A model generated the notes under the pieces. That model ran no database searches, had not been told where the DNA came from, and saw only the letters and a list, made by a program, of their open reading frames with translations. 43,182 nt of DNA, taken from positions 1 through 43,182 of IMG/VR virus record IMGVR_UViG_3300010151_000026, one strand, 5' to 3'. Below, one piece after another: positions 1 to 43,182 of the stretch. Numbering within the stretch: position 1 is the stretch's first letter; every line of letters begins with the position of its first letter. Made by a program: the position numbers and the translations under genes. This DNA is from a virus.

Positions 1-7
1 AGGAGGA
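1..7 (+). promoter_or_regulatory. Ribosome binding site of the first gene
   Basis: AGGAGGA lies three bases before the ATG at 11. If the window edges are joined, this site falls inside the end of the reading frame that enters from the right edge, so the window cut is arbitrary and falls within an operon. Confidence 0.7.
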
Positions 8-10
8 AGA

Positions 11-289
11 ATGAACTTTAAATTAAACCCCCGAAACCGGGCGCTCAATGCAATAGAAAAGATGCGCTTTGGAAGGCCGCTCCCTGTGACATATGAATGT
101 GAGTATAAATTTTATAAGGACAGACCAGTGAATGAAATTGAAGATACAATTTGTGAAGAAGAAGCTACGTCAGACAGTGATGTAGTAGAGGCAACTGAGA
201 CTGAAGAAGATGCTCTTCTAGAAGAGTCTGATGACCGTGAAACTGTATCTGAACTAGGGTATAACTTCATTCAACTAGAGGTAACGTAA
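11..289 (+). CDS. Hypothetical acidic early protein, 92 aa
   Basis: I do not recognise this protein. The first 30 residues are basic (NPRNRALNAIEKMRFGR), and the remainder is strongly acidic (NEIEDTICEEEATSDSD, ETEEDALLEESDDRE). It has no membrane segment or cysteine motif. The start has an excellent Shine-Dalgarno sequence (AGGAGGA). Its stop overlaps the next start as TAATG, and its own ATG overlaps the TGA of the frame that would come in from the right edge. It therefore belongs to a tightly coupled rightward early operon. A host-takeover or nucleic-acid-mimic role would fit the charge pattern but is only a guess. Confidence 0.7.
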   Translation: MNFKLNPRNRALNAIEKMRFGRPLPVTYECEYKFYKDRPVNEIEDTICEEEATSDSDVVEATETEEDALLEESDDRETVSELGYNFIQLEVT

Positions 290-498
290 TGGATCAAGAG
301 TATAAAGACTACACAAAAGCTGACTTAATAGAAGCACTACGCTCTGAAGAACGTGAGAACTTCGACTTAGTAGCTAAGGTAGTAGAGTTAATTAATGTCA
401 TTGGATGGGAAGATGACGACTGCTATGTGTTTGCCGACGGGGATCGTTGGTATAAGTTTAATCCAGTAGAGGAGAGTATTAGAGATGGAAGATTATAG
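289..498 (+). CDS. Hypothetical small acidic protein, 69 aa
   Basis: Unrecognised soluble protein with many acidic and aromatic residues (GWEDDDCYVFADGDRWYKF). The ATG overlaps the preceding stop (TAATG), and GAGG lies a few bases upstream, so translation is probably coupled. The C-terminal codons overlap the next gene by 14 nt in another frame. Such overlaps are the rule throughout this early block. No function can be assigned from sequence alone. Confidence 0.65.
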   Translation: MDQEYKDYTKADLIEALRSEERENFDLVAKVVELINVIGWEDDDCYVFADGDRWYKFNPVEESIRDGRL

Positions 499-727
499 TG
501 ACCCCACACAGAAAATTATTGACTTTCCAAACGCAGATGTAATGACGTTTGATAAGACAGTACGTTCTATTATAGAGAACCTGTTTGATTATGATAGCGA
601 CCACGGATATCTAACTGCTACTATTAATCGTGGTAAAGATAACGAGGCTGAAGTAACTATGCTGTTTAAGATCATCTCTATTAATCAGATCGATCTTGAG
701 AACCTAACTGAAAAGGATGTAGCATAA
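485..727 (+). CDS. Hypothetical small acidic protein, 80 aa
   Basis: Unrecognised soluble protein that starts inside the end of the preceding gene. A GAGGAG sequence about 11 nt upstream can serve as ribosome binding site. It has no cysteine pairs, membrane segments or known motif. The stop overlaps the ATG of the CobS-like ATPase gene (TAATG), so it is co-translated with the CobS/CobT-like pair. It may be an accessory to that pair or an unrelated early protein. Confidence 0.65.
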   Translation: MEDYSDPTQKIIDFPNADVMTFDKTVRSIIENLFDYDSDHGYLTATINRGKDNEAEVTMLFKIISINQIDLENLTEKDVA

Positions 728-1836
728 TGGGAAGCATGAAAAGTATGTATGACCCTGATGTAATTGCCAATATGGTCAGGGATGGTGATGCTGATAACAA
801 GGTAGATCAGGTATCAGATAAGTTAGATGAACTAAATGATATTAAAGACCATCAGTGGAGTACTCAGTCAGGCATTCGGCACACTACCTTTGGTGAGCTA
901 TTCAACTGGAAGCCTACGCTAGTACCTAAGACACTACCTATTGCCATATTCAAGGAGAAGGACTGGCATGAAGCTGCTCGTCCTATGATACCAGAACGTA
1001 ATCCTAATTGGATCTGGCCGAAGCTATCTACTGAGAAGTTTGCTGCTGCTATGTATAGTATGGATACTACGTTATGCTTTGGATTGCAAGGCACAGGTAA
1101 GTCAGACCTAGCTAAGCAATGGGCTGCTCTTACTTGCCAACCATTCTGGAGGATGAACTGTAATGCAGAGACAAGAGACGCACACTTTACTGGCAACGTC
1201 GGCATCGAGTACGATGACGATGGTAATCCGCACATCAAACAGGAAGCAACTGCTCTCACTGATTCACTCCGCTATGGTGGAATCTTCTGTGAGGATGAGG
1301 CGTTCCGTCATTCATCTGCTCTCGTATTACAGTCCCTACGTGAGAAGGCTAGTAGATTCCTACTCTTACCGAATGCTAGTGGGATGAATGCTACTGAACG
1401 TAAGATGGTAGCTCCTATTGGACGGTGGCAGTACGTTATGACTGACAATACATCAGGACTAGGTGATGAGACTGGTACTTTCCAAGCTGAAGTTCAGGAC
1501 TCTTCTACATTGGATCGTATTGATACTTGTATTGAGATGGACTATTTAGGTAAGCCAGAAGAACGTAAGATACTTAATAAGTATGCACCCAATCTTAATA
1601 AGACACAAGTGGACAGTATGCTTGACTATGCTAAAGGTATACGAGCTTCCTTTCGTAAAGGTGAGGTGCTAAGTACCTTCAGTGTAAGAGCACTGCTTAA
1701 TTGGGCAGATAAGATTAGTATGTATAATGATATGGCAACAGCACTTAAGGTCTGCTGGTTTGATAAGCTAGGTGAGAGTGACAAAGCTGTAGCAGGCGAA
1801 CTGTATCACCAAGTATTTGCAACTAACATTAAGTAA
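727..1836 (+). CDS. cobS-like: CobS-like AAA+ ATPase (MoxR/cobaltochelatase type)
   Basis: AAA+ ATPase of 369 aa. Walker A is GLQGTGKS at residues 119-126, and the Walker B region is GGIFCEDE at 184-191. The sensor-1 stretch DNTSGLGDETG followed by STLDR closely follows the ANTxGLGDxTG...DR pattern of CobS, the ATPase subunit of aerobic cobaltochelatase (from memory). In cellular CobNST, CobS and CobT form the ATP-driven ring that lets CobN insert cobalt into the corrin. No CobN is present here. The next gene is CobT-like, nine bases away, so the two probably form a complex. The alternative role is a MoxR/VWA chaperone pair that remodels other protein complexes. The fold is certain; the metal-insertion role is inferred. 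Confidence 0.88.
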   Translation: MGSMKSMYDPDVIANMVRDGDADNKVDQVSDKLDELNDIKDHQWSTQSGIRHTTFGELFNWKPTLVPKTLPIAIFKEKDWHEAARPMIPERNPNWIWPKLSTEKFAAAMYSMDTTLCFGLQGTGKSDLAKQWAALTCQPFWRMNCNAETRDAHFTGNVGIEYDDDGNPHIKQEATALTDSLRYGGIFCEDEAFRHSSALVLQSLREKASRFLLLPNASGMNATERKMVAPIGRWQYVMTDNTSGLGDETGTFQAEVQDSSTLDRIDTCIEMDYLGKPEERKILNKYAPNLNKTQVDSMLDYAKGIRASFRKGEVLSTFSVRALLNWADKISMYNDMATALKVCWFDKLGESDKAVAGELYHQVFATNIK

Positions 1837-1845
1837 GGAGTAACT

Positions 1846-3774
1846 ATGAGCTACTGGGGCAGGAAGGAGTATTCAGAGCTTGGGTTTGATGACACTACTG
1901 CTTCCGTATTGGAAGTAGATCAAGTACAAAATATTATCAAGCGCAGAGCAGAGAACTTTAACGTCATTGTTGAATGGAGTAAATATGTACACACTGCTTT
2001 AACTACAAACATAGCGGATAGACCGGGGTGGTTTAGGGTTAAACTACCTCATATCAGATCACCTATTGGTAGGGAGGATCTGATCCGTACTTATATGTAT
2101 GTAGTACATGAGTGTGGGCATTTGTTACGTCCTAAAGTATGGGACATTAGCATAGCTGCCAATCCCGGCCCTGAGTTACAGTCAATCTTCAATATAGTAG
2201 AGGATGACAGTATGGAAAGGGATGTGGCTAACCGACATCTAGGTGACGCTCGTACTTTAGGTGAAGGTAATGCCATCACGTGTAAGGATGGTGAGCTATA
2301 CTGGAGGGAAGAAGTAGAGAAAGCTAAAGCTCATGGGATAACCTTTACTGAGGAAGCCTTGAAACCTATGATTACTATGGCGATTCAGATTATGGCTCGT
2401 CGTGAATGGGATGGGTGGTCAAGAGAAGCAGCCGACAACTGGCTCAAGGTAATGCCAGAAGAAGGTAGACCTTTAATGGTAGCCCTTGTTAAAGAGGGCT
2501 GGGTAGACAGGTTCCGTGCTACTAAAGATGAGTATGATAGTTGGAACCTAGCTTGTGACCTGTTCGATAGACTATATCCTACCGATGATCCTAATGAGAA
2601 ACAAGAACGGGAGGAAATTCGTGAAGCTGGTAATAAAGGAGAACCAAGAGAGACTGAGGACAATGGACAGGGGGATACCGGGGCTGACGGTAACGATGAT
2701 AACGAAAGCAGGGAAGTATCACACACTGGGCAAGATAAAGAAAGCATTGAAGGACATGAGAACGCTGACGATCAAGGTTACGTTATCAACTGGAAAGACA
2801 TAGTAATGTCTGAACATGACAAGGAAGGGTTCTCATATCCTACTGGTGGAGCAGCCGGAATTACATTTGAAGGTAGACAACCTGATAGTAAGATAGCTTT
2901 CGCACCTGACAGTGAGAACAATGTCATTGACCTAACTGGTAAAGACTGTCGTACTATACTAGCTGAAGCAGATGACCGAGGTTGGGCAAGGAAAGGACGT
3001 AGTGCTAGTAACTTCTTACATAAAAATCACAGTGCTAGAGCATTAGCTAATAAGGTACGACGATATGTGCAATCTCAAAGTAGGACTAAGTTCAGGACAG
3101 ACAGGGAACACGGTACCATTAACAGTCAAGAAGTTACGAGACTCCTTCTTCCACCCATCGACAAGGGTAACTGGAACCGTAGAGTATTCTATGATTATAC
3201 CACTAAGCGACACCTTAACACGGCAGTCCACATACTAGTAGACTGGTCTGGTTCTATGGCTGGTGACAAACAAGTGTATGCTGCTGAAGCAGCGATGAGG
3301 GCAGGTTCTATATTTGCTAAGGCATTACGGATGCCTTGTATGATAACATCCTTCACTACTCACTGTACATTTAGTGACCTAGCTATTATAAAGCACTTTG
3401 ACAAGCCAGCTAGTGATAAGCAAATGGCAGAAAGGTTTGGTATCTGGAGTAGTTGGTCCGGTGGTAACAATGATGCTGATGCTGTACTCTGGGCATACCG
3501 TAGATTAATGGAGCGTAAAGAACCACGCAAGTTACTATTCGTAATGTCGGATGGGGCACCAGCTGGTTCTTATGAAGGACAATCACACGATTGTTTACTA
3601 ACTGCCACCCGGCAGATACAGGACAGTAGTCCAGTTGAATTGTTTGGGCTAGGTATTAAGTCAGACGCAGTCAAGGAATACTATGATAATTATCGAGTAG
3701 TGCATGGACTAGAAGATATTAACAACGCACTATTTGAAGTACTTAAGGAGAGTGTAACTTATGAAAATAGATGA
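1846..3774 (+). CDS. cobT-like: CobT-like protein: HExxH-type N-terminus plus C-terminal VWA domain
   Basis: 642 aa, preceded by AAGGAG. Residues 80-130 carry a zinc-peptidase-like signature (HECGH at 88-92, then a NIVEDDSMER stretch). Residues about 250-315 are a highly acidic low-complexity linker, as in CobT proteins. The C-terminal third is a von Willebrand A domain with an intact MIDAS: DWSGS at 466-470, threonines near 504 and SDG at 568-570. VWA proteins of this type partner MoxR/CobS ATPases, and the CobS-like gene lies directly upstream. Phage CobT-like proteins are known. Whether this one supports cobalamin synthesis or acts as a chaperone or protease scaffold cannot be told from sequence. 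Confidence 0.85.
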   Translation: MSYWGRKEYSELGFDDTTASVLEVDQVQNIIKRRAENFNVIVEWSKYVHTALTTNIADRPGWFRVKLPHIRSPIGREDLIRTYMYVVHECGHLLRPKVWDISIAANPGPELQSIFNIVEDDSMERDVANRHLGDARTLGEGNAITCKDGELYWREEVEKAKAHGITFTEEALKPMITMAIQIMARREWDGWSREAADNWLKVMPEEGRPLMVALVKEGWVDRFRATKDEYDSWNLACDLFDRLYPTDDPNEKQEREEIREAGNKGEPRETEDNGQGDTGADGNDDNESREVSHTGQDKESIEGHENADDQGYVINWKDIVMSEHDKEGFSYPTGGAAGITFEGRQPDSKIAFAPDSENNVIDLTGKDCRTILAEADDRGWARKGRSASNFLHKNHSARALANKVRRYVQSQSRTKFRTDREHGTINSQEVTRLLLPPIDKGNWNRRVFYDYTTKRHLNTAVHILVDWSGSMAGDKQVYAAEAAMRAGSIFAKALRMPCMITSFTTHCTFSDLAIIKHFDKPASDKQMAERFGIWSSWSGGNNDADAVLWAYRRLMERKEPRKLLFVMSDGAPAGSYEGQSHDCLLTATRQIQDSSPVELFGLGIKSDAVKEYYDNYRVVHGLEDINNALFEVLKESVTYENR

Positions 3775-4102
3775 GCATACTATAGAGATTAAGATTCCAA
3801 CGCAACGCCCAATAATAACAGGGCTGCTGGCAACGATAGGGTACGCCCTACTTGTATTCAATACAATACTACCATACTATGGGTTATCAATGGGGGTTAT
3901 AAATGGGGGTGTGGCTATTGGATTATTTATTATCCTGCACATCACATCTCATGCAGTATCAAACCTACTGAATCAGCAATACTATGAGATGGCGATGGAT
4001 AGAGCAGCACTTAAGTTATTGATTGATAAGGTAAAAGAAACGGGAACTTTTCCTTATGAAGATAGTCTAAACAATTCGCAAGGAGAGGTAGATGAGGACT
4101 AA
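3761..4102 (+). CDS. Small membrane protein, 113 aa
   Basis: Residues about 18-67 form two closely spaced hydrophobic segments (GLLATIGYALLVFNTI and VINGGVAIGLFIILHI). They are followed by a hydrophilic acidic C-terminus. It starts 14 nt inside the CobT-like gene with AAGGAG about 11 nt upstream. It is too far from the lysis block and in the wrong operon to be an obvious holin. The last 60 bases contain a perfect sigma-E-type promoter (4043-4070), so this gene marks the end of the first early segment. No family was recognised. Confidence 0.7.
   Translation: MKIDEHTIEIKIPTQRPIITGLLATIGYALLVFNTILPYYGLSMGVINGGVAIGLFIILHITSHAVSNLLNQQYYEMAMDRAALKLLIDKVKETGTFPYEDSLNNSQGEVDED
4043..4070 (+). promoter_or_regulatory. 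Sigma-E-type promoter, rightward, before the replication block
   Basis: GGAACTT (4043-4049), then 15 nt, then GTCTAA (4065-4070). This equals GAACTT-16-TCTAA, the arrangement I remember for E. coli rpoE P2. A start site 6-8 nt downstream would fall at about 4076-4078, just before the AAGGAGAGG ribosome binding site of the gene at 4092. It would drive primase, helicase, polymerase and everything to the sigma gene at 13776. It lies inside the C-terminal codons of the preceding gene. Confidence 0.75.
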
Positions 4103-4403
4103 TAGAATTCCAATAGCTCCAGCAGACGGTGACATAGAGGAGACAGTTAAGCTGTTCCAGTCCAAGTACCGACAAGTAATAACAGAAAATAATAAGCATG
4201 ACACTGAAGATGAGGGTAGCGGTGGCCCGGTACCACCATGTATTCTACCTAGTGGCTGGATGAAGAGGCTCAAGAAGCCGGGTAAAGTATACGAGTATGA
4301 TAGAACAGAGATACTAAATTACAATGAAATCCAGTACGTTCATGGACCGGAACATGCTAAAGCATGGGCTGATAGGAGGTGGCATGAACGGGATCGGAAG
4401 TAA
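4092..4403 (+). CDS. Hypothetical protein, 103 aa, first gene of the replication block
   Basis: Unrecognised hydrophilic protein with an acidic N-terminal half and a basic, tryptophan-containing C-terminus (HAKAWADRRWHERDRK). AAGGAGAGG at 4080-4088 precedes the ATG. It overlaps the preceding gene by 11 nt and the primase gene by 20 nt. Because it is the first gene after the sigma-E-type promoter and precedes the primase, a replication accessory role is possible, but no motif supports it. Confidence 0.65.
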   Translation: MRTNRIPIAPADGDIEETVKLFQSKYRQVITENNKHDTEDEGSGGPVPPCILPSGWMKRLKKPGKVYEYDRTEILNYNEIQYVHGPEHAKAWADRRWHERDRK

Positions 4404-5235
4404 ATTAGAAGAGTATGTTGATGAGCTAGAAACTGGTGAGACTATACGCATCAATCACAGTAGCTGTCCAGCAGGGGAGGACACCAGACGTAGGCTATAC
4501 ATCACCAAGAAACCTGATGTTGTCCTAGCTTACTGTCATAACTGTGGCGAAAGTAGTAGCAGATACATTAGTTCAAGAGACAGATACCGTGATCATAGAA
4601 GTGCCAAGTGGTTTAAAGAACCAACACCCAGTGAATATGTGGAACCCTTGGTAGTTAGATTTGGAGATGTAAAAAATATACCAGTAGAAGCAGAGGCATG
4701 GCGTATTAAAAGCAAGCTGTCACGCCAACAGTGTGAAGATAATAAGATCTTCTATGTACCTGATAGTGATGCTATTTATCTACCGTTCTTTGCAATGGAT
4801 GGTTTCACTAATGGATACCAACTCAGACCTTTACATAAGCATGGAGCTAAATATATTAATTGTGTTAAGGATAACGATGAAGAACTAGGTGGTATTATAA
4901 GTAATCCAACGCAATCAAATGATACCTTAGTAATAGTAGAGGATCTGGTATCAGGTATACACATTATAGAGGCTGGCTATGATGCACTAGTTAATTATGG
5001 TACTCATGTCAAGCCTACTATTTTGTTCCGTGCTATCCAAGAGAAGTATAAAGACTATGTGATTTGGTTGGATAATGACAACAAAGTAGTAGATGAAAAA
5101 GCAAGACAGATGTACGATATACTACATATGTATAAACATACGGATCAATCTGTACGGTTAATTCAAGACGCTAATGATCCTAAGCACCATAATGAAATTA
5201 ATATCTCAAAGGAGGTAGAAAATGGACGTACTTGA
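4384..5235 (+). CDS. DNA primase with zinc-binding N-terminus and TOPRIM domain
   Basis: 283 aa from the ATG at 4384, chosen because AGGAGG (4374-4379) lies five bases upstream. The N-terminus has H25/C28 and C51-x2-C54 (YCHNCG), a zinc-binding set as in gp4-type primases. The TOPRIM core follows: VEDLVSG around 185-191 supplies the glutamate and WLDND at 228-232 supplies the DxD. It makes RNA primers for lagging-strand synthesis. In T7 the primase and helicase are one protein; here they are separate genes overlapping by 14 nt. Primase activity is predicted with confidence. The partner is questionable because the helicase-like protein next door lacks ATPase residues. Confidence 0.88.
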   Translation: MNGIGSKLEEYVDELETGETIRINHSSCPAGEDTRRRLYITKKPDVVLAYCHNCGESSSRYISSRDRYRDHRSAKWFKEPTPSEYVEPLVVRFGDVKNIPVEAEAWRIKSKLSRQQCEDNKIFYVPDSDAIYLPFFAMDGFTNGYQLRPLHKHGAKYINCVKDNDEELGGIISNPTQSNDTLVIVEDLVSGIHIIEAGYDALVNYGTHVKPTILFRAIQEKYKDYVIWLDNDNKVVDEKARQMYDILHMYKHTDQSVRLIQDANDPKHHNEINISKEVENGRT

Positions 5236-6493
5236 TTTAGATATTCTCACCTTCTTAAGTGACCGTTCTAACTACGAGAAATATGGTGAGGTAGTAGACA
5301 AGGGACTATGCACTAAAGTCAGTTGGCGTTTAGTACAGGACTTCGGTGAGTACTATGAGAATCACCCGGAAGTACAACAGATAGATAGTGACTTCACACT
5401 GTGGTTTAGAGTTGATAAACATCCGGGTATGAAATCAGATGAGGCCGAAAGCTATGGCGCAATCATCAATAACATTCAGAGTAAGAAGGACGATGGGTTC
5501 GGAGTCAGTGATACATTCGTAGATACCCTTAAGATGGCTAGAACAAAGGCTACTATTTTACATCTAACCGATGATCTTGACTCAGGACGTATCAACCTTA
5601 GCGAATTTTCAACTAGAGTATCAGCACTATACGAGCCAATAAGAGCAGGAGATTCTGGTGGGCCTGTTATACTTGACCTTGAGGAACTTGCCAAGAATGG
5701 TAGAGACAAGAACGGAGTATACTGGAGGCTTGAAGATCTCAATAAATCTGTAGGTCCAATACGGAAAGGTGATCTGGTCATCGTTGCTAAACGACCAGAA
5801 GTAGGAGGGACTAGCTTCCTAGCTAGTGAACTGACCTTCATGTTTGAACAGCTAGGAGATAAAGATGCTGTAATCTTTAACAATGAGGAAGCCCCTGATA
5901 AGATTTATACTAGGGTGGTATCGGCAGCTCTTGGTGTAGATTACCGTACTATGATGTCGAATCCAGTACACTATGCCAATGAGTATACTAAGTTTCTTGA
6001 TGGGAGAAAGATTGATATTATCCACAGTACTTCAATGCTAGCATCGGATATTAGGAGACGGCTTGACAGTGGTAACTATGGTTTATTAGGAGTTAATGTA
6101 CTTCTTAAGGTAGGGGTACCCGGACGAATGGAGGACCATGACAAGCTACAGTATGTTGGTGAGGAACTACGAAGCCTTGCATCCGACTACTGTCCGGTCA
6201 TTGGGATTACACAAGCTGATCCGTCAGCAGAAGGAGTAAGATATATTCATCAGGATCGTATCTATAAGAGCAAGACAGCCTTGCAAGGTGAGGCTGATGT
6301 CCTGTTGATGATTGGTATGGACTACGATGAGCCACCTGATACACGGTTCATTCATGTAGCCAAGAATAAGATCCCACCTGCACCATGTACTGATCCAAGC
6401 GTGAGTCATATCATGTCCGAGATTAAGTTCGATGGTCAGCTAGGTAGGTTCAGTAGTAAATTATTTAAGGGGAACAGTCGTGCCTTCAAGTAA
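5222..6493 (+). CDS. DnaB/gp4-type replicative helicase-like protein with degenerate ATPase motifs
   Basis: 423 aa with an excellent ribosome binding site (AAAGGAGG). The C-terminal RecA-like core is recognisable: AKRPEVGGTS at 189-198 in the P-loop position, NNEEA at 220-224, GITQAD with Q331, and SKTALQGEAD near the end. The P-loop lysine is Gly196 (GGG at 5807-5809), and the place of the Walker B aspartate appears to be Asn292 (LLGVNVLLK). Both residues are needed for ATP hydrolysis in DnaB-family helicases. It may be an inactive paralogue, a helicase loader or mediator, or an enzyme using other residues. Position between primase and polymerase fits a replisome role. Confidence 0.82.
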   Translation: MDVLDLDILTFLSDRSNYEKYGEVVDKGLCTKVSWRLVQDFGEYYENHPEVQQIDSDFTLWFRVDKHPGMKSDEAESYGAIINNIQSKKDDGFGVSDTFVDTLKMARTKATILHLTDDLDSGRINLSEFSTRVSALYEPIRAGDSGGPVILDLEELAKNGRDKNGVYWRLEDLNKSVGPIRKGDLVIVAKRPEVGGTSFLASELTFMFEQLGDKDAVIFNNEEAPDKIYTRVVSAALGVDYRTMMSNPVHYANEYTKFLDGRKIDIIHSTSMLASDIRRRLDSGNYGLLGVNVLLKVGVPGRMEDHDKLQYVGEELRSLASDYCPVIGITQADPSAEGVRYIHQDRIYKSKTALQGEADVLLMIGMDYDEPPDTRFIHVAKNKIPPAPCTDPSVSHIMSEIKFDGQLGRFSSKLFKGNSRAFK

Positions 6494-8375
6494 GATAGTA
6501 GAAGATATCTATTTTGATCTGGAAACTACAGCACGTGGTCCAGATAGTAGCCCCGAAGCACACTATAAAGAGAACTATCTTGTAATGTGTGGTTACACGG
6601 CGTGGGGTCATTATAATTATAGTAATACTATAGATGATCTAGTCAGAGAAGTGGAACGTATGTTGCATGATGGTTCACGACCTAGACTAATAGCACACAA
6701 TCTTAAGTTTGATCTTAAGTGGCTACTCCGACTAGCACCAGAAGTACCGTGGCATATGTGTGAGTTTTATTGCACCATGACCGCCGAATACAGGATCAGT
6801 GGTCATCGTACTAAGTTCATATCATTAGAGAAAGCTGCTACTAACTATAGTATCTCATTGAAAAAGACACTAGATCTCGGTGCCCTAATAAAACAAGGCG
6901 TTGATGTCGCTGACATTGATAAGAAAGACTTAAGTAAATATCTAGAGCAAGATGTTAAGCTGCTTCGTGCAGTGTATATAAGCCAAGAGCAAGCTGGTTA
7001 TGATTTTGATTATATCCTACCTTTAGCACGGATGGAATTGAATGGACTACCTCTACATGAGGAAAAAACTAGGGGAGAACTCAAGAGTCTGGCTGGCATA
7101 CATGCCGCTGCTATTAGGGTAGTAGAGTCTAATATCAGATCTAGTCTTGTGTGGTCAGACGGTACTGCTGTAAATAGTGGGGACTTCAAACCACTAGCAC
7201 CCCGTACTATCAGCTACTACCTGACTGGCTATCCTGAGCATGGACTAGGTGGTAAGAATGATAAGAAGCATGTCGTATTTAAGCAAGGGCACGGTCCACA
7301 CCTCGATCAGACAAAGATCAAAAGCGTATGGTCTGCTGAACCTAATCCAAACCTAGGCTACCCTATTAATGTAGGAGTATTAGATGATCTAGTCAAGCAG
7401 TCTCCTGTAGTAGCAGCATACAAAGAAGCGAAAGATGCTAACAAGATTATCAACACTTATCTTATACCCTTCCTTACCGAAGCTAAGCATACTGGTGGTA
7501 CCATCCATCCTAAGCTTAATACTTGTAGCACCAACACGGGAAGACTTAGCTCTAGTAACCCGAACGGACAGAACATACCACCAACAGTACGAAACTTAAT
7601 TAAAAGTACAGAAGGTTACATCTACGAGATCGACTTCGCTCAACTAGAAATGATTGGAGCAGCAACCTTGTCACGAGATTCTAAGATGATCTCTGATATT
7701 TTAGATGGGAGGGACATCCACTTTGAATCAGGGAAGGAGGTATTTCAATGGAAGACTCCAGCAGATATGACCAAGGAAGAACGACGTACTGTGAAGGGTG
7801 TAAACTTCGGACTGCTATATGGTGGTGGGGCAGCAGGAATCAGTGAGAATACTGGTGCTAATAAGGCTACTGTTAAGAAGCTAATAGCTTCCTTCTATGA
7901 AAGGTATCCGGGTGTTAAGGACTGGCAAGATGAAGTTTATCAGGAGATCACTAGGTGTCCTTGGGTAGAAGGGCATAAGGATGGCGAATCTTATCGAGCT
8001 GCTATTTGGACAGCTCCAGCTGAACATGGCAGACGACGGTATTACTTTGAGGAATCAGCCAGTCCGTTATGGAAACAACGACAAGATGGCAGGACGTTTA
8101 GCTTCAAGCCTACCGAAACTAAGAACTATCCGATTCAGGGATTCGCAGGGGGTGACATTGTGATGTGTGCTCTTAGTGTTCTTGATGCAGTACTAGCCTT
8201 CACGGATGCTAAACTACGTATGACAGTACATGACTCCATCGTAGTAGACTGGAGCAAGGATAAAGAGAGAGACCTAGAACATATTATGAACAAGGTGTGT
8301 GAGTTGGTACGCACCGAACTGAGTATACCAGTGCCTCTGGTATATGATATAGAAGCCGAAGTGTATTGGCTATAG
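6480..8375 (+). CDS. polA-like: Family-A DNA polymerase with 3'-5' exonuclease
   Basis: 631 aa from a GTG at 6480, preceded by AAGGGG and overlapping the helicase gene by 14 nt. Exonuclease motifs are D13-x-E15, HNLKFD ending at D78, and Y154-x3-D158. Polymerase motif A is EIDFAQLE (D385). Motif B runs R435, K439, F443, Y447 (KGVNFGLLYG). Motif C is VHDS (H584, D585). No 5'-3' nuclease domain is present, as in T7 gp5. Phe443 corresponds to E. coli Phe762, the residue used in viral ecology to group phage PolA types. All catalytic residues are present, so this should be the active replicative polymerase. Confidence 0.95.
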   Translation: MPSSKIVEDIYFDLETTARGPDSSPEAHYKENYLVMCGYTAWGHYNYSNTIDDLVREVERMLHDGSRPRLIAHNLKFDLKWLLRLAPEVPWHMCEFYCTMTAEYRISGHRTKFISLEKAATNYSISLKKTLDLGALIKQGVDVADIDKKDLSKYLEQDVKLLRAVYISQEQAGYDFDYILPLARMELNGLPLHEEKTRGELKSLAGIHAAAIRVVESNIRSSLVWSDGTAVNSGDFKPLAPRTISYYLTGYPEHGLGGKNDKKHVVFKQGHGPHLDQTKIKSVWSAEPNPNLGYPINVGVLDDLVKQSPVVAAYKEAKDANKIINTYLIPFLTEAKHTGGTIHPKLNTCSTNTGRLSSSNPNGQNIPPTVRNLIKSTEGYIYEIDFAQLEMIGAATLSRDSKMISDILDGRDIHFESGKEVFQWKTPADMTKEERRTVKGVNFGLLYGGGAAGISENTGANKATVKKLIASFYERYPGVKDWQDEVYQEITRCPWVEGHKDGESYRAAIWTAPAEHGRRRYYFEESASPLWKQRQDGRTFSFKPTETKNYPIQGFAGGDIVMCALSVLDAVLAFTDAKLRMTVHDSIVVDWSKDKERDLEHIMNKVCELVRTELSIPVPLVYDIEAEVYWL

Positions 8376-8383
8376 GAGTAAGT

Positions 8384-8881
8384 ATGAAAGTATCAGGTGT
8401 AATTGATAGTATTGTAAGTAAAACGGTAGGTAATGGTGGTACTGTGTACACTGCTGTTATCGACGGAACCGAAGTTGATCTTGGATTTAGATGCCCTCAT
8501 AATGAAGGTGAGTATGTTGACCTTGATGTTGAATCTACCAAGTGGGGGCTTAAGATAACCCAGCCGGGAGCACGGAGGTCAGTACAAGCAGCGAGTGCGC
8601 CAGCTAGACAGCAGAACAACAGCACTAGAACAGCTGCCCAAAAGAGTAAGCAGTTCCCAGTTGACCCTGACTCTAAAGACCACATCATCATCAGGCAGAA
8701 TGCCTTGACCAATGCCAACGCAGCAGTGGCGAGTGCTATAGCTGCTGGTGCTAAGTATAAGTCTGCCGAGGAAGTATTCAATGAAGTTATTAAGGTTGCG
8801 TATAATCTTACTGGCTTTGCAATGGGAACACTTGATGCTACCTTAGTAGCGGAGGCTAGGGCAAAGCAAGAGGATGCGTAA
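8384..8881 (+). CDS. Possible ssDNA-binding protein, 165 aa
   Basis: Start taken at the ATG at 8384, with AGGAG seven bases upstream. The first 65 residues alternate beta-strand patterns (VIDSIVSKTVG, TVYTAVIDGTEVDLGF, EYVDLDVESTKWGLKI), which suits a small OB-like fold. An alanine/glutamine-rich linker follows, then a helical C-terminal domain starting IIIRQNALTNANAAV. Phage proteins with such a RQxAL helical tail often lie beside replication genes. Its place between polymerase and a Cas4-like nuclease fits an ssDNA-binding or recombination accessory protein. The fold is inferred from pattern only. Confidence 0.5.
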   Translation: MKVSGVIDSIVSKTVGNGGTVYTAVIDGTEVDLGFRCPHNEGEYVDLDVESTKWGLKITQPGARRSVQAASAPARQQNNSTRTAAQKSKQFPVDPDSKDHIIIRQNALTNANAAVASAIAAGAKYKSAEEVFNEVIKVAYNLTGFAMGTLDATLVAEARAKQEDA

Positions 8882-8929
8882 GCTAGCCTTGATATTAATT
8901 GCAATCCTACTTTTATTCTAGGAGGACAC

Positions 8930-9829
8930 ATGAAACAAGTCGGAGACGTAGAGCAAGACATCTATACAATACTTGATAGCTCTGTGGATCACGGCCCATC
9001 GCCAGATAAAGCTGCCGAATATGCTATGCGTATCGGTGGTGAGATGGCGAAAGCAACCCGGCCCCGTTCTTCGGAACGGGAGTCCGGTAAGCTGTGGGCT
9101 AGTGACCTTGGAGAGTCTTGTAATCGTAAGACCTACTATAAGTTCTGTGAACCAGACAAGGCTGCTCCCCTAATGGGACACACCAAGTTTAAGTTCTTGT
9201 ATGGTAACATACTTGAGGAAGCCGCCCTGTATTTGGCAGAGGAAGCAGGTCATGAGGTCAAGTACCAACAAGAGTCTGTTAAAGTACAACTTGATGACGA
9301 TTGGCAGGTATCAGGTAGGATTGACGCAGTAATCGACGGTGTACTAGTTGATGTCAAGTCCACCAGTTCTTTCGGATATAAGAAGTACAGTAAGGAAGGA
9401 CTCAACGCTACTAACGATAGCTTCGGTTATTTATGGCAGTTAGGATACTACCATAACTTCATGCCTACTACTGATAGGAACCCTGATGAAGCTGGCTTCC
9501 TTTGGATTGATAAACAGAATGGACACCTACTCTATCAGGATGTAACTCCAGAGTTACCTTCTAAGAATGAACTACACCATCGGATCTCCGATAAGGTCGA
9601 GGTTATCAACAAAGAGGAGGAACCTGAACGGACGTTCTTACCTATACCTGAAGGCAAGTCAGGTAACATGAAGCTAGATATCAAGTGTAGTTACTGTGAC
9701 TTTAAGAAGCATTGCTGGAGAGACGCTAACGGAGGGAAAGGTCTACGTACCTTCTTGTATGGCTGGGGGCCAATTAGTCTTACCGAAGTTAAGAGAGAAC
9801 CTAGAGTACAGGAGATTAACAATGCCTGA
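8930..9829 (+). CDS. Cas4/RecB-like PD-(D/E)XK exonuclease with Fe-S cysteines
   Basis: 299 aa with a strong ribosome binding site (AGGAGG). The nuclease core is GRID (D132), then D141-V-K143 (LVDVKS), then WQLGYY (Q170). Cys64, together with C253, C256 and C262 (CSYCDFKKHC), gives the one-plus-three arrangement that holds a 4Fe-4S cluster in Cas4 and AddB-type nucleases. Such phage enzymes are thought to process DNA ends for recombination, repair or host DNA breakdown. There is no CRISPR array in the window, so a CRISPR role is unlikely. A 7-bp perfect hairpin with a TTCG loop lies within the gene at 9063-9080. Confidence 0.85.
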   Translation: MKQVGDVEQDIYTILDSSVDHGPSPDKAAEYAMRIGGEMAKATRPRSSERESGKLWASDLGESCNRKTYYKFCEPDKAAPLMGHTKFKFLYGNILEEAALYLAEEAGHEVKYQQESVKVQLDDDWQVSGRIDAVIDGVLVDVKSTSSFGYKKYSKEGLNATNDSFGYLWQLGYYHNFMPTTDRNPDEAGFLWIDKQNGHLLYQDVTPELPSKNELHHRISDKVEVINKEEEPERTFLPIPEGKSGNMKLDIKCSYCDFKKHCWRDANGGKGLRTFLYGWGPISLTEVKREPRVQEINNA

Positions 9830-10121
9830 CTGGATTGGAACAGATGAAGAACTGGAGGAAGAAATGTCTAATACAATAGAGTGGCCTGAGCCTATACCAT
9901 GTGAGGTACACCACCCGGAACACTATACGGCAGGTGGTATCGAAGCACTCGATGTGTTGAAGGCTAAACTAACACCGGAGGAGTACCAAGGATATCTTAA
10001 AGGTAATATCTTGAAGTATCTACTTCGTGCTAATTTCAAAGGCTCACACCACAAGGACGTTGGTAAGTCAGTCTTTTATGCAGAGGAGTTGCTTGATGCC
10101 ACGCAGGAAACGGAAACCTAA
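9822..10121 (+). CDS. DUF3310 family protein, 99 aa
   Basis: ATG at 9822 with AGGAG about nine bases upstream, overlapping the nuclease gene by eight nt. Residues 31-72 fit the DUF3310 pattern: HPEHYTAGGIEALDVL followed by GNILKYLLRANFKG. These small proteins are widespread in phages beside nucleotide-metabolism and replication genes and are sometimes called SaV-like or nucleotide kinase-like; their activity is not established. Its start was set at 9822 because earlier in-frame codons lie deep inside the nuclease gene. Confidence 0.8.
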   Translation: MPDWIGTDEELEEEMSNTIEWPEPIPCEVHHPEHYTAGGIEALDVLKAKLTPEEYQGYLKGNILKYLLRANFKGSHHKDVGKSVFYAEELLDATQETET

Positions 10122-10539
10122 AGAACCCTTTCGCTCACTATACGAAGAGAAGATAGGCGACTGGCTTGAGGAGAATGGAATTGAATACGGGTATGAACTT
10201 TACAGTTTTGAATATGAAGGACCAGTGCGTAGAAATAGGAGCCGTTGCAGCGACTGCGGCTCTAAAGAACTTGTGTATGATGGCCGGTATACACCCGATT
10301 TCTTTGTGGGAACTAACTGTATCATTGAAGCAAAGGGTAGATTCACTGCGTCTGACCGTAGAAAAATCAAAGCCGTAAAGGAAACGGTACCTGAACTAAA
10401 GGAGAAGTTAGTAATGATGTTTATGACAGACAATAAACTAAACCGTAGTGCCAAGATGCGATACTCTGATTGGTGCGAGCAGGAAGGTATCGACTATATA
10501 GTAGGTACTGAACCTAAGAAGGAGTGGTTAAATGGCTAG
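10096..10539 (+). CDS. Endonuclease I (T7 gp3-like Holliday junction resolvase)
   Basis: 147 aa from the ATG at 10096 (AGAGGAG upstream). It follows T7 endonuclease I closely: FRSLYEEKI places the first catalytic glutamate at E17, RYTPDF gives D68, and IIEAKGRF gives E78 and K80, the E/D/E/K set of the T7 enzyme. It resolves branched DNA during replication and packaging and helps degrade host DNA. Compared with T7 there is an insertion of about a dozen residues before the YTPDF strand, containing C51-x2-C54 (RCSDCGSKE). Only one CxxC pair is visible, so zinc binding would need a dimer or other ligands. Confidence 0.9.
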   Translation: MPRRKRKPKEPFRSLYEEKIGDWLEENGIEYGYELYSFEYEGPVRRNRSRCSDCGSKELVYDGRYTPDFFVGTNCIIEAKGRFTASDRRKIKAVKETVPELKEKLVMMFMTDNKLNRSAKMRYSDWCEQEGIDYIVGTEPKKEWLNG

Positions 10540-11305
10540 ACGATTGAACCCGATGAAGATACTGTATCTTGACATCGAGACTGCACCAAGTGAGGCTGTA
10601 GTATTTTCGTTGCGACAAAGATACATTAATCCTAATCAAATTAAAGAAGCTGGATACACATTGTGTTGGGCAGCTAAGTGGGAAGGTGACAGAAATATAC
10701 AGTACTTTGGCCTTGATACTCACTCTGCCGATGAGATGGTTTATGCCATGCACGATCTGCTGATGCAGGCCGACGCAGTTATCCACTACAATGGTACGAA
10801 GTTTGACATGCCCACTCTGAACAGGGACTTCATTAAGCACGGGCTACCTCCGGTATCCCATGTCCATGAGATAGACTTGCTCAAGACAGTACGCAAGAGG
10901 TTCAGGTTCGAGTCTAACAAGCTGGACTACGTATGTCGTATGCTAGGACTCGGTGCTAAAGAACAGCACAAAGGGCTGGCCTTATGGACTGAATGTATGG
11001 AAGGGCTAGCAGCAGCGTGGCGTAAAATGCAATCATATAATAAGCAGGATGTCAAGCTCTTACCTAAGTTATATAAGGTACTGTTACCGTGGATAGCAGG
11101 GCATCCCAACGTAGGTCTATATAAAGAGAGTCAGCTACCAGTCTGTATGCACTGTGGTTCTACTAACCTACAGGAATTACAGCAGTCGTATACTAGTAAG
11201 ACACTGAAGTACAAAGCTTTTGTTTGTAACACTTGCCACACCCCACTTCGTTCTAACAAAAGTGAGGGACAACCACAAGGACACCTTACGGTGCGTGTGA
11301 ACTAA
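10532..11305 (+). CDS. DnaQ-like (DEDDy) 3'-5' exonuclease with C-terminal zinc ribbon
   Basis: 257 aa, with AAGGAG upstream of the ATG at 10532. DEDD motifs are LDIET (D14, E16), HYNGTKFD (D92) and Y169-NKQ-D173, which makes it a DEDDy-type RNase H-fold exonuclease. The C-terminal 60 residues hold a zinc ribbon, C205-x2-C208 and C232-x2-C235. The polymerase already has its own proofreading domain, so this enzyme probably serves recombination, repair, RNA primer removal or nucleotide scavenging. The following tiny gene starts on its stop codon (TAATG). Confidence 0.85.
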   Translation: MARRLNPMKILYLDIETAPSEAVVFSLRQRYINPNQIKEAGYTLCWAAKWEGDRNIQYFGLDTHSADEMVYAMHDLLMQADAVIHYNGTKFDMPTLNRDFIKHGLPPVSHVHEIDLLKTVRKRFRFESNKLDYVCRMLGLGAKEQHKGLALWTECMEGLAAAWRKMQSYNKQDVKLLPKLYKVLLPWIAGHPNVGLYKESQLPVCMHCGSTNLQELQQSYTSKTLKYKAFVCNTCHTPLRSNKSEGQPQGHLTVRVN

Positions 11306-11433
11306 TGGAGAGAGAAGATGCGGTATTCTACTTAGAGGAACTATATGAATACCTTAACGAGAACTTTAGCAATCTCGGTATACCCGAAGAATGGCTGATC
11401 GCAATAGAAGAAGCAGTAGAAAGGGCTGAGTAA
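11305..11433 (+). CDS. Very small acidic protein, 42 aa
   Basis: A 42-codon frame starts at an ATG that overlaps the exonuclease stop (TAATG) and ends in a TAA that overlaps the ATG of nrdJ (TAATG). The product is acidic and helical (EREDAVFYLEELYEYLNEN, then IPEEWLIAIEEAVERAE). Both junctions are perfect coupling overlaps, which argues for a real translated gene rather than a chance frame. No family was recognised. Its position could make it a small partner of NrdJ or of the exonuclease. Confidence 0.6.
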   Translation: MEREDAVFYLEELYEYLNENFSNLGIPEEWLIAIEEAVERAE

Positions 11434-13319
11434 TGATGGACTTATATCAACAATACATCCATAAAAGCCGTTACGCTAGATATCTACCGGATGAGAAGCG
11501 GCGGGAAACTTGGGAGGAAACCGTAGATAGATACATGACCTTTATGGCAGAGAATCTATCTAAGAACGTAGACTACGAGCTATCAGATAAGACGTATAAC
11601 GAGTTACGTGATGCTATCTTATGTATGGAAATCATGCCTAGCATGAGGGCCATGATGACAGCAGGGCGAGCATTAGAACGGGACCATGTAGCAGGGTACA
11701 ACTGTGCTTATGTTCCTATTGATGACAGGAAAGTATTCGATGAGATCATGTACATACTGCTCTGCGGAACTGGGGTTGGCTTTAGTGTAGAACGAGAATA
11801 TACCAGTCAATTACCAGAGATACCAAAAGAGTTCTTCCCGGCATCGGCTACTATAAATGTTGCTGACTCTAAAATAGGGTGGGCCTCTGCTCTCAGAAAA
11901 TTTATATCTTTGTTATATGATGGACAAGTACCTGAAGTTGACTACTCAAAAGTACGGTCAGCAGGTATGCCACTTAAGACATTCGGAGGTAGGGCTAGTG
12001 GTCCTGAGCCACTACAGGAGTTGTTTCAGTTTATCTATACTATCTTTGATGGTGCAAAGGGGAGACAACTAACTGACTTGGAGTGCCATGACATCGTATG
12101 TAAGATCGCTGAGTCGGTAGTAGTTGGTGGTGTCCGTCGCTCTGCTCTTATCAGTCTGTCAAACCTACAGTCTGAGAGACTTAGGGGAGCTAAACAAGGG
12201 ACTTGGTACTACGCTGATCCTCAACGAGCGTTGTCTAACAACTCTGTCTGTTACACAGAAACGCCTGACACTGGTGTGTTTCTGAAAGAGTGGTCAGCAT
12301 TATATGAATCAAAGTCAGGAGAACGTGGCATATTCAGCCGAGCTACAGCAGAGGCGGATCTACCTGAGCGGCGAGAAGGTGGACACGCTTGGGGAACCAA
12401 CCCATGCAGTGAGATTATCCTTCGACCCCGGCAGTTCTGTAATCTTACAGAAGTAGTGTGTCGTGGAGATGATAGTACGGACGACTTGAAGCGGAAGATT
12501 AGGCTTGCAACAATCCTTGGTACTTTCCAATCAACCTTTACTTCTTTCCGATATCTCAGTAAGCGTTGGCAGTCTAACTGTGAAGAGGAACGGTTACTTG
12601 GTGTATCACTCACTGGTATACAAGATTGTAAATTGCTTAGTATGGGTACACTCCAAATTACTCTAGATGATTTACTAGAAAATTTGAAAGCCTATTCGAT
12701 TAATGTAAATTCACGATGGGCAACGGAACTCGGTATACAAAGATCAGCTGCAATCACCTGCGTTAAGCCATCAGGAACTGTCAGCCAGCTAACTAATTCG
12801 AGTAGCGGTATCCACCCAAGATACGCACCGTACTATGTACGCAGAGTTCGACAGTCCAAGTCTGACCCTCTTAGTCAAGCTCTTATAGATGCAGGAGTAC
12901 CACATGAAACTGACGTTACAAACGAAAGTACATGGGTCTTTACATTTCCACAAGCTTCTCCTGAAGGGAGTGTGTGCGTTAGCGATGTAGCAGCAATTTC
13001 ACAACTGAAACACTGGAAGATATTCGATAAATCCTACTGTGAACATAAGCCCTCTGTTAGTATATACGTACGAGAGGACGAGTGGCTGGCGGTGGGAGCA
13101 TGGGTATTCTGTAACTTCGATGCTATATCAGGAGTATCTTTTTTCCCAGTAGATGAACACACCTACCGACAAGCTCCATATCAGGCAATCGAGAAGGAGG
13201 AATGGGAAGGTCTTATGGCAGAGTTTCCAGATGAAATAGATTGGAATGTAAATGAAGAAATAGATAGCACTACATCTAGCCAAGAGCTAGCGTGTGCAGG
13301 AGGTGCTTGTGAATTATGA
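11433..13319 (+). CDS. nrdJ: Class II (adenosylcobalamin-dependent) ribonucleotide reductase, monomeric type
   Basis: 628 aa. The N-terminus (RRETWEETVDRYM, IMPSMRAMMTAGRALERD, YNCAY) and the core NPCSEIILRPRQFCNLTE match the Lactobacillus-type ribonucleoside triphosphate reductase. Active-site residues are C91, C325, E327 and C336. The C-terminal redox pair is C621/C626 (CAGGACEL), with the same spacings as C408/E410/C419 and C731/C736 in the L. leichmannii enzyme. It is about 110 residues shorter than that enzyme but keeps all catalytic residues. It makes dNTPs without oxygen or a second subunit but needs coenzyme B12. No thioredoxin or glutaredoxin gene was seen nearby, so the reductant is presumably the host's. 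Confidence 0.93.
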   Translation: MMDLYQQYIHKSRYARYLPDEKRRETWEETVDRYMTFMAENLSKNVDYELSDKTYNELRDAILCMEIMPSMRAMMTAGRALERDHVAGYNCAYVPIDDRKVFDEIMYILLCGTGVGFSVEREYTSQLPEIPKEFFPASATINVADSKIGWASALRKFISLLYDGQVPEVDYSKVRSAGMPLKTFGGRASGPEPLQELFQFIYTIFDGAKGRQLTDLECHDIVCKIAESVVVGGVRRSALISLSNLQSERLRGAKQGTWYYADPQRALSNNSVCYTETPDTGVFLKEWSALYESKSGERGIFSRATAEADLPERREGGHAWGTNPCSEIILRPRQFCNLTEVVCRGDDSTDDLKRKIRLATILGTFQSTFTSFRYLSKRWQSNCEEERLLGVSLTGIQDCKLLSMGTLQITLDDLLENLKAYSINVNSRWATELGIQRSAAITCVKPSGTVSQLTNSSSGIHPRYAPYYVRRVRQSKSDPLSQALIDAGVPHETDVTNESTWVFTFPQASPEGSVCVSDVAAISQLKHWKIFDKSYCEHKPSVSIYVREDEWLAVGAWVFCNFDAISGVSFFPVDEHTYRQAPYQAIEKEEWEGLMAEFPDEIDWNVNEEIDSTTSSQELACAGGACEL

Positions 13320-13331
13320 GGAGAAGTTATA

Positions 13332-13574
13332 ATGCCACTGTATGATTTCAGATGTGAACACTGCGCTCATACTTTTGAACATAGATGTAAGTACCGAGAA
13401 TTAAAAGACTTTCCACCAGCATGTCCTAAATGTACATCCAACTTTACGAAACGAGTATGGTTGTCAGCACCATCATCGGACAGAGCTAAAGACCCGTACG
13501 ATTATTTGGATGGGCCAATCCCAGATGCCAAGAGAATTTTCTCTGGGCCTAAAGTCAGTAGTAAAACACGTTAG
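13332..13574 (+). CDS. FmdB-type zinc ribbon protein, 80 aa
   Basis: Starts MPLYDFRCEHC, the typical N-terminus of the FmdB/CxxC_CxxC_SSSS family, with C9-x2-C12 and a second pair in CPKC. The ribbon fills the first 45 residues, and the tail is polar. Family members are small zinc proteins of uncertain role, some considered regulatory. GAGGAG precedes the ATG, and the gene lies 12 nt after nrdJ in the same operon. A role in transcription control is possible, given the sigma factor two genes downstream, but unproven. Confidence 0.8.
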   Translation: MPLYDFRCEHCAHTFEHRCKYRELKDFPPACPKCTSNFTKRVWLSAPSSDRAKDPYDYLDGPIPDAKRIFSGPKVSSKTR

Positions 13575-13585
13575 GAGGTACGACA

Positions 13586-13795
13586 ATGAATAGTAGTGAA
13601 GCCGACGCTGTTGGTGCAAGAGGTCTATTAAATCTTGAAAGTACTACAGCTGCCGAATTTCTTCAGCTTATATTTGGTATGCTGGAGGCTACCGGATTAG
13701 ATGGTACAGGAACAGTAATTGAATTTGAAGATATAGATGGTCTTGCTAAATCTGTGTGGATAGAGATATGGAACGATGATCTTGAAATACAGTAG
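13586..13795 (+). CDS. Hypothetical small acidic protein, 69 aa
   Basis: Well placed start with AGGAGG upstream. The protein is soluble and acidic (LEATGLDGTGTVIEFEDIDG, WIEIWNDDLEIQ) without recognisable motif. Its last 20 bases overlap the sigma factor gene, whose own ribosome binding site is poor, so translation of the sigma factor may depend on this gene. It might be a leader or a partner (for example an anti-sigma protein), but no family similarity supports the latter. Confidence 0.65.
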   Translation: MNSSEADAVGARGLLNLESTTAAEFLQLIFGMLEATGLDGTGTVIEFEDIDGLAKSVWIEIWNDDLEIQ

Positions 13796-14366
13796 TCTCT
13801 CGACAGACGCTCAGTTGGTCCGACGGGTTCAGAAGGGCGACAAGGGGGCGTTCGACTTGTTAGTATTGAAATACCAGTACAAGATTACCAAGTTGATAAC
13901 GCGATATATACGAGATCCAGATCAGGCTTTGGATATTACACAGGAAACTTTTCTCAAAGCTTATCGGGCACAGCCACGGTTTCGTGGCTACAGCTCGTTC
14001 TATACGTGGCTCTACCGGATCGCTGTTAATACAGCCAAGAACTATTTGACTGCTACTAAGAGACGACCACTAGATCTAGAGTTAAACCTACAAGAGCCTG
14101 AGCAATATGATCTCCATGCGAAACTAAAGGAGACAGATACACCAGAAGGGCTGACACTTAGTAAGGAATTACACGCTACTCTCAAGGAAGCAATAGAGGC
14201 TCTGCCGGAAGCTCTTCGTAAGGCACTACTGCTACGTGAACTCGATGGTATGAGTTACGAAGAGATAATGCAGACGATGAATTGTCCGGCAGGGACCGTA
14301 CGATCAAGGATCTACAGAGCTAGGAACGCTATAGACAAAAAGATTGGGAGCTATTATGAATGGTAA
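13776..14366 (+). CDS. rpoE-like: RpoE-like ECF sigma factor
   Basis: 196 aa, strikingly close to gammaproteobacterial RpoE (191 aa in E. coli). Region 2 spans about 25-95, with the promoter-melting stretch FYTWLYRIAVNTAKNYL at 75-91. Region 4 spans about 138-190, with LRELDGMSYEEI and the -35 recognition helix GTVRSRIYRAR at 173-183, nearly identical to E. coli RpoE as I recall it. It should bind host core RNA polymerase and recognise GGAACTT...TCTAA promoters. Two exact such sites lie at 4043-4070 and 41642-41669. It sits near the end of the rightward operon downstream of the first site, so it should stimulate its own expression. It overlaps the previous gene by 20 nt. Probably captured from a host genome. 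Confidence 0.93.
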   Translation: MILKYSSLSTDAQLVRRVQKGDKGAFDLLVLKYQYKITKLITRYIRDPDQALDITQETFLKAYRAQPRFRGYSSFYTWLYRIAVNTAKNYLTATKRRPLDLELNLQEPEQYDLHAKLKETDTPEGLTLSKELHATLKEAIEALPEALRKALLLRELDGMSYEEIMQTMNCPAGTVRSRIYRARNAIDKKIGSYYEW

Positions 14367-14628
14367 ACGAGCACGTAGAATACGTAGAGGTATACAGTAC
14401 AAAAAAAGCCCGGACCATTTAGTGGAACCGGGCGGACTACGAGAAGAGGATGGTAAATTGTACTTTAAGTTTGCTAAAAATGACCATGCGAATCAGTATC
14501 GCTGGTGGAAGAAGGGAGTAGCATGTGGTAAGATTGCACCTGAGCTAGTAAACCACCTAGGACATCGACAAGCACCTCATCATCAGACAACTCAGGATGG
14601 CCTGAATAGTGGAGAAGAAAATGAGTAA
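14356..14628 (+). CDS. Hypothetical small basic protein, 90 aa, last rightward gene
   Basis: ATG at 14356 with GGGAG six bases upstream, overlapping the sigma gene by 11 nt. The N-terminus is very basic (MNGKRARRIRRGIQYKKS) and there is a WWKKG stretch in the middle. The gene runs over the leftward terminator (14401-14433), and its second half is antisense to the leftward metallopeptidase gene. The good start signal argues for translation, but the overlap leaves some doubt about the C-terminal half. No family was recognised; nucleic acid binding would fit the charge. Confidence 0.5.
   Translation: MNGKRARRIRRGIQYKKSPDHLVEPGGLREEDGKLYFKFAKNDHANQYRWWKKGVACGKIAPELVNHLGHRQAPHHQTTQDGLNSGEENE
14401..14433 (-). 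terminator. Intrinsic terminator ending the leftward late operon
   Basis: Read leftward, GCCCGG (14433-14428) pairs with CCGGGC (14413-14408), with a further inner 3-bp CCA/TGG pairing. The hairpin is followed at once by seven T residues (14407-14401). It lies 40 nt after the last leftward gene and inside the opposite-strand gene at 14356-14628. In the rightward direction there is no T tract, so it should stop only leftward transcripts. Confidence 0.85.
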
Positions 14629-14821
14629 CCTCGTGCCAATAAGTGTGGAGTACAACATCACGAGTGCATCCGGTGGGGAAGAGACGCACCGTATTAGTGC
14701 CAAAGTCGCTGTCTCCGAACTTCCCCACATCACTAGCATGTTCAATCACTACTTTGATCTTATGTCCGAGGAGATTGAAGCTATGAGGCAGTCCTAGCTC
14801 AGCATGAGTCCAACGCTTCAT
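14474..14821 (-). CDS. Predicted small zinc metallopeptidase (HExxH), last leftward gene
   Basis: 115 aa from the ATG at 14821, which lies inside the end of the outer spanin gene. The motif YWHEVTH (H63, E64, H67) is followed by DDEVLVDVLGGLLAQV, whose acidic residues could supply the third zinc ligand. Small phage proteins with this WHE-x2-H...DDE layout are common and are annotated as metallopeptidase-like, though their substrates are unknown. No signal peptide is seen, so it should be cytoplasmic. A strong terminator follows 40 nt downstream. A longer in-frame extension upstream of 14821 is possible but would overlap the spanin gene further. Confidence 0.75.
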   Translation of the reverse strand: MKRWTHAELGLPHSFNLLGHKIKVVIEHASDVGKFGDSDFGTNTVRLFPTGCTRDVVLHTYWHEVTHFLLHYSGHPELSDDEVLVDVLGGLLAQVQSYHMLLPSSTSDTDSHGHF

Positions 14822-15050
14822 CGTGGGCTTTGATTCTTTCTTCAAGGAGTCTTGCGTATTCTTTAAGGGCGAGGTCGTTAATGGTAAACTTCCAGAGAAC
14901 CCCTCTTTCGACTGATTGCTGCTCATCTACTGTAATCTCCACCAGAATAGGACGTTCTGGTAAACAAAGGGGTGGTTCTGGTGGGACGGTTGCACAGCCG
15001 CTACCAATCATTAGGGTTGCTAAGACTATCAACCCCTTTAAACTTTTCAT
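14799..15050 (-). CDS. Outer-membrane spanin lipoprotein (Rz1-like)
   Basis: 83 aa from the ATG at 15050, with GGAG eight bases upstream. A short lipoprotein signal (LKGLIVLATLMIGSGC) ends at a candidate lipobox cysteine, followed by a proline-rich start (TVPPEPPLCLPERP) typical of Rz1. It then has a longer globular or helical C-terminus. It begins within the end of the inner spanin gene (50-nt overlap in another frame), the classic Rz/Rz1 arrangement. The pair bridges inner and outer membranes and fuses them at lysis, so the host has a Gram-negative envelope. Confidence 0.75.
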   Translation of the reverse strand: MKSLKGLIVLATLMIGSGCATVPPEPPLCLPERPILVEITVDEQQSVERGVLWKFTINDLALKEYARLLEERIKAHDEALDSC

Positions 15051-15288
15051 TAGCTTTCTCCAATTCTTTGAGCGCATCTAGCTCACGGTCACGGTATTCT
15101 TCCTTGACCTCTCTTTCCCTTTCTCTTATAATTTTATCTTGTAATACACGGGCAGCTAGCGTGTCACGCTCATACTCTAAGCGCACAACCTTGCCTTTGA
15201 CATATTGTAGACGCACAAAGAAGCCGAGAACTGCCAACAGAACAGTCCCGGCTGCATAGAGTTTAGCTTTGAACCCAAGCCAACTCAC
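15001..15288 (-). CDS. Inner-membrane spanin (Rz-like)
   Basis: 95 aa from a GTG at 15288, with AGGGG six bases upstream. One N-terminal membrane anchor (LYAAGTVLLAVLGFFVRL) is followed by a charged, heptad-like coiled coil (VVRLEYERDTLAARVLQD, REREREVKEEYRDRELDAL). This is the layout of i-spanins. The gene overlaps the preceding small membrane protein gene (GAGTGA) and contains the start of the lipoprotein spanin. No other function fits as well. Confidence 0.75.
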   Translation of the reverse strand: MSWLGFKAKLYAAGTVLLAVLGFFVRLQYVKGKVVRLEYERDTLAARVLQDKIIREREREVKEEYRDRELDALKELEKANEKFKGVDSLSNPNDW

Positions 15289-15512
15289 TCATCACCCCTC
15301 AATAGAGCAGTAGATGTAATAGAACGTAGGAATAAGTTGGATATACCTATACCAAATACCACCCACGGGTAAACTTCAGCAGGTATGAAATCATATAATC
15401 CTACTATCAACTTAGCCAGTCCATCTGTAAATACAACAGCTGTACTGATAAGATTAAACCACACCGTTTTTGATTTATACCACGGCTTACTGGTCGTTGT
15501 TGTTTTGTCCAT
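15285..15512 (-). CDS. Holin-like membrane protein, 75 aa
   Basis: Start at the ATG at 15512 gives MDKTTTTSKPWYKSKTVWFN followed by two hydrophobic segments (LISTAVVFTDGLAKLIVGLY and VYPWVVFGIGISNLFL). The SKxWYKSKTVWFN start before a membrane helix is common in phage holin or holin-like proteins. It lies between endolysin and spanins. With three small membrane proteins in this block, which one makes the lethal hole and which acts as antiholin or pinholin cannot be told; this one, with two membrane helices, is my first choice for holin. Confidence 0.65.
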   Translation of the reverse strand: MDKTTTTSKPWYKSKTVWFNLISTAVVFTDGLAKLIVGLYDFIPAEVYPWVVFGIGISNLFLRSITSTALLRGDE

Positions 15513-15645
15513 CAGTACCCGGACCCTGTGCAGGATCGCTTCCATCTGTTGTGCCCTCTGATCCAAAAGCTTTCACTTTATTTTTGACCCGATCTACCAA
15601 CAGGTAGAGTACTGCTACAAATAATGCAAATACAATAATATCCAT
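15487..15645 (-). CDS. Small single-span membrane protein, 52 aa (lysis block)
   Basis: ATG at 15645, preceded by GAGGA. An N-terminal hydrophobic helix (MDIIVFALFVAVLYLLVDRV) is followed by a basic stretch (KNKVKAF) and a polar Gly/Asp/Asn-rich tail. It overlaps the downstream holin candidate by 26 nt and starts a few bases before the upstream gene's stop. It may be an antiholin or an accessory holin. No homologous family was recognised. Confidence 0.55.
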   Translation of the reverse strand: MDIIVFALFVAVLYLLVDRVKNKVKAFGSEGTTDGSDPAQGPGTDGQNNNDQ

Positions 15646-15646
15646 C

Positions 15647-15841
15647 TTAATCTTCCTCGTCTTTATTGACGTTATCAAACCAATCGTAGAGCTTACTGGC
15701 GATGTATATACAACCCACAATAATACTCACAGTCTGTGCTAAAGCGTCGATGATTGGTTGTAGTTCTACAAACCAAGCCCAACCCGATAGACCTAGGCTA
15801 GTCATCGCTGTCATATCTGATTTCAAACCCTCTATCCTCAT
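15647..15841 (-). CDS. Small membrane protein, 64 aa (lysis block, holin candidate)
   Basis: The ATG at 15841 overlaps the endolysin stop (ATGA), so translation is coupled. One long hydrophobic stretch (IIDALAQTVSIIVGCIYIAS) is flanked by a tryptophan-containing amphipathic N-terminus and an acidic C-terminus (DNVNKDEED). An internal ATG at 15814 is a possible second start, a dual-start arrangement seen in some holins, but no strong ribosome binding site distinguishes them. Confidence 0.55.
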   Translation of the reverse strand: MRIEGLKSDMTAMTSLGLSGWAWFVELQPIIDALAQTVSIIVGCIYIASKLYDWFDNVNKDEED

Positions 15842-16245
15842 CTGTCGCCTGTTTCCATCTGTTTAGCTAGCGTCCTTGCTCGTTGACCAACTTGACTAGC
15901 CCATTTTGAGTCCAGCATTTGTACTGCTGCCTCTTTCCAATCACCATCTCTAATAGCAAGAAGCATTTTCTTGAAACTTGCTGTACGTGATGGTCCCATA
16001 TTATATACCATTTCGACAAGAACATCTTTCCTAACGTCACTCAGTAATTCATACTCAGGGAAACGAGTTGCTGCTCGTTGTGCTTCTTCAACACCTTTCT
16101 TAAGCCATGTATCTCCAAGCTCCTTGTCAATACAAAGCTCTTGTAAGTTCGTGCCGTATCCAATAGTCCAGATACCTTCGCTATCTTGATAAGCCTTATC
16201 ACGCCACCCTTCATGCCGACGGATACTAGCCATCAATTCACTCAA
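15838..16245 (-). CDS. Endolysin, GH24 (T4 lysozyme-type) muramidase
   Basis: 135 aa from a TTG at 16245, chosen because AGGAG lies six bases upstream; the ATG four codons later is too far from it. The catalytic triad has the exact T4 lysozyme spacing: E12 (RHEGWRDKAY), D21 and T27 (EGIWTIGYGT). It cleaves the MurNAc-GlcNAc bond in peptidoglycan. There is no N-terminal signal or anchor, so it needs a holin to cross the membrane. The single catalytic domain is slightly shorter than T4 lysozyme (164 aa). Confidence 0.92.
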   Translation of the reverse strand: MSELMASIRRHEGWRDKAYQDSEGIWTIGYGTNLQELCIDKELGDTWLKKGVEEAQRAATRFPEYELLSDVRKDVLVEMVYNMGPSRTASFKKMLLAIRDGDWKEAAVQMLDSKWASQVGQRARTLAKQMETGDR

Positions 16246-17833
16246 AAGCCGCTCCTACTGGACTGTCAGCAATTGCTTTACTAACATCATCTAGGAAGGG
16301 TGTACTACCCATACGTGCTCCGCTAGCTGTTGTAGGTATCTCTTTAAAATCTTTTAGTTCAAAGATTTCTCGGTAAGCTTTATCCATACTCTGTGCCAGC
16401 CGTGCTCTAATCTCTCCAGCATTATTCCAGTAACGCTGGAAAGCCATCTCTCTCATATGTTCTGGACCATTCTGTATGACACTAGTAATCTGCTCCTCAG
16501 TAGCCAGCCCGTTCTCCACTAGTTCGCTGAACAAAGTACGTATACGGCTCATGTGCTGCCGCCTTTGGGAAGTAGCAGCCTGTAATAAGTCCTCGGCAGG
16601 TGATCCAAATTCATCCATGAGCCTTACCATTTCCCTAGCACTCGCTACTGCCGGGCGCATTGCCTCCTTAAACCTTGCCGAACCGAGCTGGCCTATATAC
16701 CCGTGGACATCAGATAAAACTTCTCTGATAGCATCGTGACTATCCCACGAAAGTCTGTCACGATGGAAGTCTTCCGGATCTAAAGCACCTTCTTGAAACT
16801 TACGAATCAGCTTCTGGTCACGTACTGAATCCGACCAATCATCTATCAACTTCGTGTATTTGTCAGGGTTGGAGCCAAAGGCCAGTCCTTCTATATTATC
16901 AGTCATGTGCTGCACTTCGTGTAAGATAGTACTTCTGATCCAAGCTAAGTCCTTCTCATATACCCTGATCTCCATAGTATTTGGATCAAACGAACCCCCA
17001 GTTTCGGGGCTACCAAGAGAAATACTCTGATCCTTATGCCGTCTTGCTGTTATAAAGATACGATGATTACGCATCTGAGGATAGGCTACAAACAGCTCAG
17101 AATCGTCTATTATATCTGCCATACGGAATTCTATGGCGTGTAAACCGGGATTGTCAGGAACCTTGAAGTCAAGATATTGCGGATCTTCTAGGTTTGAAAG
17201 ATTCATTTTGAGATCTCTATCTACCTTCCAGTATTTCCAACCGTCAGGACCATCGTCATACATCCCAGTTTTACGGAATACATCTAATGGATCGTCGCCC
17301 TTAGCTATCATTTTCTTAGCGTCTTCAAGTATGTCCATCTTACCAAGGTTACGTATACCTAGCATCGCCATACTACCAGCCTTGACGATTTCAGCAGGAC
17401 CGGGAGCCAGTAGATCCATAAGCAGCTGTCCTCTTTCCATAGGACGTACACCTGTCTTCTCGCGCAACCTCTCTGTAGTAAACGGTACTTCAGGACGACG
17501 AGCTGCCATTAAATAAGCAAGCACATTACCACCCATTTGCAGTAAATCACCAACTCCACCTGCTACAGTAACACCGACATTAGCTATGTCTTCACCAATA
17601 GAACGTCGATCTCCCCTGAACTGGTTATAAAGCATTTCTGCTCTTTGTTCTTCGTCTGACCCACTAGAAGCCATTTCTACTAAAGGCTGTTGAGCAATAG
17701 CAGACATAGCCTCACGCTCATGCTGTCTATCCAGACTATTAAGTTCTGCCCAATCAGCAGGATTATAGCCACGGTCAACTACTTCACCGTCGATAACGTC
17801 TGTCTCTGGTAGTGGTGTGGGTTGCTCAGCCAT
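16238..17833 (-). CDS. Internal/ejection virion protein with HExxH peptidase-like domain
   Basis: 531 aa. The middle carries SILHEVQHMTDNIEG-like chemistry: STILHEVQHM places H305, E306 and H309, followed by E315 and a GSNP turn. This resembles the metallopeptidase modules of large polyvalent phage proteins (HE-x-QH...EG-A-x-GN), as I recall them. A short glycine-rich hydrophobic stretch (VGVTVAGGVGDLLQMGG) lies near residue 90. It is the last of four consecutive internal-protein genes before the endolysin. It could cut peptidoglycan peptides or host proteins during DNA entry, or process virion proteins. Confidence 0.6.
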   Translation of the reverse strand: MAEQPTPLPETDVIDGEVVDRGYNPADWAELNSLDRQHEREAMSAIAQQPLVEMASSGSDEEQRAEMLYNQFRGDRRSIGEDIANVGVTVAGGVGDLLQMGGNVLAYLMAARRPEVPFTTERLREKTGVRPMERGQLLMDLLAPGPAEIVKAGSMAMLGIRNLGKMDILEDAKKMIAKGDDPLDVFRKTGMYDDGPDGWKYWKVDRDLKMNLSNLEDPQYLDFKVPDNPGLHAIEFRMADIIDDSELFVAYPQMRNHRIFITARRHKDQSISLGSPETGGSFDPNTMEIRVYEKDLAWIRSTILHEVQHMTDNIEGLAFGSNPDKYTKLIDDWSDSVRDQKLIRKFQEGALDPEDFHRDRLSWDSHDAIREVLSDVHGYIGQLGSARFKEAMRPAVASAREMVRLMDEFGSPAEDLLQAATSQRRQHMSRIRTLFSELVENGLATEEQITSVIQNGPEHMREMAFQRYWNNAGEIRARLAQSMDKAYREIFELKDFKEIPTTASGARMGSTPFLDDVSKAIADSPVGAAFE

Positions 17834-20118
17834 TAGTTTCCTTCTTCGTTACCGGAATTGTACCCTATGTTCACTGGTCGATCACCAACCATAGATGTCT
17901 CAGGAAGTTCTGACCACCTTATGGGGTTATGATCTTCAAATGACGGTCGTTCTACAAACAAGGCATTGTAACCCCCCGAAGTCATATTTTTATTGTTACT
18001 ATCCCAAGCTCTGATATAGTTAGGTCTAGCAGCAACTTCGGATCTCATAAATGCTATATTAGCTTCGTACTTTAACAGACGAGTTACCCGTTTCTCTAAG
18101 TCTCTAGCAGCTGCGTTAATTCTAGTTCTGTAAGATTCAGGTGTATCTGAACTAAAAGCACTAAGCCCCGCGTACGGACTAGGACGAGTTACACCCGGAG
18201 GCAGTTCTACCTTTTCATGAGCGCGTTTTCCTGCGTCAGGTGCTACAACTACACTAACTGTACCGTTATCTAGTTCGCTTAGATCAAATCTAATTACATC
18301 CCTTAGCTGCAATCTTCCATATGATACGTCCATCAGAGCTGCTGTATTTTTTCTACGGTTGGTTATATCTAGCTTATTCCTCATAGCATATTTACTAGTA
18401 TTATATTGATAGAGAGACTCGCCTAAACTTCTTATAGCCAGCTGCTCATCTTCAGCCAATGGACGAGAACGAGCTGCTATAGTTTGATTAGCAATAATAT
18501 CACCAGAGTAGTTTAGTTCAAGCTGATCCATTGTACTAGATTCATAGTTCTCACCGTACTGCAACTCGGAGATATGATTGGCTTCACTGTTATAGGCATC
18601 AAAGAACTCTGGCATAATAGGTTCGTTTGGCTTACTAAGGTTAGCATTGAAAATGGGCCTATAGTGAACAGAGGATGTGATATCAGTTACAGCACCACTT
18701 GCTCTACCGCTTGGGTCGTTAGGATTACCTCTGTAATATTCAGGATTGTAAGGGTCAGTAATCTCACGATCTCTACGTGCCCTTCCTAATACATCGTCGG
18801 GATCATCACCGCTTCTTATACGTCTCCAACTATCACCGAATGCGTGGTTCCTTGCTAATGTCCCATCAACAGTATGGATAATGACCTGTCCAAGATCATC
18901 AGCAAATTCTGTCATATCTAAATCCAGTACATCAGCAGCATCTGTAAGAGACTTTATATTTGCTACATCAAAAGACAGTTCCTCTGTAGCTGGATTTTTT
19001 TTTCGCCAGTAATGCTTTCGCACAAGTGTTTGCATCTGCTGGTTTTCCATAAGATCGGGTCTTGTATTTACATTCTCAGCAAGAGCGATGTAATCTGCTA
19101 TGTAGTTGTCAGCATCATCGATTTTAGCCAGTGCACTTGCACCTAGATCACCACTAGCCTCTGCTGATTGTCTTATCTTTTGTCTTAGACGGTCTAGCCT
19201 AGCTTGCTCAATAATTAATTGAGATGTAAATTCTTGTTTACCAGTAGCTTCCCATTGAGCTACTAGATCGTAATCTGCTTGAGTAGCTCCATCCGTAGCG
19301 ATCCTATTTTGAGCGTTTGCTACGTCCTGTAGTGTCTCGAAATAAGGTTCTACTTTTCTGTTTACCGTATTATAAGAACCAGTCACGATATTATCAAGTC
19401 TAGGAAGATGTTCTACAAACTCAGCAGCACTAGCATCTTCAATCATGCCCAGTTCCCATTCAACTGCGTTCGCTTCATTTTCTTGCTGCTGTTTAACAGA
19501 GAATTCTTGCGCCCAAGCAGCACTACCAAATTCAATAGTAGGGTCCATGCCATACCCACCGTCCGCTATACTATCATAAGACTTGCCATGTATAATCTCT
19601 ATATTATCTTCAGCAAATTTAGCATTCGTTTGATTTGCTTGGTCCTGCAAACCTAACATTTGCAACTCAGGATTAAAGTTAGTCCAATCACTAAACTCAT
19701 TAATCAATCGTTGACGTAGCTGTGGATGGTTATGAGCTGTTTGTAAAGCTTGGTTAAGAGCAACCTTACCAGCAGTTGCAATACGTGTTCGTAATGCTCC
19801 AGAGGTTTGTTGCGACTGTGTTTTATAACGAGCAATATTTTCATACACTCGTTTTGCATCGTCAGATAAGTGGGCAGGAGGCTCGGTCTCGACAGCAGTA
19901 CTAGCAATAGTATCTGTTGATACACCACTCTCACTTAGATTACCAAGTGTCTCGCGTAGTCCTCCAGTTACTTTGCTTTGAAGGCTTTTGTCTACTTCAC
20001 TGGTTACGATATCAGTTATACCGGTCATAGCCTCCCCTAATTCTGCTAGAGAATTCTTATCTCCCTCAACATAACCCTTATCTGTTTGTTGAAAACCCGG
20101 TACACCTAAATCGGCCAT
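17833..20118 (-). CDS. Probable internal virion (ejection) protein, 761 aa
   Basis: A large, mostly helical hydrophilic protein rich in Asn, Gln and Ala, with no known catalytic motif. AAAGGAG precedes the ATG. It lies between the 1611-aa protein and the HExxH protein, in the position that T7 gp15/gp16-type internal core proteins take relative to the tail nozzle gene. Assignment rests on position, size and composition only. Confidence 0.6.
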   Translation of the reverse strand: MADLGVPGFQQTDKGYVEGDKNSLAELGEAMTGITDIVTSEVDKSLQSKVTGGLRETLGNLSESGVSTDTIASTAVETEPPAHLSDDAKRVYENIARYKTQSQQTSGALRTRIATAGKVALNQALQTAHNHPQLRQRLINEFSDWTNFNPELQMLGLQDQANQTNAKFAEDNIEIIHGKSYDSIADGGYGMDPTIEFGSAAWAQEFSVKQQQENEANAVEWELGMIEDASAAEFVEHLPRLDNIVTGSYNTVNRKVEPYFETLQDVANAQNRIATDGATQADYDLVAQWEATGKQEFTSQLIIEQARLDRLRQKIRQSAEASGDLGASALAKIDDADNYIADYIALAENVNTRPDLMENQQMQTLVRKHYWRKKNPATEELSFDVANIKSLTDAADVLDLDMTEFADDLGQVIIHTVDGTLARNHAFGDSWRRIRSGDDPDDVLGRARRDREITDPYNPEYYRGNPNDPSGRASGAVTDITSSVHYRPIFNANLSKPNEPIMPEFFDAYNSEANHISELQYGENYESSTMDQLELNYSGDIIANQTIAARSRPLAEDEQLAIRSLGESLYQYNTSKYAMRNKLDITNRRKNTAALMDVSYGRLQLRDVIRFDLSELDNGTVSVVVAPDAGKRAHEKVELPPGVTRPSPYAGLSAFSSDTPESYRTRINAAARDLEKRVTRLLKYEANIAFMRSEVAARPNYIRAWDSNNKNMTSGGYNALFVERPSFEDHNPIRWSELPETSMVGDRPVNIGYNSGNEEGN

Positions 20119-20120
20119 TA

Positions 20121-23100
20121 TTAATTACTCCTTTCTACCCGTTGTTCTAGCGTTTCGCGCATTTCAAGTTCTTGTGGAATTCTACGTTGTAGTAAATCTT
20201 GATACATTTCAATCAGTTGGTCTACGTCACCCGGTCTAGCTCCACGTATATTTCTCATCTTCTCAAGAGCCGTCAGCATTTCTGGATTAAGAGAACCTTG
20301 CTTCATTTTAGTTACTAGCTTGTCCATTAAAGATGTACCGTCTTCACCTATACTGTTGAAGACTCTTTGACGGAACTCGTTTCTACGGCCTTCTGGTATT
20401 TCATCATCCCACATACCTATAACAATACTCAGTATTGAATTCATAGATTCTGTTGTTAATTCATTATTATAATGAAGTAGCAGATGTCTATTAATCTGAC
20501 TAGAAGTTATCTTTACTAGATTATTAAACTCAGCTGCAGGTCCGTACCCTATTCTCTGCTGATGATAGTAAGCAACTTCTGCATTTGTTTGTATACCACC
20601 AATCAATCTAGCATAGACAGCATTCCGTGTTGGAACAAGATCTATAGGCTCACCTGCTGAGGTAAAGTACCTATCATATTGTCGCATAAGCCTAGCCTTC
20701 TGGAAGTCAGTGAGCTGTGGAATAAAACCCTCTAGTACAGCTCTTCCTATCTCTTGGACTTTTTCAATAGCTGTACGGTCAGTAAGTCCTTTTCCAGCCT
20801 TTTGTGCGTATGATAGTTGTTGTGTAATATCACCGTAAATACTACCGGCGGGGCCAAACATAGCTTCCCCTGCTGTCTGCAAAGATATCTCAGTAAGATC
20901 TCTATAATGTTGCTCAAGATCTGGACCCGGAGCAAGAAAAGAAAGATCCAAATCTTGCCAATCAGCAATGGTACTCTCACCAATTGCATTCATTACATTC
21001 TCAAAAAGACCCTCTGCCAATACGTCACGGACAGTACTATCAGTACCCGGTATTACCTCATTTTCCGTCCACTCCAGACCTGAATCCCGAAGTACTGTTG
21101 AGACGAAAAATCCATATCCTGTAAAGTCTGCTCCGTACATTGCAGTATTAGCCGCCCATATTTTAGCAGCCTGTGTCCGTGTAATAGCGGGATTCAAACC
21201 CATAAGAGCCATAGCTGATTTATGCTGGAAGGACAGGAACTGTGTAGCTAAGGATAGTAGCCCTGTTTGATAAGCCATACTATTAGGTCTAATCATAGCA
21301 AGAGCTAGGTTACTACTATCTATTCTAATGTTAAGCCAATCTTGTTCGTTCAACTTCAAAAGACTATCAACATTATTCTCCTTCATGTATTTACGCAAAC
21401 CTACCATATAGGATACCGTAATGTTATTAGTTTCACCCTTAGTAAAACCTGTTCCTAAAGTATCCATCACAGCATTTGCAGCTTTCTTACTACCATAAAG
21501 AGCTAAGTCCGCTGGATTACCCGGATTCGGAGTAGCTACGGCACGATCAGAAGTTAATCTAATCTGTCCACCTGTCATATCATGGGCATCAACAATATCT
21601 ACTAGACCAGACCGTTCAAACTGTTTAATCAGTTGACGGAACTCTTTTTGTGTTAAGCCCATAGCAGCTGCCCGTTTAGGTATTGAAATAGGTAGATCTC
21701 CTGCACCACGGAGTGCTGCGACACTAAGCTGCATAATTTGAGAATCTACTGCCCACCTACCAGAAGCAATGTAGGCAGGATCAACACCCATAAGAAACAT
21801 AGGCTGTGCTGACTGCATAATATACTGGCGGATAGGGCGCATACGCATGAATAGCGTAAAGGCTACTGATCTAGCGGTCTTCAACGGGTCAGTAGTCTGT
21901 GCCCATTTTTGAAAACCTTTCCATACAGGATGTCCCTTACCCTTGAAGTAAGCTTCGGCAGACTCAGCGAAGTGTAGTAACCCTTTACGTACCATCGGTG
22001 TAATAGGATTATTAGTACCTTCAATAAGACGGAAGTACCTGATATACTGAAGAGCATCACTGAGATTCTTCTTTTCATCAGGAACTGCTGTATTTCTAAG
22101 CCTTTGTCTAAGGTCTGCTTCGATTTGCTGTAAAGGCTTACCTTTATGTAACTGATCTAGATTAAGTTTCCTACCGTATTCTTCGTCAAAAGCCTTTTTC
22201 GCTATTCGTAGTGAGTCCTTACCAGTTACCTCACGAGCTACACCTCGTATACCCATTTCAAGAGCAATAGACTGGTCTTGTAAATGAGCACGATTACCGG
22301 TTACTGATGGTAGTGCGTCAAAGTTCCTATCATCATAAAATAAACGCCCTTCGCGTTGAAAAACTTCCTTCTGTAAGAGAGAAGATTCAGCTTGTTCAAG
22401 ATTTCTAGCACGTACCGTTTGGAATGTAGGGGCGTTCGCTTCTCCATACCGATTATTCACAGCTTTAGTAGCTCTAGCAACAAACTTTTGAGCTTCATAA
22501 TGACTACCAGCTGTACGAATTGCCGTAGGTAGTATATCACCTTTCTTAGCTTGCTTACCATCTAGTGTAGCATTCTTTTCAATTTTAACTACGTAGTATG
22601 GGTCGTCGTAAAAACGGAAGTGATAACCGGGGTGGTACTTCAATGGGTTACTAGATAGATTTCCTACACGATATGCTTCAGGATCTAAAAGCACTCTAGT
22701 TACTTTAGTCCGTTCATTAACTGTAGCTACAGGTACGTCTAGCTTAAGAACAGTTCCACCATTAACATACAATTCCTGTATCTGATTTGCATCAAGACGT
22801 ACTTCTTGTCCTGTCACTGGATCAAGAAATGTTCCCGGTGTTAAACCATCATCTCCAACTTGTAAGGGCTTACCATGATATGTAGCCATGCTGTTATCAA
22901 ATGGGCGAGCTGTTTTGAAACCAGCACCAAGCCACTCTCTATACTGTCTACGATTCAACATCTCGTACATAGTATCGTACGTAATTCTTAGAGATTCATA
23001 ACCTGCTAGCTGTTTGTCAGTTACCTCAAGGCTCCCTCGTATCTCATGTATATGAGGTGCCCTATTAAAATTCTTACCGTATTCTTCAGCCCACTCAAAG

Positions 23101-24956
23101 ACATTATCTACTACTCTCTTATCAGCAATTCCTAGAGCACTATAAGTTTTACCAAGCGTTTGCAGCAAAGTTACTGCACGTTCTTCATCAAAGGTAGCAC
23201 TTGCAAACTGATTATAGAAGTCACTACTAAACTTAGCATTAGGAGTAAAAGCCCAACGAAATAAAGATTGAGATATTGTACCACTACCAAAATGTTGCTT
23301 ATCGAACGGATGAAATGCTCGTTCCTGTGTATATCTAAGAAAGTACTCGTCTCCAATAAGCTCGCCTACACGAGTAGAAGGGACAGTTCCCTCTCCAAGA
23401 GTAAGTTCCTCTAGTTGTTTAGGTGTAAACTGTACTGGCTCTAGTGTACCGCTATCGCCTATACGTACTATCTCTAGATGACGCAGCTCGGGATCTAATT
23501 CTAATGCCTCAATAGCTGCATCTTCAAAGGAGTCAAAACCTTTATTTGGAGTCTCACCAAAAATAGCTTTAATGCGAAAGCCTTCATTGTTATCAAGGAT
23601 CTCAATAGTACTCATACGAGTATAAGTAGCAGCTCCAGCAGCCTCATCAAGTATTTTTAGTTCTTCTTCAATAGCATTGAACATTTCTTTTGATGACAGG
23701 AAGTTAGGCCGGGTACTTGCCACACGTATTGCTTCAGATCTAGCCCATTCTATTGTTGGACGAGAACCATCAGGTAAGTACTCTATATCATCAGCTAGTG
23801 GAGCAGGCTTTGGTAGAAGGGGTTCTGAACTAGCTTCAACCTCAAACTTAGCAGCTATAGCCTCTTCTTGTAGCATCTCAGTTAGAGCTTGTGTTTGTTC
23901 ACTATTACGCATAGTGCCAGCAACTTGCCTAGCTTTAACACCATCAGCGGCTTGGAACGCTGCACGTACTACCGCTTTACCACCGACCTTACCAAGAATC
24001 ATTGCTCCGAATAAAGCCTCAAAACCGAGTTCTGCATTACCTAACCACAAGTCTATATTATCCTGTGGATTACCCTGTTTCATTACTTCATCATTAAATA
24101 CAGCAGTCCAAAACTCCATAGCATTGTAGTCTGTAATGATAGGTCCAAGTACAGGATGAGCTTGCGCCTCCATAAGAGCCTCACCAATCTCCCTGATTGT
24201 ACGTTCGTACTCATCAGGTTCAAGCGATACTAAATGTTCACGCATTCTAGCTCGTATAGAACCGGGAAGCAATCGTTCCGTAAAAGACAATTCTACATCA
24301 GCAACGTCTGCCATCATATTACCAAGGCCGAGTCGCGTAGCTACGTTCCATATGGGAATGAAATCTTGAACAGCAACTTCAGCAGCCATATCTCCAAAAT
24401 TAGACCATCCATGTGCTGCTGCAACTTCGTTGACTCGTTGATTACCTTTAGCTAGTTGACGTTCACGAGTAATCTTACCTAGTTCTATTACAGTAGACAT
24501 TGGTAGTTCGCTGTAGTGTTGATTGACAATATCTACAGGCATTGACGCACCGCCTTCAACACGCATAGCTTGAAATAGCAGGTCGTCGTAAGGAGTCAAC
24601 CTTTGATAAGGTAGCAGATTCATCGCCCAACGAATAGACTCTACTTTAGTATCAAGTGAAAGCTCGTCGTTATTGACAATAGAACTAATTTTGGACTCAC
24701 TATCTAGTTCCAGTATTCTTTCCATAACAGCATCCATGACTAGACCGTCCCTCTCATAGAAGTCAAATCTTTCTTGGAAATCCTGTTCCCCACCATTAAA
24801 ATACTGTTCTTCAAGAGCACGATTAGCAGCAGCATTCTTAGAAGTCTTTACCACTTTTTCCGCAGTAGGAAATACAGAAGGAGCTGCTGGCATAGGATCT
24901 TCAAATACTGACTTCGGCATAGAACCGGTTTCTTTTTGGCTATTAAAATAGGGCAT
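20121..24956 (-). CDS. Giant internal virion (ejection) protein, 1611 aa
   Basis: The largest gene of the window. The C-terminal half has long helices with hydrophobic patches (IWAANTAMYGADFTGYGFF; SVAFTLFMRMRPIRQY) and blocks such as NNITVSYMVGLRKYMKE and ATQFLSFQHKSAMALMG that recall the large polyvalent proteins of other podoviruses. I see no transglycosylase (SLT) signature like that in T7 gp16 and no RNA polymerase motifs. The role is probably forming the DNA-ejection channel across the host envelope, inferred from size and from its place between the gp14-like and 761-aa proteins. Confidence 0.6.
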   Translation of the reverse strand: MPYFNSQKETGSMPKSVFEDPMPAAPSVFPTAEKVVKTSKNAAANRALEEQYFNGGEQDFQERFDFYERDGLVMDAVMERILELDSESKISSIVNNDELSLDTKVESIRWAMNLLPYQRLTPYDDLLFQAMRVEGGASMPVDIVNQHYSELPMSTVIELGKITRERQLAKGNQRVNEVAAAHGWSNFGDMAAEVAVQDFIPIWNVATRLGLGNMMADVADVELSFTERLLPGSIRARMREHLVSLEPDEYERTIREIGEALMEAQAHPVLGPIITDYNAMEFWTAVFNDEVMKQGNPQDNIDLWLGNAELGFEALFGAMILGKVGGKAVVRAAFQAADGVKARQVAGTMRNSEQTQALTEMLQEEAIAAKFEVEASSEPLLPKPAPLADDIEYLPDGSRPTIEWARSEAIRVASTRPNFLSSKEMFNAIEEELKILDEAAGAATYTRMSTIEILDNNEGFRIKAIFGETPNKGFDSFEDAAIEALELDPELRHLEIVRIGDSGTLEPVQFTPKQLEELTLGEGTVPSTRVGELIGDEYFLRYTQERAFHPFDKQHFGSGTISQSLFRWAFTPNAKFSSDFYNQFASATFDEERAVTLLQTLGKTYSALGIADKRVVDNVFEWAEEYGKNFNRAPHIHEIRGSLEVTDKQLAGYESLRITYDTMYEMLNRRQYREWLGAGFKTARPFDNSMATYHGKPLQVGDDGLTPGTFLDPVTGQEVRLDANQIQELYVNGGTVLKLDVPVATVNERTKVTRVLLDPEAYRVGNLSSNPLKYHPGYHFRFYDDPYYVVKIEKNATLDGKQAKKGDILPTAIRTAGSHYEAQKFVARATKAVNNRYGEANAPTFQTVRARNLEQAESSLLQKEVFQREGRLFYDDRNFDALPSVTGNRAHLQDQSIALEMGIRGVAREVTGKDSLRIAKKAFDEEYGRKLNLDQLHKGKPLQQIEADLRQRLRNTAVPDEKKNLSDALQYIRYFRLIEGTNNPITPMVRKGLLHFAESAEAYFKGKGHPVWKGFQKWAQTTDPLKTARSVAFTLFMRMRPIRQYIMQSAQPMFLMGVDPAYIASGRWAVDSQIMQLSVAALRGAGDLPISIPKRAAAMGLTQKEFRQLIKQFERSGLVDIVDAHDMTGGQIRLTSDRAVATPNPGNPADLALYGSKKAANAVMDTLGTGFTKGETNNITVSYMVGLRKYMKENNVDSLLKLNEQDWLNIRIDSSNLALAMIRPNSMAYQTGLLSLATQFLSFQHKSAMALMGLNPAITRTQAAKIWAANTAMYGADFTGYGFFVSTVLRDSGLEWTENEVIPGTDSTVRDVLAEGLFENVMNAIGESTIADWQDLDLSFLAPGPDLEQHYRDLTEISLQTAGEAMFGPAGSIYGDITQQLSYAQKAGKGLTDRTAIEKVQEIGRAVLEGFIPQLTDFQKARLMRQYDRYFTSAGEPIDLVPTRNAVYARLIGGIQTNAEVAYYHQQRIGYGPAAEFNNLVKITSSQINRHLLLHYNNELTTESMNSILSIVIGMWDDEIPEGRRNEFRQRVFNSIGEDGTSLMDKLVTKMKQGSLNPEMLTALEKMRNIRGARPGDVDQLIEMYQDLLQRRIPQELEMRETLEQRVERSN

Positions 24957-24964
24957 CTATTATC

Positions 24965-25429
24965 CTAAATGTACTTACTTGCCAGATCTGCTACTAGACC
25001 AGCCGATTTAGCCACCTGACCACTGAAACCTGCTTGACCAGCTGATGTGGCACTGCTTGCTTCAAGTCCGTAGGCACGTTGGTCAAGATCAATCTTCTGC
25101 TCTTGTTCTACCATACCTGTAGTAAACTGTGTTCTTTGAGAAGTTAATTGTCCTTGTACACCGGAAGAACCTAGTCCAGCTCCAGTCAAAGCTCCCGCAG
25201 ATAAAGCATCTCCTTGGGCTGCAAGAAATTTATTCATATAAGCCCTTGACTGCTGGAAGTTTGCCATCTGTTGGGTCTTCCTCCGAAGGCGTGCTGCTTG
25301 TCGTGCCTTGTCTTTTGCTTTGTCTTTACCAAGGTACCCGGCAACCTTACCAATACCTTGAACTACTTTAACACCTTTTTTAATTTTACCGGCGTTGGTT
25401 GCAAGCGTAGCTAGGAATGGAAGAATCAT
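24965..25429 (-). CDS. Small internal virion protein (gp14-like), 154 aa
   Basis: Starts with a hydrophobic N-terminus (MILPFLATLATNAG) and a Gly/Lys stretch. A long Gln/Arg-rich helical part follows (ARLRRKTQQMANFQQSRAYM), and it ends in an Ala/Gly/Ser-rich region. This layout and its position directly after the nozzle gene match the T7 gp14-type internal core protein. Its ATG overlaps the preceding stop, so it is translationally coupled to the nozzle gene. Confidence 0.6.
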   Translation of the reverse strand: MILPFLATLATNAGKIKKGVKVVQGIGKVAGYLGKDKAKDKARQAARLRRKTQQMANFQQSRAYMNKFLAAQGDALSAGALTGAGLGSSGVQGQLTSQRTQFTTGMVEQEQKIDLDQRAYGLEASSATSAGQAGFSGQVAKSAGLVADLASKYI

Positions 25430-27960
25430 TATTTTTTCCTCGTTATTTTGTAATTTATAGTAAAGCCTAGAAGATGGCTGTCCTTAGCAGTAGCTCCGTC
25501 AAAACGCATTGACAAAACTCTTCCACGCCCCCTGACTTTATTACGGGTAGCGAGCACTGGATAACCGTCAACATCAGATGTAGCAAGAGGAGTGAAACTA
25601 CGTACTCTACGATACGTTTCCACTTGCTTACCAATTTTTCCACTAACACCGTAGTTATTATCTGACGCATCCCAATTCTCCTGAGATGAAGGTGATGATG
25701 GGTTGTTCCATTGTGTCGCTTCGGTCCAATCCCAAAAAGGTGTCATTAAAGTAGAACCAGTATTATTTTCTGTCCAGTTACCACCACCAGCATCAGTCCA
25801 TCCTGTGCCCGTCCGCTTATTATATACATGAATAACTGGTGCTTGTTTCCTACGCTGGAAACCAGCTGAACTATCCCACCCTGTTACTAGGTATGGAAGT
25901 GGAGATTCGCTACCATTAAAGTCTTGATAAGCAGTCTGATTCATATCACAGGTATCTACAGTTGTAGTTGTCAGCTGTGCTTGAAACTTCATCTTCTGGT
26001 TTGAATCCGAACTATCAGCGTCGGAGATAGCAACCATAGTAATAATACCAGCAGCTGATCCATAGTTAAAGCCTAATCTGTACCAACCCTCATTCTTAAA
26101 ATCATAAACTAAAGCTTTATCATAGGTGTGGGCAAGTGTAGCACTCTCACGATAGAGGACGTATAGCCTCTTCTTGGCATCATCGTACGCAGTCTGAATC
26201 TTAGCTTGGTTAGCAGCAGTAATAGCATTCCAAGTAGGCTCCAATACAAAAGCAGCCATGTTAGTTTCTTCTAACTGACCAGTGTACTGATTAGGAGAAA
26301 GGATACTAACACCTTTTGGTCCAGTATAAATAGTAGCACTATCAAATTGACATACAGACATAGCAGAGGTACATCCTGAATCTGTAATTTGTCGTACGCT
26401 ATAACTATTAGCAGTAAAGCCACTACGACCACCACTAATCTCCCAAACTCCCTTAGTAGTAAATACCAGCATAGCATTACGCACAGCCCTAAGCTGCTTA
26501 ACTACACCCATATTTGGAATTACAATAGTACCGCCATCGTCAGCCTGTAGCTGATTAATGTTTTCATCAGTAGGATCTGCTTTTTGGGCACAACTACCAA
26601 ATGAAATGGGTGTTAATGATACCTGTGAAAAGAATATTGTGTCAGCCCACTGTTGGTCATCAATCCCTGCATACCATATACGACCAGCGAAAGCTGTACA
26701 AGCTTTAGGACCAACAGTTAGTGTAGTACCATCGGCTTTACCGATAGGATCATTACCATCTATCTGACCATCAGTGGCTGTATCTTGCCACGAGTCCCAA
26801 TCTGTTATAGAAGGTATATAAAAACGTAGAGTGTTAGCGTCAGTAGCCGTTACTTTTCCTATACCCGATGGATTACCAGTACCACTCTCAACTATCCAGT
26901 TACGGTTCATTTCCTCCCAACCATCCTCACCAGATGACCCTTGAAGATTGAAAGTCCAAGCTTGTCCTGATATACTAAAAGTCTCTGTAGCTGAATAGCC
27001 ATGACTAGCTACAGTAATATCTAAATAAGTATTAGATGAAGGGCTTCCAGCAAAGTCCCCTCCTGCAAAAGAAAGGGCTACCGATGCAGTACCTCTTGTG
27101 CCGCCTAGATACCCATATGTAGTATCTAGTGGATCTAAAAGAATAGCACCCTGTGGGGCATCTGAGCTACCAAATAATTCCGCTGCCATCTTAGTGTGGT
27201 CGAAGCTTCGTGTTCCACCAGAAGTTTCTTGGTTAGCACTAACTGCTGCTCGCTTATACCCGAAATACGGTATTTGATTCTTTGCAGGCCACTTAGATTG
27301 TCCTGTCTTATATGCGTCTTTATCAGTGTCCTTCCATCCTCTGTTAAGAAGATTGTAACGTACTTGGTGTGGACAAGCAGCCGTAGTATCGTGAAAATCT
27401 ACAGCTCTACCATCGTCTACCCCTTCAAAATCTCTTGCCAGTAGTTGTATATTTATAGAAGTTATATTATCACTTGAATCTACAGAGACATAAAAAGGAT
27501 GCAGATACTTATGTGTAACAATAAGATAGCCACGGTGAATAGCAAATGAACAAGGTTCACCACCCACCGTGGCTGCTGAAGTAGCTGAAGCTACTTTTCT
27601 AACTGACGAACTAAGGTCTACAGTATCAGTTAAGTATGTAGTACTAACGGTTGTAGTATCGTCAGTAAAGTACAGCGTATATCCAATCTGATGGACAAGC
27701 AGATTTTTAGCTGGATTGCCTCCAGCAGATTCCCATTTGAAGCTTCTATTAACTTGTCCAGCAGCAATGGTTTCTACAGTTTTTGTAGAACCTCCACTTT
27801 CTTCAGTTAGACCTCTACGCCTACGGCGGCTCCCGTCACTCTCAATCGTATAGTTTAACTCATCCGACGTATACTCGTCTGGAAAGGTAATCTCGTTTGA
27901 GACTGTGTTCAAGCCTTTACGTAGTGTGAAGTACTTACGTTCACGCTGCACTTCTGGCAT
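25429..27960 (-). CDS. Tail tubular protein B (tail nozzle, gp12-like)
   Basis: 843 aa. The N-terminus has the pattern of podovirus nozzle proteins (KYFTLRKGLNTVSNEITFP, then YTIESDGSRRRRRGL), and the middle has the typical LRAVRNAMLVFTTKGVWEISG block. In T7-like virions this protein forms the hexameric nozzle below the adaptor ring. It follows the tail tube A gene with one small gene between. All-beta composition and length are as expected. Confidence 0.85.
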   Translation of the reverse strand: MPEVQRERKYFTLRKGLNTVSNEITFPDEYTSDELNYTIESDGSRRRRRGLTEESGGSTKTVETIAAGQVNRSFKWESAGGNPAKNLLVHQIGYTLYFTDDTTTVSTTYLTDTVDLSSSVRKVASATSAATVGGEPCSFAIHRGYLIVTHKYLHPFYVSVDSSDNITSINIQLLARDFEGVDDGRAVDFHDTTAACPHQVRYNLLNRGWKDTDKDAYKTGQSKWPAKNQIPYFGYKRAAVSANQETSGGTRSFDHTKMAAELFGSSDAPQGAILLDPLDTTYGYLGGTRGTASVALSFAGGDFAGSPSSNTYLDITVASHGYSATETFSISGQAWTFNLQGSSGEDGWEEMNRNWIVESGTGNPSGIGKVTATDANTLRFYIPSITDWDSWQDTATDGQIDGNDPIGKADGTTLTVGPKACTAFAGRIWYAGIDDQQWADTIFFSQVSLTPISFGSCAQKADPTDENINQLQADDGGTIVIPNMGVVKQLRAVRNAMLVFTTKGVWEISGGRSGFTANSYSVRQITDSGCTSAMSVCQFDSATIYTGPKGVSILSPNQYTGQLEETNMAAFVLEPTWNAITAANQAKIQTAYDDAKKRLYVLYRESATLAHTYDKALVYDFKNEGWYRLGFNYGSAAGIITMVAISDADSSDSNQKMKFQAQLTTTTVDTCDMNQTAYQDFNGSESPLPYLVTGWDSSAGFQRRKQAPVIHVYNKRTGTGWTDAGGGNWTENNTGSTLMTPFWDWTEATQWNNPSSPSSQENWDASDNNYGVSGKIGKQVETYRRVRSFTPLATSDVDGYPVLATRNKVRGRGRVLSMRFDGATAKDSHLLGFTINYKITRKK

Positions 27961-27962
27961 TA

Positions 27963-28343
27963 TTATTCCTCAGTAGTAGCGATGGTATTGCCCAATGCCT
28001 CTTTGATTTCAGGTGGAAGTTCTGCCAGTGATTCTTCCGCTGACTTCTTCTTCGTAGCCTGCTTCTTAGCTTCAGTGCGAGCTTTAGCTGGAGCCTTTTT
28101 CTGGGCTTCATCTGCTTTATCCCAAGCTCGATTCAAGAACAGATTGATTTGCTCCTGAAGCATGGTGGGCTTTGTCCATCGTCCCTTAAATTCGTCGGGT
28201 ATCTCGGTCGCTTGATTATACGGATTTGGTCGTGCTTCGTAAAGGGCCGATCCCTTAATGTGAAAAATCTCCCACTTCTTACCTGTGGGGTCAATACTAT
28301 TTTCTATGTTTACGTGTCGGTCAAGATTAAACGTTTCACTCAT
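27963..28343 (-). CDS. Hypothetical protein, 126 aa, between tail tube genes
   Basis: AAGGAG lies about 11 bases before the ATG. The N-terminal 85 residues look globular (EIFHIKGSALYEARPNPYNQ, FKGRWTKPTMLQEQINLFL). The remainder is a Lys/Ala-rich helix (KKAPAKARTEAKKQATKKK) with an acidic end. It is probably a structural or assembly factor of the tail tube, from location only. Confidence 0.6.
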   Translation of the reverse strand: MSETFNLDRHVNIENSIDPTGKKWEIFHIKGSALYEARPNPYNQATEIPDEFKGRWTKPTMLQEQINLFLNRAWDKADEAQKKAPAKARTEAKKQATKKKSAEESLAELPPEIKEALGNTIATTEE

Positions 28344-28357
28344 GGTCTGAGTACTCC

Positions 28358-29122
28358 TTATTTTCTCCCATAATCGGGAGTACGTCGCTGTAATTTACGA
28401 CGGTTCTTGGCGGCAATATGCCGTTGTCGCTGCGCTCTCACTTCTGAGTTACGCTGCCTCTTATCAATTTCCTTAGTCGTCCCGTCTTTATACAGGTCGA
28501 AGAACATAGCCCGACTCCTGTTACGCAGGAGAGACATTAAGTTCTGGGGAAGATCAGGAACACTAGCGTTAGCGATAGTAAGAGTCGGACGCTGTGTACC
28601 ATAGGCCAGAGATTTAGCTGCTACTAAGGCAGTAGTATCTAATGAATCTAGCCAACTATCAAATACGATATTATCATAGCCATCTATAAATGACCAGTAG
28701 GTTGGGTGTTTATCATTTCGGATATTCAAAGAATGGCTATTAACAGCCATTGTTACAGTATTACTATCAGACTCTCGTAAATTTACAGAAAGTTCTATAA
28801 ATTCATGGGGAGGTAAGTAAGTTACTTGTTCGTATTCTGGAGCACCCCCTGATGTAAGACGTTTGTCGTACTTAATCCACTCGATGTCATAGAAGCCTTC
28901 CGGTCTAGTCATTTGAGCAGGAGTAGTATCTGATGTAGCTGTTAGTCTTTTTATTGTTTTATGATGTTCCAGATCCATCTGATCGGCAATCATCAGAAAC
29001 TCTTGCTTGATAATAGTAGCTAATTGTTCAGACTCTACCGTATCACCGATGGAGTTAATCTCATCGCCGTCTCCATCCGAAAGGATGTCTTGGACCATCT
29101 CTAGTAAAGTTTCTTTTGCCAT
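28358..29122 (-). CDS. Tail tubular protein A (head-tail adaptor, gp11-like)
   Basis: 254 aa. The N-terminal helices (LLEMVQDILSDGDGDEINS) followed by a RPEGFYDIEWIKYD block and a helical C-terminus fit gp11-type adaptors that sit below the portal ring. It directly follows the intrinsic terminator behind the capsid genes and precedes the nozzle gene. The C-terminus is very basic (RAQRQRHIAAKNRRKLQRR). Confidence 0.75.
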   Translation of the reverse strand: MAKETLLEMVQDILSDGDGDEINSIGDTVESEQLATIIKQEFLMIADQMDLEHHKTIKRLTATSDTTPAQMTRPEGFYDIEWIKYDKRLTSGGAPEYEQVTYLPPHEFIELSVNLRESDSNTVTMAVNSHSLNIRNDKHPTYWSFIDGYDNIVFDSWLDSLDTTALVAAKSLAYGTQRPTLTIANASVPDLPQNLMSLLRNRSRAMFFDLYKDGTTKEIDKRQRNSEVRAQRQRHIAAKNRRKLQRRTPDYGRK

Positions 29123-29135
29123 GTGAGTTCCTTAA

Positions 29136-29168
29136 TAAAAAGGTTTCCCCCTCCGAAGAGGGGGAACC
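29136..29168 (-). terminator. Intrinsic terminator behind the capsid/decoration genes
   Basis: Read leftward, GGTTCCCCCTC (29168-29158) and GAGGGGGAAACC (29153-29142) form an 11-bp stem with one bulge and a TTCG loop closed by C-G, a very stable tetraloop. TTTTT (29141-29137) follows. It lies in the 54-nt gap between the decoration protein and the tail tube A genes. Partial termination here would give more capsid than tail transcript. Confidence 0.88.
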
Positions 29169-29176
29169 TAAGCCGA

Positions 29177-29677
29177 TTACTGAGCTGTAGCGTACACAAC
29201 TTCTAAGATAGCCTCACCAGCAGTGAAAGCAGCTGTTTCGTAAGAAGCAGCAACTTTAACACCACCAGTAGTAGCTACAACAGTTTTAACGTCAGCACCG
29301 TCACAAGCAATCGAATCGCCAATAGCGTCGATAGCTGTGAGAGCGATATCTGCGTCAATACCGTCAGCGTCAACTGCTGCACCATCTTTGTCATAAAGAC
29401 CAAGATCCAGCGTAGCAGAGCCACCAGAAGTGAACGCTTCGATAACTGTCAGCGTAGCCGACAGAATCGTAGCACCATTCGGAACTACCGGAGCGCCTAC
29501 AATCTGATCACCAGTGGTTGATACAGTATCAGCCAGATCTTCACCACGGAATCGCAGTACGACCTTTTCGGTCGGACCATCATCCGCGTGTTTGTGTGAA
29601 CCAGATGTAAGAGCCGTACGAGTACCGAAACCTACAGCCAAGCCGTCAGAGTTTGACCAAACACTACTTCTAGCCAT
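29177..29677 (-). CDS. Probable head decoration or minor capsid protein, 166 aa
   Basis: Gly/Ala/Asp-rich, beta-type composition (VVLRFRGEDLADTVSTTGDQ, LTVIEAFTSGGSATLDLGLY) with an ideal AAGGAG before its ATG. It lies 11 nt after the major capsid gene and just before a strong terminator, so it should be expressed at a level similar to capsid. That supports a capsid-decorating role. No named family was recognised. Confidence 0.6.
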   Translation of the reverse strand: MARSSVWSNSDGLAVGFGTRTALTSGSHKHADDGPTEKVVLRFRGEDLADTVSTTGDQIVGAPVVPNGATILSATLTVIEAFTSGGSATLDLGLYDKDGAAVDADGIDADIALTAIDAIGDSIACDGADVKTVVATTGGVKVAASYETAAFTAGEAILEVVYATAQ

Positions 29678-29688
29678 GATTATTCTCC

Positions 29689-30645
29689 TTATACTTGATC
29701 AGTGTCTGACAGAACGCAGACAAGGTTTTCGGGACGGTAGACCTTCAGGCCGTAACGAGACGTAGTAACGTATTCTTCACGCTGTTTGTCTTTATTGTAG
29801 TCGGAATCGACTTCCGGCATCTGCCTCATCGCACCCATGAATGGGAGGATATCGGTAGAAGCGGCAGACATGAAGACGTTTGCTACACCAGCAGCAGTCG
29901 TAAGACTGCCGATGTTTTCGTTAGCGGTCGGCAGGTAGTTAGATACAAAAACGTCGAAACCGAAGATGTTCTTAACGAACTGCATATCGGAACCGATGCC
30001 TGTCTCAACAATACCTTCCCAACGGGGGTTATTAGAAATGTTGGTAATGTTAGAAATCGTGTTGATTTCATACTCTACCGACGGGTCAACAATAGCGATC
30101 AAGCTAGAACCCGGTACGTTAGCCTTTTTGAGGCTGTACAGAGCTTTAGCGAAGTCCGCTACTGCCATCGTTTCGTTCGTGCCAGTAGCAACGAAGCGAT
30201 GATCCGCACCGTTGATCTGGTTGGCGTTAGCTGCCGTCTGTCCACCAGAAGCACCGCCTGCTGCGAGAGCAAGGATGTCGGTCTCAAGACGCTCGCCAAG
30301 AGCACGAGCTTGTGAAGGAACGAAAGACGATTCCAGTTGAGCAGAATAGAAAGCGTCCTGTCGGTTCTTCTTCGTGATGTAATGAGCTGCACTCACATAT
30401 TCCGTAATAGAGAATGTGAACTCACCAGTGTCAAGTGCGTCGTAGACGATATCAGTATCTTCTACGTAGTCACGCAATGTTGACTCACCAATGGAAGGGA
30501 TGGTGAACTGATCGCCATCGGGAAATTCCGACAGCCAGTTTACCCAGCCCTGTGCATTGAGGTCGTCTTGCAAGACTTCCTTTAGCTGGTTCGCCCAGAT
30601 CTCACTACGGACAAGGAGGGCAGAACTTGTTGTTGTCATTGCCAT
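29689..30645 (-). CDS. Major capsid protein (HK97 fold)
   Basis: 318 aa. The sequence has the usual run of podovirus capsids: N-arm (SEIWANQLKEVLQDDLNAQG), an E-loop-like beta stretch (FTFSITEYVSAAHYITKKNR), the spine helix region (PSQARALGERLETDILALAA) and the P-domain strand with VPGSSLIAIVDPSVEYEIN. It is preceded by a scaffold gene and followed by a decoration gene. GGAGA lies upstream of the ATG. Confidence 0.88.
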   Translation of the reverse strand: MAMTTTSSALLVRSEIWANQLKEVLQDDLNAQGWVNWLSEFPDGDQFTIPSIGESTLRDYVEDTDIVYDALDTGEFTFSITEYVSAAHYITKKNRQDAFYSAQLESSFVPSQARALGERLETDILALAAGGASGGQTAANANQINGADHRFVATGTNETMAVADFAKALYSLKKANVPGSSLIAIVDPSVEYEINTISNITNISNNPRWEGIVETGIGSDMQFVKNIFGFDVFVSNYLPTANENIGSLTTAAGVANVFMSAASTDILPFMGAMRQMPEVDSDYNKDKQREEYVTTSRYGLKVYRPENLVCVLSDTDQV

Positions 30646-30674
30646 GTTTTACTTTCTCCAAAAAGTAGATAAGA

Positions 30675-31388
30675 TTAGGAATAGAACTTGTCACCTAATG
30701 CTTCTCTAGCTCGCAACATGCCCAACTGTATAGATTTATCATTGATGAACTTGCGTCCACCCATAGATCTACGTTGGTCGTCATACCATGACTTAGTTTT
30801 ATGTCCGTCAACCTCTGAGACTGTATCGGACGTAAACCCGTCAGCATTGGCATGTGGCAGGTCACTAGCAGATGCACCAGATGACTGCTTTTGGATACCT
30901 TCACCTATCAAGTTAGCAAAGCCGGTAGGCGTTTCTTCGCTCAGTGACCATAGCGTTTCAGGAATCATCCCAAGGGACGCCGCCTTATCTGCTATGAACG
31001 CATCTATTGCGCTCTCGTCACCGTCTAGTCTATCTAGCACAAGCTTCTTCGCATCGGCACGGTTCAATGAACGGGTCCGTTCAGAGTCCCTTCGCTCGAT
31101 AGTTTCAGTAATCCTACGTTGAAGATCCTCGTCACTCAAGGGGTCATTGGTGATTTCAGAATCTTTATTTTGGGCTTTGATAGCATCCATCACATCCATG
31201 ATGGTAGTCCGACTACTTTGCTCCTTACGGAGATCAGCGTTCTCACTCTTCAGGGTATCGATGAATGAGTCTGCTTCAAGTCTAGACTTCGCCAGTTCTT
31301 CCAGAGTGGCGTACTTCTTACCCGAACCTACGAGTGCTGCTACCAGCGACTCGTTGTTTGAACCTTGGTCTTGGTTCTCTTCAGACAT
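30675..31388 (-). CDS. Capsid scaffolding protein
   Basis: 237 aa, hydrophilic, very charged and largely helical or coiled (FIDTLKSENADLRKEQSSR), with an acidic N-terminus and a compact C-terminus (FINDKSIQLGMLRAREALG) that would bind the capsid shell. Composition and place immediately upstream of the capsid gene are those of podovirus scaffold proteins. AAAGGAGA precedes the ATG, which overlaps the end of the preceding gene. Confidence 0.75.
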   Translation of the reverse strand: MSEENQDQGSNNESLVAALVGSGKKYATLEELAKSRLEADSFIDTLKSENADLRKEQSSRTTIMDVMDAIKAQNKDSEITNDPLSDEDLQRRITETIERRDSERTRSLNRADAKKLVLDRLDGDESAIDAFIADKAASLGMIPETLWSLSEETPTGFANLIGEGIQKQSSGASASDLPHANADGFTSDTVSEVDGHKTKSWYDDQRRSMGGRKFINDKSIQLGMLRAREALGDKFYS

Positions 31389-31668
31389 TGGTCATGTCTC
31401 CTTTAATCAATTTAAGATATCGCCGTAATGCTTTACGCTCGGCAGCAGCGGCGATGGTCTCTCGCTCCCAAGCTGGATTTGCAAAGTCTTCCGATACTTC
31501 GTAAGTCTTAGCGATATCCTCTTTAATAATTCTTGCTAACCTCTCTCGTACTATAGAGCTGTTGCGTATAATCTGTTCAGTTTCAGCAGCTTGTTCTTTA
31601 GAGAGTTTAGGATCGCCCGGAACCCGATCTTCTTTGAACCATCGGGAATTAAGTTTACGATCACTCAT
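31381..31668 (-). CDS. Hypothetical small helical protein, 95 aa
   Basis: Charged, helical protein (SKEQAAETEQIIRNSSIVRE, AAAAERKALRRYLKLIKGD) without known motif. The ATG overlaps the preceding stop (ATGA), and its end overlaps the scaffold gene. Position between a beta-rich head protein and the scaffold suggests an assembly factor or minor head protein. Confidence 0.6.
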   Translation of the reverse strand: MSDRKLNSRWFKEDRVPGDPKLSKEQAAETEQIIRNSSIVRERLARIIKEDIAKTYEVSEDFANPAWERETIAAAAERKALRRYLKLIKGDMTNV

Positions 31669-32426
31669 CTAATAACTTCGTCAATTAAGTATCCTGTATA
31701 TGTTCCTGCGATACTTACATCAGAACCTGTAACAGTACCCTGTACTCTTATTTCTTCTTTTTCTGATACCTGAAGCATTAGTTCTGCCGTTACTTGAGTC
31801 TGATAACAATCGGTACTGTAGCGTGTACGCCACGCTGACTCTCCACCAGTCTCTTTAGTTTGAATTCTAAATGTTAGATCAGCAGTTCCCATTCTACCTG
31901 ATACAACATTAAATTCTGTAATAAATAGCGTTTTACCCGCAGGTACTGTGTCCATTAACTGAAGTGTTTGTCCTTCTCCTGCTTCGATAGTTGCTTGTAC
32001 ATCCCCACCAATCGACATAGAAATAGTACCAACATTTACCTCGTTAGAACCAGCAGTAAGATTGTAAGCTCGTGAAACTCTTAAGAACTCTTTTGTGGTA
32101 TTTACAGTAGAAGTACCGTCCATTGTTACCGTTTCACTGCTCTCTGCATAGTCCTCATCCAGACCCTCTATTTGAACTGTCCGTGCTCCAGTACCAGCTG
32201 CGTCATCAGCAGCACTATCAGATACTACTGCTACAACAGATGCTGATGTAGGTAGCGTACGCACTCCACCGTGCATCCACACATCTTCTATACCAGTATC
32301 AATATCTGGGTTACGCCCAAATTTACGTGTGTACTGCCACCCTCGATAAGCACCTAGTTTAACCATTGCTCTGGGTTCTTGCAATGGTATTAGGTTTGGA
32401 TCTACGGGTACTGCTCTACTAGCCAT
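31665..32426 (-). CDS. Beta-rich structural protein, 253 aa
   Basis: Starts on the portal stop codon (TAATG) with AGGAG upstream. The body is beta-sheet-like with many Thr, Val and Gly residues (TLFITEFNVVSGRMGTADLT, LMLQVSEKEEIRVQGTVTG). The last part resembles the receptor or cap-type jelly-roll domains seen in phage virion proteins, but I cannot name a family. It is probably a virion component between portal and scaffold. Confidence 0.6.
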   Translation of the reverse strand: MASRAVPVDPNLIPLQEPRAMVKLGAYRGWQYTRKFGRNPDIDTGIEDVWMHGGVRTLPTSASVVAVVSDSAADDAAGTGARTVQIEGLDEDYAESSETVTMDGTSTVNTTKEFLRVSRAYNLTAGSNEVNVGTISMSIGGDVQATIEAGEGQTLQLMDTVPAGKTLFITEFNVVSGRMGTADLTFRIQTKETGGESAWRTRYSTDCYQTQVTAELMLQVSEKEEIRVQGTVTGSDVSIAGTYTGYLIDEVIR

Positions 32427-34240
32427 TATAATTCTCCTGCTGCCATAGCTTCTTCTTCCACATCAGCCATCTCATTAAATACTTGTTGTCTACCTGATAG
32501 CTCTTCAGCTACACTCTGTTGGGCTTGCGTAGCAATACTCTGTGTTTCCTGTGACTCAGCGACTCTGATATTGTCAGCCACCAGATCAAACTTACCAAGT
32601 CCCAGAAGCTCTTCTGCAAGCTCAGCCATCTTCTTACCAGAGATGTGAGTACTAACAGCCGGGTCAGCGTAGATAGCAGAGCTAGCGAGTCCCATCAGAT
32701 TCTGCATGATCTGTGCTTGTCTACTAAAGTGACGAGCACCGATAGGACGAAGCTTACCCTTTTTAGTCAGCTGCTCCGGTCCAATCTTTAGGAACTCTTC
32801 TACACCAAAATCTTGGTCAACTGACTTTACCAGCTCTATGCTAGTTATATTTTCTCTGGCTGCTGACAACATCTGATTCAGTAACGGTTCAATAAACATC
32901 TCTTCAAAGTGCTGAATCTTCTGTTGGAAGATACGACCAGCAGCATTCTCCAGTGCTTGAACCTCAAAGGCAGTCTTCTCACCCGGTGTACGAATACCCA
33001 TAGCCTGTCTAGGTGCTCCTGCCAGCTCTTCCATGTTCTGCATCAAACGGTCCATCTGGAAGTCAGCATTCAAAGCAGTAGCATCTGGACGGAGTACCTG
33101 AACATCTGCATCAACATCAAGGAAGATCCGTTCATCCGGCCCCCACTCAAAGTCTTCAGCTTGACCTCGCACTACCACGATGGGGTGTGCAATCTGATCG
33201 AATACGTCAGCCTTCAAGTTCTCAAGATGATCCAGACGATACTGCATACCTACTAGATTTGCTAGAGGAGACATAGACCAGAGATTGTCTGGGCGATCAC
33301 GCCAACCAACGTGTTCCTTATTGGAACGTCCAATCCAAGTCTTAATAGGCTCGTCATATACTGTATACTTACGATCTACTACGATAATACGTCGATTCGT
33401 TTTAACCTCTCCCGTTTCCGTCGAGAAGGTATCGCCTTCATACTCCAGTACTTCAATCATACCGGATGACATGTAAGAGCGCATATTGCCAAAACCATCT
33501 ACAATGAGACCTTCGGCTTTATCCATATCGGAGTCTCCGTAGTTTGATAGTTCATTACGAAGACGTACACATTTTTCGACGGCAGTATGTGCCCACTCAT
33601 AACCGGGGATATTCTCGGCTGCGTACTTAAGCGTTCCAGCAGAAACCAAGGTTCGAGTAACTTTACCTGAATCTTTGAAACTGGAAGATGTCAGATCGAA
33701 CTGGATATCGTATGGACTGATGCGCTGTAGCTTTGGTCCTATATAAGTATTATAACTCATACCGTCAGGATTTGTGTGGCTATCAGACAGGTATGTTACT
33801 TCACCAAAGGCGTTTCCTGCATCAATGTAGTCAAGGAGCAACTGTGAAACAGTCTCCTTGAAATCCGACTCACGGATCTTTTGTTTTATGTAGGCTTCAA
33901 TAGTGCGAGCCGTTTCACGGTCTACACCAGCTTGACTCTCCGCTTCCCACTTAAACCAATCGTCGTGAGGAAATAAAGCAGCCATGTAGTTAGCATGGAG
34001 ATTATCTCGGATCTGACAGATCTTAGGGATAGATGTTTTATTCTTCCACGGAAGCTGAGAGTTTGTAGTCTTAGTCGTATCCGTCTGAAAGATATAGTTT
34101 CGTAACTCTTTCGTTTCAGCTCGGATAGTAGCACTATTATTACGCCAGTCCGTATACCGCTGAGATACGAAGGCAGCGATATGATCGCCACTATCCAAAA
34201 GGTTTCTTATTTCTTGAACTGCTTTTGCAACTCTCGGCAT
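32426..34240 (-). CDS. Portal (head-tail connector) protein
   Basis: 604 aa, with GGAGGA upstream of the ATG. The N-terminus (RYTDWRNNSATIRAETKELR, NLHANYMAALFPHDDWFKWE) and the stretch around MSPLANLVGMQYRLDHLENLK, read here in part, are typical of podovirus portals. The C-terminal third is a long helix-rich barrel or crown (EEMFIEPLLNQMLSAAREN). It forms the dodecameric DNA gate and packaging motor base. It overlaps the terminase stop by one base and lies upstream of the capsid block. Confidence 0.85.
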   Translation of the reverse strand: MPRVAKAVQEIRNLLDSGDHIAAFVSQRYTDWRNNSATIRAETKELRNYIFQTDTTKTTNSQLPWKNKTSIPKICQIRDNLHANYMAALFPHDDWFKWEAESQAGVDRETARTIEAYIKQKIRESDFKETVSQLLLDYIDAGNAFGEVTYLSDSHTNPDGMSYNTYIGPKLQRISPYDIQFDLTSSSFKDSGKVTRTLVSAGTLKYAAENIPGYEWAHTAVEKCVRLRNELSNYGDSDMDKAEGLIVDGFGNMRSYMSSGMIEVLEYEGDTFSTETGEVKTNRRIIVVDRKYTVYDEPIKTWIGRSNKEHVGWRDRPDNLWSMSPLANLVGMQYRLDHLENLKADVFDQIAHPIVVVRGQAEDFEWGPDERIFLDVDADVQVLRPDATALNADFQMDRLMQNMEELAGAPRQAMGIRTPGEKTAFEVQALENAAGRIFQQKIQHFEEMFIEPLLNQMLSAARENITSIELVKSVDQDFGVEEFLKIGPEQLTKKGKLRPIGARHFSRQAQIMQNLMGLASSAIYADPAVSTHISGKKMAELAEELLGLGKFDLVADNIRVAESQETQSIATQAQQSVAEELSGRQQVFNEMADVEEEAMAAGEL

Positions 34241-35772
34241 TACATTATTCCTCCGAATCTGCTATGTGTTACCACCTTCCTGTCTCTACTATGCAGTCGC
34301 ATACTATTGATTGGAGGTTTTAGGATACCACACACAGATTCAAAGGCATCCTTTATGTCATCGTTTGGCGGATTATACATTATGAGTTCCTGCTCTAGAT
34401 CTTCGCAGTGCCCACCTCTATAGTGCCATATTGTATAGTTTTCGTATCGTGGCTTTAGAGTAGCGTGTATACGCTCCTGTTTTGTGCCCATGTTTCTGGT
34501 TGGTCTATAATCTTCGACCGATAGTCCCAGCCCTTCTCTACGAATCTCATCTTTGATGTGCTCAGCAATCACTGCTTGCCCACCAACAACTTCAGCTCTC
34601 ATCTTTTTAAAACCCCACTTTATGTGGGCATCCAGAACCATCTGGAAGTAGTCACTAACTTTATTAGTGCGTGTACGTTTAACATCAAGTACGTAGATAT
34701 AACCGTCTGCGTCTATACCTACAACTACTAAGGCTGTGTAATCAGCTGTAGCTTTAAGGCTAAACGCAAAGTCTATCGCAGCGAAGACGTTTAGAATCTT
34801 ACCGTTGTAAAACCAACGGCCATTCTCATACTTGAGATACTTCCGATCATAATGCTGGAAAAGACTAGGGTCGATAGCAGCTTCGCCGGGGTCGTTCGGG
34901 TTATTATAATACTGAGAGTAAAACTGTGTTCTATCTAAGTACTTAGCCCGTTTCTGCGACAAGATCTGAGTATTGAAACCAAACCAGCGACCATCGCCTC
35001 GTTGCATTCTCGGCCAAAGGAACTCCCCTGTTGCATCGCCCATGTTCTCAACTTCTTTCTGCCATATTTCATAGACTGGCTTGGACTCGATCACCTCCCC
35101 GTCTTTATTGTAGACCTCTTCATTTACGGCCATTAATGTACCGTACAGATCACGGGGGTGATAGCGAGTACCGACAATCCACTCCTTCGCGTCTGTGGTT
35201 TCGATACTAGCTAGTAGTGAGTACTGTCTTTCAACTTTCTCACGACCTTCCCTTGTATAGGCATTCTCATTTACAACAACGTCGTCAAGCACTGCTATAT
35301 TACAGTGTAGACCTGTAATAGAAGTAGTCAGTCCAGCGGTGAATACCGTTGAGTCTCTGACCCCTTCTGCTAACCGTTTTGGGTGGTCAACCTGAATCTC
35401 AGAGTTAGTCCACTTAGCTCGCTTACCTTCGTCTATGTGAACCATCTCAGACCAGTACTTACGATACCTAGCAGACGTTAAGATGTCTTTGACAAACTGT
35501 AACTGTTTCTCTGCTAAACCAGATGTAGCACTGATATACAAGATAGTTACTGCCGGATTGCGTGTAATCTCCCACGCAACCCGGTAAGCAACCATAGTAC
35601 TTTTCTGGTGGTCACGAGGCAGAAGAACCATCTGATGCTCTGCTGCTTCGGGACGACACCACCACTTGATAAGATCTTCGTGGCACTGCCCTAGCACACG
35701 GTGCGGGGCAATGAGTCGGATAAAAGTCAGCAAGTCTTCTTCTGCTGCCTGACGAATTTGGTCCTTCGTCAA
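34240..35772 (-). CDS. terL: Terminase large subunit
   Basis: 510 aa from a TTG at 35772, chosen because AAGGAG lies seven bases upstream and no ATG is suitably placed. ATPase motifs are LPRDHQKST (51-59) for Walker A and IAVLDDVV (159-166) for Walker B. The C-terminal RNase H-like nuclease begins at AAIDFAFS (D334) with a second aspartate near 344. It cuts and pumps the concatemer into the prohead. It is separated from the small subunit gene by four fibre-type genes, an unusual arrangement. Confidence 0.92.
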   Translation of the reverse strand: MTKDQIRQAAEEDLLTFIRLIAPHRVLGQCHEDLIKWWCRPEAAEHQMVLLPRDHQKSTMVAYRVAWEITRNPAVTILYISATSGLAEKQLQFVKDILTSARYRKYWSEMVHIDEGKRAKWTNSEIQVDHPKRLAEGVRDSTVFTAGLTTSITGLHCNIAVLDDVVVNENAYTREGREKVERQYSLLASIETTDAKEWIVGTRYHPRDLYGTLMAVNEEVYNKDGEVIESKPVYEIWQKEVENMGDATGEFLWPRMQRGDGRWFGFNTQILSQKRAKYLDRTQFYSQYYNNPNDPGEAAIDPSLFQHYDRKYLKYENGRWFYNGKILNVFAAIDFAFSLKATADYTALVVVGIDADGYIYVLDVKRTRTNKVSDYFQMVLDAHIKWGFKKMRAEVVGGQAVIAEHIKDEIRREGLGLSVEDYRPTRNMGTKQERIHATLKPRYENYTIWHYRGGHCEDLEQELIMYNPPNDDIKDAFESVCGILKPPINSMRLHSRDRKVVTHSRFGGIM

Positions 35773-35774
35773 GA

Positions 35775-35936
35775 TTATCTCCTTCCTAAGCGTAGACCTA
35801 GTGGCTTGCGATGTCTATCAGATTTACCAGTAGAAGCTGTGGTAGGAAAGCCGGGGGCTTCTTGCCATACCCCATCAGCCCAACAAGTCTGGTTCCAAAC
35901 TCCTACTTGCCAAACGCCTGAGCGACTAAGGCTCAT
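35775..35936 (-). CDS. Tryptophan-rich small protein, 53 aa
   Basis: A frame of 53 codons starts at an ATG that overlaps the stop of the fibre gene (TAATG) and ends two bases before the terminase TTG. The first half repeats a G-V-W pattern (SGVWQVGVWNQTCWADGVWQ) and the second half is basic (SDRHRKPLGLRLGRR). I recall similar short GVW-repeat proteins near tail genes of other marine phages. The last codons carry the ribosome binding site of terL. It is probably a tail or fibre accessory. Confidence 0.55.
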   Translation of the reverse strand: MSLSRSGVWQVGVWNQTCWADGVWQEAPGFPTTASTGKSDRHRKPLGLRLGRR

Positions 35937-37210
35937 TATACATCAAACGGTGTTCCGTCACCGTCTCCAGTAATAGTAACATCGTTAATACTCTGGATAT
36001 TAGCGTCTACCTGATTAGTTACCGTAAAGGCCAGCTTATCTGTTTGTACCTTAACAGCGTCAACTACTGTATCGATAGTATTTATTTTACCGTCCAGCGT
36101 AGTGCCCGTGTCTGTAAGAACGGCTGCTGTGTCAGCTTTAACTGCTGCAATATCTGCTGCGAAGCTTGCGCCTGCTGGTGAACCAAGAGTTGCTGTATCT
36201 ACGAGTATAGCGTCTACATTAGAGTCAACAGTTGTGATAGTGCCCGGAATTGTTGTGCCGGTATCTACAAGTACTGCATCTACGTTAGTGTCGATTGTAT
36301 CGAGCTTACCATCAAGTGTACTACCTGTATCAACAAGGATAGCATCAATGTCATTTTTAACCTGCTCGCCAAATGTACCGGAAGAGGTGTGGCCTGTAGT
36401 AGACTCATCCCATACAGCATCAGCTACAGCCGCTGCCGTAGGTGCTGCTGAGATTTCATCAATGTCTGCCGGATAGATATCATACACTGACGTATTATCT
36501 GGAGCCGTAGCCCAAGTACCGATAATCGTAGCTACCCTTGTAGAACCTACGTAGTCTCCAATAGCTTTAGCCTGTTTAAGCCCTGTGCCTGAAGCGATGT
36601 GTACTAACTGACCATTATAGTAGTCGTCAGTAGCCACAGCTCCACTTGCAAGTGTAATCGTAGTAGATGAACCAGCTTGTGCTGTGTCACTATGTGATGT
36701 AGCAGGTGAACCTGTCCAAGCAGCATCTCCACGATCACGCAGAGCTTCAAGTGAATCTGTACCAGAACTAAACGTAGAACCTTGTATATCGTTAAGTTTA
36801 GTATCCAAGGTAGTACCTGTGTCTACCAGAATGGCATCTACCACAGTATCAATAGCATCTATCTTAGTTTCAAGATCAGCACTAGCTGCGTAGAGAGTTT
36901 CGTAAATGCCTTCTTCTATTACTTGGAATTCATGTCTTACTGGTAGTGCTCCTGATTCATGCACCGCCAATACTAAAGTACCTATGGTGTCGGTATCAGT
37001 AGCATCTAGTTCACAATTGTAGTACCCAAGTTCATCATGTGCAGCAGATGTACTGTCATTCTTTTGCGCCATATTCTGTGCGTTCTTAGATAGCCTAACA
37101 TCGGCTTGCGAAATAGTTAAACCAGTTTCAGCAGTCTTGCCATCAGTTTCATCCACAAACGGTCCTATGAGTACATCTACCGCTGTGGACTGTTTGAGTA
37201 TTAGTGCCAT
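35936..37210 (-). CDS. Tail fibre/neck protein with VDAILVDTGTTLD repeats, 424 aa
   Basis: Residues 1-105 form an N-terminal beta domain (VLIGPFVDETDGKTAETGLT, SAAHDELGYYNCELDATDTD, VRHEFQVIEEG) that is common at the start of phage tail-attached proteins. From about 115 on there are several imperfect repeats of the type IDTVVDAILVDTGTTLDGKL, predicted to form a trimeric coiled or fibrous stalk. A short C-terminal part follows (VDANIQSINDVTITGDG). AGGAG precedes the ATG. It lies in the fibre cluster between the two terminase genes. Confidence 0.7.
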   Translation of the reverse strand: MALILKQSTAVDVLIGPFVDETDGKTAETGLTISQADVRLSKNAQNMAQKNDSTSAAHDELGYYNCELDATDTDTIGTLVLAVHESGALPVRHEFQVIEEGIYETLYAASADLETKIDAIDTVVDAILVDTGTTLDTKLNDIQGSTFSSGTDSLEALRDRGDAAWTGSPATSHSDTAQAGSSTTITLASGAVATDDYYNGQLVHIASGTGLKQAKAIGDYVGSTRVATIIGTWATAPDNTSVYDIYPADIDEISAAPTAAAVADAVWDESTTGHTSSGTFGEQVKNDIDAILVDTGSTLDGKLDTIDTNVDAVLVDTGTTIPGTITTVDSNVDAILVDTATLGSPAGASFAADIAAVKADTAAVLTDTGTTLDGKINTIDTVVDAVKVQTDKLAFTVTNQVDANIQSINDVTITGDGDGTPFDV

Positions 37211-37935
37211 TATACAGCTCCTATTTGTTTTCTATGGTGGTGAATTACGGGGATGGAAGTGCTACTTGCTGCTACAAGCTCGATATAAACGCCAGCATTT
37301 TCATCGGGACTGCTCCACGTTACCGTGACAGCTGTTGGCGCAGCACTCATATGTTCTGCTACATAGATAGCTTGGTCGTTGTTATTGTTCTGACCACCAC
37401 CTGTATCAGCGTCGTGCAACTCTGTAAAGCTAGCATTATTAGAAGCTGTAGAAGCATTCGCACCAATTGCTCCGCAGCCTATTAAGAGACCGTTGCCTGA
37501 AGAACCAGCACTGGAAAATACCGTAGTAGTATCACTACCTCCGGTATTAGATACTGTCTCTAGACTATTAGTAGCATCCCCCAAAGATGAAGTAACTACG
37601 CCTGAGTAGTTTATCATTGCTGCCCAAGAGCATGGAGGACTGCCGGGAGATTCCCAGTTAATAAAAGTTGATTTACTAGAACCAGCGGTAGGACTAATCA
37701 GACCGTGACAAAAGACACGAGCATCACCAGAACCTTGCTCTCCAGTATCTGCTATTTGTGTTAATTGAACACCATTCCACGTAGGCGATGAACCAGACAT
37801 CTCTGTGTTCCCGCGTACTCCGGCTATCATAATTAGCAGATCAGTTCCTGCTGGTACGGTGTGATTAAATGTCGGCTGGTCCGTACTGGCACTATCCACA
37901 TATAATGTACCGTTACCGTTGTTTGTTACTGCCAT
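37210..37935 (-). CDS. Probable tail adhesin or minor virion protein, 241 aa
   Basis: Gly/Ser/Thr/Asn-rich beta-sandwich-like protein (GTLYVDSASTDQPTFNHTVP, SAAPTAVTVTWSSPDENAGV) with a short basic, histidine-rich tail (PVIHHHRKQIGAV). It has no enzymatic motif. AAGGAT is upstream. Its ends overlap or abut the flanking fibre genes, so it is probably part of the receptor-binding apparatus. Confidence 0.6.
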   Translation of the reverse strand: MAVTNNGNGTLYVDSASTDQPTFNHTVPAGTDLLIMIAGVRGNTEMSGSSPTWNGVQLTQIADTGEQGSGDARVFCHGLISPTAGSSKSTFINWESPGSPPCSWAAMINYSGVVTSSLGDATNSLETVSNTGGSDTTTVFSSAGSSGNGLLIGCGAIGANASTASNNASFTELHDADTGGGQNNNNDQAIYVAEHMSAAPTAVTVTWSSPDENAGVYIELVAASSTSIPVIHHHRKQIGAV

Positions 37936-37945
37936 TTATGTATCC

Positions 37946-40399
37946 TTATGAGATCTTCCAGACTACAGCTTCTAGTGGGCCAAGTGTATAATCAACAGAG
38001 GTGTCAACAACGGAGCCATTATTTTTAATACGATCCCGTAGCATCCAATCAACTGTAGAAAGTGTATAATTACTTAGTCCGTTATCGTTATCATCTGGGT
38101 GTGCTTGTGCTGGCCCCCAGTTAAAACCATCCCAGACGCTAGGTCGCAGTGCTTGAAGTTTGCTAGTAATATTTGTATTAACGTAACTAGCTGGATCATA
38201 GTGTGTAAGTGTATACCCAGAGTCTAATACTCCATCGGTTACTAACTGTGCAAAGTCTGTTGGTGTTATTAGATCTTCTGGTTCTCTTGCCGTAAAGCCA
38301 CCAGAAAGGTGCGTTGGAGCATATTCGTTATAGCCGTTTGGTCTCGCTACGTTTACAGCAATTAGCCAGTCACCGATACGACGGAGATAAATGTGACGAT
38401 CACCGTCGGTCAAATCGCCTGAACCACCCGTCGCCCACTTATACGAACCTTTAGGATGTCCGTGAGTACCATTACCTCCACCTGCTGGGTTATATGTCCC
38501 CAAAGGAGCTGGATCTGATGAATTGCTGTCTAGATCAATAAAGTGTTCTTCTAGTAGACAAGGGAACTGTGTAGAGTCGCCCTGTCGAATATACAGAAAA
38601 CAATCTGGTACCATAAGCTGTAAAGCCCAGTAGAACCGTGCAAAAGAAGCGTCAATTTCAGCAAGAGTAGACCAATCCAAGTGACCAGTAACGTCAATCT
38701 CTAGCATTGCGCCTCGTGGTTTATCTTCCATCCAACCACCTTGATTAGGTCGAATGCAATTAGAGGACCAGTGTACTGCCTTCATTCCACGAGCAATGTT
38801 AGTATTTGAGCAGTCATAGTAACCGACGGTATGGTCGTCGTCAGGCTTAAACTTAAAGTTGCCGTGAACAGATTCGTTATGTCCTATGTCCCACATACTA
38901 TCATAGGCACTTGGATGCGGCAAGCCATTACTACGCTTAACGGTGTTAGACGAGCTAAAGGCGTTACCAGAACGCATTGAGTTCGTACCGTTTGCAGCAA
39001 GAGTACCTGCACTAATCTCGTCAAAGTGCTCTTTAACTGCTGCTGCATGTGCAAACGATTCTACTGTATAACGATCTTCATTAACGCCGTTTGCATTATG
39101 GTCGGCATTAGAATGTCCTGATGCTTGGTTATTTAAGCAGTACTTCCAGCCAGCTTCCGGTTCATGTATCTGGTCATCGTGCGCGTAGCGGTCATCTAAT
39201 TCCTTTAGATAAAGATCTGCTTTACCGCCACTTGCTGATTTATATCCTATAACATGGAACCCGATAAAACCTCGTAATCCGGTTGGCGGATAAAACCAAA
39301 GAGCGTGTACGTCATCTGTCGCACCGTACGAACTGTCCTGTGATAAGCTGCCGGTAGTAGGAAATTCTGGATCTTCGTTAATACGAACCTGTATAGGCTG
39401 TTTAGGTTTACTTGTCTTGTTCTCTAGAATTGAATGAACAGTACCCGAAACTTTTACTTTCCGTAGCGAAGCTCCTGACTTAGGTGTGTTAATGTCAATA
39501 CCGTCATACCAGAATATCATATAGTCGGCAGTACTGCCGCTGCCCATACCAAAGCCTGATAAGTCTGTGCCACAAAGACAGTCAATTGCCACATCAGATA
39601 GGTAACGGCGCATCTGTGGATTGGTTACGCGGTATTGCCACCCAGCCTGCTTTGCCTTATTCGTAGTCGAAGACTGACTGTTTGTCTGGAGCAAGTCATT
39701 ATCTGTACCATCAATACTTAGCATACAATCTTTACGGTCAATGTTATCCGTAGACTGAGCGTACAAAGTATATGGCCCCCATTTGTTTGATGCTTTCGTT
39801 AAATAGCCCGGTACATTATTCATCGGGGCTTGGTGGAGCATCAGCAAACAAAGAGGATTAATATGGTGGATGTGGTCAAACTCTTCTATCCACCTAGCGC
39901 GTGAGGTCGGTTGGAACAAATCTCGCGGCTGAAATAACATCGAATTAACTGTGCGGACAAATAAATAAACTTGTTTTGCTGGGTCATGCAAAAAGTTAGA
40001 AGCAGAGTTCTGTACACCACCTGATATATTACGCTTTAGTGGGAACGTGCCCGGTGCTTCTGCTGTCCTAACCTCTACTGAGAACTCACCAGATGTTGTC
40101 TGAAGCGAGCCGTCATCTGCTGTTAGGGTATGCCCTGCTGACAGAGCAGCTGGTCCTAAACCGTCGTACGTTAAGTTAGGAGCAGTCCACGCTAATCCTT
40201 GAGGAAGTGTGCCATTCAATGTCAGCGTTAATGGGTTGCCGTCTGGGTCAGACACATGCTGGCTCATATCATAGGAGCCTGCCGTACCTTCTATAAATAA
40301 AGGTGTTGGCAGACTTTCTATGACTGGCGGAAGGTTTGGGTCTCCTTCGTCTCGTATATCAGCTAGGGTAGTCCCTTGACTAGTTAAACCCGTAGACAT
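37946..40399 (-). CDS. Large tail fibre/receptor-binding protein with N-terminal Ig-like domain, 817 aa
   Basis: Start taken at the ATG at 40399; a TTG 39 bases earlier would add an unlikely cysteine-rich leader. Residues about 15-115 resemble cadherin-like/Ig domains (PPVIESLPTPLFIEGTAGSY, HVSDPDGNPLTLTLNGTLP, HTLTADDGSLQTTSGEF). The remaining 700 residues are aromatic and Asp/His-rich (RARWIEEFDHIHHINPLCLL, RGAMLEIDVTGHLDWSTLAE), as in sugar-active or sugar-binding proteins. A glycan hydrolase or depolymerase role is possible, but no catalytic signature was identified. It is the main host-range candidate. Confidence 0.65.
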   Translation of the reverse strand: MSTGLTSQGTTLADIRDEGDPNLPPVIESLPTPLFIEGTAGSYDMSQHVSDPDGNPLTLTLNGTLPQGLAWTAPNLTYDGLGPAALSAGHTLTADDGSLQTTSGEFSVEVRTAEAPGTFPLKRNISGGVQNSASNFLHDPAKQVYLFVRTVNSMLFQPRDLFQPTSRARWIEEFDHIHHINPLCLLMLHQAPMNNVPGYLTKASNKWGPYTLYAQSTDNIDRKDCMLSIDGTDNDLLQTNSQSSTTNKAKQAGWQYRVTNPQMRRYLSDVAIDCLCGTDLSGFGMGSGSTADYMIFWYDGIDINTPKSGASLRKVKVSGTVHSILENKTSKPKQPIQVRINEDPEFPTTGSLSQDSSYGATDDVHALWFYPPTGLRGFIGFHVIGYKSASGGKADLYLKELDDRYAHDDQIHEPEAGWKYCLNNQASGHSNADHNANGVNEDRYTVESFAHAAAVKEHFDEISAGTLAANGTNSMRSGNAFSSSNTVKRSNGLPHPSAYDSMWDIGHNESVHGNFKFKPDDDHTVGYYDCSNTNIARGMKAVHWSSNCIRPNQGGWMEDKPRGAMLEIDVTGHLDWSTLAEIDASFARFYWALQLMVPDCFLYIRQGDSTQFPCLLEEHFIDLDSNSSDPAPLGTYNPAGGGNGTHGHPKGSYKWATGGSGDLTDGDRHIYLRRIGDWLIAVNVARPNGYNEYAPTHLSGGFTAREPEDLITPTDFAQLVTDGVLDSGYTLTHYDPASYVNTNITSKLQALRPSVWDGFNWGPAQAHPDDNDNGLSNYTLSTVDWMLRDRIKNNGSVVDTSVDYTLGPLEAVVWKIS

Positions 40400-40440
40400 C
40401 TTACGAAACCACAAGCAGATTCGGCACAGACACCTCAAGG

Positions 40441-40767
40441 CTAGTCCATAAGGGACATTGTTAGGACTCCATCGGAGCCTACCCGAATAGCGGCCAAGTG
40501 GGTCGCGCTGGTCGGGATTGTCATATACTCTACACCTGATGTAAATAGATGATCGTTTGTATCAGCAGTAACACTTGATGTGCCAAATACAATGTAGCAG
40601 TCTACAGTACAGGCTACTCGTATGATATCCCCCGGACTTGAGTTCGTAGGGATAGCTGCTCTAGCAGAACTAGAGGCTACTGATATATTAGTGGGGTCTC
40701 CATTAAAAGACAGAACCTGAATAGGTTCACCACCCTGAGTTGTTGGTACGTTAATCTTGATAGACAT
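40441..40767 (-). CDS. Small beta-rich virion-type protein, 108 aa
   Basis: AGGAAG precedes the ATG. The sequence alternates short strands and Ser/Thr-rich loops (IRVACTVDCYIVFGTSSVTA, TIPTSATHLAAIRVGSDG), a pattern common in small phage head or tail proteins that are often annotated as hypothetical structural proteins. It lies between the small terminase and the large fibre gene. No specific family can be assigned. Confidence 0.55.
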   Translation of the reverse strand: MSIKINVPTTQGGEPIQVLSFNGDPTNISVASSSARAAIPTNSSPGDIIRVACTVDCYIVFGTSSVTADTNDHLFTSGVEYMTIPTSATHLAAIRVGSDGVLTMSLMD

Positions 40768-40781
40768 TATTTCTTCCTACG

Positions 40782-41375
40782 TTACTCCACTAGTCCTATG
40801 AGTTTAGCGTCCTCTTTGAGAGAACGCTCTTCTTCGATTTCCTGTTTCTTAGTTGCTTCTTTCTCAGCTTTAGACGGGCGGCCCCTTTTGTTTTTGGTTT
40901 TCTCCCCGTACACATCGTGCAGCCATTTGGTTGCTTGGAGACCTTGCGGAGTGCCTGCACCATTCGTCGCAGCATCTTTCATCTCCTCGTATCTTTCTGA
41001 GGCCATCCTAGCCTTAAGCTCTTCTCGCCACTCTGATGCCTGTTCCAAGAACCACGGACGCTCTGTAAGCTTCTTCCAGTGCTCCCACGAACCAAGCAGC
41101 CTCAAGGCCACTTGATATTCTGTGGGATCTGCTATCTCCATGTACTTCTGATACATGGATACGCAGCCTTCATGTTCGTACTTCTTCAGCGTGAAGACCG
41201 GCGTATACCGGGGGTGGCGGCTCTCCCAGAATAAGGACTGGGTTCGGAACCTACCCTGATCGTCCTTGAGAGCGGCGAAACCACCCCTAGTTTTATCCAT
41301 CGTCACGCCATTGTCTTCTACCCCTACGGGGTAGGTCAAGGGATCTCCTTCGTATTCTTCTGCGGCTATTCCCAC
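40782..41375 (-). CDS. terS: Terminase small subunit
   Basis: 197 aa from a GTG at 41375, chosen because AGGAG lies seven bases upstream and any earlier start would run into the tRNA gene. The central helices (FTLKKYEHEGCVSMYQKYME, YQVALRLLGSWEHWKKLTER, WLHDVYGEKTKNKRGRPSKA) match T7-group small terminases, with a basic then acidic C-terminus. It recognises the phage DNA and recruits the large subunit. It is the first protein gene of the leftward late arm, 19 bases after the tRNA. Confidence 0.78.
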   Translation of the reverse strand: MGIAAEEYEGDPLTYPVGVEDNGVTMDKTRGGFAALKDDQGRFRTQSLFWESRHPRYTPVFTLKKYEHEGCVSMYQKYMEIADPTEYQVALRLLGSWEHWKKLTERPWFLEQASEWREELKARMASERYEEMKDAATNGAGTPQGLQATKWLHDVYGEKTKNKRGRPSKAEKEATKKQEIEEERSLKEDAKLIGLVE

Positions 41376-41393
41376 GGTGGTCTCCTGTGAAAT

Positions 41394-41469
41394 TGGTGCC
41401 CAGTCGAGGAATCGAACCCCGGACCTTCGCATTACAAGTGCGCTGCTCTACCGGCTGAGCTAACCGGGC
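41394..41469 (-). tRNA. tRNA-Thr (anticodon TGT) with encoded CCA
   Basis: Read leftward, the acceptor arms GCCCGGT and ACTGGGC pair (one G-T). The D arm is GCTC/GAGC, the anticodon loop CTTGTAA has anticodon TGT, the T arm is CGGGG/CCTCG with TTCGATT loop, and A73 is followed by an encoded CCA. Only the outer anticodon-stem pair (G-A) is a mismatch. The gene is complete and should work. It sits in the leader of the late operon, downstream of the sigma-E-type promoter. Confidence 0.95.
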
Positions 41470-41494
41470 GATGCCGGTGTCTCATTAGGATTAC

Positions 41495-41523
41495 TTGATG
41501 AGAGGGGCGTAGCCCCATATAGT
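41495..41523 (+). promoter_or_regulatory. Candidate sigma-70 early promoter, rightward
   Basis: TTGATG (41495-41500), 17 nt, TATAGT (41518-41523), matching TTGACA/TATAAT at 4 and 5 of 6 positions. The spacer holds a perfect inverted repeat, GGGGC-GTA-GCCCC (41504-41516), which could be an operator. The transcript would start at about 41530 and give a leader of more than 500 nt before the first early gene at 42056. It faces the leftward sigma-E-type promoter. Confidence 0.4.
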
Positions 41524-41563
41524 TGTATAATATCAACCATATTACATTCCCATGCAACCCACA

Positions 41564-41629
41564 CCTCGTCTTGGCGAGGCCGACCCCTTGGGAGGTCGAG
41601 CCTCTAGCAGTAGGGTTATTTCATAACCC
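41564..41629 (-). promoter_or_regulatory. Structured late leader between promoter and tRNA
   Basis: Between the late promoter and the tRNA the leftward transcript holds several hairpins: GGGTTAT/ATAACCC (41613-41629, loop of three), CGACC/GGTCG (41581-41598) and CCTCG/CGAGG (41564-41579). None is followed by a T tract in the leftward sense, so they look like RNA structure or processing sites, not terminators. Confidence 0.45.
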
Positions 41630-41641
41630 CCTGCGGGTTAT
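41613..41641. repeat. Three-arm alternating hairpin GGGTTAT / ATAACCC / GGGTTAT
   Basis: GGGTTAT at 41613-41619 and at 41635-41641 can each pair with the single ATAACCC at 41623-41629 (loops TTC and CCTGC). Only one hairpin can form at a time, so the element could switch. It covers the predicted start of the leftward late transcript. Confidence 0.6.
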
Positions 41642-41669
41642 TTAGACAATGAAAAACAGAAAAAGTTCC
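41642..41669 (-). promoter_or_regulatory. Sigma-E-type promoter, leftward, head of the late operon
   Basis: Read leftward: GGAACTT (41669-41663), followed by a T-rich 15-nt spacer, then GTCTAA (41647-41642). This equals GAACTT-16-TCTAA, the same arrangement as the site at 4043-4070. The predicted start at about 41635 leads into the tRNA-Thr, small terminase and all structural genes. The phage RpoE-like factor should recognise it; host RpoE could as well. Confidence 0.8.
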
Positions 41670-41749
41670 ATTTAATTTTAAGGAATCACAGAATTTCTCC
41701 GAGATAATTTTTAGGTGGGTTTCACTTCGCAGGCTCCGCCCCGTGTCCC

Positions 41750-41909
41750 CAGCCCCTCCGGGGCTGAATTATGTCAAGTCGGGGGAGGCCAGAGTACTTA
41801 CGTACTCTGAATTTTTCTCGTTATGTACGCACGAATCAAGGTCTTAAGACCTTGATTTTAAAGCAGCTTCTCAATGGCTTGTCCCACTGAATAATCCGTT
41901 AGGATTATT
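41750..41909. repeat. Cluster of perfect hairpins in the control region
   Basis: Four perfect short hairpins: CAGCCCC-TCC-GGGGCTG (41750-41766); CAGAGTAC-TTAC-GTACTCTG (41790-41809), followed by AATTTTT; AATCAAGGTC-TTAA-GACCTTGATT, a complete palindrome (41834-41857); and AATAATCC-GTTA-GGATTATT (41890-41909). The second and third are terminator-like for rightward transcripts. No open frame with a credible start lies in this stretch. Confidence 0.75.
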
Positions 41910-41950
41910 ACCTGCGTGTGCCTGATAACTACCGCGCTGTGCATGTGTGT

Positions 41951-41972
41951 AATCACCCCGTTAGGGGTGATT
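41951..41972. repeat. Hairpin AATCACCCC / GGGGTGATT, first copy
   Basis: Perfect 9-bp stem with loop GTTA. The same arms recur at 42010-42030 with loop GAA. The loop GTTA is shared with the hairpin at 41890-41909. Confidence 0.75.
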
Positions 41973-42001
41973 CAAGCAGCTGGCTCGGCGTACTCTCCTA
42001 T

Positions 42002-42042
42002 AAAAAATAAATCACCCCGAAGGGGTGATTGATTTATTTTTT
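42002..42042. terminator. Bidirectional intrinsic terminator just before the first early gene
   Basis: AATCACCCC-GAA-GGGGTGATT (42010-42030) is flanked by AAAAAATA on the left and TATTTTTT on the right, which extend the stem by eight A-T pairs past a 4-nt bulge. Either strand shows a GC-rich stem followed by a T tract. The T tract ends within a few bases of the AGAGGAG ribosome binding site of the gene at 42056, so a rightward transcript must read through it to express that gene. Confidence 0.7.
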
Positions 42043-42055
42043 AGAGGAGAGTAAA

Positions 42056-42241
42056 ATGGCAAAGCGAAATTGGGAAGTGGTAATAGCCGTTTACAACGGC
42101 TTCGGTTGGATCGGCAACGAAGTTGCTACTGTACAAGCAGGAACACGAACACAAGCCTTTAGGCTTGTCGACGAGACAATTGCTGGTAACTTCGATACCC
42201 GATGGGTATCAGCGGACAGAGGAGAGATCGTCCTCGGCTAG
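42056..42241 (+). CDS. Hypothetical early protein, 61 aa, with embedded hairpins
   Basis: ATG at 42056 with AGAGGAGAG upstream. The small basic-to-neutral protein (MAKRNWEVVIAVYNGFGWIG) has no known motif; a short alpha/beta fold is likely. The coding sequence holds three perfect hairpins: AGCCGTT-TAC-AACGGCT (42085-42101), ACAAGCC-TTTA-GGCTTGT (42151-42168) and GATACCC-GAT-GGGTATC (42194-42210). Codons are more G/C-ending than in the genes after position 1. It is the first gene of the rightward arm. Confidence 0.65.
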   Translation: MAKRNWEVVIAVYNGFGWIGNEVATVQAGTRTQAFRLVDETIAGNFDTRWVSADRGEIVLG

Positions 42242-42244
42242 AGC

Positions 42245-42293
42245 CTAGCTCCCTACGCCTCCTGAGCAAAGCGAAGGAGGCTAGGGGAGCTAG
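42245..42293 (+). terminator. Long hairpin after the first early gene, possible terminator
   Basis: CTAGCTCCC (42245-42253) pairs with GGGAGCTAG (42285-42293), and GCCTCCT (42257-42263) pairs with AGGAGGC (42275-42281), separated by a 3x3 internal loop, giving 16 bp in all. TTTTT follows only eight bases later (42302-42306), so termination is likely partial. It begins four bases after the stop codon. Confidence 0.5.
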
Positions 42294-42320
42294 CCACTAA
42301 ATTTTTCCACCATCAACCAT

Positions 42321-42335
42321 CAAATCGGAGATTTG
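42321..42335 (+). promoter_or_regulatory. Ribosome binding site inside a hairpin
   Basis: CAAATC-GGA-GATTTG is a perfect 6-bp hairpin ending two bases before the ATG at 42338. The GGAG (42327-42330) that should bind the ribosome forms the loop and first stem base. Folding could present or hide the site, so it may tune translation. Confidence 0.6.
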
Positions 42336-42337
42336 AA

Positions 42338-42760
42338 ATGAACGACCTGCAAATCAGTCAGCTTGCTGACTCGAACGATGTCTTTGACATCGCTGAAGCC
42401 TTCGGCTTCGACATTGGAGTCGTCTACGACGACGTAGCTGGCACTCTCTGGGAGAGAGTGGCAATGGAATACGAAGCTGCCAAAGGCAGCGAGCGAACTG
42501 TAGTTGGCTACGGCGATGACCAGTTATCGTGGGTAGGGCGAATGTATACTGACGACCAGCTTGGAAAGCTGGATGGGCCGGGTCGCTATGTTAACTGGGC
42601 GGACATGGCTGGCATTCGACCTAAGTCGAATAAGGCACGTACTGCCAAAGGCAGCATGACAAAAAGGCAGCGTAAAGCTGCCCGGAAAGCTGAGCGTAAG
42701 GCTAAGAGAGAGGCTGCTAATGCAGCCTCTGATCTAGTCACCGTCGAGGTTCTGGCGTAA
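42338..42760 (+). CDS. Hypothetical early protein, 140 aa, with hairpin-dense coding sequence
   Basis: The N-terminal 95 residues are acidic and globular (DVFDIAEAFGFDIGVVYDDV, SWVGRMYTDDQLGKLDGPG). The last 40 residues are a very basic helix (KRQRKAARKAERKAKREAAN), which suggests nucleic-acid or ribosome contact. No family was recognised. The coding sequence contains at least eleven short perfect hairpins (see repeat entry). Codons are G/C-rich compared with the genes after position 1. Confidence 0.7.
   Translation: MNDLQISQLADSNDVFDIAEAFGFDIGVVYDDVAGTLWERVAMEYEAAKGSERTVVGYGDDQLSWVGRMYTDDQLGKLDGPGRYVNWADMAGIRPKSNKARTAKGSMTKRQRKAARKAERKAKREAANAASDLVTVEVLA
42356..42730. repeat. Series of short perfect hairpins inside a coding sequence
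   Basis: Hairpins with loops of 3-5 nt lie at 42356-42371 (AGTCAG/CTGACT), 42376-42392 (CGATGTC/GACATCG), 42395-42409 (GAAGCC/GGCTTC), 42419-42433 (GTCGTC/GACGAC), 42442-42460 (CACTCTCT/AGAGAGTG), 42476-42490 (GCTGCC/GGCAGC), 42556-42572 (CCAGCTT/AAGCTGG), 42614-42631 (ATTCGAC/GTCGAAT), 42642-42654 (CTGCC/GGCAG), 42666-42682 (GGCAGC/GCTGCC) and 42709-42730 (AGAGGCTGC/GCAGCCTCT). The arms differ in sequence, so they are not copies of one element. Confidence 0.8.
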
Positions 42761-42782
42761 CAATCACACACATGCGATCCCG

Positions 42783-42850
42783 CGTCCGCCGGACGAAGTC
42801 CTCGCGAAGAGTTCGACGGCTCGGTTCCGCTGCCACAGGGAACCAGCCGT
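42783..42850. ncRNA. Structured intergenic element, possible small RNA
   Basis: In the 139-nt gap between two early genes there is a small hairpin, CGTCC-GCC-GGACG (42783-42795). It is followed by a larger one in which ACGGCT/AGCCGT and GGTTCC/GGAACC form 12 bp with one bulged C and a 10-nt loop (42816-42850). No T tract follows. It may be a regulatory RNA, a processing site or a leader of the next gene. Confidence 0.35.
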
Positions 42851-42908
42851 CCCACGATTTCACAACCACGCTCCGCTTAGGGGCAAACAAGTAGAGGCAA
42901 TGAGAACA

Positions 42909-43182
42909 ATGACCAACTCACGAGTAAGTAACAAGCAGATTCTTGACGCTATCTTAGGTCTGACCGAGGCTATTAGAGGTCAGAACGCAGTCACTTCTGC
43001 TCCTGTAATTGACACGCCAGAGGTTCCTTCGGAACCGTCGCAGATCAAGGTATCTAAAGAGTACCTTGGCAATCGTAAGGTTGCAGCTCAGGCACACGCT
43101 AATAAGGTCGGCGGTACAGTAGTACTGTATGCCCGTCGTAACCTTAGTGGCGAAACCAAGCTCGCCTTCGCACAAGAGAGCC
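42909..43182 (+). CDS. Hypothetical early protein, continues past the window edge
   Basis: The frame is open from an ATG at 42900. The ATG at 42909 is preferred because AGAGG then lies about 11 nt upstream instead of two. It runs through the right edge. Joined to base 1 it would read four more codons and stop at TGA (12-14), overlapping the ATG at 11, for about 95 aa in all. The product has a helical N-terminus (NSRVSNKQILDAILGLTEAI), a proline linker and a small alpha/beta C-terminal part (SKEYLGNRKVAAQAHANK, VVLYARRNLSGETKL). Two hairpins lie inside it (43022-43036 GGTTCC/GGAACC; 43046-43068 CAAGGTA/TACCTTG). No function recognised. Confidence 0.65.
   Translation, partial: MTNSRVSNKQILDAILGLTEAIRGQNAVTSAPVIDTPEVPSEPSQIKVSKEYLGNRKVAAQAHANKVGGTVVLYARRNLSGETKLAFAQES

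Follow-up and report, generated by a model that had tools for sequence, protein, structure and literature searches.

The end of a small membrane-protein gene in an uncultured virus carries an exact match to a bacterial sigma-E promoter, just ahead of the replication genes, and the last gene of that block encodes a sigma factor. The locus raises the question of whether this site is a promoter, which sigma factor would read it, and whether the phage sigma acts back on it. The window, by which we mean the whole 43,182-nt stretch analyzed here (IMG/VR virus record IMGVR_UViG_3300010151_000026), is by its sequence a podovirus of the Zobellviridae type, with at most 57% (terminase) and 48% (portal) identity to named members, and its divergent early/late layout is that of ICP2 and P12053L, which are of the same type. 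The replication block (4092-14366, + strand; delineated from ORFs, Pfam, and PHROGs) runs rightward and comprises a small ORF, a primase-like gene, a DnaB-like helicase, a family A polymerase, a Cas4-type exonuclease, an exonuclease, and a ribonucleotide reductase, ending with the sigma gene; the late block of packaging, capsid, tail, and lysis genes (15838-41432, - strand; ORFs and PHROGs) runs leftward. A CobS-like AAA ATPase and a CobT-like VWA gene form a pair at 727-3774, and this pair is also kept directly upstream of promoter A in relatives. The window is not the whole genome, because a 99.8% identical contig (L005) bridges window positions 42184-43182 to position 1 onward and holds between them about 1.8 kb (L005 1020-2866) that is absent from the window. 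A sigma-70-like site on that contig (L005 2425-2452) is no more than chance numbers would give.

The site in question, GGAACTTTTCCTTATGAAGATAGTCTAA at 4043-4070 (+), consists of (i) GGAACTT at 4043-4049, (ii) a 15-base spacer, and (iii) GTCTAA at 4065-4070; we refer to it as promoter A. The pattern GGAACTT-N13..18-GTCTAA has two matches in the window, promoter A and a second one at 41642-41669 (-), both with 15-base spacers, whereas 0.03 are expected and none of 100 shuffles contained two, which confirms the two exact copies of the original prediction. Because GGAACTT by itself occurs at the expected frequency (5 observed versus 4.9 expected), it is the two-part pattern that counts. As had been proposed, promoter A lies within the 3′ end of a membrane-protein gene (3761-4102, +; 113 aa), whose product has two hydrophobic stretches, judged by eye, and is weakly conserved in relatives (29-37% identity). 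The site ends 21 bases 5′ of the ATG at 4092, and transcription is predicted to start at about 4076-4077, just 5′ of the ribosome-binding-site-like AAGGAGAGG (4080-4088, +) that precedes this ATG. The sigma gene (13776-14366, +) does lie about 9.7 kb downstream on the same strand, and the claim that no terminator intervenes holds within the limits of a consensus scan: across 3700-16300 there were 10 terminator-like sites versus 7.0 expected, and the + strand of 4092-13776 has three weak ones, all within genes (4221, 9760, and 12002).

To gather relatives of the window, we searched with the sigma protein, the CobT-like protein, the helicase, the exonuclease, and an alignment of helicases. A search with the cobS-like protein yielded nothing beyond the near-identical contig, and the exonuclease returned 80 loci, mostly from distant phages without the site pair, of which only those sharing many genes were used. 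We defined place A as the stretch from the cobT-like gene to the primase-like gene, which 20 records cover and one (G028) does not reach. Of the 12 motif bases, the best site keeps 10 or more in 18 of the 20 records, all 18 with a spacer of 15, and after removal of near-copies the site is present in 14 of 16. When the place-A stretches were shuffled and any spacer of 13-17 was accepted, the site appeared in 1.8 of 16 on average and in 6 of 16 at most; the observed stretches contain no match with a spacer of 13, 14, 16, 17, or 18, one with a spacer of 12, and one on the reverse strand. Conservation at place A is far above chance. It reaches about 2 bits at almost all motif positions; in the spacer and flanks no position exceeds 1 bit (most are below 0.7), except for a T two bases before GTCTAA (1.6 bits). 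The open frame across the site is identical in all displayed place-A sites except that of G004, and part of the conservation could be protein-level; as its full cause, protein conservation was rejected, given that the spacer and flanks vary, that the frame differs in G004, and that the counterpart at the late block (place B) is mostly noncoding. In the two regions where the place-A site is absent (G030 and G035), a site lies inside the polymerase gene instead. Some relatives have a site of this form inside the DNA polymerase gene (L014 12646-12672, L212 10818-10844, L213 2714-2740, and L217 8675-8701), where a third promoter, before the next gene, is possible.

The second exact copy (41642-41669, -), promoter B, lies upstream of the leftward late block. 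An exact site was found upstream of the first late gene in all seven records in which that gene was identified (G000-G004, G012, and G013), and three others (G027, G029, and G034) have an opposite-strand site whose neighboring genes are unannotated; in most records the place-B site is in noncoding DNA. Using the late form of the motif to search viral contigs gave at least 80 loci; among the 80 listed, 23 encode a homolog of a window protein, and in several of these the site precedes the late block. ARAGORN identified a tRNA-Thr (TGT; 41394-41469, -) that separates promoter B from the first late gene. This gene (ORF 40782-41432) was called with a start that falls inside the tRNA; the GTG at 41375-41373, which follows an AGGAG, is a more probable start codon. 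The divergent region immediately 5′ of promoter B contains a cluster of short hairpins (41790-42053; arms of 8-24 bases, most of them perfect), one of which resembles a two-way terminator. Just past the late -10 box, 41590-41641 can apparently form a stem-loop (by eye), as can the corresponding stretch in most of G001-G004, G012, and G013, though the letters differ; this could be a leader hairpin.

To what extent these sites reach beyond the relatives can be read from two sets of genomes. GAACTW-N14..17-GTCTAA was absent from all nine published Zobellviridae-type genomes examined, and the system thus marks one uncultured branch. Separately, three phage contigs with distant similarity to the window only, chosen for having at least one site (G049, G050, and G052; L342-L349), each contain GAACTW-N15-GTCTAA in four exact copies, where chance would give 0.02 at most; a search of these three for sigma region 2 gave no match.

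We compared the phage sites with bacterial rpoE promoters by scanning the 400 bases upstream of rpoE. The scan covered 79 of the 80 bacterial loci whose sigma is closest to that of the window; selected by that similarity, they are not a random sample. The scan pattern omitted the final A of the -10 box, since requiring it misses GTCTAT sites. GAACTT-N15-GTC was present in 43 of the 79 loci and not found in the other 36; the N16 form occurred in two, while N13, N14, N17, and N18, as well as the reverse strand, gave none. The phage sites thus share the sigma-E grammar and spacing of the host. In the five Woeseiaceae-type loci displayed, the promoter reads GAACTT-N15-GTCTAT, compared with GTCTAA at the phage -10, and the ORF following rpoE is read as RseA by its start. 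In E. coli, the sigma-E promoter has GGAACTT at -35 and TCAAA at -10, as given in PMC2893595. Promoter A thereby combines a -35 GGAACTT with a GTC-type -10 at the spacing of rpoE genes, and its sequence supports the reading of it as a promoter for RNA polymerase carrying an RpoE-type sigma factor.

The product of the last replication-block gene (13776-14366, +; 196 aa) is an RpoE-type ECF sigma factor according to NCBIfam and PDB matches and a tree. It scores 267 bits against the RpoE equivalog model TIGR02939 (NCBIfam; cut-off, 236) and matches phrog_1740 with an E value of 6e-34; its residues 10-190 match the solved AlgU and E. coli RpoE structures (PDB), and a gap-free alignment was obtained between its region 4 and 2h27, a solved chain of E. 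coli sigma-E. Of 78 RpoE columns with 90% or more conservation among the bacteria compared, it retains 75, and it is 79% identical to Woeseiaceae RpoE. In a tree that omits seven long or phage rows (L163, L172, L199, G001, G002, PA11, and CW02), it falls in a clade with six Woeseiaceae-type RpoE proteins (support, 100/99); with all rows kept, the window and the Woeseiaceae-type group are supported at 85/99, with the long G001/G002 branch included. Judged by ORF starts, no RseA-type anti-sigma gene follows the window sigma: the next ORFs (94 and 62 aa) lack the start of the ORF that follows bacterial rpoE, and the 94-aa one has no PHROG match. Another RpoE-like sigma gene (L341 10001-10525; 39% identity to that of the window) was not counted as a relative's, as its 45-kb viral contig (G048) has almost no other similarity to the window and no exact sites.

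Among the relatives, RpoE-type sigma genes are present in the window, G001, and G002. Those of G001/G002 are far more diverged (47% identity to the window sigma) and lie before cobS, i.e., upstream of place A, so that a sigma gene downstream of its own promoter is found in the window and not in G001/G002. No sigma was detected by TIGR02937 in G003 and G004, nor by PF08281, phrog_1740, and PF04542 in G003, G004, G012, and G013; the same profiles did find the G001/G002 genes, and phrog_1740 also those of the phages PA11 and CW02. It was used in place of phrog_3512, a weak sigma probe that missed the latter two. Nor did a search for sigma region 2 find one in G024-G037; of the 19 records in that search, one was positive (G002). 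Four genomes (G004, G013, G027, and G029) have both sites, no sigma region 2 match, and end repeats, as expected of complete genomes. These four speak against tying the promoters to a phage sigma gene, and they make host sigma-E the likely ancestral reader. The simplest account would be that host sigma-E reads the promoters and that the phage rpoE copy is optional, the sigma gene having likely been captured after the promoters were in place. In a phylogeny built on three replication proteins, the genomes with a sigma gene (the window and G001/G002) fail to group together (AU p 0.0001), with the caveat that the tree has long branches and that the genome separating them, G003, is a 37-kb fragment on one of these. 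The G001/G002 sigma is itself too diverged (branch, 2.7) to be placed in the sigma tree. We infer that rpoE was captured at least once; a second, separate capture is likely, though not proven.

These observations were weighed against three other readings. An unlikely one is that the promoters are dedicated to the phage sigma, with host sigma-E uninvolved, and that the switch is built, like that of phage 7-11, around a positive loop, here through promoter A. It would account for the RpoE-type sigma genes of the window and G001/G002, and phage 7-11 does have such a loop, through its promoter P48 (PMC8948821); it fits poorly, however, with complete genomes that keep both sites without a detectable sigma, with the position of the G001/G002 sigma upstream of place A, and with the separation of the sigma carriers in the phage tree, subject to its long branches. 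Less probable still is that, in the sigma-less relatives, the motif is read by a phage-encoded protein that escaped the profiles, either a diverged sigma or a different activator. While many small early ORFs of G004 and G013 have no assignment, the four profiles were empty in the sigma-less genomes tested (all four in G003 and G004, and three also in G012 and G013), and a different protein would leave the match of the motif to bacterial rpoE promoters unexplained. Among the early-region ORFs of G013 is one (16444-16911, as fetched) whose N-terminus we take to be type IV prepilin-like. That the sites are no promoters at all and are conserved for the protein sequence at place A, or as a packaging or replication signal, is very improbable, for although place-A sites are mostly in coding sequence and often in the same frame, the same motif recurs on the other strand in mostly noncoding DNA upstream of the late block, its spacer is fixed at 15 while the spacer letters vary, and the sites match bacterial rpoE promoters.

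We therefore favor, as probable, a reading in which twin sigma-E promoters switch on the replication and the late genes, host sigma-E being the ancestral reader and rpoE a later capture; it is the best explanation because of the sequence of the sites, their fixed 15-base spacer, their conservation in the same place, their match to rpoE promoters, and the RpoE-type phage sigma. Early genes would be transcribed first, from other promoters. Sigma-E, whether released in the host during infection or produced from a phage gene, would then open (i) promoter A, for the replication genes, and (ii) promoter B, for the late block together with its leader tRNA-Thr. Ancestrally, and in most relatives, the promoters would be read by the host's own sigma-E, which is normally held by RseA; no phage gene able to free it from RseA was found. 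The lineage of the window would have taken a Woeseiaceae-like host rpoE, minus the anti-sigma gene, into its replication block, and the sigma-E made there could act back on promoter A and forward on promoter B. Host sigma-E, or read-through of earlier promoters, would supply the initial sigma molecules, and promoter A transcription is assumed to reach 9.7 kb into the sigma gene.

Of the original prediction, the sigma-E promoter stood, on its conservation, its rpoE-type spacing, and the RpoE equivalog in the genome. Positive feedback did not stand as a general account, since relatives keep the promoter without a detectable sigma and the G001/G002 sigma lies upstream of it; in the window itself, feedback through promoter A is plausible. 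The main job of promoter A is most likely to drive the replication genes via host sigma-E, and the loop is best read as a late addition in the window phage, one that would reinforce middle and late transcription dependent on host sigma-E. We give about even chances to the broader proposal that environmental podoviruses of one branch, together with certain other phages such as G049, G050, and G052, put middle and late transcription under the host envelope-stress sigma, and that the capture of rpoE, at least once and probably two times in this branch, converted the sensing of stress into a switch that drives itself. If this is true, replication and particle production would begin only once sigma-E is freed during infection, and the envelope-stress response of marine sediment bacteria is predicted to control the timing of replication of these phages. 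The series from host-read promoters through gene capture to feedback would make the origin of phage sigma systems testable, and the Woeseiaceae-like sigma is a host clue for an uncultured marine-type phage.

Phage sigma factors with feedback are already known. In the phiEco32-like phage 7-11, the late sigma SaPh711_gp47 serves late promoters (GTAAtg-16-aCTA) with the host core polymerase, and its gene lies behind its own promoter in a positive loop seeded by early-promoter read-through, as described in PMC8948821; the same loop idea is set out in the prediction paper PMC4331800. The window resembles 7-11, as portrayed in these sources, in that its sigma would serve late promoters together with the host core polymerase, its sigma gene lies behind one of its predicted promoters, which would close a positive loop, and early promoters could provide the seed transcription. 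It differs in that (i) the 7-11 sigma is far from RpoE, whereas that of the window is a close copy of bacterial RpoE, and (ii) the window promoters are of the host RpoE type and are retained by relatives without a sigma gene. In place of the phiEco32/7-11 pairing of a sigma gene with sigma-specific promoters, the gene is present here and the promoters occur without it. In the literature covered, phages with a characterized late sigma of their own use a separate promoter code to go with it; the code seen here is the one by which the host responds to stress. Nearer to the window, the Zobellviridae-type phages PA11 (Pseudomonas; gp12) and CW02 (Salinivibrio; gp21) likewise have a sigma gene in the replication block, but their sigmas are not RpoE-type (very long branches), and their genomes lack GAACTW-N14..17-GTCTAA sites. 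The open-licence literature searched names no system of phage genes under host sigma-E, nor does it name the combination seen here, namely a host rpoE copy together with host-type RpoE promoters that are kept branch-wide, mostly by sigma-less phages. In the bacterial rpoE loci displayed, the promoter stands directly before the sigma gene and an anti-sigma-like gene follows, whereas in the window the promoter is 9.7 kb off, the replication genes come first, and no RseA-like gene follows. The bacterial counterpart of the loop is the autoregulated rpoE promoter of E. coli (P2, now P6, as described in PMC8103513), along with its equivalents in other gammaproteobacteria; as there, an RpoE-type sigma in the window would raise its own synthesis from a GAACTT-type promoter.

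Follow-up and report, generated by a model that had tools for sequence, protein, structure and literature searches.

A clade of phage DnaB-like helicases with deviant Walker A and Walker B motifs and a proposed relocated P-loop lysine

The window, the whole 43,182-nucleotide stretch of viral DNA analyzed here, encodes a DnaB-like protein with glycine in place of the Walker A lysine, asparagine in place of the Walker B aspartate and a lysine at the first position of the P-loop. Judged from sequence, the protein probably still works as a replicative helicase, its ATP site having been rewired. The gene, which the earlier note had described as intact and preceded by a ribosome binding site, and the three substituted sites are located as follows.

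5222..6493, + strand, DnaB-like helicase gene with deviant Walker A and Walker B; intact open reading frame of 423 amino acids by translation
5210..5215, + strand, Shine-Dalgarno AGGAGG, 6 nt 5' of the helicase ATG
5789..5791, + strand, Lys190 (AAA), first position of the P-loop, proposed relocated lysine; Lys in 22/22 clade members, Ala, Gly or Met in 90/90 canonical relatives
5807..5809, + strand, Gly196 (GGG), where the canonical Walker A has lysine; 22/22 clade members have Gly and 90/90 canonical relatives have Lys
6095..6097, + strand, Asn292 (AAT), where the canonical Walker B has aspartate; 22/22 clade members have Asn and 90/90 canonical relatives have Asp

The product matched phrog_19 (DnaB-like replicative helicase) with an E value of 3.8e-28 and Pfam DnaB_C with 36.4 bits against a cut-off of 27, and only DnaB-type families matched it in the PHROG and Pfam profile searches. 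An AlphaFold2 (AF2) model was built from 19 clade sequences (mean pLDDT 83.9, pTM 0.62). Its best PDB matches were DnaB proteins spanning residues 1-417, including E. coli DnaB 7t22_A (Z 29.1, rmsd 4.1 Å over 345 aa) and DnaB 6kza_B (Z 28.6, rmsd 2.6 Å over 243 aa), and T4 gp41 and T7 gp4 were also found among the structural matches (8dtp, Z 27.1; 1e0j, Z 26.0). The DnaB_C profile, the RecA-type fold and the DnaB N-terminal domain are all present, and according to the model the DnaB architecture extends over the full length of the product, N-terminal domain included. The DnaB-type assignment made earlier from the letters is borne out by profile and fold. The combination of terminase sequence family and nuclease domain which characterizes phage large terminases was not found in the product, and the window encodes its own terminase elsewhere.

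34240-35772, the window's own terminase, separate from the helicase gene

The P-loop around Gly196 reads KRPEVGGTS, within VAKRPEVGGTSF, and Asn292 lies inside LLGVNVLLKV. Alignment with canonical relatives placed Gly196 in the Walker A lysine column and Asn292 in the Walker B aspartate column, and the PDB DnaB sequences and the AF2 model concur on these positions. Letters and coordinates given for both residues in the earlier note are correct in translation. Its statement that both core residues are lacking is right by position, but the P-loop still has a lysine, Lys190, which it had missed. This residue sits six residues upstream of the vacated position 196, and the motif shifts from canonical (A/G)xxxxGK(S/T) to KxxxxGG(S/T) in the clade. 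The Walker A GxxxxGK[ST] with canonical lysine and the Walker B aspartate, both expected of SF4 helicases, are absent from 22/22 members, and therefore the protein is better classed with a deviant sub-lineage than as a standard DnaB. The deviant Walker A pattern, with lysine at motif position 1 and another residue at the canonical position, was observed in all 22. In the AF2 model, strand beta-1 comprises residues 185-190 with Lys190 as its last residue, the next helix begins at 196 and the Walker B strand terminates at 292.

The clade, collected by viral-contig scans, comprises 22 full-length members including the window, plus near-copies and partial copies. The full-length members are 30-100% identical to the window protein and all come from uncultured phages. 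Whether relatives share the substitutions had been raised as a check; the Lys190/Gly196/Asn292 (K/G/N) triple is present in every full-length member and in none of the 90 canonical relatives. The alignment split into 23 K/G/N sequences versus 87 canonical relatives with [Ala/Gly/Met]190/Lys196/Asp292, with no mixed cases; three further canonical phages obey the same rule, and the extended comparison stands at 22 full-length members against 90. All three sites vary in synonymous codons across the clade, Gly196 being encoded by GGC (14), GGT (5) or GGG (3) and Asn292 by AAC (14) or AAT (8). Pairwise dN/dS was about 0.09-0.11 for close clade pairs (window against L002, 0.121/1.40; window against L003, 0.238/2.09), showing that purifying selection acts on the gene. 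One clade copy, at L025:6001-7250, carries an internal stop near residue 185 that breaks the gene. The genes flanking it are as similar to the window, in percent, as those of L014, and the break is either an assembly error or a real mutant.

In a tree computed without the trait columns and including 18 K/G/N rows, the K/G/N state was found on a single branch (support 89/74), with 17 of the 18 rows in a 100/100 group. The placement of L026 is unsure, its grouping with L118 being compatible with the data (p-AU 0.40). The stem branch of the clade is long, with 1.79 changes per column. Repeated independent origin of the triple was rejected, as the tree prefers a single one, and because the state arose once, finding the three changes together does not amount to repeated evidence for their coupling. 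When the proteins of the window, L023 and L026 were searched against a phage collection by tblastn, no cultured relative with the motif appeared among the matches listed (of 331-449 matching records); all those listed were below 35% identity, and those fetched were canonical. A scan of a bacterial genome collection found no relative of the clade helicase.

Beyond the three substituted sites, the remaining active-site residues were compared between the clade and its canonical relatives. The roles of the first three features below were assigned by alignment only.

5885..5887, + strand, Glu222, counterpart of the catalytic Glu, E343 in T7 gp4; retained in 22/22 clade members
6212..6214, + strand, Gln331 (ITQAD), sensor-like residue; retained in 22/22 clade members
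6362..6370, + strand, Lys381-Asn382-Lys383 (KNK), equivalent of the inter-subunit finger motif; K381 and K383 in 22/22
6131..6136, + strand, Glu304-Asp305, acidic pair after Walker B; E304 in 21/22 versus Arg in 89/90 canonical relatives, D305 in 22/22 versus mostly Thr
6266..6268, + strand, Lys349 (YKS); Lys in 21/22 clade members versus Asp (78), Asn (9), Gly (2) or Glu (1) in canonical relatives

The catalytic glutamate, the sensor Gln/His and the inter-subunit basic finger of SF4 helicases are, on this assignment, all present, and Thr197 and Glu193 are also invariant across the clade. Near the site, the charge changes relative to canonical relatives are D295 to Leu, R304 to Glu, T305 to Asp and D349 to Lys. 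Of the residues that could provide an acidic group instead, we infer that Glu304 and Asp305 are the strongest candidates. The earlier note had named another lysine and another acidic residue in these places as grounds for giving up its reading; Lys190 supplies the lysine at sequence level, and for the acidic half there are only the candidates Glu304/Asp305.

The genes on either side of the helicase are those of a replication cluster.

4324..5235, + strand, primase-like protein, directly upstream and overlapping the helicase start; phrog_47 DNA primase, E 1.4e-13
6480..8375, + strand, family A DNA polymerase (PolA), directly downstream; Pfam DNA_pol_A, 4.8e-53

In the primase, the zinc-ligand-like Cys/His and TOPRIM Glu/Asp positions are conserved in at least 23 of 25 sequences. 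The primase-helicase-PolA order is the same in all clade loci that reach the polymerase. Loci which are long enough carry AAA, VWA, primase, helicase, PolA, SSB-like, nuclease and RNR genes in this order, or part of the series; in that of L026, the primase, helicase and PolA genes and a weak RNR match were all that was observed. The AAA and VWA genes of the window (727-3774, + strand) encode an AAA ATPase (CbbQ/MoxR-like, phrog_249) and, after it, a CobT-like VWA protein. Such a pair is found near the replication genes in most clade loci and also in ICP2 (CobT, CobS), and is probably a MoxR-VWA pair rather than one for cobalamin synthesis. A second helicase of the phage was also considered. 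No second DnaB_C gene was found in the window and 10 relatives, whose contigs may be incomplete, and Helicase_C, AAA_30, DEAD, UvrD and ResIII gave nothing above cut-off in the window or in seven relatives 34-49 kb long, which may likewise be incomplete. A sub-threshold DEAD match was observed in a 527-aa frame of G003. With nothing above cut-off beyond the single DnaB_C gene, this candidate was dropped.

Other genes of the window were also observed. A sigma-factor-like protein (13776-14366, + strand; phrog_1740, E 6e-34) is also found in L005 and L011, at the other end of the replication cluster. A small ORF on the minus strand (14474-14926) has a zinc-metalloprotease-like HEVTH motif and a weak match to phrog_1233, of unknown function. 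A 531-aa protein (16238-17833, minus strand) with a metalloprotease-like ILHEVQH motif adjoins a lysozyme-like ORF (15838-16245).

Among known systems, the closest viral model is the DnaB-like helicase of the Vibrio phage ICP2 and Zobellviridae (PHROG 19), the top BFVD match with E 2.5e-32 over the full-length fold. It shares the NNEE, QAD, QGEAD and AKNK motifs, the primase-helicase-polymerase neighbourhood and an upstream CobS/CobT-like AAA and VWA pair. Unlike the clade, it has a canonical Walker A (ARPNAGKTT) and Walker B (DQLWK), at 26-27% identity. The SF4 hexameric helicases, bacterial DnaB (E. coli, Geobacillus), T7 gp4 and T4 gp41, are alike in fold over 1-417 and in the catalytic glutamate and glutamine/sensor positions; the clade differs from them by the Walker A lysine at the first motif position and by asparagine for the Walker B aspartate. 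No description of a replicative helicase with the K/G/N arrangement was found in the open-access literature searched.

The arrangement of the P-loop resembles that of the deviant Walker A terminases Mu gp28 and lambda gpA, DNA-acting motor ATPases in which the lysine lies six residues before a vacant canonical position, giving KxxxxG(non-Lys)(S/T). The signature lysine of MinD/ParA was considered as a counterpart of Lys190 and dropped, as it accompanies the canonical lysine and occupies another motif position. Terminases are packaging motors of another ATPase branch, without homology to the helicase clade beyond the P-loop fold. A passage of PMC7363723, citing Mitchell and Rao 2004, gives K64 of Mu gp28 as proposed to complement L70, at the same -6 offset, and a passage of PMC5445408, citing the same work, describes the canonical lysine of terminases as replaced by an upstream one. 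Lambda gpA, unlike HK97, is without lysine at the expected position, while the extra upstream lysine K57 of the HK97 terminase is essential for packaging and ATPase activity (PMC9410871). By this analogy the clade P-loop is predicted to work like a deviant terminase P-loop, in a protein that is no terminase. Only half of the change has this precedent, because the HK97 terminase retains its Walker B acids (PMC9410871). For the other half, Asn169 of the D6E terminase hydrogen-bonds an inner-shell water of Mg2+, though at another motif (PMC5727402), and by analogy an asparagine can hold metal-bound water. Further likeness was found with the SAMD9 family, in which glycine for the Walker A lysine gives GGT/S; unlike the clade, these are STAND-like signalling NTPases and the upstream compensating residue proposed for them is histidine (PMC5445408).

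The product would be a ring-shaped replicative helicase that has the DnaB fold and belongs to the phage itself. Its phosphate-binding lysine would have moved from residue 196 to Lys190, which may contact the phosphate, while Thr197, Glu222, Gln331 and the KNK finger would keep their usual jobs. Asn292 would take over Mg2+ or water coordination from the Walker B aspartate, possibly helped by Glu304-Asp305. Together with the primase and PolA encoded next to it, the protein would still bind and hydrolyze NTP and unwind DNA. A working helicase is favoured because the residues of hydrolysis are invariant and the operon is conserved. Counted for it are the K/G/N split, the synonymous codons, dN/dS near 0.1 and the invariance of E222, Q331, K381, K383, T197 and E193, along with the predicted DnaB fold, the operon order, the single helicase found in the genomes searched, the upstream-lysine precedents and the case of Eurotiomycete Kti12 K14L, which still hydrolyzes at high ATP (PMC7363723). 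The main argument against it is the lost Walker B aspartate, without parallel in the terminase precedent. Asparagine for this residue normally abolishes activity in RecA-fold helicases. The fuller proposal, a lineage of working hexameric replicative helicases in which the lysine shifted, the Walker B aspartate became asparagine and the charges were swapped (R304E, D349K, T305D), has about an even chance of being right.

The reading put forward earlier, a catalytically dead DnaB-like ring, is weakened and now appears unlikely. Such a ring would keep its fold and its primase and DNA contacts, might still bind nucleotide, and would serve as scaffold, helicase loader or inhibitor, leaving host DnaB to unwind the phage DNA. 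This reading would agree with the loss of both the Walker A lysine and the Walker B aspartate in every member, with the further site changes D295L, R304E and D349K, and with the long stem expected after a change of function. It gives no known reason for the invariance of Glu222, Gln331 and the KNK finger or for the gain of a P-loop lysine where relatives show none, and the operon position and dN/dS about 0.1 suit a core replication enzyme; no other helicase was found in the window and the relatives searched. Quite improbable is an ATP-binding switch, a nucleotide-gated clamp or primase platform which would bind NTP via Lys190 and the P-loop backbone and hydrolyze it very slowly or not at all. 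The retained P-loop glycines and Thr197, the neutralized Walker B aspartate and the SAMD9 GGT/S proteins, for which binding without hydrolysis was proposed (PMC5445408), are consistent with it, but the KNK motif and the residues of hydrolysis, Glu222 and Gln331, do not vary in the clade, and the genomes searched yielded no other helicase for unwinding. Apart from the one broken copy in L025, nothing speaks for sequencing error, misassembly or a decaying pseudogene, the chance of which is negligible because the 22 members, among more than 20 separately assembled contigs with the same residues, share Gly196 and Asn292 by differing codons under purifying selection with low dN/dS.

In P-loop motors, the lysine of Walker A and the aspartate of Walker B are regarded as all but indispensable, and enzymes are judged dead by them. 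If the proteins of this natural, long-standing clade are working helicases, a DnaB-type motor can, like terminases, have its P-loop charge relocated. The clade supplies about 20 distinct sequences as a test set along with a precise mutational prediction, and it cautions against calling such proteins inactive from motif loss.

Follow-up and report, generated by a model that had tools for sequence, protein, structure and literature searches.

This locus raises the question of which signal opens the leftward late operon of an uncultured phage, and which sigma factor reads it. In the window (the whole stretch of 43,182 nucleotides that was analysed), a sequence-only reading had placed a sigma-E promoter of the form GGAACTT-15-GTCTAA at 41642-41669, and GGAACTTTTTCTGTTTTTCATTGTCTAA was found exactly there on the minus strand. 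The chance expectation given by that reading, about 0.001 matches, was borne out by recalculation, with 0.0013 under equal base frequencies and 0.0017 under the base composition of the window, while 600 dinucleotide shuffles of the window produced one match in total to the 13-base pattern. A weight-matrix scan, which the same reading had proposed as a check, was run with the window's own sites left out of the matrix and gave top two scores of 42.6 and 30.5, with 7.9 for the third. The tRNA-Thr, terS and structural genes that the site was said to face all lay downstream of it and on the minus strand:

41642-41669, minus strand, putative late sigma-E-type promoter (−35 GGAACTT at 41669-41663, 15-nt spacer, −10 GTCTAA at 41647-41642)
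41394-41469, minus strand, tRNA-Thr (TGT), within the leader of the predicted late transcript
40782-41375, minus strand, putative terS, which opens the protein-coding part of the late operon (phrog_8035, a family of unknown function)
34240-35772, minus strand, terminase large subunit (TerL)
32426-34240, minus strand, portal / head-tail adaptor
29689-30645, minus strand, major capsid protein, identified from its homology with the capsid gene annotated in ICBM2

After the putative terS, the minus strand continued with TerL, portal and scaffold, followed by the capsid and tail genes. The name terS rests on the place of this gene before TerL; it starts with GTG at 41375 and has the ribosome-binding site AGGAG upstream. 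The transcript start is predicted at about 41637-41634, and the late leader from the site to tRNA-Thr was about 170 nt long.

Two hairpin features were observed on this side of the genome. A 9-bp perfect hairpin (TTCCCCCTC-CGAA-GAGGGGGAA) at 29145-29166, lying past the capsid gene in the interval between two late genes, is possibly a terminator or attenuator inside the late operon. The region 41471-43182 was rich in short perfect hairpins (stem of at least 6, loop of 3-5), with 25 compared to 1.4 (maximum 5) in shuffles and a density of 14.6 per kb compared to 1.2 elsewhere, both inside and between the early reading frames. A matching patch was present in the divergent early region of sister genomes G010, G012, G020, G057 and G015, and was weaker in G002 and G047.

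A search with spacers of 13-18 revealed a second copy of the site on the plus strand. It was located at the 3' end of a short ORF (3761-4102), between a CobT-like gene and the primase gene, and faces a replication operon which also includes nucleases:

4043-4070, plus strand, putative middle sigma-E-type promoter, with spacing identical to the late site
4324-5235, plus strand, DNA primase, downstream of the middle site
5222-6493, plus strand, DnaB-like helicase
6480-8375, plus strand, DNA polymerase
11433-13319, plus strand, ribonucleotide reductase, sharing an operon with the sigma gene further downstream
13776-14366, plus strand, RpoE/AlgU-type ECF sigma factor of 196 aa, near the end of the rightward operon

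The window thus has two exact sites, one per strand and each opening a functional block, where approximately 0.002 were expected. The middle copy is not a chance counter-example to the late site, because it is conserved before the primase in relatives. CobS-like and CobT-like genes (727-3774) directly precede the middle site, an order which the sister genomes keep.

With regard to promoter class, both window sites matched the −35 GGAACTT and a GTCTAA-type −10 at the 15/16-nt spacing exactly. Comparison of 23 distinct sites showed A-rich sequence at −10 to −3 and a weakly conserved spacer; the A/T-rich upstream stretch and the conserved boxes around a variable spacer are likewise as in sigma-E promoters. 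The sigma-E promoters of micA and rybB have a −35 of GGAACTTTT and a −10 of GTCAAA (PMC1804206). The −35 box of bacterial RpoE/AlgU regulon promoters is the same as in the phage sites and their −10 is also of the GTC-AA type; however, the bacterial regulon drives envelope-stress genes whereas the phage sites precede replication and virion operons.

Exactly two sites, one per strand, were found in each of the near-complete sister genomes G002, G010, G012, G020, G025 and G047, and the partial contigs G001, G007, G014 and G057 showed the same pair. One site stood before terS and the other in the replication operon, usually before the primase, except in G025 and G047 where the second site was at the end of the polymerase gene. 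Position, strand and boxes were conserved in about 10 sister genomes. When each listed sister except G057 was scanned with a matrix built without its own sites, the pair ranked as the top two, usually by a wide margin; the middle site of G025 was weak, scoring 9.4 compared to 7.5 for the third-best. The 50 contigs that carried a related terminase or sigma gene had 27 GAACT-N16-GTCTAA sites between them and 1 of the reversed-pattern control. Alignment of close relatives showed that GAACTTTT and ATTGTCTAA were invariant while the spacer varied, and relatives kept GAACT-N16-GTCTAA upstream of terS in the correct orientation with diverged spacer and flanks. In G015 both sites carried an altered −10, GTCTTA, and the identical change at the two sites fits one trans-acting factor reading both; GTCTTA was likewise present upstream of terS in L015. 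In some relatives tRNAs for Pro, Met, Ser and Thr lay near the late site, several of them between the site and terS.

The sigma factor encoded by the window carried region 2 (PF04542, 1e-16) and region 4 (PF08281, 3e-16). Its best full-length matches were 6in7_B (1e-62) and 1or7_A (9e-62), the sequences of AlgU and E. coli RpoE in solved structures, compared to only 8e-24 for SigW, so that it groups with RpoE over other ECF classes. Among bacterial genomes it came closest to RpoE proteins encoded on Woeseiaceae chromosomes (79% identity), and it was placed inside the Woeseiaceae RpoE clade with a support of 99; the captured gene would point to a Woeseiaceae host. In RpoE the FYTWLYRIAVNTAKNY segment of region 2 reads the −10 box and the recognition helix reads the −35 box. 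The FYTWLYRIAVNTAKNY motif of the phage protein was the same as in bacterial RpoE, and its recognition helix GTVRSRI was unchanged or nearly so. No RseA/MucA anti-sigma gene was recognised adjoining the phage gene, the next gene (14344-14628) having no Pfam match, while an RseA-like gene followed rpoE in all three bacterial loci examined. An adjacent anti-sigma gene is a feature of context and lies outside the definition of an RpoE/AlgU-type protein.

Among the window and its sisters, an RpoE-like gene was present only in the window, G001 and G002. The copy in G001/G002 is located elsewhere in the genome and is 47% identical to the window copy; the differing location means that the expression timing of the sigma gene is not conserved. 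The differing positions and the 47% identity suggest that rpoE may have been captured independently by the window phage and by G001/G002, but a tree constrained to hold the phage copies together was not rejected (p 0.69, long branch). No sigma gene was found in the remaining sisters with PF04542, PF08281, phrog_1740 or an unfiltered RpoE profile, and a hidden divergent sigma gene in these genomes was rejected on the absence of any match in the four profile searches. The near relative G057 had both sites and no sigma gene within its 37 kb. A replacement gene common to the sigma-less relatives was also sought by clustering, which returned mostly structural proteins and antisense frames and no clear candidate. 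Since the sites occur without a detectable sigma gene in most relatives, the phage sigma factor cannot be the sole possible reader, and host RpoE is the probable reader in most relatives. Most simply read, the promoters are ones that host RpoE can use, and a small number of phages have come to supply a copy themselves. In six Woeseiaceae genomes the sigma-E consensus, strict or looser, did not occur above control, and the looser form was not enriched in Vibrio either, so that the scan had no discriminating power. The sole strict site in the six Woeseiaceae-type genomes was L216 in G051.

TerL of the window was 50-57% identical to that of the Zobellviridae podoviruses ICBM2, CRP-4, SIO1 and MEP401, and homologous terminase, portal, capsid and tail genes with a bidirectional genome layout place the phage with Zobellviridae-like podoviruses. 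The two sites probably form the middle/late sigma-E regulon of such a podophage, read in the window phage mainly by the captured RpoE. We infer the following course of events from the arrangement of sites and genes. The early plus-strand genes would be transcribed by the host sigma-70 RNA polymerase, and phage rpoE would be expressed early by read-through. Phage RpoE would then join the host core RNA polymerase and recognise GGAACTT-N15-GTCTAA. At 4043-4070 it would boost the replication operon and, with rpoE downstream in that operon, exert positive feedback on its own gene. At 41669-41642 the leftward late transcript would start; it would carry the leader and tRNA-Thr, then terS and the genes for terminase, capsid and tail. 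With no recognisable RseA-type gene accompanying the captured copy, phage RpoE could fire without envelope stress. In sigma-less relatives with the same two sites, host RpoE would be the probable reader. The original claim that a sigma-E promoter opens the late operon is thus supported by the conservation in relatives and by the RpoE-type sigma gene of the phage, but it was incomplete, as the middle promoter, the phage-borne RpoE and the probable use of host RpoE in relatives had all been missed.

A rival to the captured sigma factor as main reader is that host RpoE mainly serves the sites in the window phage too, the phage protein being an accessory with another purpose, such as titrating host sigma factors, taking their place or changing which host genes are transcribed. 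Most sisters keep the sites without a detectable sigma gene, similar sites are present in unrelated phage contigs that are likewise sigma-less, and host RpoE would read the same sequence because the DNA-reading segments are unchanged. However, the window phage keeps an intact RpoE with these segments unchanged beside exactly matching promoters, and host RpoE is normally held by RseA, as established in E. coli; we consider this reading unlikely. A still smaller chance is given to sites that resemble sigma-E promoters by convergence and are read by another phage factor, such as an RNA polymerase or activator that escaped recognition. The unassigned genes of the sigma-less relatives leave room for such a factor, but none of the window proteins scanned was a single-subunit RNA polymerase, and sigma-E is matched by both boxes, by their spacing and by the A/T-rich stretch upstream, in a phage that has an RpoE gene. 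That the late site is a chance match without function is hardly credible: consensus matches alone are no evidence of function, but 0.0017 matches were expected and two were found, with position, strand and boxes kept in the sisters, and a chance origin was rejected on the shuffles and the comparative controls.

Unrelated phage contigs also had similar sites, which preceded capsid, replication and terminase-like genes. A scan of IMG/VR with a stricter pattern returned 86 stretches at the sigma-E spacing compared to 14, 23 and 37 at other spacings, so that the background is not negligible. In 37 contigs from the IMG/VR scans, a looser pattern gave 58 sites and the reversed control 0; most of these contigs were chosen for holding a site, and therefore only the additional sites are independent evidence. 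In the examples examined, almost every site fell in sequence not covered by a long reading frame and preceded a gene of the same orientation. Among these genes were capsid genes (phrog_334, phrog_267) and others that look scaffold-like or terS-like from their sequences. The 68-kb phage contig G079 (L327-L330), with no detected homology to the window, had five sigma-E-type sites, one of them preceding scaffold-like and capsid genes, and no sigma gene was found in it. The site pair was absent from the cultured Zobellviridae examined and from cultured KPP25 and AP1 (50 kb of each of the two). The cultured Zobellviridae member Erwinia phage Pecta (L342) had AAACTTTTT-N-GTCTAT near 46176 and AAACTTTTT-N-GTCATA near 7387, the latter some 120 bases ahead of the gene that comes before capsid; these are possibly related promoters. 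We give an even chance to the broader proposal that several unrelated tailed-phage lineages put replication and virion operons under host sigma-E, with late transcription awaiting its release, and that the window phage escaped by capturing rpoE without the anti-sigma gene.

Among known systems, the closest precedent is that of the phage sigma factors gp36 of phiEco32 and gp47 of 7-11, which steer host RNA polymerase to conserved middle/late promoters (PMC8948821, PMC4331800). The likeness to the window phage lies in a sigma gene together with conserved sites before middle and late operons, and the early genes of phiEco32/7-11 are on host sigma-70 promoters, as is presumed for the window phage. 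However, the promoter consensus in phiEco32/7-11 is tAATGTAtA or GTAAtg-16-aCTA (PMC8948821), which the GGAACTT-15-GTCTAA sites of the window do not match. The window protein is a captured bacterial RpoE with canonical sigma-E sites, whereas the sigma factors of phiEco32/7-11 differ in class and specificity, and unlike these phages the window phage has sisters which keep the sites without a sigma gene. Other Zobellviridae (CW02 gp21, VPMCC5 VP5_035/036, Klyazma orf044) have an annotated sigma factor gene within their replication operon, but these proteins are short, divergent and encoded between primase/helicase and polymerase, and the genomes of CW02, VPMCC5 and Klyazma have no GAACT-N16-GTCTAA pair, unlike the window. 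For the Pseudomonas putida phage pf16, a modelled effect of SspB on the RseA anti-sigma factor was presented (PMC5587285); this is a proposed phage link to host RpoE, and the available part of that source describes no phage sigma-E promoters. No account of a lytic phage with sigma-E-dependent late promoters turned up in the open-access literature searched, a scope that takes in few of the subscription papers.

If the reading of the two sites as a sigma-E regulon is correct, the timing of gene expression in this uncultured phage group would be explained, and phage development would be tied to the envelope-stress response of the host. As the promoter is recognisable from its sequence, late operons could be identified in many phage contigs that lack annotation. 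Finally, the sisters with and without their own RpoE would offer a clean comparison between self-sufficient and host-dependent late transcription.
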